Below are positions 1 to 64,000 of a DNA stretch of 64,000 nucleotides, in pieces. This DNA comes from Vitis vinifera (taxonomy: Eukaryota > Streptophyta > Magnoliopsida > Vitales > Vitaceae): assembly GCF_030704535.1 (NCBI RefSeq), contig NC_081819.1, forward strand, positions 15,418,501-15,482,500, in the 5' to 3' direction. The notes beneath the pieces are model-generated. The model ran no database searches and was not told the origin of the DNA. It was given only the letters and a program-made list of their open reading frames with translations. The stretch's first letter is position 1. Each line of letters opens with the position of its first letter. The translations under genes were made by a program, and so were the position numbers.

Positions 1-180
1 AATAAATTCATGAGAATTCTAACGATAGGTTTCCAATTAAATGAGATTTGTTTGATGCTATGTCGTAATGTGCAAATGACTTCCTTCTCTTCATGGTATC
101 CAAGTTGCTAGGCCCAAAAGGATTAATGAATTCATTAGAAATCTAATAAGATTTGATTCAAATGGTATCCCCCTTGCTTA
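1..180 (+). repeat. 3' flank of a type I Yippee-like unit lying left of the window
   Basis: The first ~120 bases match the region downstream of the type I genes at 6482-6620 and 21660-21760, sharing the start 'aataaattcatgagaattct' and the later 'catggtatccaagttgc'. In those copies the stretch lies 150-300 bases beyond the last exon. The window therefore probably opens just downstream of another cluster member. No coding sequence is visible here. Confidence 0.5.
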
Positions 181-460
181 ATTAGTTAATTATCCGAGAA
201 ATCAAGGGAGCTGAAATTATTCAGTATGTTGCATAAACCAAACAAGACATATATGGTTAAACAAGTTTAAAATCGTTTAGGTATCTAATTCTAACAAAAT
301 AAGATTTTAATTTTTGAAATTAAGTAATTAGACTAGACCATAAAATGATTTAGACCATAATATGTATAACTCATGTATTTTGGAAAGTCGTCTTGTAAAT
401 ATTTAAAGGTTGTAATGTATATGAAAGACAATATACTATGGCCATTCATTTTCTCTTATA

Positions 461-472
461 TGGTATCATAGC
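461..472 (+). other. Primer-binding site of the Copia fragment
   Basis: TGGTATCATAGC differs at one position from the common plant Copia primer-binding site TGGTATCAGAGC, which is complementary to the 3' end of initiator tRNA-Met. It lies just upstream of the gag start, as expected after a 5' LTR. Confidence 0.5.
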
Positions 473-502
473 TATTCTAGCTCCCACGAGTTTCTTTTCA
501 CC

Positions 503-1372
503 ATGACCGATGCAAACTCTTTGCCAACAATGAACCTCAACCATCTATCTAGTTGCCTTCAACGTAGTTAGTCGACTTCTACTCAAGCTTCCTCCCGCTA
601 ACTATTATTCATGGAAATCTTTGATGCCCTGCTCTTGGCTATGGTTTACTTGACGGAACTAATCCCTGTCCCTCCTCCGAAATCACAATTGATGACAAGC
701 AAAATTTGAATCCTAACTACAGTTTATTGATAAGAAAGGACAAACTTCTGCTTCTAGGGGTTAAAGTTGTTCATGTGGTTCTTTCATGCAAAACCTCTAC
801 TGAAACATGGGATCATCTTGCCGAGCTTTATGCCGATCCCTTATCCTCCAGAACCATGGGATTCACAGAGCAACTCACTTTTCTCAACCGTGGCTCCCAA
901 CCCATTGCTAATTATCTTGTTGTTCACGATAGTGCTGATGAACTCTATCTTCTTGGGGCACCCATTCCAAACCAATATCCCATCACTCACACACTCGATG
1001 GTATTGGTAATGAATTCAAAGAAATTTTTGTAGTTGTACAAGCATGGGATACTGTGATCACCTTTGTTGAGCTGCATGACAAATTAGTAAAGTCTGAAGC
1101 CTTCTCATGTGAGAAGAGCTTCATGCTATCAGGAACCTTGGTGGTATTACTGTTAACAATGCCCAATCCTCATATTTCAATAGGGACCAAAACCCTATCA
1201 AGAAATCTTTTCCCAACAAGAGAGGACAACAAGGTTCACACCCTCTCATTCGGGGATAAAAAAACCAACAAGAATGCCACGAATCACATAATAAGCAAGA
1301 ATGCCCCAGTAATATGACAATTCTATGAGAAGAAAGGCTACATTACTTGCCAATGTTATATTGCTAATTAGA
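503..1372 (+). pseudogene. Copia gag remnant
   Basis: An ATG at 503 opens a short Gag N-terminus that soon hits stops. The frame at 706-1317 is open for 203 residues and carries typical Copia Gag phrases such as 'TSTETWDHLAELYAD' and 'ELYLLGAPIPNQY', matching the UBN2/retrotransposon Gag family that coats the RNA. The zinc-knuckle region after 1320 is degraded. The stops and frame changes make it a pseudogene. Confidence 0.7.
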
Positions 1373-1437
1373 AATCGTTCCTTTCATCCAACCCTACTGC
1401 CAACCCAACTATCAACACCAACACCTCCTCACCTAGT

Positions 1438-1932
1438 TGGCTCTTGGATATCAGTGCCTCCTATCACGTTTCATCGAATCTAAACAGCTTATCTCTTCAC
1501 CAACCATACAAGGGTCCAAATGATATCTTCATTAGTGATGGTAGAGGTTTAAACATTACTCATGTTGGCAAGACAACTCTCTCCACTCCATCTCATTCGT
1601 TCTTTCTCTCTCTCGCTAATGTCTTGTGTGTTCCAACTATGAAACAAAACCTAATTTATGTCTCTCAATTCTGCAAGACAAATAATGCTTCCATTGAATT
1701 TAACCCCTCCTCTTTTTGTGTGAAGGATCTAACCATGGGGGCACTCCTGCCTTGGGGATGTAGCAAGAATAATGTCTATGAGTGGTCAATTAAAGATGCT
1801 TCCACTGAAAGGATCAAACGAGCTTGCATTGGTGTCAAAAGGTCTCTAAATTTTTACACCAAATTGCCTTCTCAGAATAATCTTTCAGTTTCTTCCATGC
1901 ACAATACCTTATCAGAGGATTTAAGTAAATAA
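1438..1932 (+). pseudogene. Copia protease / GAG-pre-integrase remnant
   Basis: The frame has the layout of a Copia aspartic protease followed by the pre-integrase linker ('NVLCVPTMKQNLIYVSQFCK', 'ASIEFNPSSFCVKD'). The catalytic Asp-Thr/Ser-Gly triad near the start reads Asp-Ile-Ser, so the protease site is lost. The open frame ends at 1932, just inside non-element flank. This is a dead fragment of the same insertion as the gag remnant. Confidence 0.7.
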
Positions 1933-2300
1933 TTAGGGTTTGTTTGTCAACCATTTTCCCCAAAGTGGTTTTCTATTTTTGAGAACTACTAAGAAGAAAA
2001 AGAGAAAAATATATTTGATAATGACTAAATATGAATTATTAAAAACTATTTTCTAAGTAACATTTCAAAAATATTATCAAAATGCACTATTAAACCCTTA
2101 ATCTATATAAATCTTAAATGGGAAACAAATCAAATGAACTTCAAATGCATCTCTACAGTAAAAAAGGAGCTACGAGAATTTGACCGGATTGATGACCAAA
2201 AAGACCAAGAATTTGTTGAATGTGAAATCAACAACTTCCAAATTATAATGTTTTCTATTCAATCAAAAAATAAAAAAATAAAAAAAATAAAAATCAAATG
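1900..2300 (-). repeat. Orphan type I leader module fused to the tail of a type II unit
   Basis: Bases 1915-2040 repeat the flank seen at 19094, 25850 and (inverted) 48430. Bases 2130-2240 are one - strand copy of the type I leader module, whose core in gene orientation reads 'gttgatttcacattcaac'. At about 2245 the sequence switches to the stretch just after the stop codon of type II genes ('ttctattcaatcaaa'). The type II gene that should precede this tail is missing, which marks a deletion junction. Confidence 0.55.
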
Positions 2301-3780
2301 TTGTGATGTCAAGTGAATATAATTGTAGTTGTTAGTACTACTTGCTGAATATATGTAGTGTATACTATTGCCTCCTTTGTATTAATCTCATTGATAAGGG
2401 TGAGTAATGATTACAATTCATCAAAATTTTATAATATAATCCTAATAAATTAAATCAATGTGATAAGGAATGTGTTTCACTTAAATAAACATTATTCTAT
2501 CCCAAAACTTTCATTAAAATTTATTCCAATTTAACTATTTATATTATTTTTTTTATTGCAATCAAAGATGTGAATTTAATAATTTAGGCACTAAAGAATG
2601 TGATTTCAATGCTCATTTCTAATTTTATTGATTGAAATAATTACATTGGACGAGTATTGAAATGCTTTGATTATAAACTTGCTCTTGATGTTGGCACATG
2701 TGGAGAATGTCTCATGATAATGATTTGGTCCACTAAAATTTTGATATTTAGTCCTAAATGTAGTACAATTTATATGAATGAGTTCTTTTCTTCTTCTTCT
2801 TCATTTTTTTATTTTTAATATTCTGGAGAAAGAGAGAGAAAATTCAATAATGGAAATTAACATTTTCAAAAAAGGTTAAATTATTATCCGATTGTTAAAG
2901 ATAAATTAGATTATTTAAAAAATTCATCATATCTATACTTCATTTAAATGACCACAAAATATTCGATGAGTATATTTTAGTTGACATTGGGAGTCTTGTA
3001 AATTCATCTTATTGATAACATATATAAATTATCAATTACATATTAATTGAAATCATATAAAAACCACTTTGGATTATATAAGTTATATATATATATATAT
3101 AAGACATTTAGGTATAAAAAGTACTATTGTTAAATGTATGCTCTAATAAAAAAAATACTTGTCCATTTTATTTTTATTTTTCTTTTTTGTTAATTAAAAA
3201 CCACCTGATTTATTAAGGTGATAATACGTTTTTAAAATTTTTGTTATTTATGGAAAAACTAAATCCTTATAATAAGATAACTAATCTTTAGGGATTTTTC
3301 TTTTTTCCTTTTTAAAAAAATTAGAACTCATTTGTGTTGTCTATGAAATGAAATTAATTAATTTATTTGTGAGATATAAAGCAATTTATATGATACTTCA
3401 CCCAACAAAAGTTTGACATGAAATGCATTAGAGATGGGCAATATCCACTTGAATGTTTAGATTACCATCAATAACTATGCCCAAAGTTTGTTTTAGAATG
3501 GGTCTAAAGGTCACATTACCTCTCCATATATAGAAAATCAAAATTCATGAAAGTCAATTTTCTTCTTCTTAGTCTGAATGTCACATAGTCTTGAATTTTT
3601 GGCACAAAGCTAATAACTAGAGATTTGTAGAAAGGCCAATCTTACAAGACAAAAATGTAAAACTTACACATTATTGATGTGGCATTGAATTGTGTTGAAA
3701 TGGCTATTGGAGGCAACACCTACAAGAGTAGTAGAGAAAGCATGAAATCTTGAAAGACAAACTTTCATTACAAGTTATAT
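2300..3780 (+). repeat. Downstream flank of a type II unit, copy A (no gene)
   Basis: This stretch matches, in inverted orientation, the downstream flanks of the - strand type II genes at 32657-34032 and 45480-46861. Shared landmarks are 'caaatgttgtgatgtcaa', 'ggacgagtattgaaat' and, further out, 'ggcacaaagctaataac'. It is AT-rich with an (AT)n run near 3085-3100. No open frame here is supported. Confidence 0.65.
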
Positions 3781-3799
3781 ATGAATGATCAAAATAAGA

Positions 3800-4460
3800 C
3801 CATAAAAATGAAAAGGTCATAAGAGAAGGTTATATTGTAATTCCTACAACAAAATCTCATAGGAGATTTTTTGGCATCAACAAAAGCTTAAAGCCTATTA
3901 TCAGTTTTTTTTTTTTAATTGTTCGGGAGTTGGGAATTGCCCCTAAAACTTGGAAGAAAAATATTGCACTAGAAATTAGGAATTATTAGGTTGTTTCTTG
4001 ATTGATCATGCATACGGTATGCTAAATAATGAGTATGAGATAGAATGGAGAAACAAGTCATTTCAATATAAAGGAGGTATCAAAGTCATTTTGATACTAG
4101 GAGGAAATCAGTGTTGGAAGGCTCTTTGGAAATTATCATTTTGATAAAGTTCAAGGCATATGAGTAGTAGAAATTGGATGTCTGATGCCCTTTTTCAAAC
4201 CTATTTTGATACCAGAATGTGTTCTATTGAAATTTTGATAAATCACCTAGAGAGTCAAGACTTAGTTTCCTTCATCGGTTATAGTCAATAACATTTGGAC
4301 ATAATTTTGATACTCAAAAACCTTTGTAGGATATTTTGATACCAATGGGGATGACAGACTCATTTATCAAATTTTCACTACCAAAAATTAATGTCTACAC
4401 CAAACCGATATAAGCTCAAGATTTTGGCAAACACTTGCATTTTTGCATTTTGATACCACA
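3800..4460. repeat. LTR-like remnant with recurrent TTTTGATAC motifs
   Basis: The words 'attttgatac' or 'attttgataa' recur at about 4081, 4136, 4203, 4231, 4302, 4333 and 4449. This resembles LTR or intergenic repeat sequence rather than coding DNA. There is no protein similarity and no clear terminal repeat. From about 4500 the flank of the type I promoter resumes, as at 40740-40880. Confidence 0.3.
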
Positions 4461-4715
4461 AAAATTATATAGAATATGTTATGTTTTTTAAAAACTAATA
4501 GAACAACATTTTTTTTTATCATTGTTTCAAAAGAAAAATAAAAGTTCATGATATTTTTTTTTAAATTATATATTTTTAATATGCATTCTATTTGATGTTG
4601 GACTTTACACATGATGTCTCAATATTCTTTTACTAATAAAAACATGTGATGGCAAGGTGGTAATATGAAGGTTGTTGAGTGTAATGACAGTCTTGTATAA
4701 CTTAACTGCTTAGAG

Positions 4716-4722
4716 TATATAA
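4716..4722 (+). promoter_or_regulatory. TATA box of the type I gene at 5553
   Basis: TATATAA sits in the phrase 'gagtatataatcatcac', which recurs upstream of the other type I genes at 20058, 22456, 50174 (-) and 52615 (-). It lies about 40-70 bases before the first leader module, so it is a plausible core promoter. Confidence 0.6.
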
Positions 4723-4756
4723 TCATCACTACTCTTTAACATTCATAACTGTCTCT

Positions 4757-5410
4757 CTTTCCAACCAATAACTAACTCTCGCTTCCTCTCACTTTCCCTA
4801 GAAAATTCAACTTTCTAGCTTTCACCCATCTGAGACAATCTTATAATTTGGTAGTTGTTGATTTCACATTCAACAATTTCTTGGTGTTTTTGGTCATCAA
4901 TCCTGTAAAATTCTCCTAACCCTTTTATTTCTTCCTTTCTTTGGTTCTTTCTTAATTTCTGTAGAGATCCATTTCAAGTTCATTTGCTTTGTTTCCTGTA
5001 TAAGATTCATATCTGTTTCTCTATCACTTTCTCTCAGTTTCGTTCACTTTCTCCAGAAAATTAATTTTTTCAAGTTTGCTAGTTTTCATGAATCTGATGA
5101 CTTGGCTGTACTCGATTTCACATTCAACAATTTCTTGGTCTTTTTGGTCATATATCTGTAAAAATTCTCCAAACCTTTTTCTTTCTTTCTTTCTGGAGAG
5201 ATCCATTTCAAGTTCATTTGCTTTCTTTCCTATATGAGATGAGATTCATAACTGTTTTTCTCTCACTTTCGCTCACTTTCTCCAGAAAATTAAATTCAAG
5301 CTTGGTAGCTTTCAAGAATCTGATAGCTTGGGTATCGTTGATTTCACATTCAGTAATTTCTTCTGAGTCTTGTTCATCATCGATTAGGTACAAATATATT
5401 AACTAATCCT
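4757..5410 (+). repeat. Leader-module array of the type I gene (three copies)
   Basis: Three diverged copies of a ~230-240-bp module lie between TATA box and coding start, at roughly 4757-5030, 5035-5260 and 5265-5410. Each has a CT-rich start ('ctctcactttc'), the stretch 'gctttcaagaatctgat', the core 'gttgatttcacattca', and then 'tttttggtcatca' followed by a GGTAAAA or GGTACA step that could serve as a splice donor. The array is presumably transcribed as a spliced or unspliced leader. It is open in an antisense frame as well, but I see no reason to call that coding. Confidence 0.55.
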
Positions 5411-5552
5411 TTCTTTCTTTTTTTGGATATCTTAACACATCCGTAACTGTTTGGTTCTCAGTTTCTTGGTCGTGGAAGTTGTTGCTTTCAAATTAATCTT
5501 ATTGAATCCTTTTTTACAATATTTTTATTCTTTCTCTCAAACTTAATTCTAA

Positions 5553-6351
5553 ATGCATGGGTTAAGGAGAGTGATAGTTCCGGCAACAACCATGGCAATA
5601 CAAAATCCCAGCGACCCAATTCCAACACAAAATCCCAGCGACCCAATTCCAACACAAAATCCCAGCAACCCAATTCCAACACAAAATCCCAGCGACCCAA
5701 TTCCAACACAAAATCCCGACCCAACTCCAATATGGATCAGCTGTAACCACTGCCGTCGACGCTTTGTTAGCATGCAAAACATTCAAGTATGTCTCTCCTT
5801 GCCATGACTTGCAATGAATGCACTTGTTTTAATTGGACTATTTTATGTTTCACATTTCTTGTATATTTCTTTGATGAATGTTCTCCTTGTAGGCTGTTGT
5901 TGTACAAGCCAGGGATCCCAGTTCTATCTACTATGTGGCTGATGATTCGTATGTTTTCTTTATTGGTTGAAAAGAAAGACAGATCCATTGTTATTCATTT
6001 CAATTAATATATATATATAAGCCTACATTTGTGTTTTGTTCATGGATGCAGTTATCGCATATTCCGTCCTGGCATATTCAGTCATCCCAAAGAAGTAAGT
6101 TTTGAATGGATTAGGGCTGCCAATCAGACGACTAATCTTGTCGTGGGCCGTATGTACTGTTCCAAATGCGCACAACCTGCTGGCTGGAAAGTCGTAAGAA
6201 ATACCATTCACTTGTTGCTGTGAATTTTCTGTTTTATGTGCTGGCAAGTTAATTTTAATCTCACATGCAGCTTGAGGGGAGCCAATGGCACCCTGCTATC
6301 CGTGCAGGCCAGGTTTTGCTGCCAGTTCCTCCTGCTCGTCCTCGCTACTAA
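5553..6351 (+). CDS. Type I Yippee-like protein with a Pro-rich repeat (four exons)
   Basis: Proposed exons are 5553-5786, 5893-5948, 6052-6193 and 6271-6351, all with GT-AG introns (phases 0, 2, 0), giving 170 residues. Residues 17-55 are nine-residue QNPSDPIPT repeats. C64-x2-C67 closes exon 1, and C133-x2-C136 precedes GW at 141-142. The last exon ends in a GQVLL strand. This pattern fits the Yippee-like zinc fold, where four cysteines bind one zinc ion; the molecular role of plant members is poorly known. The ATG at 5553 matches the 'ATGCATGGG' start of the paralogue at 23129. The protein is more diverged than the type II genes of the cluster, so the family call is an inference from cysteine spacing and exon phases. 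All exons are open, so it may be functional. Confidence 0.65.
5601..5723 (+). repeat. 27-bp coding minisatellite in exon 1
   Basis: There are four tandem 27-bp units (5601-5627, 5628-5654, 5655-5681, 5682-5708) and a partial fifth. The units are identical except one base in the third (Asp to Asn). Each encodes QNPSDPIPT. The paralogues at 23129 and 51936 have only short, unrepeated Pro-rich stretches at this place, so the expansion is specific to this gene. Confidence 0.9.
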
Positions 6352-7610
6352 GAATCTCAATGCAGTTGTCCAATGTGATAAACACGTGGGTGCAATATCA
6401 AGTGAATAAAATTTGAAACTTGAAGTAGGATTACAATTGCATGCAACGATGCATGTCTTAGTCATTTGTTCCTTCAGCAGAATGTTTTCAGAAGCTTTTA
6501 TGTTGGGATGAATAAATTCTTGAGAAACCTAATAATAGATAAGATACGTTTGATGTTGTTTGGTAATGCGGAAATGAGTTCCTTTCTTCTTGCTCTCCAG
6601 GTTGCAATGCCTAAAAGCATTGAACATTTGACCCATTAATGCCTCAAAATGGTTCAATTAATTCCATATGGAAGATACTTGAAATTTTTTACTGTTGCCT
6701 TATCTTTATCTGATTCTTTGAGTTTAATCATGGCATCACTGTCAATTGCACTTTGACAACCCTTGATGAACAAAAAAAACTTTCATCTTGATTCTTCATA
6801 GACTAAAATCATTATCCCCTATGAATTTATCCCTTTCCTCAAACAGTTTGTAATCTGAAGGTCCCATGTTCGATCCACACTCATCGCACCAATTGTCGTG
6901 TAAAAATACTCGCACCAGAAATTCAAAGAAAGCAAAACAAAAAAGAATCAAAGAACAACACAATTACGTGGTTTAGATAATGTGCCCTACATCCACGGAT
7001 GCATACACTGTAGAGTCAATTTCATTGATGAACAGTTTTCAGTACAAGCTTATTACAATTTTCTTCCTTTATTCTATTTGATTTCCCAGAAATACTTACC
7101 AAGAAAATCTTCTCTATTTTCTCTCAAACACTCCCCAAAGCTTTTCAAGAAATCAAGTAAGTTTCTATTCTATTACAACAGTTTGTATACCCCTATATAT
7201 TAGCACCATATAAGACTAACTGATATAACAACTTCTAATAGAAACAACCAGCTTTGGCCTATGTAGCACTCAATACAAATCCTGAACCGATCATCTCAAT
7301 GGTTTATAAGTCTCTATAATTATACTATATTTTGTTTATTTTTCATCGTTTTAATTAAAAAGTGGGAAAAAGACATCCCAGATTTTAACAAGAAAATTAA
7401 TTAGGAGCTAAATCTCTAATTTGGGCAGTATGTATACAATTCTCTCTCTCACTCTCTCATCTGGAGAAGCTCATATATATTGTCTACTTGAAAGTTCTTG
7501 AATCTCTTCATCAATAAATGATTGAATGATCTTTCTTCTTTTGTGAAGAGTTGAAGTAAATAAGCAGTAAAAACCCATCAAGAAGTTGATATAATTCCCA
7601 TTGATTTATA
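6352..7610. other. Downstream flank of the type I gene and an LTR-like remnant
   Basis: Bases 6352-6620 are the type I downstream flank (as at 21600-21760). Bases 6850-7260 have the texture of a decayed LTR or leader ('ttacgtggtttag', a polypyrimidine stretch, 'tatacccctatatatt'), without recognisable ends. No gene is supported from 6352 to 7610. Confidence 0.35.
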
Positions 7611-7732
7611 CATTTGCGTCCAAGTTGAGATGTCCCTTAATTATCATCTCAACGGGTTCTATGGATGTCCCTCTTGCTTCACCGGCTTCGGTTTGAGACA
7701 TGATGTTATCTGCCCAGTGCCCAGTACTATGC

Positions 7733-7838
7733 ATCGATGCAGAGTGAATCTAAGCTATGGAGGAGTACAAAGTCGATTTCATGCTATGGAGGAGTACAAA
7801 GTGAATCTATGAATCGATGCAGAGTGAATCTAAGCTAT
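7733..7838 (+). repeat. Short interleaved direct repeats
   Basis: A 26-base word ending in 'gtgaatctaagctat' occurs at 7733-7758 and 7813-7838. Between them a 20-base word starting 'gctatggaggag' occurs at 7754-7773 and 7783-7802. This looks like a small local tandem rearrangement. It lies inside a short open frame (7630-7812) that I do not regard as a gene. Confidence 0.7.
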
Positions 7839-7959
7839 AGAGGTTATGTTGTAATTCATGCATTTGGAAATATTTCTCTCATTGTAGCATTTGATTGAAT
7901 TAATGATGTTACATTGTAGTCAATACAGGTTCCCTATCATTTTGAACATATTCCATCCC

Positions 7960-9844
7960 CATTTGAAAAAAAAGAAAATTTAAATTAAAGAGGGGTATGA
8001 AAAAATTCCCCTGATTATTCCAAAAAGCCCACTCCATTTTTATGTCTAGATTGAGGCATTACTGCCAGTAAAAGAGGATGGGGAGCAGTTATTCTTATGT
8101 GGAATTAGGTTATGTCACTTTGTATGCAAATTTTTTCTCTTTAACCTCATCTTGATGAATTGTTTTTAGCCAAATCTTTTGGGAATTCATGACTAGTAGT
8201 GGTATGTTTGAATGTGTCATCCCATCGCCAACTACTCTCATTTATTTATGTTTATTCCTATTCTCATTCAATTAAAAATATTTAAATGGAGTGGTGTAGG
8301 TGTAGAAAATTTCTATGCATACTTGTCCGGTTTAATTTTTTTACAATTTTCTTTTTACCTTTAAATTTTTTAATATAAATATAATTTGTAATTATAAATA
8401 TTATAAATGTTTATAATTTTTATGAAAAGTAAATTTTTCTATTTTATAGATGTTACAAAATTGAAAAATAAAAAAATTAACAATATCATTGCTTGAACCC
8501 ACTTGGAACCTATCCTAGGTTTAAAAACAATCTCCCAAATTCATTTCAAACTCGTTTATTTTTATCTTAAACTCGACTTATTAAGGGTTGAAAATGGGTT
8601 GGGTATTCGAAAAAATCCACCCCCTTGTCATCCTTATTTCTTAGCACATCATCCATTATTTATGTATATACAAGTTAGGCAGTGTTTTATGCAAAGATTA
8701 TACAAATGTGATGATTATATTATTATTTACAAGAATTATGAAATTTTTTATATTATTATATTATTATGCTATTGTTAACCAAAACCACACACGCGAGTAG
8801 AAAATTAAGAAAAAAACAAGATATTAACGTGATTTGGCGATCAATATGATCCATATATCCATGAAGTGCACTAACACTCAACAATCCACTAATAAAAGAA
8901 AAGAGGAGTACAATGGTGAAACTCTAGAAAAGAACTCTCAATTGCGGCCACACTTTCTAAAAAGTAAAACCTTAAAATATAAAAAGGTTAAATATATAAT
9001 AGGGGCAAATTCGATCTCCATGAGCTTAACATAGAGTTCAACCCCCAACATCCTAAGTGAAATGCAACAAAATTGATTCAGATTTCACAATCCAACAACT
9101 ATTATATAGTTTTCAATGATGATTAACTGCATTGTTTAATAAAATTTTTGCTTCTCACCTTTTCAACTTTGTCAAACTCTTAAATACTACTATTGTAATT
9201 CATTCTACTGGTTGGTTTTATAATTTCATTCATCGCTCTCTTACTCTTCAATGTAAGAGGGTGTTTGTTTTTTTGGCTTTTTGCTAAAAACTATTTATTT
9301 TCAGAATTTAGGTTGTTTGTTTTTCTACTTTTTCATGATTTATTATAAACTTTTTATTGAATAGAAAAAACCAAAATATGTAGCTTTTTCTAAATAGAAA
9401 AAATAACATATTGGTTTTTTTTTTTACTTTTTAATACTTAAAAGAAATAAAATAGTACAAAAACAAACAACCTAATATTTAACACTATTAAGCATTAAGG
9501 TTCTATTTAAAATAAAGTAAAAAAACAAACACCACCTAAGTGTGTTAATATTGGTGTGGGAAAACATGCTAAAATGCTACAATGCATTTCCTCATCCATT
9601 TAAAAGGCAATTTGGGGAAGTCAAAAGACCTGTTTTAGCTATTGAATATTAAAGACATTATTCTTTCATGTAGTGCCATGAATGATACATTGGTTTTTCT
9701 CTTTGGCTTCCAAGAATAGTGATATATATGTAATTGATTTTGTAGTTTGAATTAATGTCTCAAATTCCTAATTGATATATATTCCTTTAGATAAAAAATA
9801 CGGTTAACATATTTCCTATATTGATCATTGTAATATTAGATTTG
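7960..9844 (+). repeat. Paralogous block Y, left copy
   Basis: It aligns in inverted orientation with 36297-37690. Shared landmarks include 'ctgattattccaaaaagc', 'aacctatcctaggtttaaa' and the 3' phrase 'attgatcattgtaa'. The block contains a GGATGACAA-type MITE-like stretch (about 8330-8645, also present at 37190-37470) and an LTR-like remnant at 8770-9050; both predate the duplication because both copies have them. No gene is visible. Confidence 0.65.
9258..9535. mobile_element. hAT-like MITE, 278 bp
   Basis: The ends form an imperfect inverted repeat: 'agggtgtttgtttttttggc' at the left against a right end whose complement begins 'gtggtgtttgttttttt'. It is flanked by gtaag/ctaag. The paralogous right copy near 36580 lacks it and reads straight through ('caatccaagtgtgtt' in inverted sense), so insertion after duplication is well supported. 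The interior is non-coding and AT-rich. The family name is an inference from its ends. Confidence 0.75.
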
Positions 9845-9849
9845 CTTAT

Positions 9850-9996
9850 TGTAGAACCTCAGACGTTACCAACTCTCCTAAAAGCAATTGTTGTTAGGAA
9901 AGGCACATACCCTAGCCTTATAATGCATTCACCCAAGCGCCCACGGCGAACACAAGGGGAGTTGATGGACGCGGCCAACCCTCCGATCTGCTAACA
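9850..9996 (-). repeat. 147-bp LTR of the composite element, 3' copy
   Basis: In element orientation it begins TGTTAGCAGATC and ends TTCTACA. It contains 'attataaggctag', a TATA-like word. It differs from its partner at 17938-18084 at about 14 positions, all transitions by my count. It is preceded by a polypurine tract, as a 3' LTR should be. Confidence 0.85.
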
Positions 9997-10010
9997 ATCT
10001 CCCCCTCAAC
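9997..10010 (-). other. Polypurine tract of the composite element
   Basis: The - strand reads GTTGAGGGGGAGAT directly before the short 3' LTR. This is the usual Copia plus-strand primer site and orients the short-LTR element on the - strand. Confidence 0.75.
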
Positions 10011-10040
10011 GACACCCCTGGGGTTCGAACCCGTGACCTC

Positions 10041-10053
10041 GGCTCTGATACCA
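10041..10053 (-). other. Primer-binding site (initiator tRNA-Met type)
   Basis: The - strand reads TGGTATCAGAGCC, the standard plant Copia site. It lies two bases after the CA end of the 1,222-bp LTR, but only about 30 bases before the second polypurine tract. It may belong to either the large or the short element. About 10 bases further on, the - strand has GGGTTCGAACCCC, which resembles a tRNA T-arm / box B. Confidence 0.75.
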
Positions 10054-10055
10054 CT

Positions 10056-11277
10056 TGAGAAAACAAAGGCTATGCTTAGTTAAGAAAAACACCCAAAAGG
10101 GGAGTGGGGGCGAGTGAATTGGGTTTTTAAAATATTTTCAATTCACAACAAATTCAAACACAATATAAGCAAAATAAAGAGATAGAGTTTAGAGAAGTCA
10201 AACTCGGGTTTATAGTGGTTCGACACTTCCTTGCCTAGGTCCACTCTCCTCAATCTCTTAACCGAGTGAGGGTTCTACTAACTTGAAGCTTCAACCAAGC
10301 TTTCAATCTTCTTACACTTGGATTCCGACTCCAATGGGCTCTTACACAATCTCTTCAAGATTCAAACCTCTTGAAGGCTTTGACACTAAGATTTTTACAA
10401 GAAATGATCCCTCAGCCTAGCTTAAGGATAGCTCAAATACAAGATAAAGCTAGGATGACACACAAGAGTGCACTAAAGGATATGCAAGTGGTGATTTAAT
10501 GCACTATGAAAGAAATGAGAGCTTTTTGATCAAGAACAGGTAGGTGGGCTATTGAATGCAAGTGTTCTCTTGTCAATAAATGAAGTAGAGCTCTCAATTT
10601 ATAGGCTTCTAAGCTCGGGAGTCAAAAACAGCAAAAGGTAACCTCGTTCGATCGAGCTAGGGGTTGACCGGTTCACTAGCCGTTGGAGCATTTAATGCAA
10701 GACAGGTTACCATTGCCTCGACCAGACCTCGATCAGTAAAAGAATCCCCTAGACCGGGAAGAGAAGGCCACTGGGAGAGAGAGAAACTTTTTGGCCTCCA
10801 TCGATCGGTCCTCGACTAGACGAGCACAACCGGTCGACCGATTCCTCAACTGGTTGAACCGGTTGGCCATAGCCTCGACCAGTTGAGCCTTTTTGGCCCC
10901 GAAAACCTATTTTTTTAATTCCTTTCTTTTCTAACACTTAGGCAAGGTCTTTAGGTTAATTATTAAGCCAATTATAAAACATTTTACCTAAGGTACATTA
11001 GTTAAAAACTTGAGTTTTAATGAAATCAAAGTTTTAAAGAATAAACCGAGTTTTCTAAGTTGCATGAAACGTATGAAAATCCTAAGTGCACTCATGCATT
11101 CATCTTACATTAGTTTCCTATGATCACAAGTCTTCCAAGCATCTCGATCTTGTATCCATTTGGTCATTTGATGAATTTTCGAGTTTATGCCTGAGATTCT
11201 TAACCATTAAACAAATTAGTCACTTAACCATGGTTTGTTATCATCAAAACCCAATTAGGAGAACCCTTGGGCTAACA
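10056..11277 (-). repeat. 1,222-bp LTR of the Sirevirus-like cargo
   Basis: In element orientation it starts TGTTAGCCCAAGG after a polypurine tract and ends TTTTCTCA two bases before a primer-binding site. It has a good TATA region ('agcctataaattgagag', near 10591-10607). Near 10640-10885 it has recurrent CCGGT/CGACC words also found at 13425-13445. Only one copy exists in the element, so the cargo's second LTR is missing. Confidence 0.8.
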
Positions 11278-11292
11278 ATCCCCTCATTTTTG
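11278..11292 (-). other. Polypurine tract of the Sirevirus-like cargo
   Basis: The - strand reads AAAAATGAGGGGAT immediately before the TGTTAG start of the 1,222-bp LTR. This places that LTR as the cargo's 3' LTR. Confidence 0.65.
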
Positions 11293-11580
11293 ATGATGAC
11301 AAACCTTGGTTATCTAGGAGAGAAAAAAAAATCTCCCTCTCAAACCAATCATGGATCAATCAAACAATTTTTAATAGGAAACAATGTAAAACACGAAAAT
11401 TTGAATAGGAAGCAATAGATCATGAAAATATCATATCATATATATATGGAAACCTCACATGTACACACAAGATAGAAATGATAATGATGACAATGACATG
11501 CATGAGGGTCTCCTAGATTTTATATATTTCTCCCCATTTGGCAACATAAAAAAGAAACAGAGAGGGAACTCTAGATAATT

Positions 11581-13065
11581 TCAAGGCTGAGGGGGTGGAG
11601 GAGGAAACACAGAGCAGAGGTAAGCCATCATCTCCTTATGCTGACTCACTTGACGACTCTCAATGTGATCAATGCTCTGTTGGAGATGCTCAAATGTAGC
11701 CTGTTGTTGATCCATACGCTCCTCTATGCGCTCAAATATCTGCTGGAAGTGATCAAATCGAGAAGTGACTCCAGTTTGATACTGATCCATGTGCTCCTTC
11801 ATAGAGTAGAAGCGAGTGTCATGGACTAAAGCAAGCTCCTCTATACGAGTCCCAAGGGAGCTGATCTTAGTTGAGACATCCATCTAAGGCGCATGATCAG
11901 GAGCGTGAGGAGCCTGAGATGGTAGCTCTGTGTGAGAAAACTCGGTAAATGATGGCTGAGATGATGGTCCTATTGTGTAAGAAGGCTCAATCATCATAGG
12001 CTCTGAGAAAGTGGCCTCAACATGAATGCCCTTTGACTGAGGTGGAGGGGAAATGTCAAGCTCGGGCCCTCTCTGCTCAAAATCCCTCTGAGGGTCTAAC
12101 CCATCCTCCATCTCTCTGATCTCGGCCTCCTCCTCTGTTCCGAGATGCATCTGTCCTTGAACCCTAGCCTGTCGCTCAGCTCTCCTAATCTAAGAGCCAT
12201 CGGGTGCCTTCTCGAACTTCATTCGCCCTAAGAACTGCTCATTGTGCGTGTCATAGCTAGTGGGGGCCTCGAAGTCCGTCTCTCTACTCAATTCGACCCT
12301 AGCATCCTTGAATACTCGGGTAAGGAAGCGGTCGTAGGGGAGTACTCGTGTCATGCTCTCAACACAAGATATCATATGCATCATCATCAGATATCCCACG
12401 TGAATCCGTTTCTCGATGAGGATCGAGTCCACAATAAATGCCTCAAGGTAGGAGACCTCGTCTGGATGTCCTCCTCGTGGTAATAAGATGGAGCAAATCA
12501 TGTGATGGAGGACTCGACTAGGCACGGTCAGGTTGTGTGCCGATGGTTTGCCCATTCCCTGGGCATTTGCGAGTCCACATAACCTCTGAACAACCTCTCT
12601 AGGCTCGAATCTCGGCACAGTGGGCCACGCCTTGGCCTCATACACTCGGAGTCCAACTGAAGGAATGTCGAGAATGTGGCAGATACTCTAAGGGCTCAAT
12701 CTGATCTCAACTCCTCTCACTGTGGACAATACTGGTTCTCCAAACCCATAGGTCGCCCGGGAATAAAAAGCCCGCACCAGAGTCAGGAAGATTAGCTCGA
12801 AAATTGTCACAACTGGCAGCCATCCCATTTGACTGAAGAGTCCCTCAAACTCGAAGTGCTAAAGCTGGGAGAAATTAACACTTCTCCCTAGGATGACTTT
12901 CCTTTGGGCGAACTTTTACTTGTATTGCTGATAGTGTTTGACGGAATTGAAGAAGGTCGTGTCATACCTCGCCTTTTGGCGAGCCTCCATCTGCTCAGGT
13001 TGAGATGGCTCAATAGGGCACTTGCCCTGAGCCCTAGAGATGCCCGTCTCTTGCCTTGGAGCCAT
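11581..13065 (-). pseudogene. Third ORF of the Sirevirus-like cargo (plant transposon-associated protein), four in-frame stops
   Basis: A single - strand frame runs from ATG at 13065 to TGA at 11581 (495 codons). It is interrupted by stops at 12916-12918 (TAA), 12688-12690, 12190-12192 and 11884-11886 (all TAG), with no frameshift. The N-terminal part has 'MAPRQETGISRAQGK'; the middle resembles the 'putative plant transposon protein' domain ('ILDIPSVGLRVYEAKAWPTV', 'EAFIVDSILIEKRIHVGYL'). The C-terminus is predicted coiled coil rich in Gln/His/Glu ('SRFDHFQQIFERIEERMDQQ') and ends in a Pro run. It lies between pol and the 3' LTR, the position of the extra or envelope-like ORF of Sireviruses. 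Its function is unknown to me; no signal peptide or membrane segment is evident. Confidence 0.7.
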
Positions 13066-13381
13066 CCAATGAACAGAAATGAGAAGGAGGAGTCCAAAAG
13101 GAGAATGAAATCAAACAAGAGAGAGCAAACACCAACCCGAAGCCCTAGGCGCACGGAGATGAGGCTGAATCCAATCTTGAGGCGTGCGGTCAGAGAGAAA
13201 TCACCCCAAAAAATTGAAACCCTGGGTTTCAAATCAAAACCCTAGCCTCAAGGTGTCCCAAAGTCAAATCCACAACCTGCAATTAGTTCGAAATCTTGCC
13301 AAAACTAACTTCTGGTAGCAGGAATGTGAAGGGTCTTCAAGGTATGGAGGAGAACAGGTGAAAAATGAAGCGCGCATGTGA

Positions 13382-13401
13382 GGGGGGGGGGGGGGGGGGG
13401 G
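13382..13401 (+). repeat. 20-base homopolymeric G run
   Basis: Twenty consecutive G on the + strand (C on the element's coding strand) lie between pol and the third ORF. Such a run can form G-quadruplexes and is prone to length error in assembly. Confidence 0.9.
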
Positions 13402-13680
13402 CTTTTTAAATTCCTAGCCCCAACGAACCGGTCGACTGGTTGGTCAACGATCAACGGTCACGGTCAATGGTCCAATTTTTGCATTTTCTTGTCTCATGAT
13501 CCTTCCCCTGCCCTTTTCAGTTGAAATCCCCAATTTTTTTATGTCTAATGCCAAGAGAATTTTGATTTTTGGTCAAAATTTGACCTTTTTCCTAAGATTA
13601 TTTCTATATGATGCATATGATATGAATTTCATGCAATCATAAGGTATATTCAATCAAGAATTCATCAAGCAATCATTTGA

Positions 13681-16600
13681 TCACAAAGAAATCACCCCTA
13701 GTTGTCTTCTAATATCAACAAATTGCTCTTCACTTAAAGGTTTTATAAAATATCGGCAAATTGATCTTTTATGCTTACAAATTCAAGTGTAATGTCACCC
13801 TTTTGTGCATGGTCTCTAAGAAAATGGTGTCTTATCTCTATATGCTTAGTCCTAGAGTGTTGCACCGAATTTTTTGAAATGTTTATGGCACTAGTGTTAT
13901 CACATTTAATAGGAACATGCTCAAAAATCAAATTGAAATCACTAAGTGTTTGTTTCATCCAAAGGATTTGTGCACAACATAAACCGGCTGCTATGTATTC
14001 CGCTTCCGCCATAGACAAAGCTACCGAATTTTTCTTCTTACTATGCCATGAAACAAGTGAGTATTCTAGGAAATGACAAGTGCCACTAGTGCTTTTCCTC
14101 TCAACTTTACAATTGGCAAAGTTGGCATCCAAGTATCCAATTAATTCAAAGTTATCACCCTTAGGATACCATAGGCTTATGTCCATTGTCCCTTTTAAAT
14201 ATCTAAGAATTCGTTTTACAACACTTAAATGAGATTCTTTAGGACAAGATTGAAATCTAGCACACAAACATACACTATACATGATGTCGGGTCTACTAGT
14301 AGTCAAATATAGCAAAGAACCTATCATGCCTCTATACATAGTTGAGTGGACGGACTTACCTTTGTCATCCATGTCAAGCTTGACGGATGAACTCATTGGA
14401 GTCTTCATTGTTTTGGTTTCCTCCATATTGAACCTTTTGAGGAGATCTCTTATATACTTTGCTTGATTGATGAAGGTTCCTTCCTTTAGTTGCTTGATTT
14501 GAAGTCTAAGGAAGAAGTTAAGTTCTCCCATCATGCTCATTTCAAACTCATATGCATGCATTTAGAAAATTCTTCACAAAGAGAGACATTAGTAGCTCCA
14601 AAAATGATATCATCAACGTATATTTGCACTAAGAGCATGACATTTTCTTTAGTTTTTATGAAAAGAGTTGTGTCAATTTTTCCCATTTTAAAACCCTTTT
14701 TCAAAAGAAATTTACTCAATCTTTCATACCATGCTCTAGGTGCTTGTTTCAAACCATAAAGTGCCTTTTTAAAATTAGGAAAGTTAAAACTTTGAAAATC
14801 GGGTGGTTGTTCAACATATACCTCTTCATTTATAAAGTCATTTAAGAAAACACTTTTTACATCCATTTGATATAAAACAAAGTCTTTAAAACATGCAAAG
14901 GCAAGTAGCATCTTAATGGCTTCCAATCTAGCTACGGGAGCAAAGGTTTCTTCATAATCTATCCCTTCTTCTTGATTAAAACCTTGGGCTACCAATCTTG
15001 CTTTATTCCTTATAATTAAGTCATTTTCATCCATTTTATTTCTAAAGATCCATCTAGTTCCAATAACTCTTTGATTTTGAGGTATTGACACTAATTCCCA
15101 TACTTTACTTCTTTCAAATTGGTTTAACTCTACTTGCATAGCAATTATCCAATTTTCATTAACTAGTGCATTTTTTTATATTTTTAGGTTCAATTTGAGA
15201 GATAAAAGCAAGATTATTGCAAATATTTCTAAGAGATGATCTAGTTCTTAACCCACTAGATGAATTACCTATAATTTGATCTTGTGGGTGGTTGATGACA
15301 AACTTCCAATCTTTAGGGAGGTCTTGGCTTGATTCACCTTGCACTTGTTGAGGAGGAGGTAATGCCAAAGGTGATTTTTCTTTCTTGGGATCCTCTACAA
15401 TTTCTTCTTGTTGCCTTCTATCTTCAATTTGTAATTTTCCTATGAAAGTCTACAAGCCTAAATCATCATCAAATCTCTCTCTTTCTTGGAGAGAATTGTT
15501 AGATTCATAAAAAATAACATGGATGGACTCCTCAACAACCATGGTTCTTTTGTTAAAAACTTCAAAGGCTTTACTTGAAGTTGAGTAACCAAGAAAAATT
15601 CCAACATCCGATTTTGCATCAAAATTTCCAAGATTGTCTTTGGTGTTTAATATGAAGCATTTGCACCCAAAGACTTTGAAATAGCTAATGTTGGGTTTCT
15701 TGTTTTTCCAAAGCTTATAGGGAGTTTTCTTAAGAATAGGCCTTAATAAAATTCTATTTAAAACATAACAAGAAGTGTTAACCGCTTCGGCCCAAAAGTA
15801 TTTTGGTAAATTGTTTTCATTTAGCATGGTTCTAGCCATTTCTTGAAGAGTTCTATTTTTCCTTTCAACTACCCCATTTTGTTGAGGAGTTCTAGGAGCC
15901 GAAAAATTGTGGTTAATACTATGCTCATTGCAATAGTCTTCAAAATCAATATTTTCAAATTCTCTTCCATGATCACTTCTTATACAAGTAATTGTAAAAC
16001 CCTTTTCATTTTGAACCTTATTGCAAAACTTTGAAAACTCATAAAAGGCTTCATTATTTTGACTTAAAAATAAGACCCAAGTGTATCTAGAGAAGTCATT
16101 ACAATAACAAAAGCATAAGATTTTCCTCCAAGGCTTGGTGTCTTAGAGGGACCAAATAAATCCATATGCAACAATTCAAGAGGCCTAGTTGTTGAAATGA
16201 AATTTTTGTTTTTAAAAGAGTTTTTGATTTGCTTTCCCATTTGACAAGCTTCACAAACTTTGTCTTTTTGAAAATTTATTTTGGGAAAGCCTTTAACAAG
16301 TTCATCTTTGTTAAGTTGGGAAATGAGGTCCACGTTAGCATGTCCCAACCTCCTATGCCACAACTAACTTTGATCATGCATGCTTGAAAAGCATCTATCA
16401 TGGCCATCGTATTTTGAAATATTTATTGCATAAACATTATCACATCTATGGCCCATGAAGATGGTTTTATCATTTTGAATATCTTTAATGATGCAATGAG
16501 ATGCTTCAAAAATCACTTTAAAACCTTTGTCACAAAGTTGACTTATGCTCAAAAGATTATGTTTTAAACCATCCATTAATAAAACACTTTCAATAAGAGA

Positions 16601-16744
16601 GGATGTGCCATTACCAATGTTGCCTTGACCAATGATCCTTTCTTTTGAATTGTCTCCAAAGGTAACGTATCCTCCCTTTCTCTTTGTAAGGAAAGCAAAC
16701 TTGGATTCATCCCCGGTCATGTGTCTTGAGCACCCATTATCCAA
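13681..16744 (-). pseudogene. Copia pol of the cargo: protease, integrase, reverse transcriptase, RNase H
   Basis: Domains in order on the - strand: protease and pre-integrase linker (16744-16364), zinc-binding WHRRLGH...CEACQ and integrase core (16363-15450), reverse transcriptase with YVDD (15139-14537), RNase H with AEAEYIAA and RTKHIEIRHHF (14561-13743), final stop at 13681. Breaks seen: a catalytic Asp-Asn-Gly where the family has Asp-Ser/Thr-Gly; a TAG at 16364-16366 just before WHRRLGH; frame changes near 16100, between 15450 and 15140, near 14550 and near 13747. The phrases match the Sirevirus (SIRE/Maximus) lineage of Copia. It is non-functional. Confidence 0.88.
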
Positions 16745-17937
16745 GAATCACTTATCCTTCTTTGATCCCTACAAAATAAAATTTAAGTTGATTTAGGTAC
16801 TCATATCTTTTTGGGTCCTTGAGGGTTAGTGACCTTGGATTTCTCAACCCATACCTTTTTAGCTTTAGCATTTGAAATCTTTTGAGAACCATTTCTTAAG
16901 GGACATGTACTACTAATGTGCCCTCCTCTTCCACAAAAGTTACAAGTGGTAGAAGAACTTGCACTTGCGGATTCTTTTACAAAGTAGTTTTAAAAATACT
17001 TTTGATTTTTTGAAGATTTGAATCCTAGCCCTTGTTTGTCAAAGACGCATTTTTGGCTAGCTAAGATCATTTCAAAAGATTTTTGTCCACAAGAGAAAAT
17101 TGAAAGAGAGGAGGTTAACCATTCATTTTTCTTTTTCAAAATCTCATTTTCACTCCTCAAAATCTCATTTTCTTTTTCAAGATGAGTTTTAGATATTTCA
17201 ACAATTGAAAATTTTCTTTCACTTCTTCAAGTTCCTTTTCAAGTTCTTGAATTTTCTTTTTAAGAGAATTATTTTTCAAACTAAGTTTTTCAAAATCCTC
17301 ATATAATTCTCCAAAAACATCATGCATATCTTCATCACTAAAGTTAGAGTTTACCTCATCAAGATCATCTATTGCCATGAAGCACATGTTTGCCACTTCC
17401 TTCTCATTTTCTTCTTCGAAGGATTCTTCACTTTCACTCCAAGTGGCCATCATTGCCTTCTTCATTCTTCTCTTGGCTTCACTCTTGTAGAGAGGACAAT
17501 CATATTTAATGTGTCCCGGTTTTTTGTACTTGAAGCATATCAAATCTCTTTTCTCTTCCCATTTCTCCTTGTCACCATGGGACGAGGATTCCTTTTTAGA
17601 AGGATCTCTTCTAGAGGTGAACTTCCTTCCTCTAAACCTTTCACCTCTCATGTATTTGTTGAGTTTTCTTGTGATGAGGACTAAATCATCATCTTCATCA
17701 CTTGGTTTTTCCTTTTCAACATCTTCTTCTTCCTTGGTTGTAGCTTTGAGGGCTATGCTCTTCTTCTTTTTGTCTTCACCCTCTTGTAGCTTCTTTGTCA
17801 AATTGATCTCATATGTCATTAATGACCCTATAAGCTCTTCCATAGGTAGCTTAGTCAAGTCTTTTGCTTCTTGAATTGCGGTGACCTTGGTGTGCCACTT
17901 TGACGGGAAAGACCTCAATATCTTCATCACCTTCTCT
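16745..17937 (-). pseudogene. Copia gag of the cargo, N-terminus missing
   Basis: The - strand frame enters directly from the short LTR and reads into the middle of Gag ('EKVMKILRSFPSKWHTKV', 'LTKLPMEELIGSLMTYE'), so about the first half of the usual capsid region is absent. It then has a Lys/Glu-rich linker and a zinc knuckle near 17496-17535 in which the second Cys is Tyr (CFKYKKPGH...C), and an acidic/coiled-coil part up to a frame break near 17157. A second, intact CX2CX4HX4C knuckle lies at 16903-16944. Two knuckles and the 'EVANMCFMAIDDLDEV' stretch fit Sirevirus Gag. Confidence 0.82.
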
Positions 17938-18084
17938 TGTAGGACCTCAGGCGCTACCAACTCTCCTAAAAGCAATTGTTGTTAGGAAAGACGCATATCC
18001 TAGCCTTATAGTACATTCACCCAAGTGCCCACGGTGAACACAAGGGGAGTTGATGGATGCAGCCAACCCTCCGATCTGTCAACA
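17938..18084 (-). repeat. 147-bp LTR of the composite element, 5' copy
   Basis: In element orientation it begins TGTTGACAGATC and ends CCTACA. The next bases (AGAGAAGGTGATG) are already gag codons, so neither primer-binding site nor leader follows it. It contains 'actataaggctagg', a TATA-like word. CTTAT follows on the outer side. Confidence 0.85.
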
Positions 18085-19200
18085 CTTATAAAAATAAGAA
18101 AATTTATTATTAATGTCTTTATAAATATTTTAGGTGGAAAAATATTATGAGATGGAGATGACTTGTGAGAACTATACATGATATATGGAGATGTGAGGAA
18201 GAGTAGGTCGAAGACATTTAGTGGAATAAGGGAGCTGAGCTTACTTCATACTTTATAATATAGATATAAGAAGTGGAGAACATATATACAATGTTTGATG
18301 GCTTAATAATTTTATCTGGTTTCTACCCCCAGTAATATGTCTAGATCAAGAAATTAATACTTTGAGAAAGATCAATGATCTAATTTGAATTAATACACGT
18401 CATAGAAATCTCAAAATTGGTATGCCTTTTGCAATGATATGCCTATTAACTTTTATTCAAATGTTATCTAATAAATTTGCCTAAATCAAGATTAATCAAT
18501 GAATATATATAATGAGAGATCTCATCAAATTATATCTAATAAATTAGTATTATGAGATCTAACTCAACTATATATAAATTGTTCATGATTTAAGAACCAA
18601 ATATTAACTCATGTAGTTATATTAAAATAATTTTTATTTTTTCATTGATGCCATATGTTTTTATGAAGCTTATATACCATGATGTCTATTTTATTCAAAT
18701 TATCTTGTTTACAATTTTTGTGAGAAGCCACTTTCAACAATATATTTAAGAATTCCGATTCTAAAGTATGAGAGTCTAAAATTAATTCTTCTTTTAGGAT
18801 CTTAATAGAAAAAAGAGTTTAGCAAGTTATAAATAACCTACTAAATAGTCTATGAAAAAATAATTAAGAAAAGTAGGGTCCATTTTAAACCTTTAACTTT
18901 GAGAATAGATTTTTGACACCATTGATATATTTTTTCTATTGAAACGAGTTTTAAGAAATTTGTTCTCGAAGTAGGTTATTTTAAAAAAAAAATTTGATGT
19001 ATTTTAAGGTGTTTTTTTTAAAAATATTTTGATAAATAATTAAAAATATGAGAATACTTTGATAATTTCTATACAATTGACCTTTATGGAGAATTTAAGT
19101 AAATAATTAGGGTTTGTTTGTCATCTGTTTTCCCCAAGTGGATTTATGTTTTTGAGAACTAAGAAATGTTTCAAAAATATTATCCAAATGAACTATTAAA
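18085..19200 (+). repeat. Paralogous block X, copy 1
   Basis: It aligns in inverted orientation with 35370-36296 and, in part, 44405-45430. Shared landmarks are 'aatatttataaagac', the stretch 'ttagcaagttataaataacc' and 'gaagaattaattttagac'. It directly continues block Y once the retroelement at 9850-18084 is removed. AT-rich; no gene visible. Confidence 0.65.
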
Positions 19201-19204
19201 CCCT

Positions 19205-19560
19205 TAATCTATATGCATCTTAAGTGGGAAACAAATCAAATGAACTTCAAATGTATCTCTAGAGAAAAAGAAAAAAGGAAAAAGAGCTATGAGAATTTTA
19301 CTGTATTGATGATAAAAAAAGACCAAGAATTTGTTGAATGTGAAATCAACAACTTCCAAATTATTAGATTGTCTCATATTGGTGAAAGCCAGCAAGTTGA
19401 ATTTTCTTGGAAAAGAGAGAGAAGATGAGAGTTTGTTATTGGTTTGAAAGAGAGACAATTATGAATGTGAAAGAGGAATAGTGATGATTATATACCCTAA
19501 ACAGTTATGCAAGATTGTCATTAAACTCAACCCCCGACATATTACCACCTTGCCATCACA
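19205..19560 (-). repeat. Orphan type I promoter and leader module, - strand
   Basis: On the - strand a TATA box (complement of 19488-19494, 'tatataatcatcac') is followed by one leader module (core near 19340, then a CT-rich stretch). Downstream, towards lower coordinates, no type I exon follows. It is a promoter-like block without its gene, next to the + strand type I gene at 20701. Short frames here are shadows. Confidence 0.5.
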
Positions 19561-20057
19561 TGGTTTTATTATATATAAAATAAAATAATAAAAAGATAGA
19601 CATCAAATAAATTAAAATTTTATCCCTTGCTTGGATGCTGAATTTTTTAAATTATCTTTTATTTTTCTTTTCGAACAATGTTATCAAATACTTTGTTATA
19701 TTAGTTTTTACAAAGCATAAGATATGTTATAATTTTTATTTTGCTCTTATGTGCTATAGTATTTTTAAAATCTCTACTAAGTAAAATAAAAACATTATAA
19801 AATATCTTATGTCTTAGAAAATCTAATTTAACAAAATATTTGATTGGTGTTCCAAAAGAGAAAATAAAATTAAGGTAATTTAAAAAATTCACCACCAAAG
19901 GTTAAAATTTCAATTTACATTTTTTGATGTTTGAATTACACATTATGTATAAATATTCTTTTACTAAATTATTTTATATATAATAAAAACATGTGGTGGC
20001 AAGGTGGTAATATGAAGGTTGTTGAGTGTAATGACAATCTTGCATAACTGTTTAGAG
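19561..20057. other. AT-rich spacer before the second type I gene
   Basis: It matches the - strand counterpart 52622-52790 from about 19897 onward ('gtttgaattacacattatgt'), which marks one end of the inverted duplication. No gene is visible. Confidence 0.5.
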
Positions 20058-20064
20058 TATATAA
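20058..20064 (+). promoter_or_regulatory. TATA box of the type I gene at 20701
   Basis: TATATAA in 'gagtatataagcatcac', the same context as the inverted paralogue at 52615-52621. Confidence 0.6.
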
Positions 20065-20099
20065 GCATCACTAATCCTCTTCCACATTCACAACTGTCT

Positions 20100-20690
20100 C
20101 TCTTTGGAACCAATTAACAAACTCGCTCCCGCTTTCTCTCACTTTCCCAAGAAAATTCAATCATATACTTTGGAAGTTGTTGATTTCACATTCAACAATT
20201 TCTTGGTCTTTTTGGTCATCAGTCCGGTAAAATTCTCTGAACTCCTCTTCCTTTTTCTCTGGAGATCCATTTCGAGTAGTTCATTTGCTTTGTTTCTTGT
20301 TGAAGAATCATATATGTTTCTCTATCACTTTCTCTCACTTTCGGTCTCGCTTCCTCCAGAAAATTAAATTCAACTTTGCTAGCTTTCAAGAATCTGATAA
20401 CTTGGGTGTTGTTGATTTCATATTCAGCAATTTCTTCTCTGTGTTGTTCATCAGCGATCAGGTACAGATTCTTTAATCCTTTGTTTCTTTTTCTTGATAT
20501 CCTCGTCAAGTACAATTTCTTTCTCAGTTTCTTGGTCAAGAATCTGAAACTCAAATTCACTTGGAAGTTGTTAATTTCTGTTTTCTAATCAGATTCCCTT
20601 TTCACTTGGAAGTTGTTTCTTTCAAATTAATCCAACATGTATGCTAATTTCAGGTACATTCCCCGATTGAATCCTTTTCATCTCAACTCT
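20100..20690 (+). repeat. Leader-module array of the second type I gene
   Basis: Two full modules (about 20120-20300 and 20340-20500) and a partial third (20510-20660) carry the shared core 'gttgatttca'. The inverted counterpart is 52030-52610. Confidence 0.55.
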
Positions 20691-20700
20691 CATCTTCTTT

Positions 20701-21486
20701 ATGAAATTTTTGTTCTTTCTGATCTTAAACTTAATTATAAATGCATCATTACTGCTCAGCTGGCCCAACTGCCGACCACCCACATCAACACCGGACCCAA
20801 CTCCAGCACAGGATCCCAACCCAACTCCAACATGGCTCAGCTGTCATTACTGCTCTCGGTTCTTTATTAGCAACCTAAATGTTCGAGTATGTCTCTCTCC
20901 ATATATCAGAAATTAATTGGAGCATTTTATGTTTTACATTTTTCTTTTATGTTTCTTTGATGAATGTTCTCCTTGTAGGGTGTTGTTGTACAAGCCAGGG
21001 AACCCAATACTAGCTACTATGTGGCTGATTACATGTATGTTTTTTAATGTGCTTGGTTGGGAATAAAGAAAAAGATCGATTCTTAATAATTTGAATTGTT
21101 ACAGATAGGGTAGCTTTATTTTTGTGGATTTTAATCACAACATAAGGCTACATTTGTGTTTGTTCATGGATGCAGTACTAACACTTACCGTCCAGACGAT
21201 GGATTAATAATTTCTGAATGGATTACAGCTGAAAATGGGGAGAATAATTTGGCCTTGACCCGTATCTACTGTGACAGATGCAGACTACCTGCTGGCTGGA
21301 AAGTCGTAAGAAATTAATTTGGCCTTGTTGCTGTGAATTTTCTGTTTTATATGTTGGCAAGCTCTAATCTCAAGCTCAATATCTCGTCACATGCAGCTTC
21401 AGCGGAGCCAAACTCACCCTATTGTCGATATAGGCCACGTTTTGCTGCCAGTTACTCCTCCTGCTGCTTCTCCTTCTCAGCCATAA
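20701..21486 (+). CDS. Type I Yippee-like gene with altered start (four exons)
   Basis: Exons 20701-20886, 20979-21034, 21176-21305 and 21397-21486 join with GT-AG introns, phases 0, 2, 0, to 153 residues. The exons encode the Pro-rich 'STPDPTPAQDPNPTPTW', the first CxxC (CHYC), the second (YCDRC) with PAGWKV, and a last exon with GHVLLPV. The usual start 'ATGCATGGG' is replaced by 'atgcatcattactgc', which is out of frame with the domain, so I use the upstream in-frame ATG at 20701; its N-terminus is hydrophobic and unlike the paralogues. The inverted paralogue (51156-51936) has a cleaner start. It may be a gene with a changed N-terminus or an early pseudogene. Confidence 0.5.
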
Positions 21487-22455
21487 TGGCTCAAGGACGT
21501 GGCTAATGGCTGATGGCTCTCCATATATACAGTGGATGTGGCTCGTGGCTGATGGCTCTCCATATATAGTCTCTGTTACTTAAGAATCTCAATACAGTAG
21601 TTATCCAATGCAATGTACTTGTGATGTAATACCAATTGCTAGCTAGTACCAGCTCTGTTTTCAGAAGCTTTCATGTTGGGTTGAATAAATTCATGAGAAT
21701 TCTATGTCGTAATGTGTAAATGACTTCTTTTTCTTCATGGTATCCAAGTTGCAATGCCCAAAAGAAAATGGTTGAAAATTTTTTGAGCTCTTCCATTACT
21801 ACCATTTACTCTTATGGTGGTAAAGAATACCAGACATTGCTTTTGCCAAATGTCGTCATCGACACATTTTATTCTATTTCATGTTTGAATCACAAGATTT
21901 GATATATTATAGAAGATAAGGTTAAGTATAAATGACATATTTTCTATTTTGAAACGTTTAAATTATCTTTTAATGACATATATTATAGAGAGAGAATCGT
22001 AATTTCCAAGAGAGTGTAAATTATTTTCACAAACCTAACTTGTCCAAATTCATAACTCAATGAAAGGATCATAGAATATTTAATGGAATTGGTATGAGGG
22101 CATATATTTTTTTCTTATTGTACTTGATGGATATTTTAATAAATTATTATGACACATCCTTAAAATAGAAAAATATAAAAATTATAAAATATCTTATGTC
22201 TTATAAAATCTAATATAACAAAATATTTGACCAGTGTTACAAAAGAAAAATAATATTAAGGTAATTTAAAATATTATTCACCATCCAACCAAGGGGTTAA
22301 AATTTTAATTTACATTCTTTGAGGTTTGAATTACACATTATGTCTAAATAATATTATTTTATTAATTTATTTTAAATATAATAAAAACATGTGATGGCAA
22401 AGTGGCAATATGAAGGTTGTTGAGTGCAATGTCAATCTTCCATAACTGTCTAATG
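21487..22455 (+). other. Downstream flank of the second type I gene
   Basis: This spacer is nearly repeated, inverted, at 50181-51155. Early on it has a duplicated phrase 'ggctgatggctctccatata' (about 21505 and 21550). From 21900 it is AT-rich. No gene is supported; the small open frame at 21720 is the repeat tail also present at 1-120. Confidence 0.5.
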
Positions 22456-22462
22456 TATATAA
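22456..22462 (+). promoter_or_regulatory. TATA box of the type I gene at 23129
   Basis: TATATAA in 'atgtatataatcatcac', matching the inverted copy at 50174-50180. Confidence 0.6.
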
Positions 22463-22489
22463 TCATCACTAATCCTTTTTCACATTCAT

Positions 22490-23060
22490 AACCACCTCTC
22501 TTTCAAACCAATTAACAAACTCTCGCTTTCTCTCACTTTCCCAAGAAAATTCAATCTTAATACTTTGGAAGTTGTTGATTTCACATTCAACAGTTTCTTG
22601 GTCTTTTTGGTCATCATTCTGGTAAAATTCTCTTAACTCCTTTCTTCTTTCTTTCTTTATCTGGACATCCATTTCAAGTAGTTCATTTGCTTTGTTTCAT
22701 ATTGAAGAATCATAACTGTTTCTCTATCACTTTCGGTCTCAATTTCTCCAGAAAATTAAATTCAAGTTTGCTAGCTTTCAAGAATCTGATAACTTGGGTG
22801 TTGTTGATTTCACATTCAGCAATTTCTTCTCAGTGTTGTTCATCAGCGATCAGGTACAGATTCTTTAATCCTTTGTTACTTTTTCTTGATATCCTTATCA
22901 AGTACATTTTCTCTCTCAGTTTCTTGGTCAAGAATCTGAAACTGAATTTCAATCGGAAGTTGTTAATTTCTTTTTTCTGATCAGATTCCCTTTTCACTTG
23001 GAAGTTGTTGCTTTCAAATCAATCCAACATGTCTGCTCGTTTCAGGTACATTTCCATTTT
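22490..23060 (+). repeat. Leader-module array of the third type I gene
   Basis: Two full modules (22510-22690 and 22730-22900) and a partial third (to about 22990) lie between the TATA box and the coding start. The array is nearly identical to 49620-50170 inverted. Possible splice steps are 'tctggtaaaatt' near 22620 and 'atcaggtacaga' near 22850. Confidence 0.55.
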
Positions 23061-23128
23061 GAATCCTTCTCATCTCAGTTATCATCTTTTTGATAATATT
23101 TTAGTTCTTTCCCTTAAACTCAATCTAA

Positions 23129-23899
23129 ATGCATGGGTCAAGGAAAGTGACAGATTGGCCGGAAACACTGGAACCAGCCATACCAACACCGGAACCAACA
23201 GAAAATCCCGACGAATGGATCACCTGTAATCACTGCTCCCAACGCTTAATTAGCAGCCAAAATGTTCGAGTATGTCTCTCCCCATATATCAGAAATTAAT
23301 TGGAGTATTTTATGTTTTACATTTTTCTTTTATGTTTCTTTGATGAATGTTCTCCTTGTAGGGTGTTGTTGTACAAGCCAGGGATCCCAGTGCTAGCTAC
23401 CATGTGGCTGAGGACGTGTATGTTTTTCATTAATTATTATTATTTCCAGACACTTGCTAGTAGGTTTCTCAATGTGATTGGCTGAGAATTAAGAAAAGAT
23501 TCTTATTAATTTGAATTGTTACAGATAGAGTAGGTTTATTTTTGTGTATTTTGATCATAATACTAAGTCTAGGTTTGTTATTTTGTTCATGGATGCAGTG
23601 CCAATATATTCCATCTAGACGATGTGGTACATCTAGGTTATAAAAGGATTAGAGCTGAGAATCAGGAGACTGATTTGACTTTGGCCCGAGTCTATTGTTG
23701 TACATGCAGACTACCTGCTGGCTGGAAAGTTGTAAGAAATGAATGCCATTCCCTTGTTGCTGTGGATTTTCAGTTTTATCTCACATGTAGCTCAATATCT
23801 CACATGCAGCTTCAGCGGAGCGAAAGCCACCCTATTGTCCATGTAGACGACTTTTTGCTGTATGTTCCTCCTCCTCCTCTTCCTCCTTCTGAGTCATAA
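23129..23899 (+). CDS. Type I Yippee-like protein, 139 aa (four exons)
   Basis: Exons 23129-23269, 23362-23417, 23599-23731 and 23810-23899 have clean GT-AG introns, phases 0, 2, 0. The ATG lies in 'aaATGCATGGGTCAAGG', the motif shared with paralogues. Residues 10-30 are Pro/Glu-rich without the nine-residue repeat. Cysteines are C33-x2-C36 and C99/C100/C102, the latter before PAGWKV; the last exon carries an IVHVDDFLL strand and a Pro-rich end. The four-Cys plan and GW motif fit a Yippee-like zinc fold. Intron 3 (78 nt) has no stop in frame, so its retention would simply add 26 residues. All parts are open; I judge it likely functional. Its inverted copy at 48996-49533 lacks exon 1. Confidence 0.68.
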
Positions 23900-24277
23900 T
23901 GGTCTATTGACATGGCTCATGGCTCATGTCTCTCTGTTACTAAGAATCTCAATGCAGTTATCCAATGTAAAAACTTTAGGAATACCTAGGATGAGATGAG
24001 AAGTTTTGTTGCTGTCATGGCATCTTTATAATGTCTTGGGTATTTTGATAGTTTGTAATATTTCAAATACTCATTGTAGCTACTTTTGGACTTGGTTAAT
24101 ACTCCACTGTAGTCAAGTTTAGGTGAATGTTCTGATTGAAACTTAGCAATAATATTGAAACATACCATTGAAATTTACCATAATTTTTCATACACAAAAT
24201 TCATTGTTTAATTCCACTTGATAATTTCGAATGAATAAATTTTTTTAACTTCTTTTGCGCTAACTATTTATCTCTCT

Positions 24278-24321
<44 letters not shown>

Positions 24322-25120
24322 ACTTTTAAAATCTTAGGAACAAAATAAATTTGAGGATAAAGATTCAATTAATTGAGGGAAGATAGATAAATAATTCTAA
24401 TGATTTAATCTTATATGTCAACTAAGGAAACTTTTTTCCCAAATCACTTCTATATTTAAAAAAAATATTAACTATTCATCAATTTCATACTTTGGATGTT
24501 TATGACAGCCTTGGTGTAATTACAATAATAGTAGTAGTAGTGATAATAATGGTAAGAATATCCTTGATATAATTATAATAGTATAATAACAATAATGATG
24601 ATGATAATGTTAATAATAATAGTGATAATGATGATAATAATGATAAAAAAGAAAAGGTTCTATAAAAGATATAAGAATACTTAAATACACTTTTGAAAAA
24701 TCTTAAAATTTAGTGAAACAAAAAATTCCCACTTTTTGAAATTTTTAAAAAGTTTTTAGATCACTTTTGGTATAAGAGTTGTTATATTTTGTATATTAGT
24801 TAATATTTTTAAAAGTAAAAAAAAAAAAATGAAAAATCTCTTGAATCTTACAATTTGCTTCCTAAAGGGACTGTTGTAGCATATAAATGATACGGTAAAA
24901 CTCAAGTTGCTAATAAAATCCCCTTCAAACTATTATCGGAATATTTATTTAAACTTAATCATGGGAGTATAAAACCAAAGTTCAAAAGTAGCTATGATGA
25001 AATATAATCAAGATTAGAGTATTTTCAAATATTAAGAACCATCAAAATAGCCAAAACATTACAAATATAGCCACGACAGCAACAAAACTCATTATCTCAT
25101 GCTATGTATTCACCAAGTTT
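23900..25120. other. Downstream flank, microsatellites and AT-rich spacer
   Basis: Bases 23900-24500 match 48500-48990 inverted. From 24500 to about 25840 the right copy has no equivalent, so this part was gained here or lost there. It includes trinucleotide-rich stretches (gta/ata, 24525-24650) and a copy of a stretch repeated inverted at 28440-28620. No gene is visible. Confidence 0.5.
24283..24317. repeat. (TA)n microsatellite
   Basis: About 17 TA dinucleotides follow a short TCTC run. The inverted paralogue near 48600 has no long TA run. Confidence 0.9.
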
Positions 25121-25228
25121 CAAATTTTGTTCAATTGGTATTACATCACACGTACCTTACATTGGATAACTGCATTGAGATTCTTAGTAACAGAGACCAG
25201 ACCAGATATATGGAGCCGTGTCATTGGG

Positions 25229-25460
25229 CTACTGATGAGGAAGAGGAACTGACAGAAAAACTTGGCCTACATTGAGGGTAGGGTGGCTTTCATTCCACTG
25301 AACCTGCATGTGAGATATTGAGCCCGAGATTAGGACTTGCCAAGCCAACGTATAAAACAGAAAATTCACAGCAACAAGAGACTGGTATTTTTCTTACAAC
25401 ACAAACAGCGTTGGGATCTTGTGTTGCAGGACGACCTATCAGTTTCCTTGACCCATGCAT
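25229..25460 (-). pseudogene. Type I Yippee-like fragment with the middle exons deleted
   Basis: On the - strand an ATG at 25460 opens 'MHGSRKLIGRPATQDPNAV', the type I start, and then passes straight into intron-3-like sequence. After a splice-like 'cacatgcag'-type junction the exon-4 remnant follows, with 'HPTLNVGQVFLSVPLP' and a TAG at 25229. Exon 2, exon 3 and both CxxC motifs are missing. It is a deletion relic. Confidence 0.65.
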
Positions 25461-25561
25461 TTAAATTGAGTTTAAGAGACAGAACAAAGATATTATAAAA
25501 AAGATGACAACTGTTATGAAAAGAATTCAATATGGGAATGCACCTGAAATTAGCATACATG

Positions 25562-27150
25562 TTGGATTAACAACTTTTTTATTTTTTATTTTTCAAAAAT
25601 ATAAAGAAAAATAATGTTGGTTGTTTACATCTTTTTAATTATTTTTCATGACCATTAATTAATAAAGACTAGGTTTTAAGAAATTTAAGGGGAATAGGTC
25701 TTTTTTCTTTTCTTTTTTTTTTTAAAAGAAAAAATTGATGGATTTTTAGGTGTTTTTTTTCAAATATTTTGATAAATAATTAAAAATATGAGAATACCTT
25801 GACAATTTCTGTATTGCACATAAAGTACACAATACCTTATTGGAGAATTTAAGTAAATAATTAGGGTTTGTTTCTCAACTATTTTCTCCAAAGTGGTTTT
25901 CTATTTTTGAGAACTACGAAAAAGAAAAAGAGAAAAATATGTTTGATAACGGTTAAATATGAACTATTAAAAACTATTTTCTAAGAAATATTATCAAAAT
26001 GCACTATTAAAACCCTTAATCTATATAAATCTCAAATGGGAAACAAATCAAATGAACTTCAAATGCATCTCTACAGTTAAAAAAGAAAAAAGAAAAAAAA
26101 AAGAGCTATGAGAATTTGACCGGATTGATGACCAAAAAGACCAAGAATTCAATGTGAAATCAACAACTTCCAAATTATAAGGTTTTCTCACATTGATGAA
26201 ATCTAGCAAGTTGAATTTTCTTGAGAAAGAGAGAGAAAATAAGAGTTTGTAATTGGTTTGAAAGAGAGATAGTTATCAGTGATGATTATATACCCTAAAC
26301 AGTTATGCGAGATTGTCATTAAACTCAACCACCAACATATTACCACCTTGCCATCAAATACTTTGTTATTTTAGTTTTTATAAAGCATAAGATATTTTAT
26401 AATTTTTATTTTTCTCTTATGTGTTATGGTATTTTTAAAATGTCTACTGAGTAAGTAAAATAAAATAATATGACTTGGGACAAGCCCTTATTTTACAAAG
26501 TAATTTGCACTCTCTTGAAAATTTTGACTCACTCTCATAAAGCCATATTAATTCTCTTGTCTTTAAAAATTAATTTAATCATTTAAAATTAAATTTTTAA
26601 AAAAATAAAAAAGTATAATATCTGGGAGTATAAGATATCTTATCCACCTTGTCTTCTTAAAATTTCCTTTCAGAATTGAAATTGAAAAAGTTTTTATGTG
26701 CTGTCCTTTTATGTAAAAATTTCTAAACATCATCTAGTTATATCCTTTTATGATGTATTTAATAAAACTTCTGAAATATTAGGATTTTTTTTTTAAAAGA
26801 AGGTAAATATTTAATAGCAGACAAATTAATTCAAAAGATTTGGTAATTCTAATTCTTGACTAGACTAGTCCCCTTTAATAAGAGCAAAGTTTTAAATGAG
26901 AAAGGTAAAAAATCTCCTTGGATTATTCTACTAGCCTTATTCAATAATAATTAGACTAAAATTAAGGATGACATGATTGGTAAGTAACCTATAATAGCCT
27001 CCTCAAATTAAGGATTATTCTCACCCGGAATCTTTTATATCAAAGTTGCAATCTGCAAACCTCAATATTAATCTTTCTTTTCTTAATTTGTCTGAATGAT
27101 ACTGTAGGATCCACATCAAGAAGAGTAGCTGGTAATCTTTGATATTCCAA
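25562..27150. other. Upstream flank of the + strand type II gene
   Basis: Bases 25840-27060 match 47640-48460 inverted, and 26460-27060 also matches 34770-35360 inverted. Nothing coding is seen. It contains the orphan leader module listed separately. Confidence 0.5.
26060..26300 (-). repeat. Orphan type I promoter and leader module, - strand
   Basis: The complement of 26286-26292 gives TATATAA in the usual 'tataatcatcac' context, followed on the - strand by one module core (near 26150). No type I exon follows. Its inverted copy is at 48000-48250. Confidence 0.5.
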
Positions 27151-27156
27151 GTTCAC

Positions 27157-27819
27157 ATGGTGCTTCCACCAGAAACTGCACGTATGCTTAATGCACTTGA
27201 AGCCTTTCTGGATGCCCCACCACTTCCTTGCGACTTCCGCTGCATCCGTTGCCATAATCACGTTGCTTTTGACTACAATTTGATCCAGGTAGTGTTTCTT
27301 TTCTGTTATATACATGACTTGTGATTTGTGATTTTAGTTAAGATTTGATGCTTTGCTGTTCTTGTAGGATCTTTATCCATTTTCCATGGCTAAGCTCCTC
27401 TTTGATCCCGACGTGTAAGGTTCCCATGCTATCAGAATTAACTGTTGTTGACTGTTTTAATTATATGATTTCTGATGTTCCAAGTGTGCAGTACTGGTGT
27501 GATGCATGGAGAATACAGTCATCCTATTCGTGGTCTATATGTTGGTGAACACCCTGAAGGGAGTCATGTGGATGCGGTTTCTGTCTACTGTAGTTCATGT
27601 GGAAGCTGGCTTGGGTGGAGAATAGTAAGGATTTATATATTTCACAAATTAATTCATTTTCTCTTTGATTTATCTATATGTTAATTGATATTAAGACTGA
27701 TAATGATGACACATATGTTACAGATTCGGCATTACACTTCCCACCACCCTGTAATCCGTCAAGGCCAATTTGTACTCGCATGTGGTGGTGCAGGCATAGA
27801 GCCTGTATTTCCTACATAA
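27157..27819 (+). CDS. Type II Yippee-like protein, 135 aa (four exons)
   Basis: Exons 27157-27288, 27368-27414, 27492-27624 and 27724-27819 have GT-AG introns, phases 0, 2, 0. Residues C29-x2-C32 ('RCIRCHNHVAFDYNLI') align with the start of a Yippee domain (CxxCxxHLA...LIS). 'SHVDAVSVYCSSCGSWLGWR' (C93-x2-C96, LGW 100-102) matches the second half, and 'VIRQGQFVLA' matches the last strand. The family motif spacing is about 52 residues between CxxC pairs; here it is 60. Yippee proteins bind one zinc; cellular roles in plants are unclear. It is four residues shorter than the paralogues because CAA is TAA. The ATG at 27157 aligns with the starts of the other type II genes (MALPPET). It is the inverted sister of 46862-47523. 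Confidence 0.78.
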
Positions 27820-29455
27820 AATTTTCTATAGGTTTCTATTCAGTCAAAAATAAAAAAATCAAATGTTGTGATGTTTCTAATTTTATTCACCAAAAAAAAT
27901 TACATTGGACGAGTGAGTAAAACCAAAGGTGGAGTTGTTGCCTATGAAGGGGGAGGTTTTCATGTATGCTTTGCATGATGATGATGATGATGATGATAAG
28001 CCAAAGAGCTTCAAGAAAGCTCTCCCTTTTGGAAGTTGGTTGAACTTCCACTTCAGGTTATGATAATTAGAAGCAAGTATGTTCTCAAGGTCAAATGATA
28101 GATAGGTGGTTCAATAGAGAGGTATAATACTTGACTCATGGCAATAGGTTACATTCAAAGAAAAGATGCAGACTACAAGAATACTTTCTAAACGATAATG
28201 AGGATATTTTAATAAAATATAGTTCCAAGAGAATCAATGACTTCATCGGCTATGGTGGAGTTGAATAATAATACACATCTCTCTTGTCAACTATTGTGGA
28301 GTTTATATTTATTTTTCTTAATATGTGATTTAGTAATTTTTCCTAGTTACAATTAGGGGGAGAATAAAGAACTATTGGCTTATGCTTTTCATATACATGA
28401 ATTTGAAGGTTTGAGGGGAAATTCGAATGCAATTTTTTATTTTTTATTTGTGAAAATATAAACTCATGTACAAAATATAACTACTCTTACTCCAAAACTG
28501 ATCTTAAAAAGCTTTTTCAAAGTTTGAAAAAGTAAGAATTTTTTGTTTAATTATATTTTGAAAGAATTTTCAAAAGTGTTTTAAGGTGCCAAATGTATTT
28601 AAGCATCACCAATTGTCCAAGCTAAATATTGTAGGAATTATTTTATAGAATTTTCTTTAATTTATTTAATAATAATTTTGAAAAATATTCTTTTTTTTAT
28701 ATATAAAAAGTGTGATTTTTTTTTTAAAAAATTCTGGTTTTTATTTTTTATTTTTATAAAAACTAGGTAAATATTTAGTAGCAAAAATAAATATGATACG
28801 TTTTTTTTAGTGATGATAAGAAAGTAAGGTGAAAGAATGATATTAAGAAGTGGATGAAATTAAACTACTAATGGTATAATAAGAGTGCTAACAAATAAAA
28901 TGACCTAATAATAGACTAATTCTCTTCAAAACTTAATTTAGACATTATTTTTATTTTTTTACTATCATTTAATTTTGCCAAGGATGCCATAAATGTCCCA
29001 AGTACGAGATTATTTTTCTAATAAAATAAATTTCAAAACAATATAATTATTCTCTCCTCTACTCTTTATCAGAAAAATAATTAAAAGATGTAAACAGCCA
29101 ACGTTCTTTTTCTTTGTTTTTTTTTTTTCTTTTTAATTATTAAAAAAGAGTTAAAGAGAGATGCATAGTTCCCAAAAGGAGTTATTCATATGACAATATC
29201 AAATGACATTAAACAATGACCTCTATGCATGGAAAATTATGGTACTTTCAATTTTGTTAGTAAGTTTTCAATCAAAATATTTACCTAAACTTAACTATGG
29301 TCAAGATTAGAGTACTTGAAATATTACAAACTATCAAAATAACTAAAACATTATAAAGATAAAGATAGCATCGATAGGAGCAAAAATCATCATATCTCAT
29401 GCTAGGTATTCCCCATCAAGTTTCAAATTTTAGTCCGTCGGTCTTTTATTACATT
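27820..29455. other. AT-rich spacer with repeats between convergent units
   Basis: Bases 27820-27910 are a shortened type II tail. There is a (GAT)n run near 27976-27998. Bases 28440-28620 are an inverted copy of 24660-24800. Bases 29260-29455 are the type I downstream flank in inverted sense. No gene is supported. Confidence 0.45.
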
Positions 29456-29499
29456 GGATAACTGCATTGAGGTTCTTATCATGGAGCCATCAGCCATAA

Positions 29500-30047
29500 G
29501 CCACGTTCTTGAGCCTGAGCCATACTAGCAGAGGAGAAGGAGGTGGAACTGGCAGCAAAAATGGGCCTACATGGACAATAGGGCGCATTTTGCTCTGCCC
29601 AAGAGCATGTGATTAGATATGGAGCATGAGATTAGAGCTTGCCAACACATAAAACAGAAAATTCACAACAAGGGAATGGTATTAATTTCTTATGAGACTT
29701 TCCAGCCAGCAGGTTCTGTGCATGTTGAACACAAGATAGGAGCTCAAATCAGGTTCTTCGTTTTCAACCAAGCACATTGAGAAACCTACGAAGCAAGCGT
29801 GTAGTTATAATAATGGCAGTAATTAATGAAAAACATACATGCGATCAGCCACATATTGGGATCCTTCTCTTGGGATACAACACCTACAAGGACAACATTC
29901 ATCAAACAAATATACAAGAAAAATGTGAAACATAAAATGCTCCAATTAATTTCTGATATATAGGGAGGGACATACTCGAATATCTTTGCTGCGAATAAAG
30001 GGTTGAGAGCAGTGATTACAGCAAAGAAAGAGATCATGCTCCAATTC
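29500..30047 (-). pseudogene. Truncated type I Yippee-like pseudogene
   Basis: On the - strand, an exon-1 remnant starts near 30037 (no ATGCATGGG start, first CxxC lost). Exon 2 ('ttgtatcccaagagaagg', near 29850-29890) has an indel; the exon-3 remnant (near 29695-29760) keeps only its end with PAGWK. Exon 4 lies near 29510-29600 ('HPIVHVGPFLLPVPPP'-like, damaged). Much of exon 3 and intron 2 is deleted. At 30047 it is fused to type II sequence of the opposite orientation. Confidence 0.65.
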
Positions 30048-30302
30048 ATTTTCTCTTTGATATATCTATATGTTAATTGATATTAAGACTGATAATCATG
30101 GTACATATGTTACAGATGTGGTAGTACGATTGTCACTTGTATTCGCATGTGGTGGTGGTGCAGGCATAGAGCCTGTAGAAGAAAAAAAAAAAATCAAATG
30201 TTGTGATGTTGATAATTGTGAATGTTATCGCAGTTGTTACTACTACTTGTTGAATACATAGTGTATACTGTTGCCTCCTTTATATTAATCTCCTTGATAA
30301 GT
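30048..30302 (+). pseudogene. Type II exon-4 fragment and tail
   Basis: Bases 30048-30115 match intron 3 of the type II gene at 27157, and 30116-30180 is a damaged exon 4 retaining 'ACGGGAGIEPV' but without the conserved HHPVIRQGQ. The type II tail follows (30190-30302, as at 2310-2400) up to the solo-LTR insertion. It is a fragment left by rearrangement. Confidence 0.65.
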
Positions 30303-30307
30303 GTGAG

Positions 30308-32651
30308 TGTAGACCCCCATGATGGGGTGTATTTCATACAACCTGTTTTGCCAAATGTGCGGATTTCAAGGAGCCACGTGGAGCTTGAAGACTGGTCACC
30401 AGGTAACACACCTGGCCATTGAGAGGGAGCTGGTAGAAGCAATCAGAATAGGACACTTGTCAATAGGAGATTCTAAAATCCTCAGGCCGTTATGGAGGAG
30501 CGTCTGGCAGCTGCAGGGGAGCAGGTTGCTTTTTGGACGTGTTGAGAGATATTGGGGCGTTTTTGTTAGAGAGGAGAGAGCTTTCACAGGAGGTCAAGAC
30601 AGAGGTGAGAGGAGAGAAAAGCTGAGAGAAGGAGAGATTTCTGGAGAAGCAAGCGGTTAGGGATTTTTGAGAGGGGAGACAAGTTTTTTTAGGAGTGGAG
30701 AAGGGAATGCTTGGGTGAGGACTTTTCCGGGAGAGTACCTTTTCTGTGAAGGAGTTTTTTTTTTTGGGCTGTAAGGAGGTCTTTCAAGCTGAAGGGAGAG
30801 AGGAGGTGATCCCATTGTCGGTTCTGTTCAGGTCTGGTTTTAGCTTTATCCCTTCGACTCTGTTTTGCTTTCCTGATGAGATGCCTACTCGTGCTTTTAT
30901 TTCTATTTAAAATGTGTTCTAGTTTCCTTCACCTGCGTAAGCATGTTGATCAGAGTATGAAACAGGGTTTGGTTCAAGGTTTTTTTTTTATTTCATTTTC
31001 TTTTCTCTATCTATGCTCTGTTTTTGTTTCTTTCACTCTGTGTTTTGTTTTTTTCTTTGGTACCCACCTCTCTCAAAAGTGTTGGATTATGCACATCTTT
31101 CTGGTTTGGTCTTGGTTTAAACATCAATAGATGCCTCCTAGGGTCTTCATCATGTTTCTGTTTCCTCTTGGGCACACTGGTCACAAGCGAAACATCAATA
31201 TGACCATCATCACAGACCTCTAGAGGTTTCAATGAAAATAGCTTGCATCCTCAAGGTTTCACATAGCTCGCAATTCATGGGGTCGAATCAAGGCTTAAAG
31301 GAGAGATCATCTGTTCATTTCTGGGATTAGAAGAGTATCAATGTGGCTGAAGCTCCTGTGGATGTGTCGGCTCTAAGGAATATTCCTATGTTTGAGATGG
31401 TCATTCAGAGTGAATGGGAATTGCATGCCAAGCTGGAAAGGATATGATGATTGCTGCAAGGGGAGAGTAAATTGTGGGGAGAATTGGTTTGATAGAAATA
31501 GAAGTGCGACAATTTCTGAACAGAAATCTTGAAACATCTCGGAGAAACTAGACTGATTCAGTTGGGAATCTTGTCTAAAAAGTGGGCTCATACCTACATC
31601 CTTCAATCAGTATTTGCTTGGAGATAAGTTTGGAAGTAGCTTCTGTGATGCAAGCTCGAGTCTCCATGCCTTAAAGAAGAGAAGGAAGTGCAAGAATAAT
31701 TACAGTTCCTTGAAAAATGATCATACAGATTATGGTCATTAAGGGTGTACTGTATCATTGCAATGTGACCTCTAGATAATGATTCACTTCAAGAGCCTCC
31801 AACTAATGGCAGTATGAAGCCAGACTTGGAAACCCAACTTGGTTCAGATGCAAAAGGGTCATAAATAAATGATTGAAAACCAATATTCATGAAATGAAAT
31901 CAGACAGTGGAGTTGTAGATGAGGTTCAAGAATCTGGAGGTAGGTCTGGGACTATATGGAAACGGATATAAAAGTTGAGTCTTCAAAAGAAAGGTGAATG
32001 AAATAAATATTCCGGTATCAGGATTGGTACATGGTGGAAAGTAACCTACAGATATGCAGAGAAAGTTTTCAGCTAAGGTGGTGTTTGTTTTCTGGCTGAA
32101 TAGAAAAAACCAAATATTTTAGCTTTTTCTATTCAGCTAAAAGTACCTTATTGATACTAATCAACATAATTAAAGTGAACTTATTATTAATAAGTTTAGT
32201 TTAATGATGTTGGTTGATGTCAATGAGTTACTTTTAACTGAATAGAAAAAGTTAAAATATTTGGTTTTTTCTATTAAGCCAAAAAATAAACACAACCTAA
32301 GTCTCAAGCCCTTGTTTGCCCGTGAATTCACACGCGTGTGGATATACTACCCTACTCACCACTTTTAACTCCTTACCATACTCCTCGCCTCTCACCACCC
32401 ATACTTGATGATACCCATTGGCAGCCATACTTCATGATCATCCAACCCTGTATGCCATGTGTCCATCACACCATTTCTTACCCATTATTCCCATACCCAC
32501 TTCCAACAGCTCGTTTCACCACTGTATGCCTATATCATATCCATTGCACATTCCATTTTTGCTACCATACCCTACCTCTCCGCCTTTGTATACCCATATA
32601 CGGCCTCACTAACGTCCTTCATACTTGTCTCTTGCTTCATGCTCACAAACA
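30308..32651. mobile_element. 2,344-bp solo-LTR-like insertion
   Basis: It starts TGTAGACCCC and ends CACAAACA (TG...CA) and is flanked by GTGAG on both sides (30303-30307, 32652-32656). The paralogous flanks near 2400 and 33930 (inverted) read through the single site. No retroviral protein is encoded: the inner frames are CT-rich or GA-rich low-complexity shadows. A related but diverged sequence starts at 41713. A solo LTR of a large element or a non-coding (LARD-like) element are both possible; I see no internal terminal repeat. It contains a nested MITE. Confidence 0.72.
32078..32296. mobile_element. hAT-like MITE nested in the solo-LTR-like insertion
   Basis: It is 219 bp, with imperfect inverted ends ('gtggtgtttgttttctggct' against a right end whose complement starts 'gttgtgtttattttttggct') and CTAAG on both sides (32073-32077, 32297-32301). 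It belongs with the MITE at 9258-9535 by its ends. Non-coding. Confidence 0.68.
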
Positions 32652-32656
32652 GTGAG

Positions 32657-34032
32657 TTACAATTATAATTCATCAAAATTTGATAATATAATCCTAACTA
32701 ATTAAATCAATGTGATAAGGAATGTATTTTACTTAAACAAATGTTATCTTTCCAAAGACATTGTTAAAATTTATTCCAATTAACTATTTCTATTATCCTT
32801 TTCTTATGAAGATGTGATTTTAATAATTTAGTGTCTAAGGAATGTGATTTCAATACTCATTTCTAATTTTATTGACCGAAAAAATTACAGTAATCTGAAA
32901 ACTCTAAGTGGATATTGCCCATCTCTACTGGGTGGACTATCATATAAATTGCTTTATACCTCACAAATAAATAAATTAATTTCATTTTATATGTATGAGT
33001 TCCTTATGGGTAAATAATATTGCATTCTGGTTTGTGAGCAACGACAACACAAATGAGTTTCAATATTTTTTAAAAGTAAAAAAGAAAAATCCCTAAAGAT
33101 TAGTTATCTTATTATAAGAATTTGGTTTTTCCACAAATTACAAAAAATTTAAAAACTTATTATCATCTTAATAAATTAGGTGGTTTTTAATTAACAAAAG
33201 AGAAAAATAAAACGTTGGACAAGTAGTTTTTTTCCTAGAGCATAAGATTTAACAATAGTACTTTTTATACCTAAATGTCTTTGATATATATATATATATA
33301 TATATAACTTATATAATCCAAAGTGGGTTTTATATGGTTTCAATTAATATGTAATTGACAATTTATATATGTCATCAATAAGATGAATTTACAAGACTCC
33401 CAACTTTTGAGGAAATATCACCTAAAATATACTCAAAGAATATTTTGTGATCATTTAAATGAAGTACATATATGATAAATTTCTTAAATAATCTAATTTA
33501 TCTTTAACAATAGGATAATAATTTAACCTTTTTTTTAAATGTTAATTTTATTATTGAATTTTTTTCTCTTTCTATAGTATATTTAAAAAAAGAAAAAAAA
33601 CACTCAATTGTATAAATTGTACTACATTTAGGACTAAATATCAAAATTTTAGTGGACCCAAATCATTATCATGAGATATATTCTCCATATGTGCCAACAT
33701 CAAAAGCAAGTTTATAATCAAAGTATTTCAATACTCGTCCAATGTAATTATTTTGATCAATAAAATTAGAAATGAGCATTCAATTCACATTCCTTAGTGC
33801 CTAAATTAATAAAATTACATCTTCAATTGAAGGAAAATATTTGTTTAATTGAAACACATTCCTTGTCACATTGATTTAATTAGTTAGGATTCTATTATCA
33901 AATTTTGATGAAATGTAATCAGTACTCACACTTATCAATGAGATTAATATAAAGTAGTACTAACAATTGCGATTATATTCACAATCATTGACATCACAAC
34001 ATTTGATTTTTTTTGTTTGACTGAATAGAAAC
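32657..34032 (-). repeat. Downstream flank of a type II unit, copy B
   Basis: It matches 2300-3500 and 45780-46861. An (AT)n run lies near 33285-33306. Bases 32657-32900 repeat part of the same flank in the opposite orientation, so this is a local inverted arrangement around the solo-LTR insertion. No gene. Confidence 0.6.
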
Positions 34033-34695
34033 CTATAGAAAATTTTGCGTAGGAAATACAGGCTCTAAGCCTGCACCACCACATGCGAGTACAAATTGGC
34101 CTTGACGGATTACAGGGTGATGGTCAGCGTACTGCCGAATCTGTAACATATGTGTCATCATTATCAGTCTTAATATCAATAAATCAAAGAGAAAATGAAT
34201 TAATTTGTGAAATATATAAATCCTCACTATTCTCCACCCAAGCCAGCTTCCACATGAACTACAGTAGACAGAAACCGCATCCACATGACTCCCTTCAGGA
34301 TGTTCACCAACATATAGACCACGAATAGGATGATTGTATGCTCCATGCATCACACCAGTACTGCACACTTGGAACATCAGAAATCATATAATTAAAACAG
34401 TCAACAACAGTTAATTCTGATAGCATGGGGAACCTTACACGTCGGGAGCAAAGAGGAGCTTAGCCATGGAAAATGGATAAAGATCCTACAAGAACAGCAA
34501 AGCATCAAATCTTAACTAAAATCACAAATCACAAGTCATGTATTAACAGAAAAGAAACACTACCTGAATCAAATTGTAGTCAAAAGCAACGTGATTATGG
34601 CAACGGATGCAGCGGAAGTCGCAAGGAAGTGGTGGGGCATCCAGAAAGGCTTCAAGTGCATTAAGCATACGTGCAGTTTCTGGTGGAAGCGCCAT
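34033..34695 (-). CDS. Type II Yippee-like protein, 139 aa (four exons)
   Basis: Exons on the - strand are 34695-34564, 34485-34439, 34360-34228 and 34140-34033, with GT-AG introns and phases 0, 2, 0; intron 3 starts GTGAGG rather than GTAAGG. It begins MALPPETARM and has C29-x2-C32, C93-x2-C96, LGW and a C-terminal VIRQGQFVLA strand, ending in TQNFL. Differences from the copy at 46862 include GAYNHP for GEYSHP and FAPDV for FDPDV. All exons are open. It faces the + strand type II gene at 27157 tail to tail. The Yippee-like zinc fold call rests on the Cys spacing and GW; function unknown. Confidence 0.76.
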
Positions 34696-34699
34696 GTGA

Positions 34700-36296
34700 A
34701 CTTGGAATATCAAAGATTACCAGCTACTCTTCTTGATGGATCCTCCAGTATCATTCAGACAAATTAAGAAAAGAAAGGTTTGCAGATTGCAACTTCGATA
34801 TAAAAGATTCCGGGTGAGAATAATCCTTAATTTGAGGAGGCTGTTATAGGTTACTCACCAATCATGTCATCCTTAATTTTAGTCTAATTATTATTAAATA
34901 AGGCTAGTAGAATAATCCAAGGAGATTTTACCTTTCTCATTTAAAATTTTGCTCTTATTAAAGGGTACGAGTCTAGGATGTGTTTGGAAGTCAAGAATTA
35001 GAATTACCAAACCTTTTGAATTAATTTGTCTGCTACTTTTTAAAAAAAAAATCATAATATTTAAAAAGTTTTATTAAATACTTCATAAAAGGATATAACT
35101 AGATAATGTTTGGAAATTTTTACATGATAGCACATAAAAACTTTTTCAAAATTTTTTAATTTAGGAAATTTTAAGAAGACAAGGTAGATTAGAGTTCTTA
35201 TACTCCCGATATGAGATTATACTTTTTAAAAATAAAAATAATAATAATAATAATAATAATAATGATAATTTGAAATGATTAAATTATTTTTTAAAGAGAA
35301 TTAATATGGCTTTATGAGAGTGAGTCAAAATTTTCAAGAGAGTGCAAATTACTTCGTAAAATAGGGGCTTGATCATCCTAGCTTGTCCCAAGTCATATAA
35401 TACTTCCAGGATTTGGTATGAGGGTATAACTTATAATACTTTTTCCTTTTTTCTTTTTTCTTTTTTTTTGGTGGGGGAGGGGGTTTGGGTTACAAAACTA
35501 TTTTATATTCTAAATAGCAAAAAATATTCTCGAAGTAAAAGGTTTAAAAACGACTCTACTTTTCCTAATTATTTTTTCATAGATTATTTAGTAGGTTATT
35601 TATAACTTGCTAAACTCTTTTTTGTATTAAGATCCTAAAAGAAGAATTAATTTTAGACTCTCATAATTTAGAATTGGAATTCTTAAATATATTGTTGAAA
35701 GTGGCTTCTCACAAAAATTGTAAACAAGATAATTTGAAGAAAATAGACATCATGGTGTATAAGCTTCATAAAAACATATTGCATCAATGAAAAAACCATT
35801 AATTATTTTAATATAAGTACATGAGTTTATAATAGGTACTTCAATCATGAACAATTTATATATAGTTGAGTTAGATCTCAAAATACAAATTTATTTGATA
35901 TAATTTAAGGAGATCTCTCATTATATTCATTGTAAAATGCATACCTCATATAATGTGTTATTTTTCAAGATTTAAGATTTCTATGACATGTATTAATTCA
36001 AATTAGATCATTGATCTTTCTCAGAGTATTAATTCCTTGGTGCAGATATATTACAAAGGATAGAAACCGGATATCATTATTAAGTCATCAAACATTGTAT
36101 GTATGTTCTCCACTTATTATTTCTATATTATGAAGTATGATCAGCTCCTTCACTCCACTGAATGTCTCCGACTTATTCATTCTCACATCTTTATATATCA
36201 CATATAGTTTTCACAAACTCATCTTCATCTTATAATATTTTCCCACCTAAAATATTTATAAAGACATTAACAATAAATTTTCTTATTTTTATAAGC
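34700..36296 (-). repeat. Type II upstream flank and paralogous block X, copy 2 (empty retroelement site)
   Basis: Bases 34770-35360 match the upstream flank of the other type II genes. From 35370 to 36296 the sequence is the inverted copy of 18085-19200. The single CTTAT target of the 8.2-kb retroelement is at 36292-36296 (as ATAAG on +). A TAA-type trinucleotide run is at about 35238-35265. No gene. Confidence 0.65.
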
Positions 36297-37690
36297 AAAT
36301 TAATGTTACAATGATCAATATAAGAAATATGTTGACCATATCTTTTATATAAAGGAATATATACCAATTAGGAATTTGAGGCATTAATTCAAGCTACAAA
36401 ATCAATTACATATATATCACAACACCAATGTATCATTCATTTCACCTCATGGAAGAATAATGTCTTTAATATTCAACAACTAAAACAGGTCTTTTGACTT
36501 CCCCAAATTATCTTTTAAATGGATGAGATAATGCATCCTAGCATTTTACCATGTTTTCCCACACCAATATTAACACACTTGGATTGAAGAGCAAGAGAGT
36601 GATGAATGAAATTATAAAACTAGTCAGTAGAATGAATTGCAATAGTAGTATGTAAGAGTTTCAGAATGTTGAAAAGGTCATGAACAAAAAATTTATTAAA
36701 CAATGTAGCTAATCATCTTTGAAAACTATATAATAGTTGTTGAATTGTGAAACTTGAATCAATTTTGTTACGTTTCACTTGGGATGCTGGTGGTTGAACT
36801 CTCTGTTGAGTTTGTGGACATTGAGTTTGCCCCTATTATATATTTAACCCTTTTATATTTTAGAGTTTTGTATTTTAGAGAGTGTAATGGCAATTGAGAG
36901 TTCTTTTCGAGAGCTTCACCATTGTACACATTTTTTCCTTTGATTTGTGGAATGTTGAGTATTGGTGCACTCCGTGAATGTAGAGATCACATTGATCACC
37001 GAATAACATTAATATCACATATTTTTCTTTATTTTCTACTCGAGTGTGTGGTTTTAATTAACAATATCATAATAATAACAATATAAATTTTGCATAATTA
37101 CTGTACATAATAATATAATCATCACATTTGTATAATATTTACATAAAATACTACTTAACTTGTATATACATAAATAATGGATGCTATGATAAAAAATAAG
37201 GATGAGAATGGGGTGAAATTTTTTTTCATACCCAAGACGAGTTTGGGATAAATATAAATGAGTTTGAAATGGATTTGGGAGATTGCTTTTAAACCTAGGA
37301 TAGGTTCCAAGTGGGTTTGGGTAATGATTTTATTTATAAAAAAAATTTAACATATATAAAATAAAAAAAAATTATTTTTCATATAAATTATAAACATTTA
37401 GAAATTTAGAATTTATATTTATATTTAAAATTTTAAAGGTAAAAACATTAAACTGGACAAGTACGTATAGAAATTTTCTGCACCTACGCCATGGGATGAC
37501 ACATTCAAACATACCCTCGCTAGTCATGAATTCCCAAAAATTTACATACAAAGTGACATGACCTAAGTCCTCATAAGAATATCTATCTAGACATAAAAAT
37601 GGACTGAGCTTTTTGGAATAATCAGGGGAATTTTTTATGAAACAAACAACATTTTCGTTTTTATACTTTCCAAGATGGACACGTGTTGAG
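36297..37690 (-). repeat. Paralogous block Y, copy 2
   Basis: It is the inverted copy of 7960-9844 without the MITE of 9258-9535. It includes a MITE-like stretch at 37190-37470 ('aaggatgagaatgggg' end) shared with 8330-8645 and related by its ends to 54397-54761. No gene is supported. Confidence 0.62.
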
Positions 37691-38000
37691 ACCATAACAG
37701 AAGATATTCATTTTTGTTTTGTATTTCAATATTTCAATCAATAAAATTAGGAAATCACATTCCTTGGTCACCAAATTTTTAACAAATGTCTTTAGATAAA
37801 ATAACATTTGTTTTTCCTTATTATATAATTTAATTAGATTTTGATGAATTGTAACCATTAAGGAGGCAGGCAACTTCAGCAAGTAGTAGTAACAATTGCG
37901 ATTATATTCACAATCAGACATCACACTATATATTTCAGCAAGTAGTAGTAACAATTGCGATTATATTCACAATCAGACATCACAACATTTGAATAGAAAT

Positions 38001-38649
38001 CTATAGAAAAAAATCCATAGGAAATACAGCCTCTATGCCTGCACCAGCACCATATCTGAGTATGAATTGCCCTTCACGGATTACAGGGTGGTCAGCGTGC
38101 TGCAAAATCTGCAACATATGTGCCATCATGATCAATTAACATATAGAAAATGAATTAATTTGTGAAATATATAAATCCTTACTATTTTCCACCCAAGCCA
38201 GTTTCCACATGGAATGCAGTAGATAGAAACCAAATCTACATGACTCAATTCAGGAAATGCACCAACATATTGACCATGAATCGGTTGATCGTATTCTCCA
38301 TGCATCACACCGGTACTGCACACTTGAAACATCAGAAATCTTATAATTAAAACAGTCAACAACAATTGATTCTGATAGCATGGGAACCTTACACGTCGGG
38401 TTCAAAGAGGAGCTGAGTCATGGAAAATGGATAAAGATCCTACAAGAACAGCTAATAAATAAATAAATTAATTAATTAAAATCACAAATCATGTATATAA
38501 TAGAAAAGAAACACTACCTGAATCAAATTGAGGTCAGAAGTAACGTAATGATGGCAACGGGTGCAGCGGAAGTAGCAAGGAGGTGGTGGGGCATCCAGAA
38601 AGGCTTGAAGAGCAATAAGCATACGTTCAGTTTCTGGTGGAAGCGCCAT
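38001..38649 (-). CDS. Divergent type II Yippee-like protein, 139 aa (four exons)
   Basis: Exons on the - strand are 38649-38518, 38439-38393, 38315-38183 and 38108-38001, with GT-AG introns in phases 0, 2, 0. The domain plan is kept: C29-x2-C32 ('RCTRCHHYVTSDLNLI'), C93-x2-C96 ('YCIPCGNWLGWK') and 'VIREGQFIL', which is nearer to the usual Yippee KEGKF than the other copies. It differs from the other type II genes at many residues (EYDQPIHGQY, AFPELSHVDLVSI), while exon lengths are identical. Retained frame and cysteines despite divergence suggest past selection. It is flanked on its 5' side by the orphan leader array at 39130-40640. Confidence 0.75.
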
Positions 38650-38759
38650 TGGAACTTGGAATATCAAAGGTTACCAGCTACTCTTCTTGACGGATCCTGC
38701 AGTATCATTCAGACAAATTAAGAAAAGAAAGAATAATATTGAGGTTTCGAGATTGCAAC

Positions 38760-39129
38760 TTTGATACAAGAGATTCCGGGTGAGAAAATGCCAGATATTT
38801 ATGGAGAAGGCTTCGATGTAAAAGCTCCCAACAACTTAGTTCCAGGTGAAAAGGACGGCATGAAAGTGAGAACAGTTAAAACCAATTTAGTGTTGACAAA
38901 CATATTTTTCTCTTTTTCTTCTTCTTAGTTCTCAAAAACAGAAAAGCAGTTGACAAACAAACCCTATTCATTTACTTAAATTCTCCGTAAAGGTATTGTG
39001 TACACTTTATGTGCAACACAGAAATTGTCAAAGTGTTCTCATATTTTTAATTATTTATCAAAATATTTTAAAAAAAAAAACACATCAATTCTTTTTTCAC
39101 GCGAAAAGGCAATCTGATTAGAAAAAAGA
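38760..39129. other. Spacer between type II gene and orphan array
   Basis: Bases 38930-39070 are the inverted copy of the flank seen at 1920-2060 and 25745-25960 ('acaaaccct', 'tttacttaaattctcc'). Nothing else is recognised. Confidence 0.45.
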
Positions 39130-39437
39130 AATTGACAACTTTCAAGTTAAATTGAGTTTCACATTCTTGACCAAGAAACTGAGAGCCAAACAGTTAAGAT
39201 GTGTTAAGATATCCGAAAAAAGAAAGAAAGGATTAGTTAATATAGTTGTACCTAATCGATGATGAACAAGACTCAGAAGAAATTACCGGCCGAATGCGTA
39301 ATCAACGATACCCAAGCTATCAGATTCTTGAAAGCTACCAAGCTTGAATTTAATTTTCTGGAGAAAGTGAGAGAAAGTGAGAGAGAAATGGTTATGAATC
39401 TTATATACAAAACAAAGCAAATGAACTGGATCTCTAC

Positions 39438-39468
<31 letters not shown>

Positions 39469-40640
39469 AAAGGGTTAGGAGAATTTTACCGGATTGATGA
39501 CCAAAAGGACCAAGAAATTGCTGATGCGAAATCAACGACTTCCTAGTTATCAGATTCTTGAAAGCTAGCAAACTCGAATATAATTTTCTGGAGAAAGCTG
39601 AGACTGAAAGTGATAGAGAAACAGTTATGAAACAAAGAAAATGGACTACTTGAGATGGATCTCCAGAGAGAGAAAGAAAGCAAGAAAGAAAAAAAGAAAA
39701 GAGCTATGAGAATTTTACCGGATTGATGACCAAAAAGACCAAGAAATTGCTGAACGTGAAATCAACGGTGCCCAAGCTATCAGATTCTTGAAAGCTACCA
39801 AACTTGAATTTAATTTTCTGGAGAATGTGATCGAGAGTGAGAGAGAAACAGTTATGAAGCTTATACAGGAAATAAAGCAAATGAACTTGAAATGGATCTC
39901 AACAGAAAGAAAGAAAGAAAGAAAGAAAGGAAAGCGTTAGGAGAATTTTTCCGGATTGATGACCAAAAAGACCTAGAAATTGTTGATGTGAAATCAACTA
40001 CAGCAAAGTTATCAGATTCTTGAAAACTAGCAAACTTGAAAAGTTAATTTTCTGGAGAAAGTGAGCGAAACTGAGAGAAAGTGATAGAGAGACAATTATG
40101 AATCTTATACAGGAAACAAAGCAAATGAACTAAGAAATGGATCTCTACAGAAAGAAAGCACGAAAATAAAGGAAGAAAGAAAAGGGTTAGGAGAATTTTA
40201 CCAGACTGCTGATCAAAAAGACCAAGAAATTGCTGAATGTGAAATCAATAACTTCCAAGTTATCAGATTCTTGAAAGCTAGCAAACTCCAATTTAATGTC
40301 CTGGAGAAAGCGAGACCAAAAGTGGGGGAAAGTGATAGAGAAACAGTTATGATTCTGAAATATGAAACAAAGGAGATGGACTACTTGAGATGGATCTCCA
40401 AAGAGAGAAAGAATGAAAGAAAAGAGCTATGAGAATTTTACCCAATTGATGACCAAAAAGACCAAGAAATTGTTGAATGTGAAATCAACAACTTCCAAAT
40501 TATTAGATTGTCTGAGATTGGTGAAAGCTAGCAAGTTGAATTTTCTAGGGAAAGTGAGAGAAAGCGAGAGTTTGTTATTGGTTGGAAAGAGAGAGAGTTA
40601 TGAATGTTAAAAGTAGAATAGTAATGATTATATACTCTAA
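39130..40640 (-). repeat. Six-copy type I leader-module array without coding exons
   Basis: On the - strand a TATA box (complement of 40628-40634) is followed by six module copies with cores near 40480, 40240, 39990, 39752, 39512 and a degraded one near 39290, a spacing of about 240 bp. Each keeps 'gttgatttcac' (in complement) and a pyrimidine tract ((CTTT)n near 39440-39470 and 39910-39930). After the last module the sequence resembles the pre-exon region of the gene at 5553 ('ggatatcttaacacatc' in complement) and then ends in flank, so the coding exons are deleted. Confidence 0.65.
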
Positions 40641-41712
40641 GCAGTTATGCAACCTTGGTATTACCACCTTGCCATCGCATGTTTTTATTATGTATAAAAT
40701 AAATTAGTAAAAGAATATTGAGACATCATGTGTAAAGTCCAACATCAAATAGAATGCATATTAAGAATATATCCCTTGCTTAGATCATGACCTTTTTATT
40801 TTTCCTTTTGAAACAATGATAAAAAAAAAATGTTGTTCTATTAGTTTTTAAAAGACATAACATATTCTATATCATTTTTATTTGGCTCCATATTAAGAAT
40901 GGGTTATAGTATTTTATTAAAATATCCATTGTGTAAACATAATAAAAAATTTATCAAATCTCAAATATGAAATTGAATATAAGTATTTTTTAATGTTTTT
41001 TTGGGAAAATGATGAAATATTTTGTACAATTGCTTTCTAAATTACATAACATATTCTACTATCTTTATTTTACTCTATTGTAAGGTTGTAGTGCATTATT
41101 TTATTAAAATATTCATCAAGTACAATAAAATAAAGATCCATTGAATATTATATGGTCATTTCAAAGAGATATACATTTGGACAAGGTACCTTTGGTCAAG
41201 CCCCTATGTTATAAAATAATTTACAATCTTTAATTTAGAAATTATGACTTATTTTCATAAATAAATAAATAAAAAATTAAATACTTCCATTCTTTAATAA
41301 ATAATTTAAACCATACAAATTAGAAACTTTCTATGATCCTTTAATAATTTCACTAATATGAAAATACAATATTTACTTAGATTTGTAATTTGCATTGATA
41401 AATCATTATCTTCTTTTAAGGACCTTGGGTTATTCCGATCAAGCTAAGTTTTATAACTCAAAATTGCATCTAAAACACTTTTTTAGTTCAGATCCTTAAT
41501 TACTATTTATTGAATCAAATTGAAGTATGTCACAAATTTTAGGTTCTTACGTCTCTTGTAGATTTGGCTTTATGATATGTAAGATATGATAAACTTAGTT
41601 AATTAGTGATTAAGGGATGCCAAGACTCACTAGTACTTCTCTAGAGTACTTGTGTACCTTCTTTGGTTTGATTCTAACTTTAGTACTCTATTCTAAAATT
41701 GGTTTTGGTAAA
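40641..41712. other. AT-rich spacer
   Basis: Bases 40670-40900 match the type I promoter flank at 4480-4660 in inverted sense. Bases 40900-41712 are AT-rich with no recognised gene. Confidence 0.45.
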
Positions 41713-44400
41713 CCAAGGTGTAGACCCCAGTTTTGGGGCTCATTTTCATGCATTTTCTGCAGTTGTTTTGCCAGGTGGAGGGCTCTCAAGGAGCCACGTG
41801 TCGCCTCGTGGTTGGTGGTCAGAGAATCAGGTAGTGGAATTGAGGAGCAAATGAGAGTTGGACACCTGGGGGAATATTAAGCAGAGGAGCGTTCTTCTTG
41901 CAGGGCAAGCCGTTAGAGAGAAGAGGATTCTGGAACTTTGGAGGGGAGCTTGGGGGGGGAGTTTTGGGCTAGAGACGAGAGCAGGGGGGTTTTCTGAGGG
42001 TATTCTGTAGCTAGGAAGCCAGACGAGAGGGGAGGAGGCATTTTTTTTTTGAGAAGAAGGCTTGAGGAGCAGGTAAGAGGAGAAGAAGCTTGACCATCTT
42101 CACTCGGGGAGCTGAGGTTTCTCGTTTCTCATTTTTTGCCATTTTGCTCAGTTTGCTGTTGAGTTCCCAGCATTAACCTGTTGATTGGGAGTAGGCATAG
42201 AAGATCACATGCTGTTTCTGACCTCTAAGGTGCTTTGATGGTGTTCTAACGCGTTCATTCCTTTTTTTATTTGGTTTGTTGGTATTGGTTTGGCTCCATT
42301 CTTTCTTGCTATTTGCAGTCGTGCTACCCACTTATATTTGAAATGCCTCTTTATCTGTCCCACTCAGTTTTCTTTTAGTTCATTTATCGCCCATGAGATG
42401 GAGCTTGGACTAATGTTATTTTTTATTTTCACTCTAGCTCTGTTTCTGTTTCCCACTTCCTTTTATTTTCCTCTGTTTTTGGCTTGTAATGAGAGATGGA
42501 CTTTCCTGTTTCTGGAGAAGATTTTGTGATGTTATGGGGTGTTGTTGAGTTTGGCACCAGATGGTTGTATTCGTTCCCCTTTCAAATCAGCTTATGGGTT
42601 CTTTGGGGTGTGAGCATTGCTGAAAGAAAATCATGACTCATGGGTATTAAGGGTGAGTGGAGTTCCCTCAGGCAGCGAAGGGTGTTTTGATCCTGAAGAA
42701 TAGGTCCCTCTGCATTCGGGTTTTGCTCACCAAAGAGAGGAAGGGTGATGAGTTACTGTCTATAGATGATGCCTTTGACAGGTGCGCAGTGGGTCAGTTG
42801 AAGGAGGTTGAGGGGAATTAAATCGTTTCTATAATCAAGGACAGTCTGAAGCTTGATAGGAGCGACGATGGAGTGCCCTCAAAGCACCTGACAGGGTCCA
42901 AGGTAACAATGGCAAAATGATGGAACAGAGTACACACGCAGGGCAAGCATCTCAGAGAGAACATAAAGAATGCATGGAAGCATAGCATGCACGACCCAAA
43001 CTGAGGCTCTTGATCGAAGTGAAGTGGAGGTTATCAGACTATTGCCTTGGTATCCTAAGAGTTCTGTTTGGCCATCAAGCTGCTCCTGAATGCAGCTGAG
43101 AAAGAATTAAACTCTTGAAAGGTTTTGTGAGTTTTTAAAACGAGCAAAATGAAATCAGGAGCATCACAAGGCAAGGAGTCGTCAGCAAGATCCTTCCCCT
43201 TTTCTTGGATGATCTCCAGATTATTTCATACTTGATATGTGTGCAGCATCATGATCATATACATCCCAGCTGTTTGGAATTTGTGCACCGATCAGTCGGA
43301 CCAAGAACATTTTCAGATAGAAGGGTTGTGACAAGTGATGTCGGCGTCCAAAGATGCAAATCTCCTTATTCACCAGACCAAAAGGATGTGTACTGCTAGC
43401 TGACCTATAACAAAAATCATGAAAGTCCCCACTTATACATGGCCATACACGGCCACAAGAATCTTCATAAACCATCCCACCCAAAATCCTTCCCATTAAG
43501 CTTGAATCCCATGCCAAATCTCTCCCACCTAGATCACCATGCGTCATTTATCACTCCTATCTCCCCTCATGCATATCATCTTCCCTTTTAACACCATATG
43601 CCCTTCATGCTTATCCATCCTACCCCACATGCATAGCCATCTCCATCTCATTTTTCTTTATTTTCATACCCATTCCCTGCCTATGTATATCACCATACTC
43701 ATTCCACTAATCCCATGCCCACACCTTCTTATACCCTCCATACCCATTTTCCATCCGATTTATCTTCACTTCATCTCTATCATTTTCCACGTACATGAAG
43801 TCTCCTAACTCTCATATCCATCACGACTGCCACCATACCTCCTATCTCTACATTTCATTCCACCATCCAAAACCATTTATATGTGAGATTGCTGGAGCAT
43901 CACTATCGGGCATTCTTCCTTCTAAATATGACATCATGGCCACCTCCTTTCAGACTCATTTCCCTTCAAAGCTGGTCATTTATGGAAAGGCCTGGGATTC
44001 TTCTTGATGTGCGCATTTGTGGTGGTTCAACTGGTGGCTACATTGCTTGCAATTTATACAGATTTTAGTTTTGCTTCGGTTGGTGGCATTGTCTGGAGAA
44101 TAGATACAGGAGAGGGGGCTATGATGATACTAATAGGAGTTTAGGGTATGGAAAAGCCACATAGAAATATGATCCATCCCAGGCTCTTGGGAAATTTGGA
44201 GCTCAGACAAACAGTCTTCATGGTGAGCAAGTCGGCTACAGTGGGTGAATACAGTGTTTATTTGTGACAAGCCCAGCAACACCACTGATCTCTATACTGC
44301 AGTCTCTCCCTTGGGCCCAGAGGAAAATGCTTTTGCATGGCCACCTATGCATGGCCACCTTTGATCCAAGTGCCATTTCCCATTTTACCATCTTCATAAA
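41713..44400. mobile_element. LTR-like insertion related to 30308-32651
   Basis: It starts TGTAGACCCC like the insertion at 30308 and shares 'caaggagccacgtg' about 80 bases in. Further right both have GA-rich and then CT-rich stretches. The end lies near 44400, where paralogous block X resumes, but no target duplication or TG...CA end could be fixed. It encodes no recognisable protein; open frames in the CT-rich part (43539-44007) are low-complexity. Confidence 0.5.
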
Positions 44401-44404
44401 AATT

Positions 44405-45430
44405 TTTTGAAGAAAATAGAGATCATAGTACATAAGCTTCATAAATGCATATTGCATCATTGAATAATTTTTTTTTATCATTTTAATATAAGTACATGAG
44501 TTTAAAATGGTACTTCAATTATCAATAGTTTACAATTGAATTAGATCTCATCATATATAGATCTTTTAGATCCCGTACTTTAATGAGATCTCTCATTATA
44601 TTCATTGATTAATCTTAATTAACGGTGTAAAAATTTAGAGGATATTTCATTAAGGAATTCTATTTAGAGAATATTTAAATAAAAGAATTTAACTAATAAC
44701 GGTTATTTTTGTAAAATCTTCTGCCCCATTCCTTCCAAAAGTTAATCTCTTTAATCACTTTATAATAGATTAGTAAAAATTTGTTTTGCCACAAATTAAT
44801 AAATAAATAACATTAAAAGAAAAAAATAATAATGAGGAAGGAACACTCCTTTTTGAATAATAGAGTGATTGGAGCTCTCAAATATTATGCTAGAGACTAT
44901 CCCATTAAAATACAACATGATAGTTTTAAGATTGAACCGTAATAAAGAAATAACATTTGAATAAAAGTTAATAACCATATCAGTCCAAAATGCATACCTC
45001 ATATAATGTGTTATGTTTCAAGATTTTGAGATTTCATGATGACATCTATTAATTCAAATGAGATCTCAAATGATTAATTCCTTCGTGCAAACATATTATA
45101 GAGGATAAAAACTAGATATAATTATTAAGTCCTAAAACATCCTATGTTTCAACACTTTTTAGATCTATATCTTAAAGTATGAAGTATGATTAGTTCCTTA
45201 CTCCACCGAATGTTTCCGACCTACTCATCGTCACATTTTTATCCATTACGTATAGTCTTCATAAATTCATCTCCATCCGGTAATATTTTCTCATTTGAAA
45301 TATTTATAAAGATATTTTTAATAATTTTTTATCTTATAAGAAAATATAATATCACAATGATCAATTCCCAATGCACAAACAATTCAAAAAATTGATAATA
45401 GAGTTCAAATACTTTTTCTTTTTTGGTGTT
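44405..45430 (-). repeat. Paralogous block X, copy 3 (second empty retroelement site)
   Basis: Matches 35730-36290 (same orientation) and 18085-18700 (inverted) in patches, more diverged. It holds a single CTTAT at 45336-45340 (ATAAG on +) with flanks like those beside the 8.2-kb element. No gene. Confidence 0.58.
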
Positions 45431-45479
45431 ATCTCGATTCATACATAACTTGTGATGAAAGTTTGGTTTTCAAGATTTC

Positions 45480-46861
45480 ATGCCTTCTCTACTACCTTTG
45501 TAGGTGTTGCCTCTAATAGTCATTCCAACGCAGTCGAATGTCCCATCAATAACGTTTAGGTTTTATATCTTTGTCTTGCAAAATTTACCTTTTTGCAAAT
45601 CTCTAGTTATTGGCTTTGTGCCAAAAATTCAAGACTATGTGGCATTCATATTAAGAAGAAGAAAACTGACCATTCCTAAAACAAACCTTGGGTATAATTA
45701 CTGGTAGTAATCTAAAAACTCAAGTGGATATTGCTCATCTCTACTGCATTTCATGTCAAACTTTTGTTGGGTGGAGTATCATATATATTGCTTTATGTCT
45801 CACAAATTAATTAATTTTATTTCATACATATGGGCTCTAATCTTTTGGGTGAATAATATTGCATTCAGGTTTGCGAGTAGAGACAACATATATGAGTTTA
45901 ATTTTTTAACATATTAATAAGCTGATATCAAACTTTTTGTATGTATTTGAAATTAAAAATAAATAAAGAAACCAATGAAAAACCCTAAAGATTAATCAAG
46001 TTATCTTATTATAAAGATTTAGATTTTCCATAAATTATAAATTTTTAAAAACTTCTTGTCATCTTAATAAATCAAGTGATTTTTAACTAACAAGTATTTT
46101 TTTTTTTTTTTACTAGAGCATACATTTAACAATAGCTTTATTTTGTACCTAAATGTCCGCAATCTTATACATACATGCATGTATGTATATATATATATGC
46201 ATGTATGTATAATACAAAGTGGTTTTATATAATTTCAATTAATAAGTAATTGATAATATATACGAATAAGATGAATTTACAAGACTCCCAACTGAGGAAA
46301 TATCACCTAAAATATACTTCAATAATATTTTGTGGTCATTTAAATGAAGTATAGATATGATTAATTTCTTAAATAATCTAATTTATCTTTAACAATAGGA
46401 TAATAATTTAACCTTTTTTTAAAATGTTAATTTCCATTATTGAATTTTTTTCTCTTTAAGAAAAGAACTCATTCATATAAATTGTACTACATTTAGGACT
46501 AAATATCAAAATTTTAGTGGACCCAAATCATTATCATAATATATTCTCCACATGTGCCAACATCAAAAGCAAGTTTATAATCAAAGTATTTCAATACTCG
46601 TCCAATATAATTATTTTGATCAATAAAATTAGAAATGAGTATTCAATTCACATTCCTTAGTGCCTAAATTAATAAAATTACATCTTCGATTGCAAGAAAA
46701 TATTTGTTTTAAGTGAAATACATTCCTTGTCACATTGATTTAATTAGTTAGGATTCTATTATCAAATTTTGATGAAATGTAATCATTACTCACAACTGCG
46801 ATTATATTCACAATCATTGACATCACAACATTTGATTTTTTTTGTTTGACTGAATAGAAAC
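45480..46861 (-). repeat. Downstream flank of a type II unit, copy C
   Basis: Inverted copy of 2300-3780, covering its outer part too ('ggcattcatattaag', 'attggctttgtgcc' on +). An (ATGT/AT)n stretch lies near 46172-46210. No gene is visible. Confidence 0.62.
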
Positions 46862-47523
46862 CTATAGAAAATTTTGCGTAGGAAATACAGGCTCTATGCC
46901 TGCACCACCACATGCCAGTACAAATTGGCCTTGACGGATTACAGGGTGATGGTCAGCGTACTGCCGAATCTGTAACATATGTGTCATCATTATCAGTCTT
47001 AATATCAATTAAGATATAGAAAATGAATTAATTTGTGAAATATGTAAATCCTTACTATTCTCCACCCAAGCCAGCTTCCACATGAACTACAGTAGACAGA
47101 AACCGCATCCACATGACTCCCTTCAGGATGTTCACCAACATATAGACCACGAATAGGATGACTGTATTCTCCATGCATCACACCAGTACTGCACACTTGG
47201 AACATCAGAAATCATATAATTAAAACAGTCAACAACAGTTAATTCTGATAGCATGGGAACCTTACACGTCGGGATCAAAGAGGAGCTTAGCCATGGAAAA
47301 TGGATAAAGATCCTACAAGAACAGCAAAGCATCAAATCTTAACTAAAATCACAAATCACAAGTCATGTATATAACAGAAAAGAAACACTACCTGAATCAA
47401 ATTATAGTCAAAAGCAACGTGATTATGGCAACGGATACAGCGGAAGTCGCAAGGAAGTGGTGGGGCATCCAGAAAGGCTTCGAGTGCATTAAGCATACGT
47501 GCAGTTTCTGGTGGAAGCGCCAT
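46862..47523 (-). CDS. Type II Yippee-like protein, 139 aa (four exons)
   Basis: Exons on the - strand are 47523-47392, 47312-47266, 47188-47056 and 46969-46862, with GT-AG introns, phases 0, 2, 0. It is the inverted sister of the + strand gene at 27157; exons 1-3 differ by very few residues (MALPP for MVLPP). The last exon differs more: RQYADHHPVI, and the frame continues to TQNFL where the sister stops at PT. Zinc-ligand pairs C29-x2-C32 and C93-x2-C96 and LGW are present. All exons are open, so it may be functional; the Yippee-like assignment is by motif. Confidence 0.78.
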
Positions 47524-47639
47524 GTGAACTTGGAACATCAAAGATTACCAGCTACTCTTCTTGATGGATCCCACTGTATCATTCAGACAAATTAAGAAAA
47601 GAAAGGTTTGCAGATTCCAACTTCGATATAAAAGATTCC

Positions 47640-48470
47640 GGGTGAGAATAATCCTTAATTTGAGGAGGCTGTTATGGGTTACTTACCAATCATGTCATCC
47701 TTAATTTTAGTCTAATTATTATTAAATAAGGCTAGTAGAATAATCCAAGGAGATTTTTTACCTTTCTCATTTAAAACTTTGCTCTTATTGAAGGGGACGA
47801 GTGTAGGATGTGTTTGGAAGTCAAGAATTAGAATTACCAAACCTTTTGAATTAATTTGTCTGATACTAAATATTTACCTTCTTTTAAAAAAAAAAATCAT
47901 AATATTTCAAAAGTTTTATTAAATACATCATGATGATGTTTGGAAATTTGAACATAAAAGGACATCCTTTCTCATTTAAAACTTTGCTCTTATTAAATGA
48001 CAATCTCGCATAACTGTTTAGGGTATATAATCATCACTTACAACCATCTCTCTTTCAAATCAATAACAAACTCTCATTTTCTCTCTCTTTCCCAAGAAAA
48101 TTTAACTTGCTAGCTTTCATCAATCTGAGAAAACCTTATAATTTGGAAGTTGTTGATTTCACATTCAACGAATTCTTGGTCTTTTTGGTCATCAATCCGG
48201 TCAAATTCTCATTCCTCTATTTTTTTTCTTTTTCTGTAGAGATGTATTTGAAGTTCATTTGATTTGTTTCCCATTTAAGATTTATATAGATTAAGGGTTT
48301 AATAGTGTATTTTGATAATATTTTTGAAATATTAATGGTTATCAAATATAATTTTCTCGTTTTCTTTTTCGTAGTTCTCAAAAATAGAAAACTACTTTGG
48401 GGAAAATAGTTGACAAACAAACCCTAATTATTTACTTAAATTCTCCAATAAGGTATTGTGCACTGTATAA
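47640..48470 (+). repeat. Type II upstream flank and orphan type I leader module
   Basis: Bases 47640-47990 match 26700-27060 inverted, with a short repeat of 'tcatttaaaactttgctctt' (47766 and 47970) marking a small duplication or junction. Bases 48000-48250 are a + oriented TATA ('gggtatataatcatcac') and one leader module without exons, the inverted copy of 26060-26300. Confidence 0.55.
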
Positions 48471-48995
48471 TTATTATTATACTATTGTAATTACACCATG
48501 GATGTCATAAACATCCAAAGTATGAAATTGATGAACAGTTAATATTTTTTTTAAATATAGAAGTGATTTGGGAAAAAAGTTTGCCTTAGTTGACGTATAA
48601 GATTAAAGAATCTTTAGAGAGAGATAAATAGTTAGCGCAAAAGGAGTTAAAAAAAATTATTCATTCGAAATTATCAAGTGGAATTAAACAATGAATTTTG
48701 TGTATGAAAAATGATGGTAAATTTCAATGGTATGCTTCAATATTATTGCGAAGTTTCAATCAGAATATTCACCTAAACTTGACTACAGTGGAGTATTAAC
48801 CAAGTCCAAAAGTAGCTACAAGGAGTATTTGAAATATTACAAACTATCAAAATACCCAAGACATTATAAAGATGCCATGACAGCAACAAAACTTCTCATC
48901 TCATCCTAGGTATTCCTAAAGTTTTTACATTGGATAACTGCATTGAGATTCTTAGTAACAGAGAGACATGAGCCATGAGCCATGTCAATAGACCA
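48471..48995. other. Downstream flank of the exon-1-less type I copy
   Basis: Inverted copy of 23900-24500. No gene is visible. Confidence 0.5.
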
Positions 48996-49533
48996 TTATG
49001 ACTCAGAAGGAGGAAGAGGAGGAGGAGGAACATACAGCAAAAAGTCGTCTACATGGACAATAGGGTGGCTTTCGCTCCGCTGAAGCTGCATGTGAGATAT
49101 TGAGCTGCATGTGAGATAAAACTGAAAATCCACAGCAACAAGGGAATGGCATTCATTTCTTACAACTTTCCAGCCAGCAGGTAGTCTGCATGTACAACAA
49201 TAGACTCGGGCCAAAGTCAAATCAGTCTCCTGATTCTCAGCTCTAATCCTTTTATAACCTAGATGTACCACATCGTCTAGATGGAATATATTGGCACTGC
49301 ATCCATGAACAAAATAACAAACCTAGACTTAGTATTATGATCAAAATACACAAAAATAAACCTACTCTATCTGTAACAATTCAAATTAATAAGAATCTTT
49401 TCTTAATTCTCAGCCAATCACATTGAGAAACCTACTAGCAAGTGTCTGGAAATAATAATAATTAATGAAAAACATACACGTCCTCAGCCACATGGTAGCT
49501 AGCACTGGGATCCCTGGCTTGTACAACAACACC
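48996..49533 (-). pseudogene. Type I Yippee-like copy lacking exon 1
   Basis: Exons 2-4 are present on the - strand (49533-49478, 49296-49164, 49085-48996), with the same lengths and splice sites as 23362-23899; exons 3-4 encode the same protein. Exon 1 is absent: near 49604 the sequence jumps from 'ctgctcgttt' (before exon 1) to 'tgtattttatgttt' (intron 1), deleting about 260 bp with the start codon and the first CxxC. Intron 3 (78 nt) is again open in frame. The promoter and leader array are intact upstream, so a transcript may exist, but half of the zinc site is missing. Confidence 0.75.
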
Positions 49534-49619
49534 CTACAAGGAGAACATTCATCAAAGAAACATAAAAGAAAAATGTGAAACATAAAATACACCATAAACG
49601 AGCAGACATGTTGGATTAA

Positions 49620-50180
49620 TTTGAAAGCAACAACTTCCCAGTGAAAAGGGAATCTGATCAGAAAAAAGAAATTAACAACTTCCGATTGAAATTCAGTTTC
49701 AGATTCTTGACCAAGAAACTGAGAGAGAAAATGTACTTGATAAGGATATCAAGAAAAAGTAACAAAGGATTAAAGAATCTGTACCTGATCGCTGATGAAC
49801 AACACTGAGAAGAAATTGCTGAATGTGAAATCAACAACATCCAAGTTATCAGATTCTTGAAAGCTAGCAAACTTGAATTTAATTTTCTGGAGAAATTGAG
49901 ACCGAAAGTGATAGAGAAACAGTTATGATTCTTCAATATGAAACAAAGCAAATGAACTACTTGAAATGGATGTCCAGATAAAGAAAGAAAGAAGAAAGGA
50001 GTTAAGAGAATTTTACCAGCATGATGACCAAAAAGACCAACAAATTGTTGAATGTGAAATCAACAACTTCCAAAGTATAAGATTGAATTTTCTTGGGAAA
50101 GTGAGAGAAAGCGAGAGTTTGTTAATTGGTTTGAAGAGAGGTGGTTATGAATGTGAAAGAGGATTAGTGATGATTATATA
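49620..50180 (-). promoter_or_regulatory. Promoter and leader array of the exon-1-less copy
   Basis: TATATAA is at 50174-50180 (complement), followed by two full modules and a partial third down to 49620. It is the inverted copy of 22456-23040. Confidence 0.55.
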
Positions 50181-51155
50181 CATTAGACAGTTATGGAAGA
50201 TTGACATTGCACTCAACAACCTTCATATTGCCACCTTGCCATAACATGTTTTTATTATATTTAAAATAAATTAATAAAATAATATTATTTAGACATAATG
50301 TGTAATTCAAACCTCAAAGAATGTAAATTAAAATTTTAACCCCTTGGTTGGATGGTGAATAATATTTTAAATTACCTTAATATTATTTTTCTTTTGTAAC
50401 ACTGATCAAATATTTTGTTATATTAGATTTTATAAGACATAAGATATTTTATAATTTTTATATTTTTCTATTTTAAGGATGTGTCATAATAATTTATTAA
50501 AATATCCATCAAGTACAATAAGAAAAAAATATATGCCCTCATACCAATTCCATTAAATATTCTATGATCCTTTCATTGAGTTATGAATTTGGACAAGTTA
50601 GGTTTGTGAAAATAATTTACACTCTCTTGGAAATTACGATTCTCTCTCTATAATATGTCATTAAAAGATAATTTAAACGTTTCAAAATAGAAAATATGTC
50701 ATTTATACTTAACCTTATCTTCTATAATATATCAAATCTTGTGATTCAAACATGAAATAGAATAAAATGTGTCAATGACGACATTTGGCAAAAGCAATGT
50801 CTGTAGCTTTGGTATTCTTTACCACCATAAGAGTAAATGGTAGTAATGGAAGAGCTCAAAAAATTTTCAACCATTTTCTTTTGGGCATTGCAACTTGGAT
50901 ACCATGAAGAAAAAGAAGTCATTTACACATTACGACATAGAATTCTCATGAATTTATTCAACCCAACATGAAAGCTTCTGAAAACAGAGCTGGTACTAGC
51001 TAGCAATTGGTATTACATCACAAGTACATTGCATTGGATAACTACTGTATTGAGATTCTTAAGTAACAGAGACTATATATGGAGAGCCATCAGCCACGAG
51101 CCACATCCACTGTATATATGGAGAGCCATCAGCCATTAGCCACGTCCTTGAGCCA
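50181..51155 (-). other. Spacer between the two - strand type I copies
   Basis: Inverted copy of 21487-22455, including the duplicated 'ggagagccatcagcca' phrase near 51080 and 51120. No gene is visible. Confidence 0.5.
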
Positions 51156-51936
51156 TTATGGCTGAGAAGGAGAAGCAGCAGGAGGAGTAACTGGCAGCAA
51201 AACATGGCCTATATCGACAATAGGGTGAGTTTGGCTCCGCTGAAGCTGCATGTGACGAGATATTGAGCTTGAGATTAGAGCTTGCCAACATATAAAACAG
51301 AAAATTCACAGCAACAAGGCCAAATTAATTTCTTACGACTTTCCACCCAGCAGGTAGTCTGCATCTGTCACAGTAGATACGGGTCAAGGCCAAATTATTC
51401 TCCCCATTTTCAGCTGTAATCCATTCAGAAATTATTAATCCATCGTCTGGACGGTAAGTGTTAGTACTGCATCCATGAACAAACACAAACCGAGCCTTAT
51501 GTTGTGATTAAAATCCACAAAAATAAAGCTACTCTATCTGTAACAATTCAAATTAATAAGAGTCGATCTTTTTCTTTATCCTCAACCAAGCACATTGAAA
51601 AACCTACTAGCAAGTGTAATAATAAATGAAAAACATACATGTAATCAGCCACATAGTAGCTAGTATTGGGTTCCCTGGCTTGTACAACAACACCCTACAA
51701 GGAGAACATTCATCAAAGAAACATAAAAGAAAAATGTAAAACATAAAATGCTCCAATTAATTTCTGATATATGGAGAGAGACATACTCGAACATTTAGGT
51801 TGCTAATAAAGAACCGAGAGCAGTAATGACAGCTGAGCCATGTTGGAGTTGGGTTGGGATCCTGTGCTGGAGTTGGGTCCGGTGTGGATGTGGTTGGTCT
51901 TGATGTTTTCGGAACTATCACTTTCCTTGACCCCAT
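51156..51936 (-). CDS. Type I Yippee-like protein, 141 aa (four exons)
   Basis: Exons on the - strand are 51936-51787, 51694-51639, 51466-51337 and 51245-51156, with GT-AG introns, phases 0, 2, 0. It starts MGSRKVIVPK from the second of two overlapping ATGs (51940 and 51936). The first ATG, homologous to the start used at 23129, is put out of frame by an extra G in 'ATGCATGGGGTC' and would give about 45 residues. The protein has a Pro-rich stretch, C36-x2-C39 (CHYC), C101-x2-C104 before PAGWKV, and a last exon with GHVLLPV. Splice sites and frames are intact. It is the better-preserved sister of 20701-21486. Confidence 0.65.
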
Positions 51937-52029
51937 GCATTTATAATTAAGTTCAAGATCAGAAAGAACAAAAAATTTATAAAGAAGATGAGAATTGAGA
52001 TGAAGAGGATTCAATCAGGGAATGTACCA

Positions 52030-52621
52030 GAAATTAGCATACATGTTGGATTAATTTGAAAGAAACAGCTTCCAAGTGAAAAGGGAATCTGATCAGAAAA
52101 CAGAAATTAACAACTTCCAAGTGAATTTGAGTTTCAGATTCTTGACCAAGAAACTGAGAAAGAAATTGTACTTGACGAGGATATCAAGAAAAAGAAACAA
52201 AGGATTAAAGAATCTGTACCTGATCGCTGATGAACAACACTGAGAAGAAATTGCTGAATGTGAAATCAACAACACCCAAGTTATCAGATTCTTGAAAGCT
52301 AGCAAACTTGAATTTAATTTTCTGGAGAAAGTAAGTTCGAAGGTGAGAGAAAGTGATAGAGAAACATATATGATTCTTCAACAAGAAACAAAGCAAATGA
52401 ACTACTCGAAATGGATCTCCAGAGAAAAAGGAAGAGAGGAGTTCAGAGAATTTTACCGGATTGATGACCAAAAAGACCAAGAAATTGTTGAATGTGAAAT
52501 CAACAACTTCCAAAGTATATGATTGAATTTTCTTGGGAAAGTGAGAGAAAGCGGGAGTTTGTTAATTGGTTCCAAAGAGAGACAGTTGTGAATGTGGAAG
52601 AGGAAGAGTGATGCTTATATA
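52030..52621 (-). promoter_or_regulatory. Promoter and leader array of the type I gene at 51936
   Basis: TATATAA is at 52615-52621 (complement) in 'gagtatataagcatcac'. Two full modules and a partial one follow towards 52030. It is the inverted copy of 20058-20690. Confidence 0.58.
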
Positions 52622-53520
52622 CTCTAAACAGTTATGCAAGATTGTCATTACACTCAACAACCTTCATATTACCACTTTGCCACCACATGTTTTTATTATA
52701 TATAAAATAATTCAATAAAAGAATATTTTGACATAATGTGTAATTCAAACATCAAAAAATGTAAATTAAAATTTTAACCCTTGTCTATCTCCCTTGTTAC
52801 AAAGTAATCTAGAATCTCTTAGAAATTAGGGTCCTAGTGCAGCATTGAAGGATAATTTTTTAGTAGATGCAAAAAAGGCACTACCAATAGACTAGTTATC
52901 ACATGTATAACTTGAGTCTCATGCCTCACAATATATATATGGGGTTGCATCACTTTGTACCTTAGCCTCATTTCTTTGTATCTTGGTCTCGTCTTTTTAT
53001 ACTCAAGTCTCATTTGTTTAACCATATATTATTAACAGTCCACATACAAAGTGCAGTGGTCCCAATTTAGTAACTAAGTTTTTTCCTAGAAAATATTTCT
53101 CATTTTCATAGTTCCTAAGGCGAACAAAAAGCAAACCATCCCAAAGCACTACCCTCTAGCCACCAAACCTCAAGGTCGGCCATCTCGAGTAAAAAGCCTT
53201 TGTAGTTAGGCAACACCAAACCCATGAAGCAAGAAGTTTGTAAAAAGCCTTCAAATTCCCTCCAATGGGGGAAAGTGTTCAATCTCCATATAAAGCCACT
53301 TCTAATTGTATAACAAAGTTAATTAATTTAGCATTGTCAATCAAGGAACCACTATTTCATAATTGGCATTCAACTCTAAATAGTCTTTTATTTTGTTATA
53401 TTGTAATAAATATCTTTCATAATAATTTGAAGATGAATGCATTGGCCCAAACAAAACTTAGATCTGTGACCTACCATCCACTACATGCAGACTTCCCATG
53501 AACCAGTGTTCATAATCTAA
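52622..53520. other. End of the duplicated cluster and unique spacer
   Basis: Similarity to the left half (19897 onwards) ends at about 52785, at 'aattttaaccc'. After that the sequence is unrelated to the cluster. No gene is recognised up to 53520. Confidence 0.5.
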
Positions 53521-53529
53521 TAAGCTAGT

Positions 53530-54275
53530 ATTATCACCTATCAAGATTACCTCTCAAATCCTTAAATTATATATCTTACTTATTATTTAATTAACTGACA
53601 TATTCTAACTCTAAGAAACATATGTCAAATTCCACTAAAAGAATTACTATAATCATCGATTTCATAATCACATATCCTTTGGATCACCTAATGGGGCATA
53701 TTATCTCAATCTCATAAGATATCATGGTGCCTTTATTAAGAATGCTTATTGCCACCAGCCTCCATCAATAGTGACTCAATCCATAGAGATATATGATAAC
53801 TTTAAGGTCTCACCCATAAGTCAAAGCCTCCTATGGATTTTGGTACAAACTCCATATCCTCTCAAGGTTGAGAATTCATGTAGTATAGTAACTTAGTGAA
53901 TCATGACAATTGATAGTCTTAAATCATAATTCACTACATGTCTTGTCCAATGTGCATTACATACATTAGTGCACTCACCATGAGAAACTCATCCCAACGG
54001 CCAAGACAAGTCATCTAACCCAATTAGAAGGTGGTACACTACAGTCTCTACTGGATTGCCCAAATTTATGAACCAACTATGTACAACTTATCTACTTACA
54101 AGGACCCCGTGACTTATATCCTTTTTGCAACTCCTAATGCACTCAAATCATGTACAATGTAAAATATATGGGATGAATGCTCAAATCAATGTCAATACAT
54201 CAAAAGAATAGCAAGATGATAATTAAGTCTAATTTTATTACATCATATCTTACTTTTAGAAACTTAATCCCAACA
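53530..54275 (-). mobile_element. Copia-type LTR (solo or truncated)
   Basis: On the - strand it begins TGTTGGGATTAAG at 54275, a start I associate with a dicot Copia LTR family. No polymerase sequence lies on either side. The far end is approximate, because I could not fix a CA terminus or a target duplication (the outer flank is 'aatcc'). Confidence 0.45.
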
Positions 54276-54396
54276 AATCCTTACTCAAACCCTATAATTA
54301 AAAAATCAAGGGAAAAGACATAAAATCCAAACATTAAAAGTGTGTCATAAGTTTTCTATAACCGAAAAATGGATTGAAAGACAAGAGAACTAAAAA

Positions 54397-54761
54397 TAGG
54401 GATGGTAACAAGGCAAGTTTTGAATGAGACACCCTTATCCCAATCCCATCTTGATTATTTAAAAATATTCTTATCCCCATCCTAAAAATAAATAAATAAA
54501 CAACTAGGGCAAGGTGGGTGTGGGAAATTCTTACACCCACCTTCCCCACCCATTTAGTTTCTTAATTTTTTTTTCAATTTTTAATTTATAAAAAATTTAA
54601 TTATATTTAAAATAAATATAAATCACAAAAAAGGCAATACTATCTTGGTTTTAAAAAAAAAAAATCCAAACTCACCCCTTATTTATCCTTTTTTCAAACT
54701 CATTCTATTAGGATCGTGAAAGGTTGGGTACCCAAGAAAACTCACACCATTGTCATCCCTA
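54397..54761. mobile_element. 365-bp MITE with TAGGGATG ends
   Basis: It begins TAGGGATGGTAAC and ends ATTGTCATCCCTA, an inverted repeat of about 11 bases. It is flanked by ACTAAAAA (54389-54396) and ACTAAAAT (54762-54769), an eight-base duplication with one mismatch, as for hAT elements. The interior is AT-rich and non-coding. MITE-like stretches at 8330-8645 and 37190-37470 share its right-hand half. Confidence 0.7.
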
Positions 54762-54769
54762 ACTAAAAT

Positions 54770-56270
54770 ATATCAAAAGGTATAATTCATACATTAAACA
54801 CCAATAGTTTGGTTACCATGGGAGTTCACCCATCAAAAAGTCATCTTCATGGCACAACATAACTTAATAAACAAGTAAAAAGTCATTGTCTCCATAATTG
54901 GAGTTCAAATGTAGAGGAAAACATCCAAAAGATTACAACAGAAGGAAATGGAAATCTGCACTAATCTAAGCTAAAAATACGAAGAAACTTAAACCCTAGA
55001 AAAGAACAAAGAGGTCCCAATGGAAAGGAGAAGCCCTCTCTCAATGTACAAAATGGGGGTATTTATACCCCTTCCATTGTTTCCACAGCCTAGGAGCATG
55101 ATTAGGGAGGCTTGGAGGTCCAAGGATTACAAGAGCAACTCAAGAGGAAATGACACACCAGATGGCCCCATGGGCCATGATGCCAGTCTTCACATAAACC
55201 CTACATTTGCTTTAGAAATTTTCTTATTTTTTGCCAATCTTCCCTAATTTTTATGGCTAAGTAAATGGATTCCAAATATTACGAAAATTGGTAATATTAA
55301 CTATCAATTTCTAGAACAGGGAAAAAAAAATATTTGGGCCCAATTGGACGTATGTGGTCCACTCAAGCTTGAAACTCAAAAAACTATGCCTTCAAACTTG
55401 TTGCAACTCTACCCCTTCGGCTTCAACATGATGTGGCTAAAGTTGGCAAATGGTTGAGCATCCCAAGCCCACCCAACCGGGCATGACCCAAATAGGCCTC
55501 GGGCCTATGCTGAGCCAAGTGTTTGAGCTGCCAACCACGGCCCATTGGGCCATTGAAAACCCTGTCATATGGACCCAACACAACTCACTCGCTATCTCTA
55601 GATGTGTCTATACCTTCGAGGAGCTTACATGTCATTCAAGAATTGAGAGAAAGTCCAACCAAACATCAAAAGAACCGAGCATTCTAAGTCATTCCAAAAT
55701 TGGGCAATCAAAGAACATACCAATAAACCTAAGAATGCCTCAAAATAGTTGTGTCAATGTAAAATAAGAAGAGGCAATTCTTAGTTTTTTTTACATATAC
55801 ATATGTGGACAGGATATGAAGCCATTGACAGGCAAATCCAATTTGAAAAAACACAATGCTACTAAGTATAGATTTTAGTCTCAAACAACTCTAATGTATA
55901 TATATTTGTACATATGATTATATCATAATCATAAAAGTTATTGTAACAATGGAACAAAATAAATTATAAGGTATTGCTCTTTAGAACACATCCCTCCTCA
56001 AGTACCTTTTCACCAATATTAATAATAGTAACCAAAAAGAAAAGAAAATAAAATCACACTCAAACCTAACTAAACCACCTTTGGTTCCCGATTAAATGGG
56101 GAAAAGAAAAAAAAAATAAAAATAAAACTCTGTTGCATAACAGCTTGAGGAGCCACATGGTTTTAGTTCTTCACAAAGACAGGCCACAGGGCTGCTGACT
56201 AACAAGGAGGCTAGGAGGCCAGAGAATGACACTGGCCTCCACTGATGATTATGGGCTGTTGATAGAGGCT
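54770..56270. other. Spacer with an LTR-like fragment
   Basis: Near 55010-55080 the - strand has GGGGTATAAATACC followed by a GA/CT-rich leader, the look of an LTR promoter on the - strand. The open frame at 55450-55767 has no recognisable domain. Bases 56100-56270 are probably the 3' UTR of the ARABIDILLO-like gene. Confidence 0.35.
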
Positions 56271-59200
56271 TTAGATCGACTGTTCCATCTGGTGGTGCTC
56301 GAGGTTGCGAAGGACGATTCTTGCAAAGATTTTGGCTTCAATTGGGGCAGTTGCTGCTGCAGCTGCACCACGTAGAACCCGTGCTGCTCCCACGCTCTGC
56401 AAAAGGGTCGCATGGTGCACAGCATGTCGACCACCAGGGATGGAGAACTACAACCAAAACGTTACACCCATCATATTTCAGAAAGAGAAGTGGTGATGAG
56501 AAAACCAACTTCAGAAAATGGATGGCAATAGATAAATCTACCTGGAGAAGAGCAAAAGCAGCACATGACTTGAGTATGGAAGAAGGATTTCGTAGCATGG
56601 CAACAAATCTCCCAATCTCAGCTCCACTGAGCAACATACAGATGAAAATACGGCAAAGTCATAAACTAATACCTCTGAGAAAAATATACCAAGAATTTAA
56701 CAAATATGCATGAAAACATGTTGCAGTAAAGCAATAACGATAGTGATTTAGAATACATGGTGAATGACCACGCCAGCTTGTAGAAGCTACTAAATCAATT
56801 AGACATTGCCAGTATTGGATTTATACTGTGACAAGCAGTTTTGGGTGTATCACAAGAAAATATCAAATAAGATTTGAGAACAATTATGATGGTAACAAAA
56901 AATTTATGAAGAGCAAAAAAATATATACCCACAAGGTAACACCATTGAAATAATTATGAAAATATTCCATAAAGTCGTCCAAGAATAGCTCAGTGATGCA
57001 ATAAAAATCAGTATCTTAACTCAAAAAAGGAAAATGAAGAGTATCAAGCCCCTAAAGCTGCACCAGAAAGGAATTGGTTTGTCTTCCAATGTACTTAAGG
57101 ATTCCAAATCCATTTGGCAGGTAAGGGAAAGATTGCACCTGGCACTAAAAACTAGCAGAAAGATCCAACCATTAACCCACCTTTCTTTGAAACCTCCCGT
57201 GTTAAGATATCCTCAACTCCAATAAAAATTGTCAGAGTTTAAGAGGTGCAGAAAGACACCATAGGTCCAAATTACCAATCAAAGAAACTCCAAAAAAATA
57301 ATCCAACTTCTGGAAGGCCCTCACTCATCCCAAACCTCCTCAACCCAAGCATCTTTGTGGAGTGATCCTGGAAACATTTTTTAAAGGATTCCCATGTCAA
57401 AAATCATACTAGAACTTTTGGTTCAATGACCATACCCCATTGGAATGCAAGTAGTGGAAAGGAAAATCCCCAAACTTTTCTGATGGATTTCCACAAACTA
57501 ACTCAATAAGCCCCCCTCGCCTCCCTTGATCTCCCAATACTTTCCTATGGTAACTGTTCTCCCCAAAAATTCCCCAATAACAGAATCTCAAAAGCTATTT
57601 CCCTCTCATTATGGTGAACATTTATTCATATATAACATATACACACACACACCCCTAAAAGTACATTGTTGATGAGGACAAATCTCCAAGATCTACTCAA
57701 GTATGGGAAGGAAATAAATAAATAAATAAACTAGGTGAACTATAATCGAAGGCTACAATGTTCTTATGCAACCATTGGTGAACATACCAAGGGCAAACTA
57801 AGAGAAGGATCGGTGACTTACTAGCATCTTCCCAACTCAAGTTGCTTGCCATGCGAGATTATGCATTATGATTATTGACAGAAGAGCTTCAAAGGAACTT
57901 GTTGAGAAACTTAATCTAAAGACACAGGAGCATCCAAATCCCTATCAAATTGCTTGGGTAAATGACACATCTATGTTGGTGCATTCTCCTTGTCTAGTGA
58001 CATTTAATTTTAAGAATTAATTTTGAGTTAACAATGTAGTGTGACCTTCTACGAATGAAATATGTCCATATTATTCTTGGAAGACTCTAGCTCTTTGATG
58101 AAAGGGTCCAACATGATGGCTATGAGAATACTTATACATCACAAGAAGATTCTCTGTCCAATGAAAGAAATGCCACCACTTCAACAACCTAAGGAAAAAT
58201 TAGCATCCTTGGAACCAGAAGATCCACCAAATACTCTCATTAAGAAACACTTTGAAGTTGCTAGTAAAGATAAAGAAATCGCTCGTGATAAATCTAGAAT
58301 GCAAGAGGTGATAGAACCGGTCCTAGACCAACCTGTCGGAAAGCTAAAAAAAGTTGTAAAGCTCAAGAAGAATGATGCTTAACTTTTTGAGGCAAAACAT
58401 TATTATAATTGGTGCCAAAAATGAAGAATCCTGGACCACCAACTTGATTATAGACATCCATTGGAGGGCTGAACTCCATCACTTGTTCCATCCAATACAT
58501 AGAAAACCATCCTCAAATGATAAGACATTAATTATTAAGGTACCTATTTAGTATTTGTATATACCCAACCAGCAATAGGCTGCAAGATGGATTGATTGTG
58601 TTTAATTCAACCAAAACCAAACCTGAAAAAGGTACAAACTTATGTCTAGAAATCTCAACCCAAAGTTGGGTTGGGCTAGGTGGAGGCTTCACAAACCCAG
58701 GCTCAATCCAAAACCCAACCTAACACATATGTTTCATTATATATATATATATAAAGTCAATATAACCATCTTTATAGATGTCATTCATTAATAATTTTGC
58801 TAAATACAATAAATATATTTGGAGTTTTGATAATTTATCAATACGGTCAAAAATTTTACCAATGGAAACTCAAGATTACCTTCACTTTTCCAGTTCAATA
58901 TATAACTTTAAATATATATATATATAGCAAATAAAGTAAAATATGCAACGAAAGACTTTAAGAATTATAAACATGATATGAAACCTTAATCCTTCAACTT
59001 TTTCTTATTCTATAAAATAATGACTATTTTAATTTCATATATGTTGCAAGTTTTATGTTCTCTTATAACATATTTTAATTTATATCTGTATGTGCATTTA
59101 AGTAAATTTAATTAATTTACTATGCAATTATGTTAGAACACATATCAAGCATATAATTCAAAAAAAAAAAAAAGAATTATTCAACATAAGGAATCCACCT

Positions 59201-62200
59201 AAACACAAGCAACTAAGTCTGCTCGACATTTGGGCTTACATTAGCTTTCAACCCGTTCAAATTACATCCCTAACTCCAAGCAATTTGAACCTGAGGTTGC
59301 CTAAAGTTTTGAATGTATTGATGTTAAACATTTTTTAGGTAACACTAATATTTATAATATTTAAAGATTACCTTCATCCCCCTAAACTTGAACCAGTCTC
59401 CAAATAAAAGTATTCCACTCTATAATTGAACTTGAAAGTTATATTATTTTTTAAAAATGAGGAAAATATTACATCTTTTTCTACCAGATAGGTGATCCTC
59501 CATTTTAAACTTCATGGATGGGTTTTGATAGAAAAACAAAATGCATTATCAATCAAAGAGGGAGAGTACAAGATGTATACAAAGTAACCACAAAACCTAA
59601 AAGGAAACGCAAAAACACAAAAACCAGCAAACACGCCATACATAGAGCCTAACCAATCCACAAATCCTAACATCAACAAATAGTCGTCCCCAATATACGA
59701 TTTAACCCAATCTCAAAAAAAGATTCAAAAAAGAATTTTTAATTGTTTGATCTAAACTTCCACAATTATCGAAGGCCCTCTTATTTCTCTCCCTCCATAT
59801 AGTCTAGAACACATACGAAGCAACCTTCCAAGCCTTTTTTCTTTTTTTCCCAACAAAGGAACCACCCCCACTTAAGAGAAATCCCTTCACTGAGGAGTGC
59901 ATCACCCGTTGTACACTGAACAAAGTAAAAACCAACTGCCACAAATTGTGTGGTTTTCTGCAATGAAGAAGAATATGATCGTTCGTTTCCTCTTCTTTAC
60001 ACATGTAACATTTATTAGGGATCCTCCAACCCCTCCTTTTAAGCTAATCCATGGTCAAAATCCTAGTCATCCAACCCCTCCATTTAAGCTGATCCATGAT
60101 TGATCAAAATCCTAGTCATATAGCTTCCCTAGCAAAAAAAACTAACTCTCATTAAGACCTAAGAATTCCAAACCATATCATAAGGGAAAGGCTCCACACT
60201 CCTACAAGCCAAAGAGGAGTAGAAAGACTTAACTGAGAAGGTGTCTTTCCTTGACCCCAACCATACCATCGTATCCTCAGTCCACCTTGATGGAATAGTC
60301 ATACAATCTTCTAAAAAATACATCCACCTCCTCAAGCTCCTAGTCATGTAATTGTCTAACAAACCTAGGGTCCCAACTAACACCATCCCATACGTCAACC
60401 ACCCAAGCATCTTTTGAGGAGGCTACAGAATAAAGAGCTAGAAATGATTCCCTCAGAGAAGTTCCCCACACCACTTGTTTATCCAAAACTTCACCCCATT
60501 GTCGGCTCCAACTTTGAACCATGTTCTATCCTTAAGCACCTCCCATCCACCTCTAATTGTCTTCCACACACCCACACCATACCCCTCTCACTTCTTTAGT
60601 GCATACCCTTCTTCTAGTCCATACTTTCCTAAAATTACCCATTTTCAAAGGGGGTTCCTTTCACTCACAAATCTCCAAGACCATTTTCCTAAAAACGCCT
60701 TATTTAGGATGGATAAATTTCTTATGCCCAAACCCCCTTTTTGTTTTTCCATGCAACAAATAGACCAATTCACCAAATGCAACTTGTGAGTCCAAGTCCC
60801 CCCTCCCCATAGAAAATCCCTCCGCATCTTTTACAATCTTAGCTACCTCCTCAAGATGGAAAAGATAGACATGAAATAGATCAATAAGTTAGACAAAGTG
60901 CTCTTTATCAGAGTCTATCTTCCCCCCTTTGAAAGATATTGTCTCTTCCACAAAGCAAGCCTTTTCTGAAAAGCATTCTTCCACTCCTTCCCAACCCTAT
61001 AGAACTTGTAAGGGGCTCCCAAAGGTAGGCTTAAACAGATGGTAAGAAGAGCACCCACCTTACAACCTAAAATCCCTGCAAGTTCATCCAAGTTAGAAGC
61101 ATCTCCAATAAGGATCAACTCACTTTTCTCCAAATTGATCTTTAGCCTTGATATCACTTCAAACCACATGAAGATCAACTCAAGTACTCTAACTTCTTCT
61201 TGCTAACATCACAAAGAATGAGTGTGTCATCTGCAAATAACAAATGGGAGACCTCCACCCACAAACCATTCCTACCGCTTACCAAGAAGCCATCAATAAA
61301 ACCCTCTTCTTTTGCCCTTAGCAGACTGCGAGAAAGAGTTTCCATAGCCAGAATGAAGAAATACAGGGATAAAGGGTCTCCTTGTCTCAACCTCCTAGAG
61401 CTTTGGAAGAAACCTTAAGGGGATCCATTGACCAAGACCAAGAAGCATGCGGTAGAGACACACCATTTAATCTAATTAATTCACTTGAATCCAAAACCCA
61501 TTTTCTCCAATAGGGCAAGAACAAAACTCCAATTAACATGATCATAAGCCTTTTCAATGTCTAACTTGAAGAAGATTCCTCTCAAGTTGCTTTTAATTCT
61601 AGAGTCAATGGCTTCATTTGCTATCAAAACAGCATCCAAGATTTGTCTACCCGCCACAAAAGCATGCTGAAAATCTGAGACTAAGTTGCCCACCACCCTT
61701 TTAAGTTTGTTTGCAAGGACCTTAGCTAGAAGCTTGTATCACCCTCTTATCAAACTAACTAATCTAAAGTCCTTCATATCTTTTGCGCGCCCACCCTCCC
61801 TTCCTCCTCCTTTTCTTTGGTATCAAAACTAGAAAAGTGGCATTTAAACTCCATCTGGAAACACCCTAGATCATAGAATTCCTTGAAGAACCCCATAACC
61901 TCTCCTTTCACAAAGCCCTAACAGCAATACCAAAAGGCCATAGTGAAGCCATCCACACTAAGAGCTTTATTCCCACTTAAGCTAGACAAGGTAACTAAGA
62001 CCTCCTCTTCAGAGAATGGGATCTCCAATGCTTCTGACTCCACAATAGACAAGGAGTCAAAGTTCAACCCACTAATGCTTGGCCTCCAATCCCCCGACTC
62101 AACAAGAATCCTACTAAAGGCATTTGCTACACCAACTTTAATGTTGTCCTAATTAGTTAGTTGTTCACCATCCACTCTTAACTTGGCTAAAAAATTTCTT

Positions 62201-62985
62201 TTTATTCTAACATTAGCCATTTTGTGAAAAAAAATTTGTATTCTTATCCCCTTCTCCTAGCCATAGTTCTCTTGATATATGTCTCCAAGAGATTTCCTTC
62301 ATTGTTGCCCATTTTTTGAAATCTTCCACCACCCCCCTCTTAATCTCCCTTCCCTCCTTTGTGAGAGCCCTTTCCCTTTCCTAAAGTCCCAAAATCCTAG
62401 TTGTGCCAAGGCTGCTAGCTTCTTAATAGAAACATTTCCAAAGACCTCCTTATTCCAAGCCTTAAGATCCTGCTTCAAGGCTTTTAGCTTGACTGCCAAA
62501 ATGTGGCTAAACGAGCCTTGTAAACTATACCCTTCCCACCAGTTCTCTGAAATCTTCCACCTTCAACCGCATGTTTTCAAATCTGAAAGGTGTTTTTCCT
62601 TTCCTAATCCCTCCACCATCAAGAAGGATTGGTGCATGATCAAAGAAATGTTTTGTTAGGCTCACATGGTGACATGAGTAGTATTATAATTCTCAAAATA
62701 AGTATAAGCCATATGATTTGGAAAAACCCAACATTCATATTCTATTCTGGGACGGAATGCTATATAGCAGGGCGATAGTTGATTAAAGACAAATGATAAG
62801 ATTAACACAAAATGTTTGTGACCAGTAGGGTCCTAAATATCAGCAAAATCAACTTCCTTTTTTCTGTGACACATTGTGGAAGAAGGGGGGAACATCTCAA
62901 ACAAAAAATGAATTGACAAATGATTATATCAAACAACTACTAACATGCAGAAGAATAGAGAGAGAAAGTGAAAGAAAGAGAAAGA

Positions 62986-63016
<31 letters not shown>

Positions 63017-63241
63017 TACCTGCATCTCAGATGTCCGGCTTCTTGAATCCTAGCTGATTCAGTTACTTGTGCCAATGCTGCTGGAGCTGAGGATACTGCA
63101 GCAGCGGAGAATGATTGTGGATCAGAAAATGTAAGGATGAAAGTTTCAATGTGCTTCAGAGCCATCCTTCTAGCCCCATCTAAGCTCACACTTTTTGAAG
63201 TGCTTTCTGAAGAAGTCCCTATCAGTGCAAACTCATCCATT
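56271..63241 (-). CDS. ARABIDILLO: ARABIDILLO-like armadillo-repeat protein, last three exons (partial)
   Basis: Exons on the - strand are 63241-63020, 56626-56542 and 56447-56271, joining in frame to about 160 C-terminal residues and a TAA. Landmarks are '[19 protein letters not shown]', '[17 protein letters not shown]', '[12 protein letters not shown]'-like, '[19 protein letters not shown]', '[17 protein letters not shown]' and the terminal '[12 protein letters not shown]'. I recognise these from memory as the end of ARABIDILLO proteins, F-box/armadillo nuclear proteins that promote lateral root branching. The F-box, LRR and most ARM repeats lie beyond the right edge. Splice sites are GT-AG. 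The penultimate intron is about 6.4 kb and full of transposon sequence. All three exons are open, so the gene is likely functional. Confidence 0.82.
56627..57839. other. Proximal part of the large ARABIDILLO-like intron
   Basis: No recognised gene. A - strand open frame at 57409-57591 sits in a GA-rich stretch of unknown origin and may be an old element fragment. A short AC repeat lies near 57645. Confidence 0.35.
57840..58385 (+). pseudogene. Ty3/gypsy aspartic protease fragment in the intron
   Basis: On the + strand, in two frames, the sequence reads '[20 protein letters not shown]' and then 'AWVNDTS', the C-terminal part of the retropepsin-like domain found in plant gypsy polyproteins. 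Further on come '[16 protein letters not shown]' and a Lys/Glu-rich linker to 58380. Frame changes occur near 57880 and 58020. It is antisense to the host gene and has no LTRs. Confidence 0.55.
58386..59519. other. AT-rich intron sequence
   Basis: Contains (TA)n runs near 58740-58755 and 58912-58927 and an A-run at 59160-59173. No gene is visible. Confidence 0.4.
59520..62657 (-). mobile_element. 5'-truncated L1-type LINE in the ARABIDILLO-like intron
   Basis: On the - strand, in order: the end of an endonuclease domain ('[20 protein letters not shown]', near 62640-62580), the linker '[20 protein letters not shown]' (62490), then reverse transcriptase with '[13 protein letters not shown]' (61560), '[11 protein letters not shown]' (61370) and FADD (61226-61237). 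After these come the connection region ('DFLWGGG', 60810) and a C-terminal zinc-binding domain ('[15 protein letters not shown]', about 59990). Several frameshifts and stops separate the pieces. The element has the same orientation as the host gene. Its 3' end near 59520 ('tttgtatac' type ending) has no clear tail; target duplications were not found. Confidence 0.82.
62658..62990. other. Intron sequence between the LINE and the splice donor
   Basis: No gene or element is recognised. Confidence 0.4.
62991..63016. repeat. (GA)n microsatellite beside a splice donor
   Basis: Thirteen GA units on the + strand, read as CT on the transcribed strand, begin within four bases of the 5' splice site at 63019 (intron start GTACTCTCTC). 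A further impure GA stretch extends to 62955. Confidence 0.9.
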
Positions 63242-64000
63242 CTGTAGAATTTATCACAAAAAAATTATATATATATATACATATATAGGTTATCCATCCA
63301 ACAAAATTTTGAGCAACATGTTCCCACAGCATGAAACAATTTAAGTCACAAACAGTCAACTCATATATCTCCAAGATGCATGAAAGCTTGAAATTATTGC
63401 TTAAATATATTACAACCACTGACTTAATAGAATATTATAACATATGCTCAGATCCCAATCTCTGGTCCTGTGCATGATTAGCCAGCTTTGGATGCTGGCC
63501 TTCCAATGTCTTCATTTTATACCAGTTTCCTCTCTTTATGATCAGATGCCACAGTCTCTAGTCCTGTAGCATGATTAGCTGACTTCAGCTGACTTCAGAA
63601 ACCAGCCTTCCAAGGTCCTGATTTATTAACCAGTTTCCCATTTCTTCCTTTCCACCTGATGTTAGGCCTGGAGATCGTGGTCTCTTGCCCTAAAAGAGAT
63701 TAAAATATTCTAGCAACCAATGTTTCAAGGTTCTCATTTATACCTGGTACTTCCATGTTCGTTTTCTACCTGAATACTCAGTTGTAAAGTGTAAGTCCTA
63801 GGCCCTTGAGATATCTTTATTTGCTCACAAAGACCTTCAATCTCATTCAGGTTTGGACCATTATAATTGCTTGGCATCCTAAATCAGCTAATTCAGAGAC
63901 ATCTTCTGGGCTAAATGGGGAACTTCCACTACAGATTCATACAATGGAGACATTCTTCCCTTGGAAATCTCCTTCTGATATGTATTGTAGTCTTAAGTAT
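63242..64000 (-). other. Upstream intron of the ARABIDILLO-like gene
   Basis: A polypyrimidine-type acceptor ('ttctacag' on the - strand) ends at 63242. No ARM-repeat exon is recognisable between here and the right edge, so the next upstream exon lies outside the window. A (TA)n run is near 63268-63288. Confidence 0.5.

Follow-up and report, generated by a model that had tools for sequence, protein, structure and literature searches.

Anatomy of an 8.2-kb composite retroelement

The window analysed here is a 64,000-nucleotide stretch of Vitis vinifera DNA (contig NC_081819.1, positions 15,418,501 to 15,482,500). Positions 9850-18084 of the window hold, on the minus strand, a complete TRIM-type element (147-bp LTR, 59-bp internal domain, 147-bp LTR) in which 7,882 bp of Sirevirus (Copia) sequence sits between the TRIM 5' LTR and the TRIM internal domain. 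This cargo comprises a truncated gag, pol, ORF3, a PPT and a single LTR of 1,222 bp.

The 3' copy of the TRIM LTR (TG..CA; 9850..9996, minus strand), recognised by repeat match and by its genome copies, and the 5' copy (17938..18084, minus strand), recognised by repeat match, are identical at 133 of 147 positions (E ~5e-55), and no third copy occurs within the window at E 1e-3. Flank comparison identified a CTTAT target-site duplication (TSD) at 9845..9849 and 18085..18089. Two paralogous empty sites are present on the minus strand. At the first, which has a single CTTAT (36291..36295), the joined flanks of the element align across the insertion point with 96.9% identity over 64 bp on the right and 91.7% over 48 bp on the left; the second (45336..45340) is more diverged (79% over 63 bp and 90% over 30 bp). 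These repeats, duplications and empty sites, the Sirevirus-like gag-pol-ORF3 with its 1,222-bp LTR, and the two junctions had all been reported in a preliminary description of the locus, and each was borne out; domain matches and a relative at locus C12 supplied the confirmation for the Sirevirus part.

All 14 differences between the TRIM LTRs are transitions, and at every one of these sites C or G predominates among up to 63 other LTR copies compared. The differences therefore represent one-sided decay from the majority C or G of the family, and the pair was alike at insertion. The unit has an internal LTR, a TSD at its outer ends and outer LTRs derived from one event, as do complex insertions formed by template switching. 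The chimeric unit is confirmed as a real feature of the locus.

The TRIM internal domain (9997..10055, minus strand) is complete, since short TRIM copies have the same domain between their LTRs. It contains the PPT AGGGGGAG (9999-10006) with AT, the primer-binding site (PBS) TGGTATCAGAGC (10042-10053) and the spacer AG (10054-10055). Next to it is the embedded Sirevirus LTR (10056..11277, minus strand), with a PPT on one side and a PBS on the other; it is an LTR because the C12 relative carries the same sequence at both ends. It also has the AT/TG site and an inverted repeat (22 of 24 positions) round the PPT, as published for Sireviruses (PMC2829016); its C-rich tract stops 43 bp short of the LTR end, compared to a published mean of 21.

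The Sirevirus internal region (11278..17937, minus strand) was delimited by Pfam profiles and collinearity with C12. From the LTR side it contains a 100-aa open reading frame without a Pfam match (11581..11883), ORF3 (12190..12645; PF20167, putative plant transposon protein, 44.8 bits against a gathering cut-off of 45), a reverse transcriptase (RVT_2) with its downstream part in two frames (13743..15139), the SH3_retrovirus domain (15450..15839) and Pol_BBD domain (16364..16744) of pol, and a gag remnant (17157..17975), all on the minus strand. The gag remnant, whose PF14223 match covers profile positions 124-168 of 172 at a score below the gathering cut-off, is joined in the same reading frame to the final bases of the TRIM LTR. 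The cargo is without a 5' LTR, PBS, 5'UTR and the first part of gag, the break lying about 565 bp past the LTR end of C12.

The two parents and their junctions

The short TRIM parent that the preliminary description had proposed to search for is present at many loci. Among the best 40, an LTR-internal-LTR structure occurs in 26, some of them incomplete, and a solo LTR in four; adjacent matches start 206 bp (147 + 59) apart in 16 of 25 pairs, and a script requiring both ends to be intact recorded exact 5-bp TSDs at 13 of the 40 loci. With LTRs below 250 bp (147 bp), TG..CA termini, a 5-bp TSD (CTTAT) and, in the parent copies, a non-coding 59-bp internal domain with PBS and PPT, the family is of TRIM type; the window copy exceeds the parent copies by 7,882 bp. 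The TRIM shares with Sireviruses the 12-mer of PPT plus AT/TG, and its PBS is likewise of the Sirevirus kind (compared to PMC2829016).

Both matches from one short-peptide search were translated TRIM copies; a second returned five matches, of which P0123 and P0124 read from the TRIM domain into an LTR. At C5 (L022) an inverted piece of TRIM LTR occurs with a foreign PBS, and this locus, being ambiguous, was excluded from the count of composites given below. Pattern and protein scans of viral contigs gave no match apart from 11 stretches with a PBS 16-mer. A reading of the stretch TGGTATCAGAGCC...GGTTCGAACCC as copied tRNA was dropped, since the fit is presumably limited to the 12-bp PBS.

C12 is a fuller Sirevirus relative that is collinear with the cargo, and its LTR pair differs by K=0.034. 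The block CA-A[T/G]TGG-TATCAGAGC is present in C12 and in nine ordinary Sirevirus loci, one of which reads ATTAG. On the LTR/PBS block, AT/TG site, inverted repeat and C-rich tract, the cargo is classed by sequence as a Sirevirus, and its predicted reverse transcriptase is recognised from the RVT_2 match. The terminal PPT octamer AGGGGGAG is absent from the cargo and confined to the TRIM part of the window; the PPT of C12 likewise departs from the published Sirevirus octamer, and two published Sireviruses also deviate there (PMC2829016). In the nine ordinary loci (of 35 listed), LTR and PBS lead into the Sirevirus 5'UTR, and the 147-bp repeat is not an ordinary part of this Sirevirus. Together with the presence of a TRIM parent, this supports the earlier suggestion of a small LTR element taking up a Copia element as cargo.

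The junctions lie at 10055/10056 and 17937/17938, with 2 bp of ambiguity. At the Sirevirus 5' junction the sequence runs LTR-ATTGG-TATCAGAGC-TAGAC, and at that of the TRIM it runs LTR-AGTGG-TATCAGAGC-CGAGG; in the window, the Sirevirus LTR end is attached to the TRIM version (AGTGG). Near the gag join, CCTACAA is common to unbroken gag and the TRIM end.

The preliminary description had also raised the possibility that the chimera itself transposed. Positions 1-140 of a query made from the LTR|gag junction were spanned by the window alone among the 40 candidates scored out of 542, and no other copy had both junctions; the exact chimera is therefore not seen to have multiplied. Its 3' junction in the AGTGG form occurs elsewhere only at C16:18477052, a rearranged locus. 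Normal gag reads GLEALGKTYKESEKVMKIL, and LTR-coded residues precede EKVMKIL in none of the gag matches listed (120 of 548); neither short-peptide search matched across the gag|LTR join.

Recurrent joins at the primer-binding site

The preliminary description overlooked that the join lies at the edge of the PBS and that such joins recur. Ten further TRIM-Copia composites were found among the best 40 TRIM loci and by one junction search, and most of their joins fall within the block formed by the LTR end and the PBS. The TRIM's own LTR end precedes the internal domain in 28 of the 34 loci carrying that domain. Among the other six, a foreign LTR end is joined at the PBS block in four (the window, C19, C1 and C7), C16:5.5M begins at the PBS and C17 is joined inside the domain. 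The junction search added C16:18477052, C16:16473352 and C15:11913029. The order TRIM LTR, PBS, partner internal sequence was seen in C6, C16:5.5M and C1; a second LTR of the C1 partner was looked for and none was found.

The partner's spacer, ATTGG, is retained in C19, C16:16473352, C15:11913029 and C7, which places the switch inside the PBS. In a tree of LTR tails, C16:16473352 lies beside C6 (0.988) with C15:11913029 in the same clade (0.994), while the window lies beside C16:18477052 (0.848), away from the C6 clade. The LTR family in C7 and C16:5.5M differs from that of the window partner. C6, C16:16473352 and C15:11913029 may stem from one event, and likewise C7 and C16:5.5M, so that independent origins may be fewer than loci. 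The partners recorded comprise two or more LTR lineages of Sirevirus, another LTR family that is Sirevirus-like and, as a third kind, an LTR-like end.

Matching 5-bp TSDs flank the outermost ends of five units including the window, and in two of the five a TRIM LTR forms one end and a partner LTR the other. These two are C12 (CTTTT; TRIM LTR left, Sirevirus LTR right), where TRIM LTR plus AG abuts the first base of the Sirevirus 5' LTR, and C7 (ATTTT; partner LTR left, TRIM LTR right). The left end of C16:5.5M (GTTTT) is the PBS itself, and the ends of C17 (GTATC) are inverted TRIM LTRs. A TSD was looked for and not found at C16:18477052, nor at C19, where the stretch examined offered no candidate for the left end. 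The comparison left out C1 and C6, each with one end missing, and C16:16473352 and C15:11913029, for which 1.0 and 0.9 kb of sequence were examined.

Origin of the composite and comparison with known systems

We consider it probable that a single retrotransposition of co-packaged TRIM and Sirevirus RNAs produced the 8.2-kb unit, and the most likely route is a template switch at the priming site common to both elements. We infer the following order of strand transfers. Synthesis of the minus strand, primed by tRNA on TRIM RNA, and the first jump would proceed normally, and the TRIM 3' LTR, PPT and 59-bp internal domain would be copied as far as the PBS. There, at the end of the TRIM template, the strand would shift to the Sirevirus RNA at its matching PBS, copy U5-R, make a normal R-to-R jump to the 3' end of the same RNA and continue through U3, PPT, ORF3, pol and part of gag. 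The TRIM plus-strand strong-stop DNA, ending in LTR plus AG, would then be joined within gag near the shared CCTACAA. Since TRIM LTRs would stand at both cDNA ends, integrase would insert the chimera as a single piece with a CTTAT duplication. The 5' junction lies in gag, off the Sirevirus PBS, and therefore demands an extra irregular step or a later deletion. Under a context-matched clock, the LTR pair shows 14 C>T-type changes compared to 9.4-10.3 predicted from the cargo branch (P 0.09-0.16), and no other changes compared to 3-8 predicted; a slightly younger cargo is thus compatible with the dating.

A considerably less likely origin is extrachromosomal DNA: a Sirevirus one-LTR circle or broken linear cDNA recombined or end-joined with cDNA of the TRIM before this integrated, or a circle recombined into a TRIM already in place, at the PBS common to both, and the gag side was then deleted. 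Opening a one-LTR circle at the PBS gives the exact order gag-pol-PPT-LTR-PBS, C12 with its common TSD resembles end-joined cDNAs, and joining of extrachromosomal cDNAs is not distinguishable here from switching at the RNA level. However, the shared PBS block is only about 12-16 bp, and entry into a resident TRIM cannot yield C7, C16:5.5M or C17, whose outer ends within one TSD are formed by a partner LTR (C7), the PBS (C16:5.5M) or inverted LTRs (C17).

Had a complete Sirevirus inserted at the LTR/PBS edge of a TRIM already in place and later lost its 5' LTR and 5' gag, the outer CTTAT and the empty site would be preserved, and AGTGG to the right of the Sirevirus LTR could be read as a 5-bp TSD. 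Such nesting is nevertheless very improbable, as it requires one exact spot in a 353-bp target at several loci (four of the six foreign joins among the 34 domain loci, and three more from the search for that junction), and the ATTGG spacers described above are impossible by insertion. Descent of the short TRIM from the large element by deletion, as proposed for rice OsajLTRA10/OsajRetroS10 (Gao et al. 2016), is the least credible of these readings; Gao et al. (PMC4717578) list VviLTRA5, a large grape element related to a TRIM, but the large form's 5' junction is unique among the places scored (40 of 542) while the TRIM is abundant, relatives of the cargo occur with their own LTRs, and different TRIM copies have different partners. 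Chromosomal recombination between separate copies was rejected because the outer TSDs match in five units; like nested insertion, it fits badly as an origin.

Returning to the template switch, PBS swapping may, tentatively, be a general exchange between TRIMs and autonomous Copia elements, in which a TRIM minus strand halted at its PBS would take the partner's PBS as its next template; large "parents" of the OsajLTRA10 type would then be such chimeras, and junction partners would reveal the packagers of TRIMs. The autonomous movers of TRIMs are largely open, large relatives having been found for only 11 of 289 TRIM subfamilies in the data of Gao et al. (PMC4717578), and primer-site swaps point to mobilising elements. 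If the join was made during reverse transcription, TRIM and partner RNA were in one particle, and each composite would record a partner. Composites such as the PBS-ended and inverted-end units seem to freeze stages of reverse transcription and can be counted in any genome. Should "TRIM parents" in rice or elsewhere carry this signature too, the direction of descent now accepted for them would have to be reconsidered.

Template-switched complex elements are already known. Those of Sabot and Schulman 2007 (PMC1950507) likewise have a third, internal LTR, a flanking 5-bp TSD and outer LTRs of one origin, and were attributed to a strand jumping from one packaged RNA to another; they join close relatives at R, whereas here a miniature is joined to a large element from a different family at the PBS edge. 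The long Veju TRIMs of wheat (VejuL) acquired additional internal sequence through abnormal template switching while retaining their LTRs (PMC13317346, PMC1950507), but according to the review (PMC13317346) the gained DNA was unknown, while the grape unit gained an identifiable Sirevirus with its own LTR. Tandem Cassandra arrays (PMC7215508), too, consist of TRIMs joined end to end, and template switching is among the origins proposed for them, although there one family is joined to itself without a Copia partner. The large TRIM-related LTR elements, among them OsajLTRA10 and VviLTRA5 (PMC4717578), are coding elements of 3.4-8.5 kb with TRIM-sized LTRs, and the rice element has a 25-bp motif of LTR end plus PBS on both sides of its breakpoint. 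As printed, this motif has either G or T at the base by which the grape TRIM (AGTGG) and Sirevirus (ATTGG) spacers differ; in contrast to our reading, the large form was taken as the TRIM ancestor, and the available part of that account reports no internal LTR. Beyond these cases, a literature search at the level of abstracts found no description of a PBS swap between TRIM and Copia elements, and primer-site swaps that recur between a single TRIM family and several Copia lineages seem to add a novel form to these.

Structure of the chimera and its TRIM parent

Read on the minus strand, the chimera begins with a CTTAT target-site duplication next to 18084, followed by a TRIM LTR (18084 to 17938), a gag remnant, pol, ORF3 and PPT (17937 to 11278), a Sirevirus LTR (11277 to 10056), a 59-bp TRIM internal domain with PBS and PPT (10055 to 9997), a second TRIM LTR (9996 to 9850) and again CTTAT. 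The preliminary description had reported 147-bp terminal repeats with CTTAT outside them and two paralogous empty sites, and both were borne out. The repeats at 9850-9996 and 17938-18084 are identical at 133 of 147 places; of the two paralogous sites, both empty, the one at 36.29 kb has a single CTTAT and the one at 45.34 kb is diverged. All 14 LTR differences are transitions, and at all 14 places the family majority is C or G (up to 63 other LTR copies counted). Each difference thus reflects decay of a single LTR, which means that the pair matched when the element inserted. In a clock for the window alone, C>T-type changes numbered 14 versus 9.4-10.3 expected, and others 0 versus 3-8, counts compatible both with arrival in one piece and with assembly in place.

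Long inverted near-identical blocks were also seen at 20245-24281 and 48614-52436 (96-99% over arms of 0.3-1 kb); the blocks around 20-24 kb and 48-52 kb form a cluster that was duplicated recently.

To characterize the TRIM, we searched the whole grape genome (G000; 495.6 Mb, 21 contigs) with the 147-bp LTR and scored 40 of 254 candidates. This gave at least 65 LTR matches at 40 loci, all of which were read. The arrangement LTR-internal-LTR occurred at 26 loci, several of which were truncated or carried small additional pieces; eight had an internal domain and 3′ LTR with no TRIM LTR detected before it (two of them, L022 and L056, still start with the last TRIM LTR bases), four were solo LTRs, and at two (on contigs C12 and C6) the LTR was followed by foreign sequence. 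Start spacing was 206 in 16 of 25 neighboring LTR match pairs. The short copies with a ~60-bp internal domain that had been anticipated therefore exist: their domain is 59 bp (AGTGGTATCAGAGCC...GGGGGAGAT) and matches window 10055-9997 except for point differences (85-97% in copies). Because the short copies carry this same domain, the chimera holds a complete TRIM, with the cargo exactly between its 5′ LTR and internal domain.

The translation of P0121, an entry of the protein collection, runs from the internal domain and PBS directly into a TRIM LTR. At 10022-10031, and at the corresponding position of other TRIM internal domains, lies GGTTCGAACC, which resembles the B box of tRNA genes. Six TRIM loci at C16:14.81-15.36 Mb (L018, L019, L036-L039) have similar flanks, with ATG or ATGT before the TRIM and AGAGGTTGAG or AAAGGTTGAG after it; this group is apparently a segmental duplication carrying one TRIM insertion.

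The Sirevirus cargo and its junctions

The cargo had been described as a Sirevirus-like gag-pol-ORF3 with its own LTR, and a fuller copy at the C12 locus agrees: it is collinear with the cargo and has that LTR at both ends (K 0.034). In a protein search, the nearest named relatives of the cargo gag, among the matches listed, were from Vitis. The 5′ end of the C12 Sirevirus reads LTR...TTTTCTCA-ATTGG-TATCAGAGC-TAGACTTC...gag, an order repeated at all nine ordinary Sirevirus loci read out of 35 listed (one has ATTAG). Sirevirus marks published in PMC2829016 were present at the embedded LTR, namely the AT/TG site, an inverted repeat (22/24 bp) around the PPT and a C-rich tract near the LTR end, while the PPT octamer printed there is absent from the cargo's PPT. 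The cargo lacks the 5′ LTR, PBS, 5′UTR and first part of gag; measured on the C12 copy, the break in gag lies ~565 bp past the LTR end.

At the 3′ junction, the Sirevirus LTR end TTTTCTCA is followed by AGTGGTATCAGAGCCGAGG, the TRIM form. With a PPT before it and a PBS after it, the embedded LTR is a 3′ and a 5′ LTR at once, an arrangement that a simple insertion does not produce. At the 5′ junction, TRIM ...CCTACA-AG is followed by gag AGAAGG. Here gag matches to the junction query stop at 68-69 and TRIM matches start mostly at 69-71 (a few at 66, 67, 73, 74 and 86); since TRIM matches start where gag matches stop, the TRIM part extends up to the border of its PBS. The unbroken C12 gag has CCTACAA seven bases ahead of the break, identical to the seven bases of the TRIM end. 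By our own estimate, chance would place such a match within ~10 bp in ~0.1% of cases.

The 3′ junction was spanned at five places (40 of 970 candidates scored): the window, C16:18477052, C19:4912322, C16:16473352 and C15:11913029. No second copy across the 5′ junction was found besides the window (40 of 542 candidates scored; a spanning copy would rank high), and the suggestion that other copies might carry both junctions was thus not upheld.

Recurrence and integration of TRIM-Copia composites

Together with C12, C7, C16:5.5M, C1, C6 and C17 from the 40 TRIM loci, these five make 11 composite units. The order foreign LTR end, PBS, TRIM internal domain, TRIM LTR is found in the window, C16:18477052, C19, C16:16473352, C15:11913029, C7 and C1, and the order TRIM LTR, PBS, partner internal sequence in C6, C16:5.5M and C1. 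C12 consists of a TRIM LTR, AG and a whole Sirevirus; in C17 the join, at a GTCGAGG match, links the interior of a Sirevirus LTR to a point within the TRIM domain, and the opposite end of the unit carries an inverted TRIM. For an unselected count we took the 34 of the 40 TRIM loci with an internal domain. The TRIM's own LTR end precedes the domain in 28; in four of the remaining six (window, C19, C1 and C7) a foreign LTR end is joined at the PBS block, C16:5.5M starts at the PBS, and the join of C17 falls within the domain.

C1 carries both kinds of join and is a reciprocal product. We read its outer parts as belonging to a single Copia element; a second LTR for this partner was looked for and none was found. 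In a tree of LTR tails, C16:16473352 groups with C6 (0.988) and C15:11913029 falls inside the same clade (0.994), while the window lies beside C16:18477052 (0.848), apart from the C6 clade. The composites thus involve at least two Sirevirus LTR lineages, the family seen in C7 and C16:5.5M, and the partner of C1. C6, C16:16473352 and C15:11913029 could belong to a single chimeric lineage that moved as a whole. The window and C16:18477052, which is rearranged, have the AGTGG form in common and may come from one event.

Matching 5-bp duplications stand at the outermost ends of five units: the window (CTTAT), C12 (CTTTT), C7 (ATTTT), C16:5.5M (GTTTT) and C17 (GTATC). C12 and C7 each terminate in a TRIM LTR on one side and in the LTR of the partner on the other; one C16:5.5M end is the PBS, which begins with TG like an LTR. 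Two separate insertions per composite were rejected, as the outer ends would then not share a duplication. From base composition (GC 34%) we estimate a chance match at fixed ends at ~0.0016 each, a value that is higher in practice since several duplications are T-rich. The comparison covered these five units together with C19 and C16:18477052, where an outer 5-bp duplication was looked for and none was found; it left out C1, C6, C16:16473352 and C15:11913029.

Some loci have unusual structures. C16:5504472-5508334 (L055, L063, L064) has the TRIM PBS (TGGTATCAG...), not an LTR, at its left end and GTTTT at both outer ends; it is apparently an integrated unfinished cDNA. C17:18433819-18438680 (L027, L035, L070), with inverted TRIM LTRs at both ends, GTATC duplications and Sirevirus pol plus part of its LTR in the interior, is a fold-back product. 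Another fold-back, at C5:20404707 (L022, L065), lies beside a TRIM and joins an inverted TRIM LTR end to ATTGGTATCAGAGCTTGGG..., seemingly the 5′UTR of another element.

Proposed template switching and known complex elements

The TRIM PBS is of the same kind as that of Sireviruses, as is the PPT with AT/TG (PMC2829016). Because these are common to both, one enzyme set could serve the TRIM and the Sirevirus. When reverse transcription runs normally, the minus strand stops at the PBS once the template past the PBS is gone. Anatomy, parents, recurrence and duplications were observed, whereas the strand-transfer steps are what we infer. With a Sirevirus RNA in the same particle, the end of the TRIM minus strand would pair with the Sirevirus PBS; synthesis would continue into the Sirevirus U5-R and then pass, by the usual jump, to the opposite end of the Sirevirus RNA. 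The whole anatomy of the chimera would follow, except that the TRIM plus-strand DNA is joined in gag, not at the Sirevirus PBS. For C7, the plus strand would begin at the inner PPT, placing the partner LTR at the left.

Complex elements formed through template switching are already in print (PMC1950507), as are long Veju TRIMs (PMC13317346) and large TRIM-related Copia elements (PMC4717578). In a large rice element, a 25-bp motif of LTR end plus PBS flanks the breakpoint on both sides, and its authors took this as a sign of deletion (PMC4717578). In the printed motif the spacer base is G or T, and it is this base that separates the grape TRIM and Sirevirus forms. The two-sided rice motif would also be the pattern that a switch at the PBS leaves.
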